The position numbers and the translations under genes are program-made. From positions 1 through 35,735 of the forward strand of contig NZ_FOTF01000029.1 in NCBI RefSeq assembly GCF_900114485.1: 35,735 nt of DNA, in the 5' to 3' direction. Numbering within the stretch: position 1 is the first letter of the stretch; every line of letters starts with the position of its first letter. Positions 1 through 35,735 of this stretch are shown here, piece by piece. The notes beneath the pieces are model-generated. The model made no database searches, had not been told where the DNA came from, and saw only the letters and a list, made by a program, of their open reading frames with translations. Source of the stretch: Loktanella salsilacus. GTDB taxonomy: Bacteria > Pseudomonadota > Alphaproteobacteria > Rhodobacterales > Rhodobacteraceae.

Positions 1-44
1 TCAATCCCACGGCCACACTCCAATCCTGCTTGATCAAGAGGGAA

Positions 45-95
45 GTGTGACACTTCTACTTTGCAGATGTGAGACATTCTAACTTTGCGCGTACA
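45..95. mobile_element. Possible IS21-family terminal segment (partial)
   Basis: Two imperfect direct repeats of about 20 bases lie at 46-64 and 68-88; both read TGTGA-x-AC-x-TTCTA-(A)CTTTGC. The second runs into GCGCGTACA. Multiple short terminal repeats of this style, ending in CA, are typical of IS21-family ends as I remember them. No istA or istB coding sequence is inside the window, so the element body would have to lie to the left. The assignment rests on pattern memory only and could be wrong. Confidence 0.35.
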
Positions 96-370
96 CGATC
101 ATTGCAAAGAAACGTAAATATGGCATAAGTTATCCTTCTCGAGCATTGCCTTAAAAGCTTAACCAAGTTCCCGCGCTGGAATGTTCCCCTTAAAATTGAT
201 TTTTTGTGAGACGTGCGCCGTCGCGGTAAGCGCAAACAGGGCGGCAGTTGTGAAAGCCGAGAGGCAGATGGACAGTTTGAGAAGGGTAGTACCGGCGTTT
301 CAAACCGGCGCTAACGCTTGCGACGCCGAGATAATATAATACGTATTGGACGCGATGCCGGAGGCATTTC

Positions 371-727
371 ATGACGATGAACATCTGTATTTGTATGACA
401 TGCGCGCCGGCTGCATCCGTAACGGTATCCAAGCTGCGGCTCATGGCAGCGATCAGTGCTGCAGGTTTGACTGACATCGTATCCGTGTCTACTACCGCCT
501 GCCTTGGCGCGTGTCAGACCCCGTCCTCGGTGGCACTCCAAGGCCAAGGTCGCGCTTCATATCTGTTCTCGGGCATATGCTTCGATACGGATATCGATGA
601 CTTGATCGCGACGTGTTGCACATATCTGAAGGCCCCAAGCGGATGGATCGAGGACGCTCGGCCATGTGGCAGATTGCGGTCGTGCTTGCGGGCCCGCATT
701 CCTGCGCTGCCAGAGCAAGAAGGCTGA
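371..727 (+). CDS. DUF1636 family predicted metal-binding protein
   Basis: This is a 118-residue cytoplasmic protein with no signal peptide. Cysteines cluster at the N-terminus (C6, C8, C11 in NICICMTC), in the middle (C44, C48 in ACLGAC) and at C81/C82, and the C-terminal RP...LR..ARIPA pattern is typical of DUF1636. Members resemble thioredoxin-fold ferredoxins with a metal or Fe-S site and are often found beside cobalamin or cobalt-transport genes; that fits here, because it converges on cbtA with 12 bases between the stops. The ATG at 371 has a GGAGG ribosome site at 359-363. The biochemical role is unknown. It may deliver or sense cobalt, which is inference from context. Confidence 0.75.
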   Translation: MTMNICICMTCAPAASVTVSKLRLMAAISAAGLTDIVSVSTTACLGACQTPSSVALQGQGRASYLFSGICFDTDIDDLIATCCTYLKAPSGWIEDARPCGRLRSCLRARIPALPEQEG

Positions 728-739
728 CCCCTCGTTGCT

Positions 740-1390
740 TCAGGCAGGTTCAGCTTGCTCGCGGCGCCAGATAGCACCCGCGACGGAACCTAAGACCAAC
801 CACGTGAGCAATCCGACGCCAAGCGATCGGGCGGTGAAGAGTGCGGCCAATTCCATCGGTGCACTGCCTGTCAAAATATCCGGGAGCTGCGGGCCCAACA
901 GATGCGGGACTACGAGAACCAAGACCGCCGCGGCCCATTGACCCGGCGTTTTGCCGAAAGCCAGAAGCCAGATGCCGAGCGCTGCGGACACCACAAATAT
1001 CATCCACCATATCTGACGTGTAGCAAGATCGGTTTCGGTCGCCCCCGGCAACTGTGCGGGCAGCGAAAATGCCGGAGCGAGGATAACAACGGCAAAACCT
1101 GCGACGCCCCACAAGAGACCTCGCCGGGCATCTATCCGGTCGCCCGTCTGGCCGTAAAACGCCATCAGTGCGACAAGGATGAGACCATAGCCGCAATAGA
1201 GCATAACCATGATCATGATCGTCAGCGCGTTGCGCACCGTAAGGACAGCGCTGGTAGCCTGTTCTGATCCGGTCTCGAATGTTTCGGCGGAGAGTAGGAT
1301 GTCCTGAACGAAGACAAGGTGAAGCAGGCCGGCTGTTGCGCCAGCGGCCGCACCGGCCAGCAATGCGGTCGTCAGAATGGGGCGCAGCAT
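740..1390 (-). CDS. cbtA: CbtA family cobalt transporter subunit
   Basis: This 216-residue protein has about five or six hydrophobic segments, starting with MLRPILTTALLAGAAAGATA, and includes CbtA landmarks: the early GLLHLVFVQ segment, YGLILVALMAFYGQ, RRGLLWGVAGFAV and a conserved APAFSLPAQLPG stretch. CbtA is a predicted inner-membrane cobalt-uptake component that works with the small protein CbtB. A longer reading frame reaches 1462, but its extra 24 residues overlap cbtB in another frame, so the ATG at 1390 is chosen; it lies directly after the cbtB stop at 1392. The pair is probably translationally coupled and is controlled by the cobalamin riboswitch upstream of cbtB. Confidence 0.9.
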   Translation of the reverse strand: MLRPILTTALLAGAAAGATAGLLHLVFVQDILLSAETFETGSEQATSAVLTVRNALTIMIMVMLYCGYGLILVALMAFYGQTGDRIDARRGLLWGVAGFAVVILAPAFSLPAQLPGATETDLATRQIWWMIFVVSAALGIWLLAFGKTPGQWAAAVLVLVVPHLLGPQLPDILTGSAPMELAALFTARSLGVGLLTWLVLGSVAGAIWRREQAEPA

Positions 1391-1391
1391 A

Positions 1392-1562
1392 TTAGTGGCA
1401 GGGAAAGCCGGTCGCGTGGCGTACATCGTGTGCTGCATCGTGAATGGCACCAGCAGAGGCAAATCCGACGGATGCGATCAAAGCGAGGCCGAACGTCAGG
1501 GCCATGAAAATTGCGCGTGTGCCGCTTGCGTCGCGCGACTGCGATTGTACGAGGGTTGTCAT
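1392..1562 (-). CDS. cbtB: CbtB family small cobalt transporter subunit
   Basis: This 56-residue protein was read directly from the minus strand. It begins MTTLVQSQSRDASG, has one membrane helix (about residues 18-40, IFMALTFGLALIASVGFAS), and ends with a metal-ligand-rich tail of spaced histidines (H41, H45, H49) and a terminal CH. One helix plus a His-rich tail is the signature of CbtB, the partner of CbtA. A ribosome site, AAGGAG, precedes the ATG at 1562. The stop is one base away from the cbtA start. Its small size makes it easy to miss. The two genes form an operon behind the cobalamin riboswitch. Confidence 0.9.
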   Translation of the reverse strand: MTTLVQSQSRDASGTRAIFMALTFGLALIASVGFASAGAIHDAAHDVRHATGFPCH

Positions 1563-1607
1563 AAGTCATTCTCCTTGCCGTCACACCCGACGGTCGGTTT
1601 GCATTGT

Positions 1608-1790
1608 GCCTGGCAGGTCTCCTGGCTCGCGGGTCGTGACGATCTGCTGGCCTTCCCCACATCATGGGATGTGAGTGGACAATTTAGCAGTCGCTCACCG
1701 CTTACAGTCGCGGGGGCGGCTCTGGCATTGGATCTCCATAGCGGATTGATCCTGACCAGATTCTCTATTCAGTTCCTGCACTTTGCGCGT
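1608..1790 (-). ncRNA. Cobalamin (B12) riboswitch upstream of cbtBA
   Basis: On the minus strand, reading from about 1790 towards 1608, the RNA shows the conserved aptamer blocks in order: GAATCTGGT with a following AATCC, then GCCGCCCCCGCGACTGTAAGC (B12-box region), CCACT, GGGAAGGC, and finally GAGCCAGGAGACCTGCC at 1612-1628. These match the cobalamin riboswitch consensus. It ends about 45 bases before the cbtB start. Cobalamin binding would be expected to lower expression of the cobalt importer. The exact ends are estimates. No obvious terminator was identified between aptamer and gene, so control may act on translation. Confidence 0.92.
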
Positions 1791-1866
1791 TTGGAACACC
1801 AAGCAGTGTCACTAGACATAGCTGCGCTAGAAAATGCAATATCTGTTGCGCGAAATCGCTTCTGCT

Positions 1867-1985
1867 TCAGGCCAAGACAGGGCGAGGGGATCGTGCTTGG
1901 TGGGTCACCTTTTCCAGACTTTTCAGGATCGGGCAGTCGCGGCGATCATCGCCAGCGCAGGACGATACCGGATGCGACTAATCAG
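1867..1985 (-). pseudogene. Remnant of a second cueR (3' end only)
   Basis: The minus strand encodes SHPVSSCAGDDRRDCPILKS followed by LEKVTH, nearly identical to the last 30 residues of the intact CueR at 2699-3091, including the C-x7-C metal loop. It then runs on to a stop at 1867. A stop codon lies just upstream, and weaker nucleotide similarity continues to about 2050 after an interruption of roughly 25 bases. There is no DNA-binding domain. The remnant is a direct repeat of the cueR 3' end about 790 bases away, on the far side of the membrane-protein gene, which points to an old duplication or recombination event. Confidence 0.8.
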
Positions 1986-2020
1986 CGGAAAGCGCCAAAA
2001 GTCCCGTCTTATGCACGCTC

Positions 2021-2485
2021 TTAATGACTATTGTTTCGATCTAGCCTGAACATGTACCACAAAACCAACATCGGCACGAAAATCCATTGCAAGATTGGAG
2101 TCAAACCCGTGCCGATGATAGGTAGGACCGGCATGATCCCGTCGTACACCCAACGTCCGGTGATCTGGGTGTGGATATACTCCAAACCGATGGTCAGCAG
2201 CAGCCCTACTGCGAAAAATACCGCCGGAGCACGTAGGCTTGGGCGCGTGAACCACCTTCGACTTCGACCTACGAGTGCCGCACTCCAGAACGCTGAAAGA
2301 GCAATCGCCAGATCGCCTAGCGTTGCCTTCAAACAAATGAATATCCCGGCAAAATGGTCCACCTGACTCATGCTCGAGAACATGGGCGCTTGGAGGAACT
2401 CCCATGCAAAATGCCCTAAAAAGGACAACACGAGAAGATCAACTTCCGGAGGTAATTGGCGGACGTATGAACTTGGCAGCGTCAT
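2021..2485 (-). CDS. Small four-helix membrane protein of unknown function
   Basis: This 154-residue protein has about four predicted membrane segments (roughly residues 16-35, 48-70, 85-103 and 118-146). Visible features are HFAWEFLQAPMF near the N-terminus, a conserved-looking LEYIHTQITGRWVY loop and PILQWIFVPMLVLWYM near the end. I do not recognise the family. The first ATG at 2485 has only a weak purine-rich site before it. The final residues (LDRNNSH) come from the decayed cueR-like sequence next door, so the C-terminus may have been altered by that rearrangement. Its place beside copA-cueR suggests a copper role, but this is inference from position only. Confidence 0.7.
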   Translation of the reverse strand: MTLPSSYVRQLPPEVDLLVLSFLGHFAWEFLQAPMFSSMSQVDHFAGIFICLKATLGDLAIALSAFWSAALVGRSRRWFTRPSLRAPAVFFAVGLLLTIGLEYIHTQITGRWVYDGIMPVLPIIGTGLTPILQWIFVPMLVLWYMFRLDRNNSH

Positions 2486-2515
2486 GTCTCATCTCTTCGA
2501 ATTTGTGTTCAGAAA

Positions 2516-2546
2516 TTTACGTGGAAGTTCGCCAAACTTGGGTCAA
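2516..2546 (-). promoter_or_regulatory. Candidate MerR-type promoter for the small membrane protein
   Basis: On the minus strand a TTGACC -35 (2541-2546) is followed by a 19-base spacer and CGTAAA (2516-2521). The spacer holds a perfect dyad, AAGTT-cgcca-AACTT (2525-2539). The -10 match is weak, so this is only a candidate CueR-like site. Confidence 0.3.
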
Positions 2547-2698
2547 GGCTATGGCAAGAAAGACATGTCTGTTGATCGCGTGGCTGGAATCCCGTTTGGT
2601 ACAATTTTTTGATACATCAGCCCGACCACGACGCTGGCTTGGTTTGCGATCATTTCGAAGTCGAGCAGCGATGGTTTGGGCTATATCAGGCCCGCCAA

Positions 2699-3091
2699 TT
2701 ACCGGGTCACCTTTTCCAGACTTTGCAGGATCGGACAGTCGGGGCGATCATCGCCGGCGCAGGACGAGACCAAATGCGACAGCGTCTCATGCATAGCCTG
2801 CAAATCGGCGATCTTGGCTTCGATCTGGATAAGGTGATCGGACGCGATGTTGCGGACGTCTGCACTGGCGCGCGCCTTGTCCTCCCACAGCGCTGTCAGG
2901 GCACGGCAATCTTCGATGGTAAACCCCAGCGCACGCGCTCGCCCCAAAAACACCAGCTTATGGACGTCGCTCTCACGGAAGGCACGATAACCATTTGTGT
3001 CGCGCAGCGGTTTAACCAGTCCAATTTCTTCGTAATAGCGAATGGTCTTAGCGGGTAGGTTTGCGCGGGTCGAGACTTCACCGATGTTCAT
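2699..3091 (-). CDS. cueR: CueR, Cu(I)-responsive MerR family transcriptional activator
   Basis: This is a 130-residue MerR-family regulator. The N-terminal winged helix reads MNIGEVSTRANLPAKTIRYY with EEIGLVKP, then NGYRAFRESDVHKLVFLGRA, a long dimerisation helix, and a C-terminal metal loop with two cysteines (C111 and C119, in SSCAGDDRPDCPIL), the CueR Cu(I)-binding arrangement. It activates copA and copZ by twisting promoters that have a 19-base spacer; two such promoters lie at 5643-5727. An upstream in-frame ATG at 3193 would overlap copA, so the ATG at 3091, right before the MNIGEVS motif, is chosen. It follows copA by 10 bases in one operon, so the activator is made together with the pump. 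Confidence 0.93.
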   Translation of the reverse strand: MNIGEVSTRANLPAKTIRYYEEIGLVKPLRDTNGYRAFRESDVHKLVFLGRARALGFTIEDCRALTALWEDKARASADVRNIASDHLIQIEAKIADLQAMHETLSHLVSSCAGDDRPDCPILQSLEKVTR

Positions 3092-3101
3092 GGTGTGGCT
3101 C

Positions 3102-5612
3102 CTATGCTGTTGCAGTGACAGGACGGGGTTGCGGTGTGGCCGGCGTGGCGATGACGGGTGCAGCCGAGGGCACACGCCGCAGGCGCAGCGCATTTGTCAG
3201 CACGAAGACGCTGGACAGCGCCATCGCCCCTGCCGCCAATGCGGGCGACAGCAGCGTGCCATTCAGCGGATAGAGTAGGCCCGCTGCCACCGGGATCAGC
3301 GCTACATTGTAGCCAAAGGCCCAGAACAGGTTCTGGCGAATATTACGCATCGTCGCACGGCTGACGGACAAAGCGTCGACGACCGCCCGCAGATCGCCGG
3401 ACATCAGCACGACATCTGCCGTTTCGATTGCGACATCCGTCCCAGTGCCGATCGCGATGCCCACATCGGCGCTGGCAAGTGCCGGGGCATCGTTGATGCC
3501 GTCCCCGACAAAGGCGATGGCCCCATACGTGCTGCGCAGCCGGTCCAGGGCCGCAACCTTACCTTCCGGCATCACCTCGGCCACAATGTCGTCGATGCTG
3601 AGCACAGCACCAATTGCCCGCGCCGTGGCCGCGTTGTCGCCGGTGATCATTGCAACCTGCAGGCCCATATCATGAAGCGTCGCGATGGCGACGGCAGTGC
3701 CCGGCTTGACTGGATCATCCACGCCGAACAACGCCGCCAACTGGCCGTCAATCGCGACGTAGAGTGGTGAACGTCCGCGATTTGCGAGAGCGGTGGCAGA
3801 GGGTGCTGCGGTCATATCTACACACTCGCGTATCATCAGCCGGTCTGCCCCGACTAAGACCTTTCGACCCGCCACGGTTGCGGAGATCCCCAGCCCAGTG
3901 ATCGATTGGAATGCCAACACTTCCGGGATGACCAGTTCTTGCGCCTGCGCGGCACGGACAATTGCGCTCGCGATAGGATGTTCAGAAGCGCTCTCCGCTG
4001 CCGCGACAAGAGCCAACACCTCGCCTTGGATGAAGCCGTCGGCCATGACGACATCGGTCAGCTCTGGCCGTCCGGCGGTCAGGGTGCCAGTCTTGTCGAG
4101 TGCCACGACTTGTACGCCTTGCAAGGCCTGCAAGGCATCGCCGCGCCTAAATAGAACGCCAAGTTCCGCGGCTCGCCCGGTACCCACCATGATCGACGTC
4201 GGTGTCGCCAGACCCATCGCGCAGGGGCAGGCGACGATCAGGACCGAGACGCCGGCGATGAGCGCGTGGGCCAGCGTGGGCGCAGGCCCCCAGATCATCC
4301 AGACGCCGATGGTCAGCCCAGCCAGCGCGATGACGGCGGGGACGAACCAGAGTGTAATGCGGTCCACCAGGGCCTGAATCGGCAATCGGGCGGATTGGGC
4401 GTCTTCAACCATGCGCACAATCCGCGCCAGAACCGTGTCCGCCCCCACGTGCGTTGCGCGGTAAACCAGTGCGCCGGTGCCGTTCACAGTGCCGCCGGTC
4501 ACGGTCGCTCCCGCCTGCTTGTCGACCGGTGCTGGCTCACCAGAGATCATGCTCTCATCGACCCATGACGCACCTGAGGTGACTTCGCCATCGACCGCGA
4601 GCCGTTCGCCTGGCCGGACATGAACCAGATCGCCGACTGCGACATCGGCCACATCCACGCTGACTACCTGCCCATTGCGTTCCACTTGCGCCGTCTTTGG
4701 CCGCAACCCGATCAGCCGCGTGATAGCGGCCCCGGTTCGGCCTTTGGCCCGCGCCTCAAGCGTGCGACCAAGCAGGATCAAAACGACAATAACCGCCGCC
4801 GCCTCGAAATAGACGGCGCGTCCTTCGGGCGGCAGAAGGGTCGGAGCGAAGGTTGCGACGGTGGAATAACTCCAGGCGGCCGCAGTTCCCAAAGCAACAA
4901 GGCTGTTCATGTCTGGGGCACCGCGCAGCAGGGCCGGCACGCCCTTGCTATAGAACGACCGACCAGGCCATGCCAACACGAGGGTCGTCAGCACGAACTG
5001 AATGATCCAAGCCGTCTGCATTCCGATGTTGTTCGTGATCACATGGTGCATGGCGGGAAAGACATGTCCGCCCATCTCGGTCACAAAGACAGGCAGCGTC
5101 AGCACGGCAGCGATGGTCATGCGGCGTTGCAAATCTTGTGCCTCCGCATCCTTGCGGGCGGCGCGGTCCGTGGTGGCGTCGCCGGACCCGGCACCGCCAT
5201 TGATGGTGGCGGGATAACCCGCAGTGGTCGAAGCTGCGATTAGATCCGCCGAGGTTGCCACGCCTTCAATGAAACGCACCTGCGCCGTCTCGGTCGCCAG
5301 ATTGACCGACGCCGCCGTGACGCCTGGCACCGCTAGAAGTGCGCGTTCCACACGGCCGACGCAGGATGCACAGGTCATGTCCGCAATGGCCAGATCGACG
5401 ACCGCATCCCGCGCGGGATAGCCTGCTTCCGACAACACCGCGGCCAGCCGGGCAGGGGGAACAGTGCCCGTGACCCGTGCCGTCTCGGTCGCGAGGTTCA
5501 CCTCGGCCAGTGTCACTCCAGGTTCTGCCGCAAGAGCGCGTTGAACCCGCCCTACACACGACGCACAGGACATGCCGGTCACGGCCAATGTGATAGAGGA
5601 AATGTCTGACAT
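3102..5612 (-). CDS. copA: CopA, Cu(I)-translocating P1B-type ATPase
   Basis: This 836-residue inner-membrane copper exporter carries two N-terminal heavy-metal domains with CxxC sites (C16/C19 and C81/C84, both in x-C-A-S-C). The membrane CPC ion site is at 462-464. Other P-type ATPase motifs are SGE at 357-359 in the actuator domain, DKTGT at 506-510 (phosphorylated Asp506), SEHP at 543-546 and GDGINDAP at 703-710. C-terminal YN and MxxSS residues (around 778 and 797) complete the P1B-1 copper signature. The C-terminus ends in an Ala/Pro-rich tail. ATP hydrolysis drives Cu(I) from cytoplasm to periplasm, where the multicopper oxidases in this window could oxidise it. It is transcribed from a CueR-type promoter divergent from copZ. 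Confidence 0.97.
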   Translation of the reverse strand: MSDISSITLAVTGMSCASCVGRVQRALAAEPGVTLAEVNLATETARVTGTVPPARLAAVLSEAGYPARDAVVDLAIADMTCASCVGRVERALLAVPGVTAASVNLATETAQVRFIEGVATSADLIAASTTAGYPATINGGAGSGDATTDRAARKDAEAQDLQRRMTIAAVLTLPVFVTEMGGHVFPAMHHVITNNIGMQTAWIIQFVLTTLVLAWPGRSFYSKGVPALLRGAPDMNSLVALGTAAAWSYSTVATFAPTLLPPEGRAVYFEAAAVIVVLILLGRTLEARAKGRTGAAITRLIGLRPKTAQVERNGQVVSVDVADVAVGDLVHVRPGERLAVDGEVTSGASWVDESMISGEPAPVDKQAGATVTGGTVNGTGALVYRATHVGADTVLARIVRMVEDAQSARLPIQALVDRITLWFVPAVIALAGLTIGVWMIWGPAPTLAHALIAGVSVLIVACPCAMGLATPTSIMVGTGRAAELGVLFRRGDALQALQGVQVVALDKTGTLTAGRPELTDVVMADGFIQGEVLALVAAAESASEHPIASAIVRAAQAQELVIPEVLAFQSITGLGISATVAGRKVLVGADRLMIRECVDMTAAPSATALANRGRSPLYVAIDGQLAALFGVDDPVKPGTAVAIATLHDMGLQVAMITGDNAATARAIGAVLSIDDIVAEVMPEGKVAALDRLRSTYGAIAFVGDGINDAPALASADVGIAIGTGTDVAIETADVVLMSGDLRAVVDALSVSRATMRNIRQNLFWAFGYNVALIPVAAGLLYPLNGTLLSPALAAGAMALSSVFVLTNALRLRRVPSAAPVIATPATPQPRPVTATA

Positions 5613-5642
5613 GGGGGTGCCTCACGCTTTGGTTCAGCATCT

Positions 5643-5673
5643 CACATAAAGGTTCCAGTCAGGGGAAGGTCAA
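5643..5673 (-). promoter_or_regulatory. CueR-type promoter of copA-cueR
   Basis: On the minus strand TTGACC (5668-5673) is separated by exactly 19 bases (5649-5667) from TATGTG (5643-5648). The spacer carries an imperfect dyad, CTTCC...GGAAC, as in CueR operators. The elongated spacer is the hallmark of MerR-family activation. The -10 ends about 30 bases upstream of the copA start at 5612. Confidence 0.8.
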
Positions 5674-5696
5674 GAGTGCATTCCCTCGAATTGCGT

Positions 5697-5727
5697 TTGA
5701 CCTTCCAGCGGGGGAAGCCCCCATATG
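5697..5727 (+). promoter_or_regulatory. CueR-type promoter of copZ
   Basis: TTGACC (5697-5702) is followed by a 19-base spacer (5703-5721) and CATATG (5722-5727). The spacer holds the dyad CTTCC-agcggg-GGAAG. With the copA promoter this forms a divergent pair, each with its own operator. Confidence 0.8.
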
Positions 5728-5751
5728 AAATCAAGAGCAAAGGAGATTGCG

Positions 5752-5949
5752 ATGACTATCTATTCCATTACCAACATGAGCTGTGGCCACTGTAAGGCGG
5801 CCGTTGAAAAAACGGTGCTGGGTTTCGACCCTAATGCGACCCTGTCGTTCGACATGCCTGCTCGCACGGTCGCCATTGACACTGGGCGCGACGACGCAAT
5901 GCTTCGTGAAGCCCTGAAAAACGCCGGTTATCCGGCTGTAATGGCCTAA
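5752..5949 (+). CDS. copZ: CopZ-like copper chaperone (HMA domain)
   Basis: This 65-residue single heavy-metal-associated domain has the beta-alpha-beta-beta-alpha-beta pattern and the metal site MSCGHC (C11, C14). Such chaperones carry Cu(I) in the cytoplasm to CopA and to CueR. A longer frame starts at 5725, but that ATG-like site overlaps the promoter -10 element; the ATG at 5752 has an AGGAG site at 5741-5745 and gives the usual chaperone N-terminus. The gene diverges from copA and is followed after 89 bases by the sialidase-fold gene, perhaps in one transcript. Confidence 0.92.
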   Translation: MTIYSITNMSCGHCKAAVEKTVLGFDPNATLSFDMPARTVAIDTGRDDAMLREALKNAGYPAVMA

Positions 5950-6038
5950 CGCAAGCCGTCACGCCCAAGTGCGTCTTATTCTGACGACTGCGCCGCGCAC
6001 CGGTGCGGTCGTTTGTTTCTGTGTAGAAGGTTTTAGCT

Positions 6039-7304
6039 ATGACGCGCCGTTCTCTCGTTTCTCTTGTGGCGGGCATAACGCTCGGCCTGATCGGCAGTCC
6101 GGTCGTAGCGCAGGTATTTTCTACGCTGGCAGAAATCGACGTGCCCAGTACTGGCGTGGTCGAGGAGCCCTCGCTTGTGACGCTGGCGGACGGTCGCGTG
6201 ATGATGTCTTGGACTGAACTGTCAGGAGACACCTACGCAGCCGTGGAGACGGCGATCTACGACGGTGCAACCTGGTCAGATCCCGTCACCGTTGCTGAAG
6301 GCAATGATTTGTTCATCAGTTATGCGGACTTTTCCTCTGCCGTAGGTCTACCAGATGGCCGTATCGCCGTCAGTTGGCTCCGGATGAACGGGGACTCATA
6401 CTACGACTACGACGTTAATATTGCGATCTCGGATGATGACGGCAAAACGTGGGGCTCCCCCATCGTGCCCCACCGCGACGGTCTGGTGACGCAACATGGC
6501 TTCGTCACGCTGTTGCCCGATGCGAAGGAGGGGCTTCTCGCGATGTGGCTCGATGGACGGGCCTACGAGACCGGCGATACGTTCGGGAGCGATGGCGCGG
6601 ACGCCGGTGCTATGCAACTGCGGGCGACGACTGTGAATGCCGACCGGACCCTGTCAGAGGATCTGCTGCTTGACGACATGACGTGCACCTGTTGCCAGAC
6701 CAGCGCGGCCGTGACCGCAGATGGGACCGTGCTGCTGGCTTACCGTGACCGGACCGTGGACGAGGTGAGGGATATCTCTGTTGTGCGACGCGTGGACGGA
6801 ACATGGACAGCCCCCAAACCGATCAGTGGGGATGGTTGGGAAATCGACGGATGTCCGGTGAACGGTCCTGCTATATCAACGAGTGGCGATTACGCATCAC
6901 TGGTGTGGTTCACCGGTGCCGGCGGTGTGCCATCGGTCAAAATGGCCTTCTCGGATGATCAGGGTGCAAGCTTTGGACCTGCTCGGAAAATCGATCTGGG
7001 CGGGCCCGCCGGCCGTGTCGATCTATTGCAACTCAATGACGGATCGGCCCTGGTCAGTTGGGTCGAATGGACCGCGGCCGGCGAAGTGCTACTGACCTGC
7101 CGGGCGACCGCGACGGACGGCTGCGGAGATCCAATCGCCATTGCAGTCAATCGTACAGGAAACGCCATGGGCTTCCCGCGCATGACCGTTGCAGGTGAGG
7201 ACGTTTACATCGCCTGGACTGAACCATCTACTGATGCTGCTGGGCGCTTAGATGGCGGCACTGCAATCCATGTCGCACGGGGACAGGTCAACTTAGCCGA
7301 ATGA
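6039..7304 (+). CDS. Secreted sialidase-fold (BNR/Asp-box) protein with CxCC motif
   Basis: This 421-residue protein has a signal peptide (MTRRSLVSLVAGITLGLIGS, cleavage near VVAQ) followed by repeated blades with Asp-box-like motifs, for example SDDDGKTWG at 131-139 and SDDQGASFG later, typical of six-bladed sialidase-like propellers. The middle holds DDMTCTCCQTS with C216, C218 and C219, plus C272 in DGCPVNGP. These cysteines are unusual for true sialidases and look like a metal or heme ligand set; proteins with this motif occur near copper genes in Proteobacteria as I recall. No sialic-acid pathway is present. Its place directly after copZ supports a periplasmic copper-handling role, which is inference. 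A glycosidase activity is possible but unsupported. Confidence 0.75.
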   Translation: MTRRSLVSLVAGITLGLIGSPVVAQVFSTLAEIDVPSTGVVEEPSLVTLADGRVMMSWTELSGDTYAAVETAIYDGATWSDPVTVAEGNDLFISYADFSSAVGLPDGRIAVSWLRMNGDSYYDYDVNIAISDDDGKTWGSPIVPHRDGLVTQHGFVTLLPDAKEGLLAMWLDGRAYETGDTFGSDGADAGAMQLRATTVNADRTLSEDLLLDDMTCTCCQTSAAVTADGTVLLAYRDRTVDEVRDISVVRRVDGTWTAPKPISGDGWEIDGCPVNGPAISTSGDYASLVWFTGAGGVPSVKMAFSDDQGASFGPARKIDLGGPAGRVDLLQLNDGSALVSWVEWTAAGEVLLTCRATATDGCGDPIAIAVNRTGNAMGFPRMTVAGEDVYIAWTEPSTDAAGRLDGGTAIHVARGQVNLAE

Positions 7305-7734
7305 TTATAGTTAGATAGGATTGAATAAACCGACTTTATAGGCAGGTTTTCCTTGTCCGCTCAGTGTAGCAAGGCCAGGATTACCCTGCCCGAAATGCAT
7401 TGTTTTCTTGGTTTTGATCCAAAGTATTGGAGGCGTGCTGCTTGGCTCGCGGCCGGTGTTTATAGCTGAGGTCTCGTTGGTACGCGGCTCACATTCGCTG
7501 TGGTGAGCGGCATAAGCGCAAGACCGAGAATGCCAACACATGCGTACCGATCATCTGCGAATAACTGTTTAATAATTTCAAAGAACGCGGAAGTTTTCGA
7601 CTGGTCTTACGAAAATGTGAACTCTGGTAAAATGTTGCCGCGGATTTGCGCCAGAGGGCTCCTGGCATAGATGATCAGGTCGGTCGGAAGCTTGTCGGAA
7701 TGCCTCAGTACATTCTAAAATTGGAAAGATGGGA
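7305..7734. other. Gene-free stretch
   Basis: About 430 bases without a convincing gene. On the minus strand near 7607-7720 a short open stretch (35 codons, including KLPTDLIIYARSPLAQIRG) looks protein-like and may be the tail of a decayed gene, but I could not name it and it has no start. Confidence 0.4.
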
Positions 7735-7763
7735 TTGACGGACCATCGATCGAAAAATACATA
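7735..7763 (+). promoter_or_regulatory. Candidate promoter of the second copper operon
   Basis: TTGACG (7735-7740), a 17-base spacer and TACATA (7758-7763) resemble a sigma-70 promoter. Transcription would begin near the ATG at 7770, so either the message is nearly leaderless or translation starts at a later ATG (7812). Confidence 0.35.
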
Positions 7764-7769
7764 GCACTC

Positions 7770-8147
7770 ATGTTGAAGATAGCCGCCCTTTTGAAACTCC
7801 TGCGATGCGCCATGGTAATTGCCGTCGCTGCATTTTTGGCGTTTGGTTCAATGGCGGGTGCACTTTCAGCTCAAGAGCATGAACACGAACTGACGATATC
7901 ATTTGCCAATATTGCCGAGCATGAAGCAAACGAAGCTCGTGCGGCATGCCCAGCCAACCATACCTCCGATACTCACGACAATGGTGACGGCAGCTGCTGC
8001 GTAGGAACATGCTCGACAATATTAGGGATGGCATCTCGTGTCGATGTACCGACGGGCCGCCTAACTTCTATTGATCCGTTTTATCTCGCTATGGCACCGC
8101 GTCACGCTGCTATCAGCTTTATCCGTCCACCTTCTCTGACAATCTGA
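7770..8147 (+). CDS. Secreted Cys/His-rich small protein, probable metal binder
   Basis: This 125-residue protein has a hydrophobic signal segment (residues 6-33, ending near ALSAQ). The exported part is rich in potential copper ligands: HEHE at 37-40, several spaced His, and cysteines C60, C76, C77 and C81 in CPANHTSDTHDNGDGSCC and GTC. The pattern resembles DUF2946-like secreted proteins, but I do not recognise a defined family. It is the first gene of the operon with the TolC-like protein, multicopper oxidase and cupredoxin, so a periplasmic copper-binding role is likely. The ATG at 7770 lies very close to the candidate promoter; the ATG at 7812 is an alternative start. Confidence 0.65.
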   Translation: MLKIAALLKLLRCAMVIAVAAFLAFGSMAGALSAQEHEHELTISFANIAEHEANEARAACPANHTSDTHDNGDGSCCVGTCSTILGMASRVDVPTGRLTSIDPFYLAMAPRHAAISFIRPPSLTI

Positions 8148-8151
8148 TCGC

Positions 8152-8167
8152 GGCCCGCAGGCGGGCC
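8152..8167 (+). other. GC-rich hairpin after the first operon gene
   Basis: GGCCCGC and GCGGGCC form a perfect inverted repeat right after the stop at 8147. No T run follows, so it may stabilise or attenuate the transcript and is not a full terminator. Confidence 0.35.
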
Positions 8168-8227
8168 TGACTTCAGATATCGGTCCCTTGAAAATGAGGG
8201 TCCGCGATAGGCAGAGCAGGATATTTC

Positions 8228-8452
8228 GTGACTTTCAAATACTTATTCGTCGGGGCCATGCCCTTGGCGCTGTCCGCGTGCATGCCGCCGCCGACACCGC
8301 TGCCCGATACGGCTTATATTGCCGCACCAGCGACCGTTACAGTTGCTGCGCGCCAGACTGGATACGTAAATCCAATCCAAAACTATACCGTACGTCCCGT
8401 TGTAGATCCTGCCGATTGGCGCGAATCTAACAAGTCACAGGCGGGTCTTTAA
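8228..8452 (+). CDS. Small lipoprotein of unknown function
   Basis: This 74-residue protein starts at GTG (8228), preceded by an AGGA-type site. It has a short hydrophobic segment and a lipobox, LSAC (C18), followed by proline-rich MPPPTPLPD. The mature chain ends in VRPVVDPADWRESNKSQAGL. No known domain is visible. The stop codon is immediately followed by the ATG of the TolC-like gene at 8453, so the two are translationally coupled and may act together in the outer membrane. The strict coupling and its own lipobox argue that the ORF is real. Confidence 0.65.
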   Translation: MTFKYLFVGAMPLALSACMPPPTPLPDTAYIAAPATVTVAARQTGYVNPIQNYTVRPVVDPADWRESNKSQAGL

Positions 8453-9916
8453 ATGGGTATGCTAAAACTGACAGTTATCGCATTTCCATTGGTTCTTGGG
8501 GCCTGTGCGACGGCACTCCCACCTGGGATCACCGCGCCGGACGCCGGCTTCTCTCTTGTCGCGGACAAGACGCGGGCAGCGACTGGCCGTAAGTCCGTCT
8601 GGCTACAGACCAGCGCACAATCACAACAGGTTGCGAAAGAAATCCATGCGCTGACGCATCGCAAAACCATTACAGCTGATACCGCAGTGCAAGTCGCTTT
8701 GCTAAACAACCGCGGCCTTCAATCTTCTTACGCAGCAGTTGGTCTCTCGGCAGCCGATATCTGGCAGGAATCTACACCGGAAAATCCCATTGTATCTGTT
8801 GGCTTGCTTGGAATTGGCGCGCCAGAACTTGGGCTATTTCGTGCTCTGGAATCGGCTGTAGCAGTAAATATATTGGATAGGCCGACGCGTAAACGCCGCG
8901 TGGCTGTCGCACAGGCAAACTTCCAACAGGCTCAGATGCAGGCCGTCGTAGACACGCTGACATTGGCCGCAGCGACGCGAACCGCATGGATCGATGCAGT
9001 CGCCGCGTTTGAGACGGTGACACTCCTGAACAAAGCATCGCAGGCGGCGGATGCGTCTTCTGAACTCGCCCAGCAGTTGGGCCAAACCGGTGCCCTGAAT
9101 AGGTCCGGTCAAGCGCGAGAGCAGGTCTTCGACGCAGAACTTGCCGCCCAAACAGCAGAGGCCCGGCTTGCCGCATCTGTAGCGAAGGAAAAACTTACAC
9201 GACTGATGGGACTGTGGGGCACGGAAGTGGATTACTTCGTACCAGACGCGTTACCTGCTTTGCCAAACGGGTTACGCGGCACAGGAGCCATCGAGGCGCA
9301 AGCGCTTCAGAACCGTGTTGACCTTCAGGTTGCTAAGCTAAGCCTCGCTGCAACGGCGCAAGCTTACGGGCTCACCGATGCGACCCGCGTACTGACTGAC
9401 CTCGAGGTGATCGCGGGTGCTGAATTAGAGCGCGAAGTTGAGGAAGATGGCGACACTGAAACATCTGTGCTGCCACAGGTTGAGTTAGAGTTTCAAATCC
9501 CAATTTACGATAGCGGCAAGGCGCGGATGCGTAAGGCTGAATTGTCCTATCTTCAGGCAGCAAATTCTTTGGCTGAAACTGCTGTCGCTGTTCGCTCTGA
9601 AGCACGCGTAGCAGAGACCAAGTATCGCGGTACTCACGCCATCGCGAAACAATACCGCGACGTCGTTCTGCCGCTGCGGCGGATTATCAATGAGGAATCA
9701 CTACTGGCCAACAACGGCATGATCACCAGTACGTTCGAGTTGCTTGCCGACGTCCGCGACGGACTGGGCAGCGAACTCAATGCGGCAGAAGCCAAGCACC
9801 AGTTCTGGTTGGCGGCAGCTGGCCTAGACGCTGCCATTTATGGTGGTGGCGGTGGGGCCGGCGGCGGAGATGCTGGCGGTGTTGAATTGGCCGCTGGTGG
9901 CGGCGCCGGACACTAA
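8453..9916 (+). CDS. TolC-family outer-membrane efflux lipoprotein
   Basis: This 487-residue protein has a lipobox (LGAC, C18) and the long alternating helical regions of TolC-family proteins: ALLNNRGLQSSYAAVGLSAAD near residue 84, the first coiled segment at about 125-250, then the internal repeat with ALQNRVDLQVAKLSLAATAQ and a second coiled segment at 350-430. The strand region VELEFQIPIYDSGKARM matches the family pattern before the second helix pair. The C-terminus is a Gly-rich tail (GGGGGAGGGDAGG) of unknown use. TolC-like proteins are outer-membrane channels that partner with RND or ABC pumps, but no pump gene lies here, so it may work with the multicopper oxidase system or with a distant CusBA-like pump. 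Confidence 0.85.
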   Translation: MGMLKLTVIAFPLVLGACATALPPGITAPDAGFSLVADKTRAATGRKSVWLQTSAQSQQVAKEIHALTHRKTITADTAVQVALLNNRGLQSSYAAVGLSAADIWQESTPENPIVSVGLLGIGAPELGLFRALESAVAVNILDRPTRKRRVAVAQANFQQAQMQAVVDTLTLAAATRTAWIDAVAAFETVTLLNKASQAADASSELAQQLGQTGALNRSGQAREQVFDAELAAQTAEARLAASVAKEKLTRLMGLWGTEVDYFVPDALPALPNGLRGTGAIEAQALQNRVDLQVAKLSLAATAQAYGLTDATRVLTDLEVIAGAELEREVEEDGDTETSVLPQVELEFQIPIYDSGKARMRKAELSYLQAANSLAETAVAVRSEARVAETKYRGTHAIAKQYRDVVLPLRRIINEESLLANNGMITSTFELLADVRDGLGSELNAAEAKHQFWLAAAGLDAAIYGGGGGAGGGDAGGVELAAGGGAGH

Positions 9917-9945
9917 CCCGAAACTCTCACAAAAGGAAAAGACAG

Positions 9946-11304
9946 ATGATGAACAGACGTCAACTTTTGGGTACCGGAGTAGCCGGTGCAACCTTGGTAT
10001 CTACAAAAGCATGGTCTCAGACCGATAACCGCAGCTTGCCCGAAGCAGCCTTAACAGACAACGCGGGGACACAAGCACCTTTGGTTCCAGTATCCGGCCC
10101 CGACTACAATCCGGTCGTCACACTCAACGGCTGGACGTTGCCGCACCGAATGAAGGATGGAGTGAAAGAATTTCACCTCGTCGCCGAACCCGTCGAAAGG
10201 GAGCTCGCGGAAGGTACGACAGCCTACCTATGGGGCTATAATGGCACCTCAATCGGGCCAACCATCGAGGCGGTCGAAGGTGACCGTGTCCGTATTTTTG
10301 TGACCAACCGATTGCCGGAGCACACGACCGTGCATTGGCATGGGCTGATCCTTCCGTCTGGAATGGATGGTGTCCAAGGGCTGAGTCATCCGGGGATCCC
10401 GCCAGGCAAGACCTTTGCATATGAATTTGACCTAATCAAATCAGGGACATTCATGTACCACCCGCATGCGGACGAAATGGTGCAAATGGCCATGGGCATG
10501 ATGGGCATGTTTGTCGTCCACCCGAAGGACCCCGCATTCCGGCGTGTCGATCGTGACTTTCTTATCATGTTAAACGCTTTCGACATCGATCCCGGCACTT
10601 ATATCCCCCGCGTAATGACAATGGCGGATTTCAACCTGTGGACTTGGAACAGCCGTGTTTTCCCGGGTATTGATCCGTTGGTCGTAAACAAAGGTGATGA
10701 TGTACGCGTCCGTGTTGGAAACCTTACAATGACCAACCATCCGATCCACATGCACGGGTATGACTTCAAGGTGTCCTGCACCGACGGCGGCTGGGTGCCA
10801 CCGGAAGTTGCCTGGCCTGAAGTATCGATTGATATCCCCGTGGGTGCGATGCGGGCCTTCGACTTCAAAGCCGAGCATGAAGGCGATTGGGCAATTCACT
10901 GCCATAAGTCGCATCACACAATGAATGCAATGGGTCATGATATTCCGACGTTCATTGGGGCCGATAAGACAAACGTGACCCAAAAGATCCGCCGCGTACA
11001 GCCAGAGTACATGCCAATGGGCACGGCTGGCATGGCAGATATGGGCGAGATGGAAATGCCGATCCCCCGAAACACCACACCGATGATGACCGGCTGGGGC
11101 AAGCACGGCCCGATCGAGATGGGCGGTATGTTTTCCGTCGTCAAGGTCCGCCCCGGCATCGCGTCCGATGATTATGCGGACCCCGGTTGGTACGACAACC
11201 CGCCGGGCACGCAGGCCGCCGAATGGACCGGCGATGTGCCGGAACCTATGCAGGTTGCCGATGCCGCAACACGCTACACCGAAAAGCCGGTGTCGCGCGG
11301 CTGA
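9946..11304 (+). CDS. Multicopper oxidase, Tat-exported (copper resistance type)
   Basis: This 452-residue protein begins with a Tat signal (NRRQLLGTGVAGATLV). All four copper-ligand clusters are visible: HWHG at 130-133, HPH at 172-174 in MYHPHADE, HPIHMH at 265-270, and HCHKSHHTMNAM starting at 318, which supplies the type-1 Cys, His and Met plus type-3 His. A Met-rich insert (356-382, with MGTAGMADMGEMEMP) probably binds Cu(I). Such enzymes oxidise Cu(I) to the less harmful Cu(II) in the periplasm with O2 as acceptor. Ligands HCHxxxHxxxxM fit a high-potential type-1 site. An AAGGA-like site precedes 9946; a second ATG follows directly. It is co-transcribed with the TolC-like gene and the cupredoxin. 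Confidence 0.93.
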   Translation: MMNRRQLLGTGVAGATLVSTKAWSQTDNRSLPEAALTDNAGTQAPLVPVSGPDYNPVVTLNGWTLPHRMKDGVKEFHLVAEPVERELAEGTTAYLWGYNGTSIGPTIEAVEGDRVRIFVTNRLPEHTTVHWHGLILPSGMDGVQGLSHPGIPPGKTFAYEFDLIKSGTFMYHPHADEMVQMAMGMMGMFVVHPKDPAFRRVDRDFLIMLNAFDIDPGTYIPRVMTMADFNLWTWNSRVFPGIDPLVVNKGDDVRVRVGNLTMTNHPIHMHGYDFKVSCTDGGWVPPEVAWPEVSIDIPVGAMRAFDFKAEHEGDWAIHCHKSHHTMNAMGHDIPTFIGADKTNVTQKIRRVQPEYMPMGTAGMADMGEMEMPIPRNTTPMMTGWGKHGPIEMGGMFSVVKVRPGIASDDYADPGWYDNPPGTQAAEWTGDVPEPMQVADAATRYTEKPVSRG

Positions 11305-11421
11305 CAAGCCTTTAGGCCCCGTCAGATAATCATTCCGAAATTTAGGCCAAATCCGGCCTGAACAGGCGGTCCCCCCGGCCGCCGCACATCCCCCACGACA
11401 TGACAACAAACTGGAAAAACT

Positions 11422-12141
11422 ATGAGCAGACTGACTATTCTCTCGACACTCACATTGCTGCTGGCCGCACCTGCCTTCGCGGCAGGCAGCCACGCCGATG
11501 GCCACGCCGACGTCATGGCCATTGGCAAACCCGGCGATGCGGCCGACATTGACCGCACCATCGAGGTGACGATGAGCGAAACAGACGACGGCGAAATGCT
11601 GTTCGCACCTCGCGATATGACATTCACCAAAGGTGAGACGGTCAAGTTCTTGATCACCAATGTAGGCGAACAGGAACACGAGTTCGTTCTTGATACACCG
11701 GCAAAGAACGAAGAGCACAAGGCCTTGATGGCGAAGTTTCCGGAAATGGAACATGCTGATCCAAATGCAATACGCTTGGCACCTGGTGCATCCGGCGAAA
11801 TCATCTGGACCTTCGCAAACGCTGGTGAATTCCAATACGCCTGCCTGATCCTTGGTCACTACGAGTCCGGCATGCACGGACCGGTCGTTGTCAATGATGG
11901 CTCATCGACCGCACCTCTCGTCCAGAATGCAACCTTTACCAAAGGTTCTGTCAAGGAGCTGGACGCTGCAGCGGGCAAAGTGACCATCATTCACGAAGAA
12001 CTTGTCAACCTTGACATGCCTGCAATGACGATGGTGTTTCGCGCCGACGAAGAAGTTATGGCCCGTCTTGCAAAAGGTCAAAACATCGAATTCGTCGCTG
12101 ATCGTGTCGAGGGCAAACTGACTGTCGTCGAGCTGAAGTAA
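11422..12141 (+). CDS. Cupredoxin-CusF fusion, periplasmic copper protein
   Basis: This 239-residue protein has a signal peptide (first 21 residues). Residues about 46-157 form a plastocyanin-like cupredoxin with type-1 ligands H86, C141, H146 and M151 (QEHEF; CLILGHYESGM). Residues about 168-239 form a CusF domain: KGSVKELDAAAGKVTIIHEE and NLDMPAMTMVF. The CusF ligands His and two Met are kept (H191, M202, M204), while the usual Trp position is Met (M199). The fusion joins a Cu(II)/Cu(I) electron-transfer site with a Cu(I) carrier on one chain and probably passes copper or electrons to the oxidase encoded upstream. The gap from the oxidase gene is 117 bases and contains a short AGGCC/GGCCT hairpin. 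Confidence 0.92.
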   Translation: MSRLTILSTLTLLLAAPAFAAGSHADGHADVMAIGKPGDAADIDRTIEVTMSETDDGEMLFAPRDMTFTKGETVKFLITNVGEQEHEFVLDTPAKNEEHKALMAKFPEMEHADPNAIRLAPGASGEIIWTFANAGEFQYACLILGHYESGMHGPVVVNDGSSTAPLVQNATFTKGSVKELDAAAGKVTIIHEELVNLDMPAMTMVFRADEEVMARLAKGQNIEFVADRVEGKLTVVELK

Positions 12142-12171
12142 CATATCAAAGTATGTGCTGAGTTTCTATCT

Positions 12172-12185
12172 CTAGCAATTGCTAG
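12172..12185. promoter_or_regulatory. 14-base perfect palindrome, possible operator
   Basis: CTAGCAATTGCTAG lies between the cupredoxin-CusF gene and the following small secreted gene. A looser inverted pair, GCTGAGTTAATTC and GAATTCAGC, follows at about 12203-12237. Either could bind a regulator; the protein is unknown. Confidence 0.3.
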
Positions 12186-12259
12186 GGCAGACTAAATCTA
12201 AACGCTGAGTTAATTCAAGTAAAATACTGAATTCAGCAACCCACCAAAGGACTACAAGC

Positions 12260-12577
12260 ATGAAAAATCTTACTAAATCCGCAATTATGGCTACCGTAAT
12301 GGGCTTCATGGCGGCTTCTGCCTCGGCAGGATCGAACCTTATCCCAACGAGCAATTTCCGTGACTTGAGCCCCGCGGCTCAAAAAATTACTGATCAGAAT
12401 ATTGCCGCGCTCGGTGTCAAGCAAAGAAAGGGCGACACTATCACAATTGATGAGCAAATTGCCATTCAGTTGATTGTTATGGATCGTGGGTCTTTTGCGT
12501 CTAAGGCAAAACGGATCGATTTAATTGTAAACGGCGATAGCCGAAACCGGGGTCCCGGACTCACAGCTGACTTTTAA
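12260..12577 (+). CDS. Small secreted protein of unknown function
   Basis: This 105-residue protein has a clear signal peptide (MKNLTKSAIMATVMGFMAAS, cleavage near ASA-G). The mature part of about 82 residues has no cysteine or histidine, includes FRDLSPAAQKITDQNIAALG and a basic region near SFASKAKRID, and ends NRGPGLTADF. I do not recognise the family. A ribosome site AAAGGA precedes the ATG at 12260. It is the last gene before a strong terminator, so it probably belongs to the copper operon, but a 118-base gap with a palindrome allows separate control. The lack of metal ligands argues against direct copper binding. Confidence 0.6.
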   Translation: MKNLTKSAIMATVMGFMAASASAGSNLIPTSNFRDLSPAAQKITDQNIAALGVKQRKGDTITIDEQIAIQLIVMDRGSFASKAKRIDLIVNGDSRNRGPGLTADF

Positions 12578-12601
12578 TAATACTAAAGATTAACTTAAGA
12601 T

Positions 12602-12629
12602 AAAGACCCGCATTTCTTTGCGGGTCTTT
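12602..12629 (+). terminator. Rho-independent terminator of the copper operon
   Basis: AAAGACCCGC (12602-12611) pairs perfectly with GCGGGTCTTT (12620-12629) around an 8-base loop. The stem ends in a T stretch and lies 25 bases after the stop at 12577. The flanking A/T symmetry would let it work in both directions. Confidence 0.9.
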
Positions 12630-12996
12630 ACTAGATAAAATCGCAGTTGGTATGCAAATCCAGCAGGATTTTATTTATCCATTCAGGCGTGTTAGATATT
12701 CCGAATAACTATACCGGCCGTAGTACGCAAACCACAAAGCTCGCCTAATAAATAAGTCTGCAAAAAGGGATAGGGTTTCCGTCAGCCGGCCTTTACTACC
12801 GATTCCTCAGAGCACTCGACATCGCTGTACGGGTAAGCTTCAACCTAAGTACACATCATCTTTATCAATACTTTTGTTTCGAAAAGGCAGTTGAGATTCA
12901 AAAAATACCACTCTAGTCTTAAGCTAGAAAATAAGATGGCGGTCAACCGCTTTGGTGGGGCTTAAGCGTCACAAAATTCTGGGCAGGATTTATTAA
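12630..12996. other. Gene-free AT-rich stretch
   Basis: About 370 bases between the terminator and the next gene. It holds two isolated CTTAAG hexamers (12918 and 12961) but no tandem box at 11-base spacing, and no coding sequence. Confidence 0.5.
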
Positions 12997-13533
12997 ATGC
13001 AGTTATTCAATCGTCGCCAAGCGTCGCTGGCTATCCTCACAACTCTGGCTGCTTGTGGTAAAGGCAACTCCGTAAAAACCGCGCCAGCGCCGGTATTTAA
13101 GCGGTATGCTGGACCAGCAGTCACTCAAGTGGCTGTTTATAAAGACAAGCGACGCATGCATCTGCTCAGTGGCGACATGATACTGAAGTCCTACGATTTA
13201 GGTCTAGGAAATGCACCCGTTGGACAGAAGAAATTCGAAGGCGATGGGAAAACCCCGGAAGGATTGTACTATATTGATCGCTTCAATCCCCGTAGTAGGT
13301 ATCACCTCTCGATCGGTATTTCCTATCCCAATCAAAGGGATCGGGCATATGCCGCCCAATTTGGCCGATCTGCAGGCGGTGAAATCATGTTTCATGGGCG
13401 AGGGCCCGGAGGTAATGTAGTAGCACCGAACAAATGGGATTGGACAGCAGGATGTATCGCCTTAACGGATACAGAAATAGAGGATGTATACGCAATGCTC
13501 AGAATTGGCGTGCCCGTCTGGATACACGCATAG
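12997..13533 (+). CDS. L,D-transpeptidase (YkuD domain), lipoprotein
   Basis: This 178-residue protein has a short signal with lipobox LAAC (C20). The rest is one YkuD domain: VAVYKDKRRMHLLSGDMILK, GDGKTPEGLYYID, and the catalytic set MFHGRG (H133) and WTAGCIAL (C153). YkuD enzymes form 3-3 cross-links in peptidoglycan or attach proteins to it, using a cysteine nucleophile; copper is known to inhibit such enzymes in E. coli. It is read from its own unit after the copper operon terminator. It is the most divergent of the four L,D-transpeptidases in the window, since the other three have the longer NPLGARA..Y..HG...S(N/S/D)GC form. Confidence 0.9.
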   Translation: MQLFNRRQASLAILTTLAACGKGNSVKTAPAPVFKRYAGPAVTQVAVYKDKRRMHLLSGDMILKSYDLGLGNAPVGQKKFEGDGKTPEGLYYIDRFNPRSRYHLSIGISYPNQRDRAYAAQFGRSAGGEIMFHGRGPGGNVVAPNKWDWTAGCIALTDTEIEDVYAMLRIGVPVWIHA

Positions 13534-13809
13534 TTTTTACTGCCGCTGTAGATATTAAACCTCTTTTGCGCAAAATCAGCACAGCGATCAAATAGGATGA
13601 CATGTCCACTACGGATCTGCATGGCGGGCAACTTGGACCTCGGCGTCATACGCGGTTCCGCCACCGGACGTGGATGAAAGCCGCAGTCCGGACCTCGCGT
13701 AGTGAAGCTCTCGTTCAACCGCATGTATGCAATATTTTGCAACGCGGCGAACTTCCGCAAAGCAGATAGACGAATTTTAGACATCCGACTGAGTTCTGAA
13801 ACTAGGGTT

Positions 13810-13838
13810 GTTGCCCCTGCACTGATCGCAGGGGCAAC
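13810..13838 (-). terminator. Stem-loop at the end of the HupE operon
   Basis: GTTGCCCCTGC (13810-13820) and GCAGGGGCAAC (13828-13838) form a perfect 11-base stem with a 7-base loop, directly after the stop of the minus-strand gene at 13845. There is no long T run, but position and stability fit a terminator. The 275 bases to its left hold no supported gene. Confidence 0.7.
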
Positions 13839-13844
13839 TCCGGT

Positions 13845-14477
13845 TTATTCTGGCAATTTCATGTCGCTGTAAGCCCCACGCACGAGCAACGAGACCGTGA
13901 CGTCTTGGCTGTCGCGATTTCTCCAGAACCAGCCGTGATTACCTGCAAAGGCTGCCGTCAGAACGCCCTCGCCTCCGGGAACGGCGCGGCCTTTCTCATA
14001 GCTGATGTTTTCACCGCCTCCGTCGCCATGTAGGTCGAAGTTGACGACACCTCCGTCAACGGTCCACTGGTATTCGGCTTCCGCTCCGGCCTCCATCACC
14101 AGCTTGACCTCGATCCCATCACCCGGTGCCAAGGTTACACTGTATTCATCCGTCCACGCCTCGACGGTCTGGGCACTGGCCGAACCAACGAACAGTCCAA
14201 AAATGGCATCTCCCAAGCTTGATTGGGTTTCAGCCTCACTGCTCTCCAGTTCCATCAGCCGATCAGCTTCCGCCTCTTCGGCGAGCTGGGTCTTGATGTC
14301 ACCCATTTCGCTCAGTCCAAGGGCACCGCCAATTCCAGTGGGATCAATCCCGTATTCCGACGGCAGAACGATCGTCACCAGAATGGCCGCCGCCGCGACC
14401 GCCGCGAGACCAGTCGATTTCAAAAGCTGCGCCGAGCTTGGCAGATCGTCCAGGGTAGGCTTGTTTGCGTTGTGCAT
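13845..14477 (-). CDS. Single-pass 'transmembrane anchor' protein
   Basis: This 210-residue protein has a cytoplasmic N-terminus (MHNANKPTLDDLPSSAQLLK), one membrane helix at about residues 20-40 (STGLAAVAAAAILVTIVLPS), an acidic helical linker and a C-terminal beta-rich periplasmic domain of about 100 residues with YSVTLAPGDGIEVKLVMEAG and FAGNHGWFWRN. I recognise it as the protein annotated 'transmembrane anchor protein' in Roseobacter-group genomes, usually beside a HupE/UreJ-like gene as here. Its function is unknown. The gap to the HupE-like gene is 12 bases, so they are co-transcribed; it may be an accessory subunit of that transporter. AAGGAAAA precedes the ATG at 14477. Confidence 0.8.
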   Translation of the reverse strand: MHNANKPTLDDLPSSAQLLKSTGLAAVAAAAILVTIVLPSEYGIDPTGIGGALGLSEMGDIKTQLAEEAEADRLMELESSEAETQSSLGDAIFGLFVGSASAQTVEAWTDEYSVTLAPGDGIEVKLVMEAGAEAEYQWTVDGGVVNFDLHGDGGGENISYEKGRAVPGGEGVLTAAFAGNHGWFWRNRDSQDVTVSLLVRGAYSDMKLPE

Positions 14478-14489
14478 GTCAGTTTTCCT

Positions 14490-15227
14490 TTAGGATTGAG
14501 CGACGAAATAGCCGGTCATCTGATACCCGATCAGAATGAAACCAGCGGACATCATGACGACGTTTGCGTTGTAGGCGTGTTTCCAGAAGCTGCCCGACTT
14601 GCGCCAATAACCCATGACGATCAGGATCATCGCGAGCGCCAGAATCTGGCCAAGTTCCACCCCGACGTTGAAGGCCAGCAAGTTCGGCAGAAGGCCGTCC
14701 TGCGCGATGTCGTAGTCGAGGATCTTGGTAGCCAACCCCAAGCCGTGGAAAAAGCCGAAGATCAGCGTGGCAGCCTTGGTATTGGGCTGAACACCGAACC
14801 AACGCTGGTAGGCTCCCAGATTATCCAGCGCTTTGTAGACGACAGAAAGTCCGATAATGGCGTCGATGAGATAGGAGCTGACGTTCCAGCCAAAGTAGAC
14901 ACCCGCCAGCATGGTCGTCGAGTGACCGATGGCAAACAGGCTGACGTAGATGGCGACGTGCTTCATCTTGTAGAGGAAGAAGACCACGCCGAAGAGGAAA
15001 AGCAGGTGATCATAACCGGTGACCATGTGCTTGGCCCCCAGATACATGAAGGGGATCAGCTTCATGCCGCTGACCTCTTGGATATAGCCCTTGTCACCGG
15101 CGGTGACGGAATGGGCAAACGCGGACGATGCGCAGGCCATTAGGGCCAGCACTATCGCAAGCAGGAACAGGAGTTGGGGCCGCGACGGCACCGGAACTCC
15201 CGAACCAAAGGCTCGGTTGTTTGTCAT
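14490..15227 (-). CDS. HupE/UreJ family membrane protein, probable Ni/Co transporter
   Basis: This protein of about 245 residues has a signal-like helix ending AFAHS followed by six or so membrane segments. HupE/UreJ landmarks are GYDHLLFLFGVVFF, FAIGHSTTMLAG and IFGFFHGLGLATK, whose His/Asp residues in membrane helices are thought to bind metal. HupE/UreJ proteins are secondary permeases for Ni(II) or Co(II), though substrates of this branch are not proven. A longer frame starts at 15269; the ATG at 15227 (MTNNRAF) with GGAA upstream is preferred. It lies between a His-rich exported protein (54 bases upstream) and the anchor protein (12 bases downstream). Confidence 0.85.
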   Translation of the reverse strand: MTNNRAFGSGVPVPSRPQLLFLLAIVLALMACASSAFAHSVTAGDKGYIQEVSGMKLIPFMYLGAKHMVTGYDHLLFLFGVVFFLYKMKHVAIYVSLFAIGHSTTMLAGVYFGWNVSSYLIDAIIGLSVVYKALDNLGAYQRWFGVQPNTKAATLIFGFFHGLGLATKILDYDIAQDGLLPNLLAFNVGVELGQILALAMILIVMGYWRKSGSFWKHAYNANVVMMSAGFILIGYQMTGYFVAQS

Positions 15228-15281
15228 TTGTGATTTCCGTTGAGTTGAGATGGGAAAAGGCGTGCGCACAAGGGCGCTATC

Positions 15282-15641
15282 TCAACCGCGTGGGGGTCGT
15301 TCCAGGCCAATTGGTTTGCGTCCAGAGGCCGCAAGCTGGACCATTGGCCAGCTGCGCCGGACGGGAGCAAGGGCGCTCGCCCCGCGCCTCGCGGGCAACA
15401 AGGCCGGGCTATGATCGTGATCGGCGATATCGTGAGCATGACCATCATATGCGTGCATGATGTCCACGATGTCTTCATGCGTGTGGCCGTGATCGGCCGC
15501 CTCAATCTGGTGGTCTGTCACGATCTGCATCAGGTCGGCAGGATTGTGGGACAGGATTTTCGACCCGGACGCCATGACGATCCCAATCGCAAGGATGAGG
15601 ACAAGTGCGTATCGCACAAAGAAGATCGCCTGTTGTTTCAT
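15282..15641 (-). CDS. Exported His-rich protein of a HupE operon
   Basis: This 119-residue protein has an N-terminal membrane helix or uncleaved signal (FFVRYALVLILAIGIVMASG), then a His/Asp-rich stretch at about residues 43-76 (HQIEAADHGHTHEDIVDIMH, then HAHDIADHDHSPA) that should bind divalent metals such as Ni, Co or Zn. The tail (LLPARRG...LERPPRG) is basic and Pro-rich. I know of no named domain. As first gene of the operon with the HupE-like transporter it could collect metal in the periplasm for uptake. It diverges from the CsoR/RcnR-type repressor with 75 bases between starts, so the shared operator may control both directions. Confidence 0.7.
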   Translation of the reverse strand: MKQQAIFFVRYALVLILAIGIVMASGSKILSHNPADLMQIVTDHQIEAADHGHTHEDIVDIMHAYDGHAHDIADHDHSPALLPARRGASALAPVRRSWPMVQLAASGRKPIGLERPPRG

Positions 15642-15686
15642 ACCGCCCGATTCCGCAGGTCTTTGTCAAATTGACGCCCGCTTGCT

Positions 15687-15707
15687 CTATCCCCCCGGGG
15701 AGGTTAT
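15687..15707. promoter_or_regulatory. Candidate CsoR/RcnR-type operator
   Basis: The intergenic region between the divergent His-rich and repressor genes contains CTAT-CCCCCCGGGG-AGGTTAT. A G/C tract flanked by A/T-rich arms is the known operator style of CsoR/RcnR-family repressors. It overlaps the GGAGG ribosome site (15699-15703) of the repressor gene. Confidence 0.55.
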
Positions 15708-15716
15708 CGGTTTCAT

Positions 15717-15995
15717 ATGACAGACATCACCACTCATGCAACCCACTCCGACATCGTGAAGCGGCTGAAACGCGCCAATGGCCATCTGCTGAGCGTCATT
15801 GGCATGATCGAGGCCGGACGGCCCTGCACGGATCTCGCGCAACAGTTGCACGCGGTTGAGAGAGCAATCGCGCAAGCAAAACGGACGCTGATTCAGGACC
15901 ACATTGATCACTGTCTGGATGCCGCGATGACCGCTAATGATCCCGATGGGCCGTCAGCGGTTGCCGAGTTCAAGGCCATCGTCAAATATCTGTAA
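15717..15995 (+). CDS. CsoR/RcnR/FrmR family metal-sensing repressor
   Basis: This 92-residue all-helical protein has the family pattern HSDIVKRLKRANGHLLSVIG, MIEAGRPCTDLAQQL and AKRTLIQDHIDHCL. Metal ligands at the family positions are C37, H62 and C66, the Cys-His-Cys set of CsoR (Cu(I)) and InrS (Ni(II)), with extra His at 7, 10 and 65. RcnR would have His at the last position. The repressor leaves DNA when metal binds. The next gene, 10 bases on, is an MFS exporter with a His-rich tail of the nickel/cobalt type, so Ni or Co is more likely than Cu as inducer. The ATG at 15717 has GGAGG 13 bases upstream. Confidence 0.88.
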   Translation: MTDITTHATHSDIVKRLKRANGHLLSVIGMIEAGRPCTDLAQQLHAVERAIAQAKRTLIQDHIDHCLDAAMTANDPDGPSAVAEFKAIVKYL

Positions 15996-16005
15996 GGTCA
16001 CACTG

Positions 16006-17337
16006 ATGCTCTCCGTTCTTGCCGACCGCACCTATCGCCATCTGTTTCTGGCTCAGATCGTGGCTCTGCTGGGCACCGGCATGGCAACCATCGCGCTTGG
16101 ATTGCTGGCTTACGATCTGGCAGGGGACCGCGCGGCGCTCATTCTGGGCACGGTGTTCACGATCAAGATGGTGGCCTACGTCGGTATCGCACCCATTGCC
16201 GGGGCCTTCGCAAGCCGCTGGCCGCGCCGCGCCATGCTGGTCAGCCTTGATCTGATCCGCGCGGTTGTGGCACTGTGCCTGCCGTTCGTGACTGAAATCT
16301 GGCAGGTCTATATCCTGATCTTCGCGCTGCAATCCGCCTCCGCGGCGTTCACGCCGACGTTCCAGGCGACGATCCCAGACATATTGCCGCAAGAGGATCG
16401 CTATACCCGCGCCTTGTCACTCTCGCGGCTGGCCTACGATCTGGAAAACTTGATCAGTCCGACACTGGCAGCAATCCTGCTGGCCTTCGTCAGCTATCAG
16501 GTGCTGTTCTATGGCACCGTGATCGGTTTCATCGGATCGGCGCTGCTGGTCGTCTCAGTCCTGCTGCCCAGTCCGCAACCGACCGCGCCCCGGGGCATCT
16601 ATGACCGCACCACGCGCGGATTGCGCATCTATCTGGCGACGCCGCGGCTGCGGGGGCTGCTGTCGCTGAACCTTGCCGCCGCCGCGGCCGGTGCGATGGT
16701 TCTTGTGAATACTGTCATTCTGGTCAAATCTGATCTGGGGCTGGGCGACACGCAGGTCGCCATGGCGCTCGGAGCCTTTGGTGGCGGCTCCATGCTGGCC
16801 GCCTTGATCCTTCCCCGTCTTCTCGACAACCGGCCAGATCGCCCGGTGATGATCGCCGGTGCGTCCAGTCTGGTCGTCGTGTTACTGGCATTGGGTCTGT
16901 GGATCGCCGTCTCTGGCCCCGTATGGATCGTCCTACTTATTGGCTGGCTCGCCATCGGTGTTGGCTATTCGGTGGTGCTGACACCGTCTGGTCGCCTTCT
17001 GAAAAGATCGGCCCACCCAGAAGATCGCCCTGCTGTCTACGCGGCGCAATTCGCGCTGTCGCATGCCTGCTGGCTGCTGACCTATCCGCTGTCAGGGTGG
17101 CTGATCACGGCCTTCGGTCCCGTCGTCGCGTTTATGGTTTTGGCAATGATAGCAGGTGCGGGACTTTTGGGAGGCATGTTGCTCTGGCCAAAGGAGCAGG
17201 ATGCATCTGTCGCGCATAGCCACGACGACCTGCCGCTGGACCACCCCCATCTTCGTGGGCCTGCAATGCACAGTCATCCCATTGTCATCGACGATTACCA
17301 TCCGCACTGGCCCCGCGCAGGTGGAGCGCACAGTTAA
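16006..17337 (+). CDS. MFS metal exporter with His-rich C-terminus (NreB-like)
   Basis: This 443-residue protein has about 12 membrane helices. It starts MLSVLADRTYRHLFLAQIVA, has the MFS loop motif ASRWPRRAMLVSLDLIRA and a duplicated two-half layout. After the last helix (LLGGMLLWPKEQ) comes a tail of about 40 residues with HSHDDLPLDHPHLRG, HSHPIVIDDYHPHW and a final HS, which should bind metal. A His-rich tail on an MFS protein is characteristic of NreB-type Ni(II) exporters. The longer frame from 15937 overlaps the repressor gene; the ATG at 16006, 10 bases after the repressor stop, is preferred. It forms a repressor-exporter operon. Cobalt export is also possible. Confidence 0.85.
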   Translation: MLSVLADRTYRHLFLAQIVALLGTGMATIALGLLAYDLAGDRAALILGTVFTIKMVAYVGIAPIAGAFASRWPRRAMLVSLDLIRAVVALCLPFVTEIWQVYILIFALQSASAAFTPTFQATIPDILPQEDRYTRALSLSRLAYDLENLISPTLAAILLAFVSYQVLFYGTVIGFIGSALLVVSVLLPSPQPTAPRGIYDRTTRGLRIYLATPRLRGLLSLNLAAAAAGAMVLVNTVILVKSDLGLGDTQVAMALGAFGGGSMLAALILPRLLDNRPDRPVMIAGASSLVVVLLALGLWIAVSGPVWIVLLIGWLAIGVGYSVVLTPSGRLLKRSAHPEDRPAVYAAQFALSHACWLLTYPLSGWLITAFGPVVAFMVLAMIAGAGLLGGMLLWPKEQDASVAHSHDDLPLDHPHLRGPAMHSHPIVIDDYHPHWPRAGGAHS

Positions 17338-17670
17338 CATCGACATCGACATCGACATCGTAGGAGACGATTAATCGACCAAGTTCAAGGTATGTAAGAC
17401 CCCTTCATTGAGGCTTGGTGCCGACAGCGGTGGTGGAGAAACTTAAGTAAAGAATGCGTGTCTTTTGGCTTAGGATAGTCGGAATGGCAGATGCAGTTTA
17501 CCTAAAATCCTGCGGTATGACGTCAGAGGTGCGCGGTGTTCTACTGCTGCCCAACGGGTAGATATGGCCAAACTATAACGACCGCAGCACATGGCCTGCG
17601 CACGGGTTTGGAGACTAAAGCATGGCCGTTTAAAGAAGGCCTACGGGCCGACACTCGGACCGCCGTCAGT
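17338..17670. other. Gene-free stretch
   Basis: About 330 bases between convergent genes. It begins with a short tandem repeat of CATCGA (17338-17360, four units, partly within the stop-proximal sequence of the MFS gene). No gene or clear terminator was seen. Confidence 0.4.
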
Positions 17671-17745
17671 TTAATAGAGCGCCGTTAATCCGGAGGGCTT
17701 CATCGACGGCAGAACAAGCACAGCGGCGCCATGGATGGCCCGCTC

Positions 17746-18375
17746 CTACAGATCGATCGCATCTTGATCCAGCATACGAATGCAACCTGACGACACTGCT
17801 TTGCCAAGTTCGCGTGGCGACGCATTGCCGTGCACCCGGTAGAGGGTATCCACGCCGTTATCGAACAAATAGAGAGCACGTGCGCCCAAGGGATTACCAA
17901 CTCCGCCGGCCATTCCACCGTTTGCGACGGAATACGGTTCCAACTCTGGCTGGCGTTCGATCATAGTTGCTGGCACCTTCCAACGTGGCCATTCACGTCG
18001 GAACTGCAGACGAGCTGTGCCCTGCCACTCGAAGCCGGCCGCGCCGACGCTGACTCCGTAGCGCCATGCGCTCTCAGGTGTTTCGACAAAATGCAGAATG
18101 GCGGAATCGGGGTCGATGATGATCGTGCCGGGCGCATGGTCCGGCCAAGGATTGGCAATTTGTGTACGCCAATATTCTGGCGCCAATGATCCTTCCGGAA
18201 TTGCCGGCACGGGAAAAGGCTCATCGTTGATCGCACCGTAGAAGGCGGGTAGCGGTGGATAGGCAGGAGGCGCGGCAGCGGCGCGAGTTACGATCTCTGG
18301 AGTCGGTACTGTCTTAGTACAAGCTGTGAGACCTGCAGCTGCACTGCAGCCTATGAATATGCGTCGCGTTATCAT
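17746..18375 (-). CDS. L,D-transpeptidase (YkuD), C-terminus cut by a TAG codon
   Basis: This 209-residue protein begins MITRRIFIGCSAAAGLTACT, with both a twin-arginine and a lipobox (LTAC, C19). The YkuD domain shows NPLGARALYLFDNG, YRVHGN (H182) and AVSSGCIRM (C198), so the catalytic His and Cys are intact. It stops after DQDAIDL. Reading on past the TAG in the same frame gives ERAIHGAAVLVLPSMKPSG and a stop at 17671; relatives continue DLY-x-RV..G..V.VLP, so the TAG replaces an expected Tyr. Either the last strand is lost in a recent nonsense mutation or the base is a sequencing error. The ATG at 18375 is chosen over 18531 because the signal follows it. Confidence 0.85.
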   Translation of the reverse strand: MITRRIFIGCSAAAGLTACTKTVPTPEIVTRAAAAPPAYPPLPAFYGAINDEPFPVPAIPEGSLAPEYWRTQIANPWPDHAPGTIIIDPDSAILHFVETPESAWRYGVSVGAAGFEWQGTARLQFRREWPRWKVPATMIERQPELEPYSVANGGMAGGVGNPLGARALYLFDNGVDTLYRVHGNASPRELGKAVSSGCIRMLDQDAIDL

Positions 18376-18570
18376 GGGAGTCCTTTGACGTTTTTGTGGA
18401 GAGGCATGCCCCGGCGTTTCATCGCACTGGGCGCAGCGGTACCGGAGGTCGTGAAGGTTGCAGGCTGAAACGCCGCCAGCTTGTGCGATCGGCGCACAAA
18501 TAAGACCGCTCTCCACAAACAAAAGCGGCATGAGTACTGCTGAGCGTGACGATGATGGCCCTCGTAATAA

Positions 18571-19941
18571 TCATTTTGTATTCACGTCAGGACTGACGGG
18601 AATGCGCAGCGCAACTATCTCCCCGCCGTCAGGCCGGGCCTGAAACTCCACTGTACCGGTGAGCCGCTGGACCGCAGCCGCAACGATGGACAACCCGAGG
18701 CCGCTGCCGCCATTCGGCGCGTTCTTGCCCCGATAAAAGCGGTCCGCGATATGCGGCAAGTCAGCGTCAGGGATGCCACGGCCATGATCGCTCACGGCAA
18801 TGACGACATGCCGATTATTCTGAACGACTTCGATCTGCACCGATTCGCCCTTGGGGGACGCCATGATGGCATTCTCTACGATGTTGCGGACGGCGACTGT
18901 CAGGAGGTCTGAATTGACCTTGGCGAGATACGTAAGCCGATCTTCGATTTGCAGTGTCACCTGCTGGGCGGCCGCAACGCGCGCCAGGTCTGACACGACT
19001 GATTTGACCACAAGCAACACGTCGGCATTGCAATCGTCCGGGGGATCGTCCCGATCCAAGGTTGCCAGGGCCAGTAACTGCCTGACCATCCTGTCAGCCC
19101 GTGTCATGCCGTCCTGAATGCGGTTCAGGGCCTGCTGCCGCGTCTGCGCATCAGGTGCCATTGCGGCGACCTGAGCCTGTATCTTGATTCCCGCCAACGG
19201 CGTCTTGAGCTCATGTGCTGCGAAGGACGTGAAACTTTTTTCCCGGTCCCGCATTACATTGACGCGTGAAAAAAGTCCGTTGAGCGCATGGCCCATCGGT
19301 TTGATTTCCCGCGGGAGAATTGCAGCATCGACAGGACTCAGATCCTCGGCGGGGCGCAGCGCCAAGGCCCTGGCCATCCGGTCTATGGGGGCTAGTCCCC
19401 GCTGCAGGCTAAGCAAAATCAGCACCGCCATGATCGGCAGCATCAGCAAGGCCGGTAGAACCAGCCCCTTTGCGACATCATCGACAAGCCGGTCACGGAC
19501 GATATAGCTGTCGCCGACCATGATACGGACGCCCAAATCCTCGTTAACGACGGAATAGACACGCCATGCCTCTCCATCGATAACGTTTTGACTGAATCCT
19601 GTGTCTTGATTGGTCAACTGCTCCGCCGGTGAGCTGCCCGAGCGTCCGACCAAAGTCCCGTCAAGAGACCAGATTTGACAGGATAGTCGATGTGAATAAC
19701 CCGCTTGCATGAACTCGCCAGTTGAACCTGAGTTTGTTGCAAGTGTCGCGGCGCGGCTCACGTCGATCCGTTGATCCGACAGGAGGGATGAAACCATCTG
19801 ACCGGCCTCTGCCAGACGGGCATCAAGAACCCGCTCGACCTTGTCGCGCGTTGATTGTTGGACCCAGACGAAGGCCGAAAGCCAGACAAGGGTGGTCGTT
19901 GTCAAAAGGATGACGAACAGACGCGTCCGGATAGATGTCAT
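18571..19941 (-). CDS. Sensor histidine kinase (QseC/PmrB-like)
   Basis: This 456-residue inner-membrane kinase has helix 1 at about 8-27, a periplasmic sensor of about 130 residues with two cysteine-free faces apart from C88, helix 2 at about 158-178, a HAMP-like segment, then FAAHELKTPLAG with phosphorylated His243. ATP-binding boxes are NIVENAIMAS (N), DHGRGIPDAD (G1) and GGSGLGLSI (G2). The architecture matches QseC/PmrB-type kinases, which respond to metals, acid or envelope signals; the signal here is unknown. Its start overlaps the response-regulator stop by four bases. Its genomic setting suggests copper, thiol-redox or envelope stress, which is inference. Confidence 0.92.
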   Translation of the reverse strand: MTSIRTRLFVILLTTTTLVWLSAFVWVQQSTRDKVERVLDARLAEAGQMVSSLLSDQRIDVSRAATLATNSGSTGEFMQAGYSHRLSCQIWSLDGTLVGRSGSSPAEQLTNQDTGFSQNVIDGEAWRVYSVVNEDLGVRIMVGDSYIVRDRLVDDVAKGLVLPALLMLPIMAVLILLSLQRGLAPIDRMARALALRPAEDLSPVDAAILPREIKPMGHALNGLFSRVNVMRDREKSFTSFAAHELKTPLAGIKIQAQVAAMAPDAQTRQQALNRIQDGMTRADRMVRQLLALATLDRDDPPDDCNADVLLVVKSVVSDLARVAAAQQVTLQIEDRLTYLAKVNSDLLTVAVRNIVENAIMASPKGESVQIEVVQNNRHVVIAVSDHGRGIPDADLPHIADRFYRGKNAPNGGSGLGLSIVAAAVQRLTGTVEFQARPDGGEIVALRIPVSPDVNTK

Positions 19942-20603
19942 GGTGCCCCTCCTGACAGTCTGTAGCCTGCGCCCCGGACCGTCTGGATATATTCGGCACC
20001 CAGCTTCGAGCGAAGCTTGTGAATATGCACTTCGACAGCGTTGCTTTCGATGCCGTCCTGCCAGCCATAAAGCCGCTCCTCGAGTACGGATTTTGACAAG
20101 ATTGCGCCGGGTCGTTCCATCAACGCACGCAAAATTGCAAATTCGCGGGGCGAAAATGCGACGCTTTTTTCATTCTGACGGCCGTTCATTTTTGCGGGGT
20201 CTACCTCCAGCCCGTTCCAGCGCAGACTGGAACTGGAACGACCTTCTGCGCGGCGCATGATTGCTCTCAGACGCGCAGCAACTTCATCAAGGTCGAATGG
20301 CTTTCCAAGGTAGTCATCGGCACCCAGATCAAGACCCGCAATACGGTCCTCCACCTGATCCAACGCCGTCAGCAGCAGAACCGGCGTTGCATCTTTATGC
20401 GATCTCATGCCCGCAAGAATATCCAGCCCGGTTCCATCAGGCAGCATGATGTCCAGCACGACCGCGACAAAGCCGCCGTGTGCCAAGGCGTCTTTCGCGT
20501 CGGCAACGTTGGTCACGACGTCTGGTGTAAAACCTGACAGGCGCAAGCCGACCGACAGGCCGTCAGCCAGTGACGGGTCATCCTCGACAATCAGGACACG
20601 CAT
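19938..20603 (-). CDS. OmpR-family response regulator (QseB/PmrA-like)
   Basis: This 221-residue protein has a receiver domain (D8, D9, phosphorylated D51 in VVLDIMLPDG, T79, K101 in GKPF) and a C-terminal winged helix (SPREFAILRALMERPG, SNAVEVHIHKLRSKLG, TVRGAGYRL). It is cognate to the kinase, with ATGA overlap at 19938-19941. The start is the ATG at 20603 before RVLIVEDD; the frame's earlier start at 20633 lacks family support. A tandem CTTAAG box lies 42 bases upstream of its start, and boxes of the same form precede other nearby units, so it probably regulates itself and them. PmrA of enterobacteria recognises a similar direct repeat. Confidence 0.93.
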   Translation of the reverse strand: MRVLIVEDDPSLADGLSVGLRLSGFTPDVVTNVADAKDALAHGGFVAVVLDIMLPDGTGLDILAGMRSHKDATPVLLLTALDQVEDRIAGLDLGADDYLGKPFDLDEVAARLRAIMRRAEGRSSSSLRWNGLEVDPAKMNGRQNEKSVAFSPREFAILRALMERPGAILSKSVLEERLYGWQDGIESNAVEVHIHKLRSKLGAEYIQTVRGAGYRLSGGAP

Positions 20604-20645
20604 GGCTGGAGATCCTTTTTCATTTTGCGGCAATGCAGCGCTAAC

Positions 20646-20662
20646 CTTAAGCCTGACTTAAG
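20646..20662 (-). promoter_or_regulatory. Tandem CTTAAG box between response regulator and dsbD
   Basis: On the minus strand CTTAAG-tcagg-CTTAAG forms two perfect hexamers with a 5-base gap (11-base period), resembling the PmrA/BasR box. The near edge is 42 bases from the response-regulator ATG and 22 bases from the dsbD ATG on the other strand, so it could control both. Confidence 0.7.
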
Positions 20663-20684
20663 GGGATAAGACGACCAGTGCCGC

Positions 20685-22517
20685 ATGACATATACAAAAC
20701 AGTTCCCGAACATCGCCGCGCACCTGCTTCGTTTAACTGCCTTAATTGTTACATTGATGCTGACCGTTGTTCCGTTAGCCCAAGCTCAGGGGTTTTTCGA
20801 AGGCCGGTCGGATCCTTTGCCCGTCGATGAAGCCTTCGAGTTGAACGTCGTCGATCATGAAGATGGCACGCGTGTCCTGAACTGGACCATCGCTGACGGC
20901 TATTACATGTATCGCGATTACCTTTCGGCGCAGACTGAAACCGGGGTTGAGGTTTCTATGATGACACCTCCGGGGATCCGTAAAGACGATCCGAACTTTG
21001 GATCCGTCGAGATCTACCATGATAGCCTGCAGGCAGATCTGGCAGCAACTTCCGGTTTCGTCACTGTGACCTATCAGGGCTGTCAGGACGAAGGCATCTG
21101 CTATCCCCCTGTGTCCCGTACGCTGGCACCCTTAGGCGCAGGTACGACAGTTTCAGCGGTCAGCAGTGCCTCTGAAGCGCCAGATTCACGAACCGAACTC
21201 AAATCACCTGGCCTGACTTTGTCTCAAGACAAAGGTGTGATTGAGGGATTACAGGCGCGCGGCGGTATCACGTTCGTACTTGCTGGCTTTTTCTTCTTCG
21301 GAATGTTGCTGGCATTCACACCGTGTATGTTCCCAATGTTCCCAATATTGGCAGGCTTGCTTGCAGGTCGGAGTAACATGACAGCGCGGCGGGGATTTAC
21401 CATATCCGGGGTCTACGTATTGGCCATGGCGCTCGCATTTGGTCTGCTGGGCGTTGCCGCAGCTTGGTCAGGGCAAAACCTTCAGGTCGCTTTGCAGTCG
21501 CCGGTCGCCATCTATGCGGCGGCTGCCGCATTCGTGGTCATTGCGCTGTCGATGTTCGGTCTGTTTGAAATTAAAATGCCTGCGGCTTGGACACAACGTC
21601 TGTCGCGCGTTGGAACGTCTTCGCGGGGCACATTGGGGGGGGCGGCGACGCTCGGGTTTACATCTGCCCTGATCATGGGCCCCTGCGTGACTGCGCCCTT
21701 GGCGGGGGCCCTGCTTTACATCGCGGGCACCGGCGATGTCACCTTAGGTGCCGCAGCGCTATTTTTCTTGGGTTTGGGACAAGGTGTACCTCTTTTACTG
21801 GTTGGCACACTTGGCTCGCGAGTCCTGCCCAAGGCGGGGGCATGGATGACCGGCGTAAAATATGCGTTCGGTTTCATCTTCCTGGGGATGGCGCTTTGGC
21901 TGGTCGGCCGCATCGCACCCGGTCCCGAAGTCCTTTTGCTGTGGTCAGTTCTACTGATTGGGGCCGGAGTCTTTGCCGGTGCAATGGATATGCTGTCCGG
22001 TGACGCCGGTCCGTTGCGCCGTGTGGTCAAGACCGGCGCAGTTTTCTCTGTCATGGCTGGGGGCGTGATGCTGGTGGGTGCTGCATCCGGCGCCAGCGAC
22101 CCATCGCATCCCTTCTCGACATTTCAAGGCGCATCCGGTTCAGACGTAACGCAGACTGATGGCGTGGCCTTTGTCGAAGTGACCTCGAAGGACGCGCTTG
22201 AGGCAGCGCTGGCTGACGGCCAACAGCAACCGACTTTGATTTACGTCACCGCCGACTGGTGCGTGACATGCCGCGTGATCGAACGAGAAGTCTGGGATGA
22301 CCAGGCCGTCAAGGACGCGCTTATTAATGCCAATGTCATCGCGGCGGATGTTTCCACTTTTGACGCAGGCAGCCAGGCGATGCTGGATATGCTGGGCGCA
22401 GTCGGGCCGCCGACAATGGTATTTCTGGATCGTGATCAGACGGAGAAGCCAAATACACGTATCGTCGGCGAGACGACTGCGGAGCACTTTCTTAAATCGT
22501 TCGGTACAGTGCGTTGA
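20685..22517 (+). CDS. dsbD: DsbD, thiol:disulfide interchange protein
   Basis: This 610-residue three-domain protein has a signal peptide to about residue 34, then the periplasmic alpha domain with cysteines C133 and C139 (YQGCQDEGICYPP), the eight-helix beta domain with C214 (FTPCMFPMFPI) and C334 (GPCVTAPLAGALLY), and a C-terminal thioredoxin-like gamma domain with C526 and C529 (ADWCVTCRVIE). It moves electrons from cytoplasmic thioredoxin across the membrane to periplasmic thiol proteins. The next gene starts inside its stop region, so the Lgt-like/TlpA fusion is a likely electron acceptor. A PmrA-like box precedes it by 22 bases. Confidence 0.95.
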   Translation: MTYTKQFPNIAAHLLRLTALIVTLMLTVVPLAQAQGFFEGRSDPLPVDEAFELNVVDHEDGTRVLNWTIADGYYMYRDYLSAQTETGVEVSMMTPPGIRKDDPNFGSVEIYHDSLQADLAATSGFVTVTYQGCQDEGICYPPVSRTLAPLGAGTTVSAVSSASEAPDSRTELKSPGLTLSQDKGVIEGLQARGGITFVLAGFFFFGMLLAFTPCMFPMFPILAGLLAGRSNMTARRGFTISGVYVLAMALAFGLLGVAAAWSGQNLQVALQSPVAIYAAAAAFVVIALSMFGLFEIKMPAAWTQRLSRVGTSSRGTLGGAATLGFTSALIMGPCVTAPLAGALLYIAGTGDVTLGAAALFFLGLGQGVPLLLVGTLGSRVLPKAGAWMTGVKYAFGFIFLGMALWLVGRIAPGPEVLLLWSVLLIGAGVFAGAMDMLSGDAGPLRRVVKTGAVFSVMAGGVMLVGAASGASDPSHPFSTFQGASGSDVTQTDGVAFVEVTSKDALEAALADGQQQPTLIYVTADWCVTCRVIEREVWDDQAVKDALINANVIAADVSTFDAGSQAMLDMLGAVGPPTMVFLDRDQTEKPNTRIVGETTAEHFLKSFGTVR

Positions 22518-23323
22518 ACGGGCTTGAGATTGGACCTTTGGTCGTTTCTAACGATCAGATCATCGCAATCGTGGCACTGGCAACAGTGCTCCTGGTGTCC
22601 GAGATTTTTGCGTGGCGTCGCCCTCTGGAGGCTGGAGCAATCAGGCGCTGGACTTTGGTTGCTGCCCTGACGTGGATCGTTGCAGCGCGCGTGGGGTTTG
22701 TCATGCGCCATCTTGATCTCTTCGCACAGCAACCTCTGAGCGCTGCTGCGATCGGGCAAGGAGGCTTCGATCGGCTATCGGCAACGATCGCTGTGGCTTG
22801 GGTCATGTTCTTTGCAATGTTGCGTCGACCGTCAATCATTAAGCCAATCGCGGTTTCGGTTCTGCTTGGCACCATCGCCTTTCAGGTCGCCGGATTTGCG
22901 CTGCCCAATGAAACCAGAGGCCGTATCCCCAACCTCACATTCGCCGATATGTCTGGCAGCGTAATGGAGTTGGCGCAGACAGATGGAAAGCCGATGGTTC
23001 TGAATCTTTGGGCAACCTGGTGTCCGCCTTGCCGCCGAGAAATGCCGATGTTGATGCAGGCTGCTGCGAATGACAAAGAGGTAAATTTTGTGTTTGCCAA
23101 CCAAGGAGAGATTGAGGAAGTGATCCAAGGTTATCTGAGGTACAGTCGGTTGGCCTTCGATGGTGTGGTGTTGGATGAAGAGTCGTCGCTCATGGCAAAA
23201 TTCGGCGTGCTGGGGCTACCCAGTACATTGTTTTTTGCGGCTGATGGTGAACTACGTGCTGTTCATACCGGAGAGATCACCCGGCCCGCGTTGCTGACAG
23301 AGATTGAAAATTTGAAGCGTTGA
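22514..23323 (+). CDS. Lgt-like/TlpA fusion thioredoxin, copy 1
   Basis: This 269-residue protein starts at TTG (22514), overlapping the dsbD stop (TTGA), so it is translationally coupled. Residues 1-130 form about four membrane helices with a pattern like the first part of prolipoprotein diacylglyceryl transferase (VAARVGFVMRHLDLF..QPLSAAAIGQGGF), but without the Lgt catalytic His and the later Arg-rich region, so the transferase activity should be absent. Residues 135-269 are a TlpA/ResA-like thioredoxin with WCPPC (C170, C173) and cis-Pro in GLPSTLFF. It should be a membrane-anchored periplasmic thiol reductase fed by DsbD. Its paralogue lies at 25431-26225. Confidence 0.88.
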   Translation: MNGLEIGPLVVSNDQIIAIVALATVLLVSEIFAWRRPLEAGAIRRWTLVAALTWIVAARVGFVMRHLDLFAQQPLSAAAIGQGGFDRLSATIAVAWVMFFAMLRRPSIIKPIAVSVLLGTIAFQVAGFALPNETRGRIPNLTFADMSGSVMELAQTDGKPMVLNLWATWCPPCRREMPMLMQAAANDKEVNFVFANQGEIEEVIQGYLRYSRLAFDGVVLDEESSLMAKFGVLGLPSTLFFAADGELRAVHTGEITRPALLTEIENLKR

Positions 23324-23522
23324 ATTTAGCGACAAAATTATCGGTGACGATCGCGATCAGAACTTGTTACACCCTGATGTGCATTCACCTGAATGAGACA
23401 AGGAAACCGGGATGACGCGTCTCGAACGCGTGTGTCACCCCTCAAACCGTGGGGGTTAACCGTCTCGCGCAACAGCCTCCCACCGTGCGTGTCGCGACGG
23501 CACAAGGTTTCCGTGGATCACT

Positions 23523-23558
23523 GTGCTTTGCGTCAGCAAATTTGAACCCGCAAAGCAC
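23523..23558. terminator. Stem-loop between convergent genes
   Basis: GTGCTTTGCG (23523-23532) pairs perfectly with CGCAAAGCAC (23549-23558) across a 16-base loop. It lies between the stops of the convergent TlpA and L,D-transpeptidase genes. No T run follows, so the terminator call is tentative. Further inverted repeats fill 23400-23470. Confidence 0.5.
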
Positions 23559-23584
23559 GGTGAAGCGGCGATGTCCTGCCAAGT

Positions 23585-24175
23585 TCAACCGTTTCCAGGG
23601 ATAAAGCCGTCAGAGCGTGTCTTCGGATACAGGAAGACGGATGCATCCAACTGCACCCGATCATAAAGGTCGACGATGTGGTCGTTTATCAGACCGGCGC
23701 AACCATTTGATACGGCCCGTCCGATCGTGGCTGGATCATCGGTGCCGTGAATTCGCAAAAATGTGTCGCCACGCCCTTCTTGAAAGAGGTAAATCGCCCG
23801 CGCGCCCAGCGGATTGCCGGGTCCGCCAGGGATCCCGTCCTCGGCGTACTGCGCGTACTTTTCTGGCTCGCGCTTAATCATGCCGGGTGTCGGCACCCAG
23901 GACGGCCATTCCTTCTTTGCGCCGACATAGAACGTACCGGCCTCATAAAGCTGGTCACGACCAACCCGAATTGGATAAACGCGTGCCTTCCCGCCGGGCA
24001 ATATCAAATAAAGCCTGAAATTATCCGGGGAGACAAGAATCTGACCTTCAGGATAATCGTAGCTCAAATAGACGTCGTGCGGTGTCATAAGAGAGGGGGT
24101 CGTCTCTGCTAATGACGGCGCGGCGAGGCCGATCAATCCAGCGGTGGCGGTGCCTAGAAAGTTCCGACGGTGCAT
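23585..24175 (-). CDS. L,D-transpeptidase (YkuD), Tat-type signal
   Basis: This 196-residue protein has a signal MHRRNFLGTATAGLIGLAAP with a twin-arginine, cleaved near SLAE. The YkuD domain includes DNFRLYLILPGGKARVYPIR, NPLGARAIYLFQEG, RIHGTDD (H143) and AVSNGCAGL (C159), so it should be an active periplasmic enzyme making 3-3 peptidoglycan cross-links or anchoring proteins. Most relatives have Ile/Val then Arg/Met after the catalytic Cys, while this one has Ala-Gly-Leu. It is 12 bases downstream of the next L,D-transpeptidase gene and is co-transcribed with it. The two are paralogues with different substrate-side sequences. Confidence 0.93.
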   Translation of the reverse strand: MHRRNFLGTATAGLIGLAAPSLAETTPSLMTPHDVYLSYDYPEGQILVSPDNFRLYLILPGGKARVYPIRVGRDQLYEAGTFYVGAKKEWPSWVPTPGMIKREPEKYAQYAEDGIPGGPGNPLGARAIYLFQEGRGDTFLRIHGTDDPATIGRAVSNGCAGLINDHIVDLYDRVQLDASVFLYPKTRSDGFIPGNG

Positions 24176-24187
24176 AAGCGATCCCTC

Positions 24188-24739
24188 TTAAATGATACGG
24201 ACTTGCGTTCCGACCTGGCACAGGGAGAACAGTTCGGCGATTTTTTCGTTATAGAGGCCAATGCAACCGTCCGAAGACGGGCGGCCGATCTTACGGGTGT
24301 CGTGGGTTCCGTGGATCAGGTAGGCGGGCCAGCCCAGATACATCGCATGGGTCCCCAGCGGGTTATCGGGTCCCGGTGGCATGTATGTCCAACCGAACCG
24401 CTCTTTCTGCGATGCGGTCGGGGTCCAGTCAGGTCCGAGGCGCTTACGCACGATACTGGTGTACCCGCGCTTGGTCAGCTCTTCGCTGATCGGCACAGAT
24501 GTCGGATAGACGCGGTAGTCGCTGGCGTCCGCATCCCAGTAATGCAAGGCGCGCGACTGCGTATCTGCGACGATGGCACCGGGGCCAAGATCGTCAAAAT
24601 GGTCCTGCCATTGATGGGTTCGGAAACTGGCAACGTTTCGGGTGGTCGGGGCTAGTTGCGCCACGGCGGGGGACGCCAGTGCGGTCAGCGCAGCGATGCC
24701 GCCCGCCAGCAGCGTGCGTCGATCGGTATGGTTAGTCAT
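24188..24739 (-). CDS. L,D-transpeptidase (YkuD), first gene of a tandem pair
   Basis: This 183-residue protein has a signal with a twin-arginine (TDRRTLLAGGIAALTALASP, cleavage near AVAQ). The YkuD domain shows QSRALHYWDADASDYRVYPT, GPDNPLGTHAMYLGW, LIHGTHD (H143) and PSSDGCIGL (C159). Cys174 near the C-terminus (LCQVG) is an additional cysteine. A tandem CTTAAG box sits 42 bases upstream of its ATG, exactly the spacing seen at the response-regulator gene, so the pair of transpeptidases is probably under that regulator. The DsbA gene stop is 62 bases upstream of this start. Confidence 0.93.
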   Translation of the reverse strand: MTNHTDRRTLLAGGIAALTALASPAVAQLAPTTRNVASFRTHQWQDHFDDLGPGAIVADTQSRALHYWDADASDYRVYPTSVPISEELTKRGYTSIVRKRLGPDWTPTASQKERFGWTYMPPGPDNPLGTHAMYLGWPAYLIHGTHDTRKIGRPSSDGCIGLYNEKIAELFSLCQVGTQVRII

Positions 24740-24781
24740 GTCTGCCTCATGTTTTTGTTGGGATGCCTATCGGTGACCAAC

Positions 24782-24798
24782 CTTAAGTCAGCCTGAAG
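24782..24798 (-). promoter_or_regulatory. Tandem CTTAAG-type box before the L,D-transpeptidase pair
   Basis: On the minus strand CTTCAG-gctga-CTTAAG: two hexamers at 11-base period with one mismatch in the distal half. Its near edge is 42 bases from the ATG at 24739, the same distance as the box before the response regulator. Confidence 0.65.
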
Positions 24799-24801
24799 GT
24801 G

Positions 24802-25407
24802 TCAGCCCTGTCTGGCGGTCGAGATTGCATCTTTCAGCGCTGTCTGATCCATCACACCGCCGTAGAACTTCGTTCCGATCACAAAGGCAGGTGTCCCGCC
24901 AAAGCCGAAGGCGGCAGCCTGCTGCTGGTTGCGCTGCAACAGGCCATCCCATTTAGCTCGTGACTGTTTAAAGGAGACCATGGCTTCTTTCGGATCGACG
25001 ACGGTGGCAACGGCCGCGTCGACAATGTCTTCGTCCAGCCGGCCGGTGGTCTGCATCAAGGCGTGGTTGACCTCCGGGTAGTGTCCCATATCCACCGAGC
25101 CCAAGCCCAGTTGAGCGGCGTAGATCGAGGCGGCGCTCAGGATCGGCCAGTCCTTCAGGACCAGTCGCACGTTCCCGTCCTCAGCAACCACGCTCATCAG
25201 ATCAGGGTGGCCCGCCTTGCAGTAGGGACATTGGTAATCGAAGAACTCCGCGATCGTCACATCGCCATCCGGGTTGCCAAGAACGGGGGCGTCAGGATCG
25301 AAATAGACGGCCTCCGGCGTCAGTTGATTGTCCTGTGCACGGGCAAGGCGCGGCAGAATAAGGGTTGCGGTGGCGGTGGCCAAAATGGCGCGTCGTGTCA
25401 GTTGCAT
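24802..25407 (-). CDS. DsbA-family thiol:disulfide oxidoreductase
   Basis: This 201-residue protein has a signal MQLTRRAILATATATLILPR (twin-arginine-like), cleaved near ARAQ. The thioredoxin fold with inserted helices carries the active site FFDYQCPYCKAGH (C60, C63) and the cis-Pro loop GGTPAFVIG. CPYC/CPHC is the typical redox pair of DsbA and DsbG-like enzymes in Alphaproteobacteria. It would oxidise or isomerise disulfides in the periplasm, so it complements the DsbD/TlpA reductive branch. AGGA precedes the ATG at 25407; the frame's start at 25434 would overlap the upstream TlpA gene. It follows that gene by 23 bases in one operon. Confidence 0.92.
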   Translation of the reverse strand: MQLTRRAILATATATLILPRLARAQDNQLTPEAVYFDPDAPVLGNPDGDVTIAEFFDYQCPYCKAGHPDLMSVVAEDGNVRLVLKDWPILSAASIYAAQLGLGSVDMGHYPEVNHALMQTTGRLDEDIVDAAVATVVDPKEAMVSFKQSRAKWDGLLQRNQQQAAAFGFGGTPAFVIGTKFYGGVMDQTALKDAISTARQG

Positions 25408-25430
25408 GGTTTGGTCCTTTTGAATGGATG

Positions 25431-26225
25431 TCATCGGGTGCTTTGAATTCCCGCGGTCAGGGCCGCACGAGACACTTCGCCCGTCACGGCCTCAGTCAGA
25501 TTACCGTCTGCGTCGAAAAACAGGGTGGTGGGCAGACCTAAGGCTTCGAAGTGGCGCATCAGATCCATGTTGGGATCCAGCAGGACGCCGTCGCCCTTCA
25601 AGTTCTGCACCTCCAGAAAGCGGCGCACGTCGGTCAGCGTCTCGCCTTGGTTGGCAAAGACGATGCGCGCATCCGGCGTGTCTTTGGCGACCTGCATCAT
25701 CATTGGCATCTCGCGGCGGCAGGGCGGACACCATGTCGCCCACAGGTTTACGACCAACGGACGTGCGTCATCGCCAGGGAGTAGAGTTTGTGCTCTGTCG
25801 ATGTTCGCAAAACTCATGTGCGGCAGATTGCTGGCACCGCCGGCGGGTAAGAGATGGGGCGTGATGCCAGCGGCCAGCGCGGCGACGCCGGTGGCCATCA
25901 TTAACGGCAGCGCAGTGCGCCGGTCGCGCACCACAGTAAATATTATCACAACGCCGACACCGGCCAGTCCGGCTGCTGGCAGGAATCCACCTTGCCAGAC
26001 GGCCGAAATATCCAGTGGATGCGCGGCGTAAACATCCCAGTGGCTGATGACAAATCCGGCGCGGGCAGCCACAAGCCAACCCACGATGACAGCAGTCCCT
26101 TGCAGATTTCGCGTCCTGTCCAGCCGGTTCCAAAGCCACAGGCAGGTCAGAAAGCTCAGGGCTGCAATAAAGGCTATGACCCGGTCTGCCCCAAAGACGA
26201 AGGGCCCGAGCTGCAGCCCCGTCAT
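25431..26225 (-). CDS. Lgt-like/TlpA fusion thioredoxin, copy 2
   Basis: This 264-residue protein is a paralogue of the one at 22514-23323. Residues 1-125 are membrane helices resembling the N-terminal part of Lgt, here very clearly (VAARAGFVISHWDVYAAHPL then DISAVWQGGF), but the Lgt His of the HGG motif is replaced (LPAAG) and the later catalytic region is missing. Residues 135-264 are a TlpA-like thioredoxin with WCPPC (C166, C169) and GLPTTLFF. It should be a membrane-tethered periplasmic reductase or thiol carrier. It is the first gene of an operon with DsbA, behind a tandem box 82 bases upstream. Confidence 0.88.
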   Translation of the reverse strand: MTGLQLGPFVFGADRVIAFIAALSFLTCLWLWNRLDRTRNLQGTAVIVGWLVAARAGFVISHWDVYAAHPLDISAVWQGGFLPAAGLAGVGVVIIFTVVRDRRTALPLMMATGVAALAAGITPHLLPAGGASNLPHMSFANIDRAQTLLPGDDARPLVVNLWATWCPPCRREMPMMMQVAKDTPDARIVFANQGETLTDVRRFLEVQNLKGDGVLLDPNMDLMRHFEALGLPTTLFFDADGNLTEAVTGEVSRAALTAGIQSTR

Positions 26226-26307
26226 CGTCGCCCCCCCGATATGGGCGGCGGATTGGCGGTGAAACTATATCGGTCGGTAAACATGGGGACCGCTGTGCGG
26301 AGAGACC

Positions 26308-26324
26308 CTTAAGCGAACCTTAAA
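26308..26324 (-). promoter_or_regulatory. Tandem CTTAAG-type box before the TlpA-DsbA operon
   Basis: On the minus strand TTTAAG-gttcg-CTTAAG, 11-base period, near edge 82 bases from the ATG at 26225. It fits the same pattern as the box at the response-regulator gene. Confidence 0.65.
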
Positions 26325-26410
26325 CCGCGAGAACCAGTGGGGCAGGCCGAGGCTCGGTGTGTCCACCAGCAATCACTGGCAAAATGGGACCAAGCCGTCA
26401 GCCTTTTGGC

Positions 26411-27364
26411 TCATTCGAACTCCATCTGCTCAAAGACTCTTCCCGCGTTCTTGGTCGCGAGCTCTTCAAAAGTATCAAGGTGTGCGTAGGGCGTTTGATC
26501 GATGTAATAGGCCTCGGCCAGCCCTCCGCCTTCATCCAGAAGTGTTTCGATCTGTCTGCGCAAGTAGACAAGGTAATCGTGGGTATAAAGGCGCACTTGA
26601 TCGACGTTTGTTGGATGACCGTGACCGGGAATGACGTAAGTCGCGCCAAGCGGCTCGAAGGCTGTCTCCCATGTCTCGACCCAGCCTTTGGTGTCAGTGT
26701 CGGGAAATATCGGCAGCATGCGTTCGTGGAATGCCATATCGCCGGAAATCACCAGTTTCTGGTCGGGCAGCCAGATGACGATGTCACCGGGGCTGTGGGC
26801 CGGACCCAGATAGCGTGCCTCGATTGTGAAATCGCCAAAGGGGACAGTGTAGACATCGTCGAAGGTTTCGGTGGGGGCTTGGACGCGGGTGTCATCAAAG
26901 CGGTCCGCTAAAAGCTGCGCGCCTGCGTCGAATGATGCGGCACCCTCGGCCGCGAAGGTCTCGGCTGCAGCAGTATGGGCCAACACCGGCACGCCCAGTT
27001 CAACCCAGTAACCATTGCCGAGCATGGCGTGGCCCTGTCCGTTCTCGTCTATCACCAATTTTACCGGTTGTTCGGTTATGGCTTTAATCTCTGTATGCAG
27101 CGCCTTTGCAAGGCCCCAGCTGGCACCGGCGTTTATCACAACGACGCCGTCGCCGGTCACGATGAAGCTGAGGTTGTTGTTGTGGCCCGCGTTCTCGTAG
27201 GTGGGCGGAGCGGTCGCGCCGGTGGCTGACCAGACACCCGGAATGAATTCCACCGGTTTGGCGTAAAGGAGTGAGTCCGGGTATTGGTCAGCAATGTTCT
27301 CGTTGGCAAAGGCACTCGTCGCGACAAGAAACAGCAGCGTTGCGAAGGGTTGTGTCATCTGCAT
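26411..27364 (-). CDS. Secreted metallo-beta-lactamase-fold protein with altered metal motif
   Basis: This 317-residue exported protein has a signal peptide (to about residue 20, ATSAFA). The MBL fold is clear: FIPGVWSATG, NNNLSFIVTGDGVVVINAG, GPAHSPGDIVIWLPDQKLVI with H190, SGD with D209 and IPGHGHP with H248. The usual HxHxDH motif, however, reads DENGQGH at residues 106-112, so two His and the Asp of the first metal site are missing while the spacing to the GN is kept. It may bind one metal or none, or be a relative of SoxH/quinoprotein-linked MBL proteins with a different site. It follows the multicopper oxidase gene by 42 bases in one operon. Confidence 0.85.
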   Translation of the reverse strand: MQMTQPFATLLFLVATSAFANENIADQYPDSLLYAKPVEFIPGVWSATGATAPPTYENAGHNNNLSFIVTGDGVVVINAGASWGLAKALHTEIKAITEQPVKLVIDENGQGHAMLGNGYWVELGVPVLAHTAAAETFAAEGAASFDAGAQLLADRFDDTRVQAPTETFDDVYTVPFGDFTIEARYLGPAHSPGDIVIWLPDQKLVISGDMAFHERMLPIFPDTDTKGWVETWETAFEPLGATYVIPGHGHPTNVDQVRLYTHDYLVYLRRQIETLLDEGGGLAEAYYIDQTPYAHLDTFEELATKNAGRVFEQMEFE

Positions 27365-27406
27365 AGGTGAGCCTTTCCAGCGGTTTGTAGTATCAGTTCG
27401 ATCCGG

Positions 27407-28897
27407 TCACGACACGGTAAATTGCCCCATCATGCCAGCGTCTTCATGTTCGAGGATGTGGCAGTGATACATAAACGGCGTCTCTGCCGTCGCACACTTA
27501 TCAAACCGTACGAGAATTTCCGTCGGGCCGTCCACAAGTACCACGTCCTTGAGCCCGACCTGCTGCGGATCGACGGCGCGACCACCTTGCGAAATGACCT
27601 GAAAAGAGGTGCCGTGCACATGGAACGGATGCGCCTGCATATCCGCATCGATGCGCCACAACTCGGTCTCGTTCAGTTGCATGGCCTGGTCGATGCGGTT
27701 CATGTCGTAGGAGTCACCGTTGATGCCCATGGCTTGCCCGTCGCGGCCGATCAGGGTGTTGAACATACTGCCCATCATGCCGCCGCCGTGCAGATTGAGC
27801 CTGAAGGAGCGCGTGCGCACGGGTTCACCCATATCACGGATGTCGCTGGGCAACGTCTTGGGCAAGGTGGCCGGCGCTGTGACCGCCGCGTCGCCGACAT
27901 CGAAGGACATGACCTCGAACGTACTGTCGGAATTGCCGCCGCCGTTCATCATTCCGCCGCCGCCCATCATGCTGCCGCCACCCATCATGCCACCACTGCC
28001 GACGTCGCGGGATACCAGACGGGCAGGGGCGCGGTCCGCAAAATCCACAACGATCTCGGCCCGTTCGGCAGGGGCCAATTGCAGTGTCGTGCGCCCCATG
28101 GGTGCGGGCAGCAGACCACCGTCGGTGCCGACCTGATGGAACGTACGACCGTCGGCAAAGCTGAAGTCATAGATGCGGGCATTGGACGCATTTAGCACCC
28201 GCAGGCGCACCAGCCCTCCTGGCACCGTCAGCTTGGGCCTGATCGCGCCGTTGACCAAAATCTCTGAACCTCGGAAACCCTGCATGACCCCCATCATTCC
28301 AAGGTCATAACTCATGCGGCCGGATCGGTCGAAGTTGCGATCTTGGACGATCAAGGGAATGTCATTGAAGCCATAGTCATCGGGCAGCCCGGCATCGACA
28401 TCCGGGTCATCGACGATGATCATACCTGCCAATCCGCGATAGACCTGATCCGCAGTCTGTCCGTGGACGTGGCTGTGATACCAGAGGGTCGCGGCGGGGT
28501 GATCGACGGGCAGTTCCGGTGACCACGTCTGGCCGGGGGCAAAAGCAAGCTGCGGTCCACCATCTAAATGACCTGGCACATGCATGCCATGCCAATGGGC
28601 CGTGATGGGGTCATCGGTGCGGTTGACCACGTCAATGTTGGCCGTCCGTCCGCGCTGAAACCGCAGCAACGGGCCAAGGTAGTCCTGCTCATAGCCTAGT
28701 GTGGGGGAGGGGGCACCGTCCATAAATGCGCGTGTGCCGTTCCGCGCGGTCAGCGTATGACCGGCGTCCGGCCCAATTTCCATGACCGCTGGGATCGGGA
28801 GTGGCGCCCCCGGCTCTGCCGCAAAGGCGCGCCGCGTCATAAGGGCAGGGGCGGCCAGGGCCGTCGCAGCGCAGGTCAGGAACTGACGTCGTTTCAT
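27407..28897 (-). CDS. Multicopper oxidase, CueO-like, Tat-exported
   Basis: This 496-residue protein has a Tat signal (MKRRQFLTCAATALAAPALM). The copper ligands are HWHG (101-104), WYHSHVHG (139-146), HPFHVHG (423-429) and HCHILEHEDAGM (478-489), giving the trinuclear site and a type-1 site with Met axial ligand. A Met/Gly-rich loop (303-317, GMMGGGSMMGGGGMM) is the position where CueO has its Met-rich Cu(I)-binding insert. It should oxidise Cu(I), and perhaps phenolic or siderophore substrates, in the periplasm. It is only distantly similar to the other oxidase at 9946-11304. It is the first gene of an operon with the MBL-fold protein; a possible box lies 58 bases upstream. Confidence 0.95.
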   Translation of the reverse strand: MKRRQFLTCAATALAAPALMTRRAFAAEPGAPLPIPAVMEIGPDAGHTLTARNGTRAFMDGAPSPTLGYEQDYLGPLLRFQRGRTANIDVVNRTDDPITAHWHGMHVPGHLDGGPQLAFAPGQTWSPELPVDHPAATLWYHSHVHGQTADQVYRGLAGMIIVDDPDVDAGLPDDYGFNDIPLIVQDRNFDRSGRMSYDLGMMGVMQGFRGSEILVNGAIRPKLTVPGGLVRLRVLNASNARIYDFSFADGRTFHQVGTDGGLLPAPMGRTTLQLAPAERAEIVVDFADRAPARLVSRDVGSGGMMGGGSMMGGGGMMNGGGNSDSTFEVMSFDVGDAAVTAPATLPKTLPSDIRDMGEPVRTRSFRLNLHGGGMMGSMFNTLIGRDGQAMGINGDSYDMNRIDQAMQLNETELWRIDADMQAHPFHVHGTSFQVISQGGRAVDPQQVGLKDVVLVDGPTEILVRFDKCATAETPFMYHCHILEHEDAGMMGQFTVS

Positions 28898-28955
28898 ATC
28901 GAACCTCTGGTTTGTATCGGATCTTAAGATTGTCGAAATTTGGCGACTACGGCGG

Positions 28956-28972
28956 TTTAAGACGATCTTGAT
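28956..28972 (-). promoter_or_regulatory. Degenerate tandem box before the multicopper oxidase
   Basis: On the minus strand ATCAAG-atcgt-CTTAAA, 11-base period, near edge 58 bases from the ATG at 28897. A separate CTTAAG lies at 28923-28928, exactly 33 bases (three periods) away. This is the weakest of the four boxes. Confidence 0.45.
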
Positions 28973-29191
28973 AGCCGTTCACATGGCCCCACAGGCGGTC
29001 CTTGCAATGGGGCTCCTGTCTCTGAGTGACTGGAGAAATCGTGCATTCTTGCCTGATATGTTATTTAGATCAGCCTCTTAACGGTCGCATGATACTGTGT
29101 TTTATTGTAAGCATATATTTGAATGTGTAGTTCACATGATCAGGCGTCCATGCAAGGCTGTTCTCGCGAGTCAACTCGAGGAGGAGTCGAA

Positions 29192-30157
29192 ATGGAGCAC
29201 TTCAAGACATTTGTAGCAGCAAGCAGCATTGCCTTGCTGACAAGCAGCGGCGCATCTGCGCAGGACCAAGACGAGGAGAACGGCAACAAGGACTACCGGA
29301 CCTTCACAGCGGGCGATATTGCCTATGGCCAGATTGGGGACAGCTATACGGCTGACCTCGTGATGTATTTGGCCGGAAACCAGTTCATGGTGATTGAAGA
29401 CCTGATCAGCGATTTTCAAGGCAAGAACCCTGATATCGCGACAATCTATGTCGAAACGATCCCGCCCGGGCAAATCATCAACGGACAGCTTTTGCAGCAG
29501 GGCCAGATCAACGGCGAGGATACTGCGCAGAACCCGGATCTTTACGCCTCAGTCAATTTGGGACACCTGACGACGCTGGCCACTGAGAATCGCATGACCG
29601 ACTACAAGGTCTACACGCACAACAAGCTCGAATTGATGGTGGCCAAGGGCAATCCCAAAGAGATCAAGGGCGCAGAGGATCTGGGCCGTGATGATCTGGT
29701 GCAGTCCCATCCCAACCCCCAGACCGAGGGGATAATGAGATTCTACGGGCTGGCGATGCTGAAAGACCTTGGTCTCTACGACAAGGTGACGGGCGGGCAG
29801 GACTGCAAGGGCTGCTGGGCCGTCGCCGACAAGGTCTGGTTCACCGATCGCCATCACCGTGAGACGCCGCAGCGCATCGAGGACGGACTTGCCGATGTTG
29901 GAATCGTTTGGACGACCGAAGTGAAAGAGGCCGTCGATGCCGGTCGTGATATCGAAGGCGTGGCGATCGCCGCGCCATTTAACAAGCAGGACGAGGTGAG
30001 CTATGCGATCGGTCAGATCACGGACGGCCGCAATCCTGAAAATGCCGCCACGTTCCTCGAATATCTGGCCAGCGATGCGGCACAGGACATCTATGTCTCC
30101 TACGGCTTTGTGCCTGCCAGTGCCGAAGAACTGACGCTGAAGCCGATTCCGAAGTGA
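29192..30157 (+). CDS. Periplasmic substrate-binding protein (ModA-like), orphan
   Basis: This 321-residue protein has a signal peptide ending near SGASAQ. It has the type-2 periplasmic binding fold pattern: LISDFQGKNPDIATIYVETI, GADLGRDDLV-like segment around KELKGAEDLG, AKGNPKEI, ADVGIVWTTEVKEA and the C-terminal NAATFLEYLASDAAQDIYVS, as in molybdate/tungstate-type binding proteins. A DCKGCWAV segment adds two cysteines (CxxC), not usual for ModA. The ATG at 29192 has GAGGAGG-type sequence upstream; the frame extends to 29123 without support. No ABC permease or ATPase gene is nearby, so it may serve a distant transporter or act as a sensor. The ligand is unknown. Confidence 0.8.
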   Translation: MEHFKTFVAASSIALLTSSGASAQDQDEENGNKDYRTFTAGDIAYGQIGDSYTADLVMYLAGNQFMVIEDLISDFQGKNPDIATIYVETIPPGQIINGQLLQQGQINGEDTAQNPDLYASVNLGHLTTLATENRMTDYKVYTHNKLELMVAKGNPKEIKGAEDLGRDDLVQSHPNPQTEGIMRFYGLAMLKDLGLYDKVTGGQDCKGCWAVADKVWFTDRHHRETPQRIEDGLADVGIVWTTEVKEAVDAGRDIEGVAIAAPFNKQDEVSYAIGQITDGRNPENAATFLEYLASDAAQDIYVSYGFVPASAEELTLKPIPK

Positions 30158-30162
30158 CGGAT

Positions 30163-30196
30163 TTGGCGCGGCATGTGTTCTTGCCGCGCCAATTTT
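30163..30196 (+). terminator. Rho-independent terminator
   Basis: TTGGCGCGGC (30163-30172) pairs perfectly with GCCGCGCCAA (30183-30192), followed by TTTT. It begins five bases after the stop at 30157, so the binding-protein gene ends its own transcript. Confidence 0.92.
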
Positions 30197-30344
30197 CCAA
30201 ATGCAGGCGTTCAGTTGGGCGCTGTCGCCGCTTCGTCGTTGAGAACACTTCAGTGTGATGAATCAGGAAAACCTCGGCCTACCTTGGAACACATATTGAT
30301 CTGTGAATGTTTACTTCCCACTTCTGAAATGAATAGGAAACCAA

Positions 30345-31106
30345 ATGGCCGGATCTACAATGCTCGCGGGTGCCGCGATGGCTACGATCTTTGCGGCGAC
30401 TGCTGCATGCGCAGATATCTCTCTTTTCGGGCCAGGCGGCCCGACACCTGCAATGAAAGAAGCTGCAACCGCATTTGAAGAGGCGACCGGGATTGCGGTG
30501 GCCGTGACGGGTGGACCGGCATCGGACTGGATGGACGACGCCAAAGCGAATGCCGATGCGATTTACAGCGGCTCCCAGAACATGATGGATGATTTCATCG
30601 CAAGCCACGGCAAAATCATTGACGACACTGTAGAGCCACTGTTCCTGCGTCCGTCTGCCATTCTGGTCCGCAAGGGAAACCCGAAAGAAATTGCGGGCAT
30701 TGCCGATCTGGTCGAACGGGATCTGGGGCTGATGGTCGTCGATGGTGCTGGTCAGGTCGGCATGTGGGAAGACGTGGTCGGTCGGTTGCGGGATGTCGCG
30801 GCCATGAAAAGCTTTCGCGCCAATATCAACATTCTGGCACCCAACAGCGGTGCGGCACGGGACATCTGGAACAGCGACGACAGCATCGACGCCTGGCTGA
30901 TTTGGAACCACTGGCAGATCGACAACCCCGACATCGCCGAACTCGTCGCGACCGAGCCGGAGTTAACCATCTATCGTGACACCTCGATCGCGCGGACTGA
31001 AAAAGGCGTAGACAATGACGAAGTCACCCAATTCATCGACTTCCTGAAAGGTGACCAAGGCTCGAAAATTTTCGCGGCACATGGTTGGCAGCGCACATTC
31101 GACTGA
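30345..31106 (+). CDS. Second ModA-like substrate-binding protein
   Basis: This 253-residue protein has a signal peptide (about residues 1-22, MAGSTMLAGAAMATIFAATA then ACA). The binding-fold core shows ISLFGPGGPTPAMKEAATAF, EEATGIAVAVTGGPASDW, LFLRPSAILVRKGNPKEI, a central NSGAARDIW and the C-terminal FIDFLKGDQGSKIFAAHGWQ. It is similar in layout to molybdate-type binding proteins and more distantly to the gene just upstream. A stop codon lies in frame just before the ATG, and AGGA precedes it, so 30345 is the start. It has no transporter partner here. The SoxB-like gene follows after about 58 bases, perhaps in the same unit, hinting at an oxyanion such as a sulfur compound. Confidence 0.8.
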   Translation: MAGSTMLAGAAMATIFAATAACADISLFGPGGPTPAMKEAATAFEEATGIAVAVTGGPASDWMDDAKANADAIYSGSQNMMDDFIASHGKIIDDTVEPLFLRPSAILVRKGNPKEIAGIADLVERDLGLMVVDGAGQVGMWEDVVGRLRDVAAMKSFRANINILAPNSGAARDIWNSDDSIDAWLIWNHWQIDNPDIAELVATEPELTIYRDTSIARTEKGVDNDEVTQFIDFLKGDQGSKIFAAHGWQRTFD

Positions 31107-31164
31107 CGCCCGATGCGCCGATGATAACCCGGCAGGCGCGCACTAACGCCTAAGGAGAATGATG

Positions 31165-32604
31165 ATGAAGAAGACAATCACGCTTCTGCAAATGAACGAT
31201 TTGCACGGGTATCTGACGCCACATCCAGAACTAATCTGGACAGCAACTGGACCGGAGTTTCCCCTGCTGGGTGGTCTCGCGCGGATGAAAACCTTGTTTG
31301 ACCGCGTCCGGTCTGAACGTCCTGGTGCAGTGCTGGCGCTCGATAACGGTGATACCTTCCACGGCACCCACCTTGCCGTAAAGACCAAGGGAGAGGCGCT
31401 GATCCCGGCCATCAATATGCTGGGGTTTGCGGCCATGACGGCGCATTGGGAATTCGCTTGGGGCCCAGACCACGTGGAAAAACTTGCATCGAAATTGGTA
31501 CATCCGTTGCTGGCGGCGAACTGTTATCGCAAGGACACCGGCGAACGGCCCTTTCCAGCCACCTTAACGAAGGCTGTCGGCGGGCTGAACGTCGGAATCA
31601 TCGGCATAGCTGCCACGATCATCGACAAAAGCATGCCGCCGCATTTTTCCGAAGGCGTGCGCTTTACCAACGGCATTGACGAGGTGCGCGACGAAGCCAA
31701 AGCTCTGCGATCCCAAGGCGCTGATCTGATCGTCTTGCTGTCACATCTGGGCCTGCCGCAGGATATGGAACTTGCACGACAGGTTTTAGGCATTGACGTG
31801 ATTCTGAGCGGTCACACCCACAATCGCCTGACGGAGCCTGTCTGCGTGAACGAGACCCTGATCATCCAGTCCGGCTGCCACGGCGCCTTCGTCGGGCGGC
31901 TGGATTTGGAGGTCGCGGACGGGCGCATCGTCTCCCACAGTCACGCGCTTATCCCGGTCGACGACAGTCTGGCAGACGACCCGGTGATGGCTTCGTTGGT
32001 GGCCGAGGCTGTGTCGCAAGAGGACGACCTGTCATCTGTCGTCGGACAAACCTCAATCGCCCTGCACCGCAACACCTGCCTGACCGCACCGATGGACGAC
32101 GTTTTGCTGGCGGCGGTCGCGGCGGCGGGCGGGACCGACATCGCCTTTTCCAACGGATGGCGCTACGGAGCGCCCGTGCCACCGGGTGCGGTGACCTACA
32201 ACGATCTTTGGAACATCGTCCCCGTCGATCCGCCTGTCTCGACCGTGACACTGACAGGGCAGGAAATCTGCGACATGATGGAAGAGAACATCGAGCGGAC
32301 GTTCAGTTGCGATCCGTTCGGTCAGATGGGCGGTTATCTGAAACGATTCCGCGGATTGACCCTGTTTCTCAAGCTGGAAAATCCCAAAGGGCAGCGCATC
32401 GTGCAGGCCTTTGCCGGATCGCAGGCGCTGGACCCGACGACAGCCTATCAGGTCAGCTTCATTACCGCGCAGGGGGTGCCGATGAAATATGGCAACGGGC
32501 GGCAGAATCTTGAAGTCCATGCTGTCGCAGCACTGGCAGACTGGTTTATGAATGCAGACCAAAACATCGATCTCGCGGGCACCGGGAAGGCGGTCATCGT
32601 ATAG
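31165..32604 (+). CDS. SoxB-like metallophosphatase/5'-nucleotidase family protein, leaderless
   Basis: This protein of about 479 residues has the dinuclear metallophosphoesterase motifs NDLHGYL, LDNGDTFHGTHLA, MTAHWEFAWG, LLSHLGLPQD and ILSGHTHNRL, followed by a 5'-nucleotidase C-terminal domain (TDIAFSNGWRYG, TYNDLWNIVP). The HWEF form (instead of the GNHEF of ordinary nucleotidases), the DTFHGT context and the IIQSGCHGAFVGRLDL segment are closest to SoxB, the thiosulfohydrolase of the Sox system. Unlike SoxB it has no signal peptide and is about 80 residues shorter. Three ATGs lie in a row; the third, at 31165, has GGAG seven bases upstream. The next gene is a YeeE/YedE sulfur transporter, so a cytoplasmic sulfur role is plausible. 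Confidence 0.82.
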   Translation: MKKTITLLQMNDLHGYLTPHPELIWTATGPEFPLLGGLARMKTLFDRVRSERPGAVLALDNGDTFHGTHLAVKTKGEALIPAINMLGFAAMTAHWEFAWGPDHVEKLASKLVHPLLAANCYRKDTGERPFPATLTKAVGGLNVGIIGIAATIIDKSMPPHFSEGVRFTNGIDEVRDEAKALRSQGADLIVLLSHLGLPQDMELARQVLGIDVILSGHTHNRLTEPVCVNETLIIQSGCHGAFVGRLDLEVADGRIVSHSHALIPVDDSLADDPVMASLVAEAVSQEDDLSSVVGQTSIALHRNTCLTAPMDDVLLAAVAAAGGTDIAFSNGWRYGAPVPPGAVTYNDLWNIVPVDPPVSTVTLTGQEICDMMEENIERTFSCDPFGQMGGYLKRFRGLTLFLKLENPKGQRIVQAFAGSQALDPTTAYQVSFITAQGVPMKYGNGRQNLEVHAVAALADWFMNADQNIDLAGTGKAVIV

Positions 32605-32707
32605 GATTGACTCCTCATACTGGCATCACAGTCCGTCACGTCATAAAGTCTCAAGGTACTGTCCATCACAACATTACGCAGGGCCGTGCTCTTCAAGTCA
32701 AATTGAT

Positions 32708-33760
32708 CTAGGCAATTCGGGCAAACCCAGTGATCAACTGCCGAAGTCCAATCCAAGCCCCTGCGAAAATGCCTGCCATCACCAGTGGCGCTGAATAGGC
32801 AAGGACCGAGATCGCGGATAGGCCCTGACCGATGCTGCAACCCATGGCAAGTACTGCCCCGACACCCATAAGCGCGGCCCCCGCGATCTGGCGTCGCAGC
32901 TCGCGCGGGTCATCGCAAGCCTCCCACCGAAAATGGCCTTTGATCAGCGACCCGATGAATGCGCCAATCAGCACGCCAGCGACCGATCCGACGCCAAACG
33001 ACAGTGATCGTCCGCTGGCGGTCATGGTGTACAGCATCGTCTCGCCCAGCGGAGCGGCAAAGGTATGTGACTCAACGACCGTCGGGGCAAAGCCTTCAGA
33101 CGCTACCCATTGCGTTCCCGCCCAGCCCGATATGATAGCAAGGCCAACGTAGGTCCCCCACACAATCGTGCCACGCTCTGCGCGAAAGGCAGGGGCGGCC
33201 AATACCAGTGCCAACAATCCAAGCCCGATCGCCATTCCGATGACGCTGGCCGGTAGGTGCAGCAGCCCTGAAAGACTTTGAGCAATGCCGGGCGTTTCAA
33301 AGACCGGTTCCGGTGCAAAAGCAGCAACGCGCAGATAGGCCAGCGGCCCTGAAATGGTTGCAAAGGCCGCTAGCCCCATAACTAGTACTATAACAAAGGA
33401 CCTAAGATCGCCGCCACCCAACCGCGCCAAAGCGCCGTAACCACAGTTGCCTGCCAGCGCCATACCATAGCCAAACATCAGACCGCCCGCCGCACTGGCA
33501 AGTGGCTGAAACGCAAAAGATAAATAGATCGTTCGCTCAGGCTGCAACAGTCCTGCCGCGGCCAAAGCAAAGGTCCCGGTGATCGCTACACCAATCGCGA
33601 ATCCCCACATTCTCAACCGAGTGTCGTTTTGCCCATAAAGTGCATCCTCGATCGCGCCTAGCGTGCAGAACCGGCCCAGCCGCGCGGCAAGTCCCAATAC
33701 CACGCCGCCCAAAAGGCCTAGTAACGTCAGCGTCATCGGCTCACCAAGAAATTCGATCAT
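32708..33760 (-). CDS. YeeE/YedE family transporter, probable thiosulfate/sulfur importer
   Basis: This 350-residue protein has about nine or ten membrane helices. Conserved cysteine motifs of the family are GRFCTLGAIEDALYG, LAGNCGYGALARLGGGD and MGCSIGQGLSAISVLAYSAP; related TsuA uses such cysteines to pass thiosulfate through the membrane. The ATG at 33760 is preceded by GGAGGA at a good distance. It is convergent with the SoxB-like gene, with about 100 bases between stops, so the two are not one operon but may serve one sulfur pathway. A wider sulfur-carrier (TusA-like) gene is not visible in the window. Confidence 0.9.
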   Translation of the reverse strand: MIEFLGEPMTLTLLGLLGGVVLGLAARLGRFCTLGAIEDALYGQNDTRLRMWGFAIGVAITGTFALAAAGLLQPERTIYLSFAFQPLASAAGGLMFGYGMALAGNCGYGALARLGGGDLRSFVIVLVMGLAAFATISGPLAYLRVAAFAPEPVFETPGIAQSLSGLLHLPASVIGMAIGLGLLALVLAAPAFRAERGTIVWGTYVGLAIISGWAGTQWVASEGFAPTVVESHTFAAPLGETMLYTMTASGRSLSFGVGSVAGVLIGAFIGSLIKGHFRWEACDDPRELRRQIAGAALMGVGAVLAMGCSIGQGLSAISVLAYSAPLVMAGIFAGAWIGLRQLITGFARIA

Positions 33761-34468
33761 GAACAGTCCTCCAACCGTGCCTATTCATAGGTCACGTGCC
33801 AACTGATTCATACTGAAGGTGACCGCCTGGAACATATCGCACTATTGATCTGCGCAAGTTACAGCCCTCTATCTGGCTATCTCAGCTTAGGGAACGGACA
33901 CGTTTGGGCGTTTAGATAATCCATAATAATTATCTTAGATGCGGTCTAAACTTGGCCGAACCAATTTTTAAGCTATATAATCTTCAAATTTTTCTGACTG
34001 AACACTACACCGATATCCACAAATTGTGCGTTTGATGGACAAATGTGAAGGCAGTTTTAAAATGCCTTCGCAACGGGTAGTTGGACAACTTGATTTTCGG
34101 ACGAGTTTGCGGACAGAGCGCTAAATGCAACCTACGGGCGGGCAATCTGCCGGCAATGGTGGTGCGTCTAAAGCAAAGTGAGGGCATAGCGCTTTCAATG
34201 CGGCTAAAGGGCAGTAACGGAATTTAGTCTGCTCGACCTTGTGTGAGATGGGCGGAGAGTCGCCATTCGCCGCACCTGCGAAGGCATCCTCTCACACCGG
34301 TAAAAGGGGCCTTTTACGGCGGCAGATATTTACCTTTGCAGGGTTGCCGTCCTTGGATCCCACGAAACGTCACAGCATCCTCTACCCGCATCACTCGACT
34401 CGTTTACGAAAATTTCTTTCATGTGGAATAATTTTTCTATATTGTTCCCTTAGGAAGTGGAGAGAAAG
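33761..34468. other. Gene-free AT-rich stretch of about 700 bases
   Basis: No convincing gene was found. An inverted repeat AGATAAT-ccataata-ATTATCT lies at 33914-33935 and could be an operator or short hairpin. AT-rich DNA (33900-34000) precedes the toxin-antitoxin locus. Copy 1 of a 32-base repeat lies at 34248-34279. Confidence 0.5.
34248..34279 (+). repeat. Direct repeat, copy 1, left of the toxin-antitoxin locus
   Basis: This 32-base segment starts ATGGGCGGAGAG and ends CACCTGC. It matches copy 2 at 35581-35612 at 26 of 32 positions. The two copies bracket the antitoxin and broken RES gene. Confidence 0.6.
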
Positions 34469-34849
34469 ATGAAAAACTTACAGTCAAATGAGGTTGCGCT
34501 GACCCGAAGCGTTGTGCTGACCAAAGCAATGATGCGCGCTGCTGACCGACTTGGGATGTCGGGAAAGCAGTTATCTGACGTGATCGGACTGTCTGCAGCA
34601 CAAATTTCACGCATTAAGAATGGCGAGGCCGCTTTATCAGAGGCCAGTAAGCCCTTTGAGCTGTCCGCTTTGCTAGTGCGTGTGTTCCGATCCCTTGATG
34701 CGATCGTGGGTGGAGATGAGAGCGCCACTAAGCTGTGGATGACGTCACAGAATACCGCCTTGAATGGGCGTCCAATAGATAGAATGATTTCAGTACAGGG
34801 ACTTGCAGATGTCGTCACATACTTGGACGCAAGACGCGCTCCGATCTGA
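34469..34849 (+). CDS. Xre/MbcA/ParS-type antitoxin
   Basis: This 126-residue antitoxin has an N-terminal helix-turn-helix region (AADRLGMSGKQLSDVIGLSA then AQISRIKNGE) and a C-terminal toxin-binding domain of the MbcA/ParS type (LLVRVFRSLDAIVGGDESAT then LWMTSQNTALNGRPIDRMIS). It should bind the RES toxin and repress the operon. The ATG at 34469 has GGAG at 34459-34462; a GTG at 34457 is in frame but lacks a good site. The stop lies inside the RES gene, whose start at 34809 is within this coding sequence, so translation is coupled. Confidence 0.9.
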   Translation: MKNLQSNEVALTRSVVLTKAMMRAADRLGMSGKQLSDVIGLSAAQISRIKNGEAALSEASKPFELSALLVRVFRSLDAIVGGDESATKLWMTSQNTALNGRPIDRMISVQGLADVVTYLDARRAPI

Positions 34850-35574
34850 GCTAAGCCACTTACAAGCATCTGCATGGCGATTGGTTGAAGCACAGCACGT
34901 TGTTTCCACCCTAAGTCTCGTCGATAACCTAGAAGAGCAAACCTTGCTTGAGGATATTCTGGAGGAGACCAAGCCGCCTGTTCCTGTGGACTGCCAGCAC
35001 CTTGATTACCTTCTTAGCACGCCATTTCGGTATCGCCCGTACCCCTATGGTTCGCGTTTTCGCAAGCCGGGCCTGACGCCTGGCGTTTGGTACAGCGCCG
35101 AGCAGCCGGAAACGGCGGTGGCTGAAATGGTATTCTATCGTTTTCTGTTTTTATGCAGAAAGTCCAGACACGCCTTTTCCGGACCACCCAGCTGATTACA
35201 CGGCGTTTTCAGTGGGCGTGGGAACAGCATCCGCGCTGGATCTGACGGCTGGCGCGCTTGACGATGATCGCGAGATATGGACTGACCCAGTAGATTATGT
35301 AGCCTGCCAGGATTTGGCTGACACTGCACGTGAAGTTGGAGCTGAAATCATTCGTTTTCAATCCGTTCGGGATCCTGCGGGGGGTGCTAATCTGGCCGTG
35401 CTGACCTGTGGCGCATTTCGGGACCCAGCCCCTGTGAGTCGGCAAAGTTGGCGTATCCGCATTAGTTCTTCCGGGGCGCAGGCTATTAGAGACCATCCTC
35501 GCCTCGGGGTGGAATTTGGTCGCGATGGTTTTGATCTTGATCCGAGAATTAAGGGGATGGATTGGGATCGGTAA
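34809..35574 (+). pseudogene. RES-domain toxin gene with a one-base frameshift
   Basis: RES toxins break down NAD+. The first part reads WRLVEAQHVVSTLSLVDNLE, then RFRKPGLTPGVWYSAEQPET with the catalytic Arg, Tyr and Glu, up to VFYRFLF. There the frame is lost: an extra T in the T5 run 35148-35152 leads to LCRKSRHAF and a stop at 35195. With one T removed the frame continues YAESPDTPFPDHPADYTAFS and joins the second frame (LDLTAGALDDDREIWTDPVD, SVRDPAGGANLAVL) to a stop at 35574. The gene is complete apart from this base, so it is a very recent inactivation, a phase-variable tract or a sequencing error. ATG 34809 has AGGGA upstream at 34797-34801. Confidence 0.85.
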
Positions 35575-35580
35575 GGTGGA

Positions 35581-35612
35581 ATGGGCGGAGAGCGGACCTT
35601 CGCTGCGCCTGC
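35581..35612 (+). repeat. Direct repeat, copy 2, right of the toxin-antitoxin locus
   Basis: This 32-base segment starts ATGGGCGGAGAG and ends CGCCTGC, seven bases after the RES stop. It may be a dispersed intergenic element of these genomes or a trace of the locus arriving by recombination. Confidence 0.6.
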
Positions 35613-35720
35613 CACTGAACTACTACTTTGTTGAGCTACTCGGCTTTGTTGATGGCTTGGATGCCCCCTCCCGACGGCATCGCAATGTGCCACTATGATG
35701 AGTGTTGAAACCATCACAGA

Positions 35721-35729
35721 AGGAAGGAG
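35721..35729 (+). promoter_or_regulatory. Ribosome-binding site of a gene beyond the window
   Basis: AGGAAGGAG lies six bases before the window edge, at the right distance for a start codon just outside. The next gene is therefore probably on the plus strand. Confidence 0.45.
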
Positions 35730-35735
35730 TATCCA

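Follow-up and report, generated by a model that had tools for sequence, protein, structure and literature searches.

A PmrA-like box shared by a two-component system, periplasmic thiol-redox genes, and L,D-transpeptidase genes in alphaproteobacteria

Do tandem hexamers upstream of neighboring genes in Loktanella salsilacus mark a common regulon, and if so, what would its members have in common? The locus lies on contig NZ_FOTF01000029.1 (assembly GCF_900114485.1), all 35,735 nt of which constitute the window analyzed here, in a genome of 4.13 Mb. A search of the open-licence literature listed no paper recognizable as a description of this regulon.

Genes and boxes of the window

Two divergent units meet at the center of the locus. 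The minus strand encodes a response regulator of the OmpR/PhoB family (19938..20603), placed in the PmrA/QseB type by profile and structure-database comparison and by its contact residues, and a sensor histidine kinase (18571..19941) that domain profiles and alignment show to carry a 2CSK_N sensor and a Cys88 invariant in orthologs. The plus strand encodes DsbD (20685..22517), whose nDsbD, transmembrane, and thioredoxin domains retain six cysteines in three pairs and whose ATG is the predicted transcription start, followed with a 4-nt overlap by a TlpA-like thioredoxin (22514..23323). Two L,D-transpeptidases, both minus strand, have a YkuD domain with the catalytic Cys in a GC motif: the first (24188..24739) combines catalytic Cys159 with a second Cys at 174, and the second (23585..24175) has Cys159 as its single cysteine. 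A further minus-strand unit begins with a TlpA-like thioredoxin (25431..26225) and includes a DsbA-family thiol oxidoreductase with a CPYC motif (24802..25434). Downstream of the kinase, a third L,D-transpeptidase (17746..18531, minus strand) is a candidate member; its listed open reading frame probably has an internal start.

Three boxes in this region show the PmrA-box layout, a tandem pair of hexamers with TTAA cores and a 5-bp gap. Box 1, a perfect CTTAAG-N5-CTTAAG at 20646..20662 that is kept in relatives, lies between the regulator and dsbD and is a predicted activator site for both; that the box also faces the divergent dsbD had been overlooked in the first-pass annotation. Box 2 (CTTCAG-N5-CTTAAG, 24782..24798, minus strand) precedes the L,D-transpeptidase pair, and box 3 (TTTAAG-N5-CTTAAG, 26308..26324, minus strand) precedes tlpA-dsbA, each with one mismatch. 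Scored with a matrix trained on relatives with the window excluded (lowest training score, 21.5), box 1 reached 31.3 on the minus strand and 24.9 on the plus strand, box 2 reached 28.7, and box 3 reached 20.3, versus a top score of 15.2 across 60 simulated windows. The equal spacing from box to ATG that had been reported, 42 nt at the regulator as well as at the first L,D-transpeptidase, is correct. The boxes had also been described as readable toward the minus-strand gene, which is hardly informative: CTTAAG is palindromic, and box 1 sits between divergent genes.

A fourth box had been proposed at 28956, before a multicopper oxidase gene. With three mismatches and a matrix score of −13.7, it is unsupported, and a 79% identical oxidase on a Pseudosulfitobacter plasmid also lacks a box (best upstream score, −5.7), so we do not count the oxidase as a member. 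At up to three mismatches, the window holds nine matches versus 4.9 expected, a number attained by 5 of 100 shuffles. A CTTAAG at 28923, near 28956 (−8.2/−4.8), and a site at 12950 (−7.5) were likewise rejected, and a site at 12583 with no more than one mismatch (score 3.2) is probably due to chance.

Across the L. salsilacus genome, four of the eight sites with at most one mismatch fall within this contig (binomial 3.8e-7). Allowing two mismatches gave no genome-wide enrichment (45 sites versus 82 for the reversed control). Three of the off-contig sites with at most one mismatch (C33:211427, C34:1341, and C59:18568) were set aside, none of them scoring above 11.5. The site C41:2652, by contrast, scores 24.9 and 23.0, the same height as the real boxes; it sits 33 nt upstream of a gene of the TraB/GumN family, with T at position +12 on that side, and was kept as an additional target candidate. 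The proposal of a local regulon of periplasmic thiol-redox and wall cross-linking genes is supported, but judging from this site, it may also extend beyond the contig.

Retention of box, regulator, and promoter layout

The expectation that the boxes would be conserved in relatives and occur nonrandomly was borne out in the relatives. In a set of 295 family genomes, the perfect box is present in 13 of the 15 that have a regulator ortholog versus 4 of the 280 that lack one (Fisher 1.5e-17); with the L. salsilacus genome left out, it occurs in 12 of 14 regulator-bearing genomes (Fisher 2.3e-16). The reversed control pattern is unlinked to the regulator (3/15 versus 64/280). The four perfect-box genomes without a regulator ortholog (G241, G166, G201, and G213) have best scores of 10.9 to 16.0, below 21.5, and two of their four sites lie directly upstream of LysR-family genes; we read these sites as chance or as belonging to other regulators. 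In 3 of the 15 family genomes the regulator has no upstream box, and in 5 of the 15 (G051, G088, G138, G215, and G234) no DsbD ortholog was found.

The association extends to individual promoters. With up to two mismatches allowed, a box lies upstream of all 11 dsbD orthologs examined outside plasmids (five perfect, four with one mismatch, two with two), and each of the 13 plasmid loci examined has one before the regulator. Neither orthologous promoters nor plasmids are fully independent (L235 and L031 share 81% identity across 12 kb). For 13 of 14 plasmid loci, the top match of a matrix trained without the window and without plasmids fell on a box of the regulator or of dsbD; for the remaining one (L233), it fell on a transpeptidase box. 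Box 2 has counterparts before this L,D-transpeptidase in other regulator-bearing genomes, the tlpA-dsbA unit of a genome from another family (G306) has an upstream box, and dsbG is boxed in all three Rhizobiales loci carrying an annotated dsbG. The box persists at 49-64% DsbD identity and tracks its targets through differing gene orders. Regulator and box are kept jointly in alphaproteobacteria from marine and soil habitats, which often carry them on plasmids. The predicted targets are the two-component genes, dsbD-tlpA-dsbA, the L,D-transpeptidases, and, in Rhizobiales, dsbG. Separately, a cbb3-type COX1 gene is preceded by a box in G138 and G026.

The promoters also have a geometry in common. 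An A lies 12 nt beyond the box on 35 of 40 gene-facing sides, with the tlpA side of G306 (locus L216) counted as facing, versus 6 of 22 nonfacing sides. In plasmid loci, which were not used in discovery, the figures are 32 of 37 and 1 of 13 (p 5.8e-7). Omitted from these counts were boxes that lack a clear facing first gene, double another box, or are weak: L031 2040, L168 15300, L172 272 and 10020, L175 11652, L176 9950, L223 8433, L226 4849, and L227 4863 in other loci, and 12583, 12950, 28923, and 28956 in the window. The facing count becomes 36/42 once L172 10020 (A) and L031 2040 (C) are included, and 32/37 becomes 32/38 with L227 4863 (C), which faces a transpeptidase gene interrupted by an IS element. 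In the window, this A stands at 20634 on the regulator side of box 1 (minus strand; predicted −11A), 20674 on its dsbD side (plus strand), 24770 on the L,D-transpeptidase side of box 2 (minus strand), and 26296 on the tlpA side of box 3 (minus strand). Its position fits the −11A of a −10 element, as in PmrA/PhoB-type activation. The element does not form a full consensus: T seldom stands at −12, and at −7 it occurs in 0 of 36 cases and, on plasmids, in 4 of 37, an absence of −7T that passages of one study describe as usual in Alphaproteobacteria (PMC8407463). In all 17 Rhodobacterales cases, an in-frame dsbD ATG lies 23-24 nt beyond the box (+23/24 in 11/11; +23 in 6/6 Rhodobacterales plasmids), so the dsbD mRNA is probably leaderless. 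The predicted promoter rule of box, A at +12, and start at +23 offers a tool for finding further members.

These regularities bear on whether the boxes are functionless, arising as AT-rich repeats or through shared ancestry. The sites at 28956 and 12583 are such chance cases, and the excess of the reversed control in the L. salsilacus genome points the same way. For the three main boxes, a chance origin is already refuted, and the reading as a whole is hardly credible against the regulator co-occurrence, the retention at low DsbD identity, the shifting gene orders, and the gene-facing A.

A candidate circuit for periplasmic cysteine damage

As the first-pass annotation proposed, the regulator is of the QseB/PmrA type: PmrA and QseB are nearest in NCBIfam and BasR is nearest in the PDB, with scores below the equivalog cut-offs (PmrA 220.5 versus 330; QseB 217.8 versus 345). 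The PmrA positions N188, V192, H193, H195, R198, and R210 are conserved, whereas two DNA contacts, Thr187 (Ser here) and Asn196 (Lys here), differ, as do Lys153, Arg171, and Glu199. All 15 regulator orthologs have His195, a residue to which the available part of PMC3973317 attributes a proposed role in PmrA specificity, while 14 of 15 paralogs have Ser195. The proposal of a PmrA-like box likewise stands, given the shared half-site and 5-bp gap together with conservation, regulator co-occurrence, and promoter geometry. Among NCBIfam models, the kinase scores highest with QseC, again below the cut-offs (QseC 255.7 versus 475; PmrB 147.7 versus 314). Cys88 is found in 28 of 28 kinase orthologs and is missing from all 13 paralog rows, which represent 12 distinct genes; the sole PDB match to the sensor, the QseC fragment 2kse, has Phe there. 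Cys88 could be structural rather than sensing.

Joint retention of regulator and box at thiol-reducing genes and cysteine-dependent wall enzymes suggests a repair circuit for single-cysteine enzymes. We consider it likely that this is an envelope thiol-stress regulon in which L,D-transpeptidases are made together with the reductases needed to maintain their catalytic cysteine in active form. The sensor kinase, whose periplasmic sensor carries the invariant cysteine, would phosphorylate the PmrA-type regulator, which would bind head-to-tail at CTTAAG-N5-CTTAAG, leaving ~10 bp between the box and the −10 element, and activate (rather than repress) transcription on one or both sides in the PhoB/PmrA (class II) manner. 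The activated set would comprise its own genes, DsbD with TlpA/DsbA-type carriers (and DsbG in Rhizobiales), and the L,D-transpeptidases. DsbD and its carriers would supply reducing power to the periplasm, where the catalytic cysteine of the transpeptidases is prone to oxidation or copper binding; joint induction would then both replace vulnerable wall enzymes and repair them. Available passages report that in E. coli DsbG protects transpeptidase cysteines (PMC3526765) and that copper inhibits L,D-transpeptidases (PMC9302775). Candidate signals are copper, reactive sulfur, or oxidants. More tentatively, and with the balance somewhat against it, the kinase may be a single-cysteine sensor of the same damage that inactivates the L,D-transpeptidases, with the DsbD/DsbA/DsbG chain repairing the enzymes and resetting the sensor. 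If true, periplasmic cysteine damage, a problem for enzymes needing a free thiol, would be countered by a closed feedback loop that has spread on plasmids across Rhodobacterales and Rhizobiales. Regulator, DNA site, reductant supply, and vulnerable enzymes appear to form one module, often on plasmids, making the sensing and repair of such damage testable by point mutants and reporter fusions. The boxes before cbb3-type oxidase and TraB/GumN genes are not explained by this reading.

One alternative is a mainly copper-resistance, Scs-like response, in which a copper-sensing kinase would induce the genes upon copper attack on thiol carriers and transpeptidases. The window encodes a heavy-metal P-type ATPase with two HMA domains and CopA-like oxidase, CopI-like, and CueO-like oxidase proteins, the latter three below NCBIfam cut-offs; P-type ATPase homologs (27-35% identity) occur close to boxes or to the regulator gene in G026, G138, and G205; and Scs proteins, with DsbD- plus DsbA/DsbC-like parts, are tied to copper tolerance in the part of PMC8900818 available. 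We nevertheless regard this reading as unlikely, as none of the window copper genes has a supported box, and the multicopper oxidase box fails in the window and in the relative. At E 1e-60, no ortholog of that oxidase was found in 15 other regulator genomes. Gene tables covered 13 plasmid regions, of which 6 have sulfur-metabolism genes nearby and 2 a multicopper oxidase. Of the originally proposed theme, periplasmic thiol redox and wall cross-linking remain, while copper is unproven.

That sulfur neighborhood makes a response to reactive sulfur (sulfide, persulfide, sulfite, or thiosulfate) conceivable, though we would not favor it; the regulon would then aid periplasmic sulfur chemistry. Blh, BigR, YeeE/YedE, and TauE occur in two plasmid regions; YeeE/YedE, TauE, and a metallophosphatase in one; SulP, rhodanese, and YeeE in one; SulP and a sulfur transferase in another; and DsrE near the cassette in one. 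The window adds a SoxB-like protein and a SoxH-related metallohydrolase, both below the respective cut-offs, and a Sulf_transp protein. The role of the regulon would resemble that of SoxV/SoxW. The transpeptidases, to our knowledge, fall outside known sulfur oxidation. Among the matches listed, no box with up to two mismatches adjoins those sulfur genes, and the other seven plasmid regions with a gene table have no such cluster. A general PmrA/QseB envelope response to cations, peptides, or lipid A changes, with the Dsb and transpeptidase genes as envelope cargo, draws on the kinship of the regulator to PmrA, QseB, and BasR, on the place of E. coli LdtD in the Cpx envelope stress regulon (passages of PMC12729407), and on the cbb3-type oxidase and TraB/GumN boxes, which hint at broader targets. 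It is rather improbable given that the recurring targets are thiol-related, that the sensor Cys is invariant here and missing at the aligned place in solved QseC, and that no lipid A gene was noticed beside a box in the examined loci.

Comparison with known systems

The closest parallel to the box is the PmrA/BasR box, which in Salmonella has CTTAAG as half-1 and NTTAAT as half-2, five bp apart (available part of PMC3973317); at pbgP, the −35 overlaps half-1, as predicted here (passages of PMC4660055). PmrAB (BasRS) differs in that the recurring targets here are thiol reductases and transpeptidases and the kinase has a QseC-like 2CSK_N sensor with a conserved Cys. That sensor and the best kinase score link the system to QseBC, yet both proteins stay below the equivalog cut-offs for that pair. 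In E. coli, we know of no dedicated two-component regulator shared by these genes, which here share a box. The protection by DsbD and DsbG described in part of PMC3526765 is nonetheless similar in combining DsbD, DsbA/DsbG-type carriers, and cysteine transpeptidases. Cpx resembles this system in that an envelope two-component system governs an L,D-transpeptidase, LdtD (PMC12729407, in part). It belongs to another regulator branch (CpxR 106 bits, PmrA 220.5) and has another target set. The CpxR box also differs from the box here. Scs, as far as passages of PMC8900818 describe it, shares a DsbD-like hub with DsbA-like and TlpA-like partners, and in the window these genes lie near copper genes. 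The hub here matches the NCBIfam DsbD model (485 versus 330), with no ScsB match among the matches listed. Relative to Scs, the present system adds the transpeptidases and a two-component system of its own.

Boxes in the window and across the family

In the Loktanella salsilacus window (bases 1-35735 of contig C30; genome size 4.13 Mb), a perfect copy of the PmrA-like box CTTAAG-N5-CTTAAG lies at 20646, between the response regulator (19938-20603, minus strand) with its sensor kinase (18571-19941, minus) and the oppositely oriented dsbD-tlpA pair (20685-23323, plus). Scored with a matrix derived from relatives, the window itself excluded, it reaches 31.3 and 24.9 in its two directions; the top score across 60 simulated windows is 15.2. 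The first-pass annotation had recognized this box and assigned it to the regulator alone, yet it also faces dsbD. The boxes proposed at 24782, before two L,D-transpeptidases (24188-24739 and 23585-24175, minus), and at 26308, before tlpA-dsbA (25431-26225 and 24802-25434, minus), are likewise real, with one mismatch each and matrix scores of 28.7 and 20.3. The core prediction of a local regulon was upheld and sharpened, and no description of this regulon was recognized in the open-licence literature searched. The fourth proposed site, 28956 before a multicopper oxidase, was rejected at three mismatches and a score of -13.7 against the simulated maximum. The window also encodes a third YkuD protein (17746-18531), which stops 11 residues past the catalytic Cys and may be C-terminally shortened, and another (12997-13533) with a weak LdtF/DpaA-type match that adjoins metal genes.

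A scan for the box in relatives bore out the proposal. Among 295 genomes from the family, L. salsilacus included, 15 carry a regulator ortholog, taken as matches of 59-100% identity because the following matches are at most 50% identical. Perfect boxes occur in 17 genomes, namely 13 of the 15 with the regulator versus 4 of the 280 others (Fisher 1.5e-17); excluding L. salsilacus leaves 12 of 14. A reversed control pattern showed no association with the regulator (3/15 versus 64/280). At up to two mismatches, the L. salsilacus genome holds 45 box sites versus 82 control sites, and weak matches alone therefore carry no signal. A box within this tolerance stands directly upstream of the regulator in 11 of the 15 orthologs, and in genome G091 it precedes a transpeptidase-regulator-kinase operon. 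Genomes G138, G088, and G051 have none upstream of the regulator; it instead precedes a distant transpeptidase in G088 and G051 and a COX1 gene in G138. Regulator paralogs (44-50% identity, 15 fetched loci) have a two-mismatch site within 200 nt in one case. For the first transpeptidase (24188-24739; 30 fetched loci), the box is present in 6 of 11 loci from regulator genomes versus 0 of 19 from regulator-less genomes (p 8e-4). Outside the family but in the same class, G306 (regulator 56% identical) has a one-mismatch box between the regulator and tlpA-dsbA. In G262, three CTTAAG half-sites at an 11-bp period (locus L172, 10009-10036) form two overlapping perfect boxes.

Plasmid-borne cassettes

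We analyzed 14 plasmid regions, 13 chosen among 25 matches listed of 57 regulator records and one, from Ensifer, found through the dsbD list. A cassette of regulator-kinase and dsbD-tlpA-transpeptidase-dsbA recurs, with losses and rearranged order, in Pseudosulfitobacter, Limimaricola, Roseovarius, Paracoccus (two), Palleronia, Pseudorhizobium, Bradyrhizobium, Agrobacterium (two), Shinella, and Neorhizobium. Of the two remaining regions, that of Rhodobacter CZR27 retains the transpeptidase together with the regulator-kinase pair, and that of Ensifer has a boxed dsbD-tlpA-dsbA and lacks the regulator. All 13 regulator-bearing regions have a box at the regulator, perfect in 12 and with two mismatches in Roseovarius. 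In 13 of the 14 regions, the highest-scoring matrix match falls on a box at the regulator or dsbD; in L233 it falls on the transpeptidase box. Where dsbG is annotated in Rhizobiales, it has its own box (3/3 loci; 0, 1, and 1 mismatch). In the family set, no dsbD ortholog was found in 5 of the 15 regulator genomes, four of which (G051, G088, G215, and G234) have a box upstream of a transpeptidase, 358 nt from the start in G234. On the Roseovarius indicus plasmid (L228, 7098-11015), dsbD and the kinase are each annotated as two pieces and apparently interrupted, with a stop codon within the kinase sensor motif.

Promoter geometry and predicted DNA recognition

The strongest column outside the box is an A 12 nt past its end (+12; 32/36 in the first set of aligned sequences), found on 35 of 40 target-facing versus 6 of 22 non-facing sides (p 2.8e-6). 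Plasmid loci, not part of the set from which this rule came, gave 32/37 versus 1/13 (p 5.8e-7); they share no 300-bp stretch at 95% identity with the first set, their independence being limited by L235, which matches L031 at 81% identity across 12 kb. Read as the -11 base, this A would put the -10 hexamer 10 bp past the end of the box, make the -35 hexamer overlap half-site 1, and predict transcription to begin 23 nt past the box. The PmrA work on pbgP places the -35 likewise (PMC4660055). T at -7 is found in 0/36 sequences of the first set and 4/37 of the plasmid loci, and this base is described as absent from most alphaproteobacterial promoters (PMC8407463). All 11 dsbD orthologs (the window, nine family genomes, and L031) have an in-frame ATG at +23 (8) or +24 (3), as do 6/6 Rhodobacterales plasmids at +23, where it is the record-annotated start in five; none of seven Rhizobiales loci has it at either position. 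Because this ATG coincides with the predicted start, the Rhodobacterales dsbD mRNA is probably leaderless. For the regulator, the distance from box to start is 34-50 nt in 11 of 12 cases and 148 nt in the remaining one.

The closest solved structures to the regulator are BasR/PmrA chains. Positions reported to contact DNA in PmrA (PMC4660055, PMC3973317) are N188, V192, H193, H195, R198, and R210, all kept in the window regulator; differences are T187 to Ser, N196 to Lys, K153 to Arg, R171 to Lys, and E199 to Ser. His195 occurs in 15/15 orthologs, G306, and the 49% identical regulator of L114, and Ser195 in 14/15 paralogs. The sole His195 paralog (G275) has a one-mismatch box ~650 bp upstream, with a matrix score of 28.1 and A at +12.

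A sensor cysteine and candidate functions

The sensor domain of the kinase is of the 2CSK_N type, and the window protein contains just two cysteines, Cys88 in the sensor and Cys304. Cys88, part of the motif LSCQIWSLDG, is present in 28/28 aligned orthologs (window plus 27 loci, excluding the split kinase of L231 and partial-kinase loci) versus 0/13 paralog rows; these represent 12 distinct genes, since L156 falls inside L223. A phenylalanine of the solved QseC fragment 2kse aligns with Cys88. Since transpeptidases and reductases would be co-produced under the control of a kinase whose sensor thiol is invariant, the regulon is most simply read as a thiol-damage response, in which the thiol state of Cys88 would set the kinase signal.

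Copper is reported to inhibit L,D-transpeptidases (PMC9302775). It is one candidate inducer, with copper genes abundant in the window; the copper label first given to the regulon was not upheld. A metal island (3102-12141) encodes a two-HMA P-type ATPase, an outer-membrane efflux protein, a CopA-like multicopper oxidase, and a CopI/CusF-like cupredoxin. Sulfur is another candidate: of the 13 plasmid regions with annotation, 6 have sulfur genes next to the cassette, and the window also encodes SoxB-like and Sulf_transp proteins. These belong to a stretch (29192-33760) with two SBP_bac_11 solute-binding proteins, the SoxB-like metallophosphatase, and the TsuA/YeeE-like Sulf_transp protein. Comparable genes border the cassette on a Bradyrhizobium plasmid. 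Perfect boxes in G026 and G138 (L118 6332 and L167 15007) precede a cbb3-type COX1 (CcoN-like) gene, which the thiol/transpeptidase idea leaves unaccounted for. In L. salsilacus, a one-mismatch box at C41:2652 (L180 2652; matrix score 24.9) stands 33 nt upstream of a TraB/PrgY/gumN-family gene, which may be a target beyond the window. Given these COX1 and TraB/GumN boxes, the regulon may be wider than the cassette.

TlpA/DsbA/DsbG-type carriers receive their electrons from DsbD, which moves them across the membrane. In the proposed thiol-damage response, the reductases would repair or protect the transpeptidase cysteine, much as E. coli DsbG, reduced by DsbD, is described as shielding the single L,D-transpeptidase cysteine against sulfenylation (PMC3526765).
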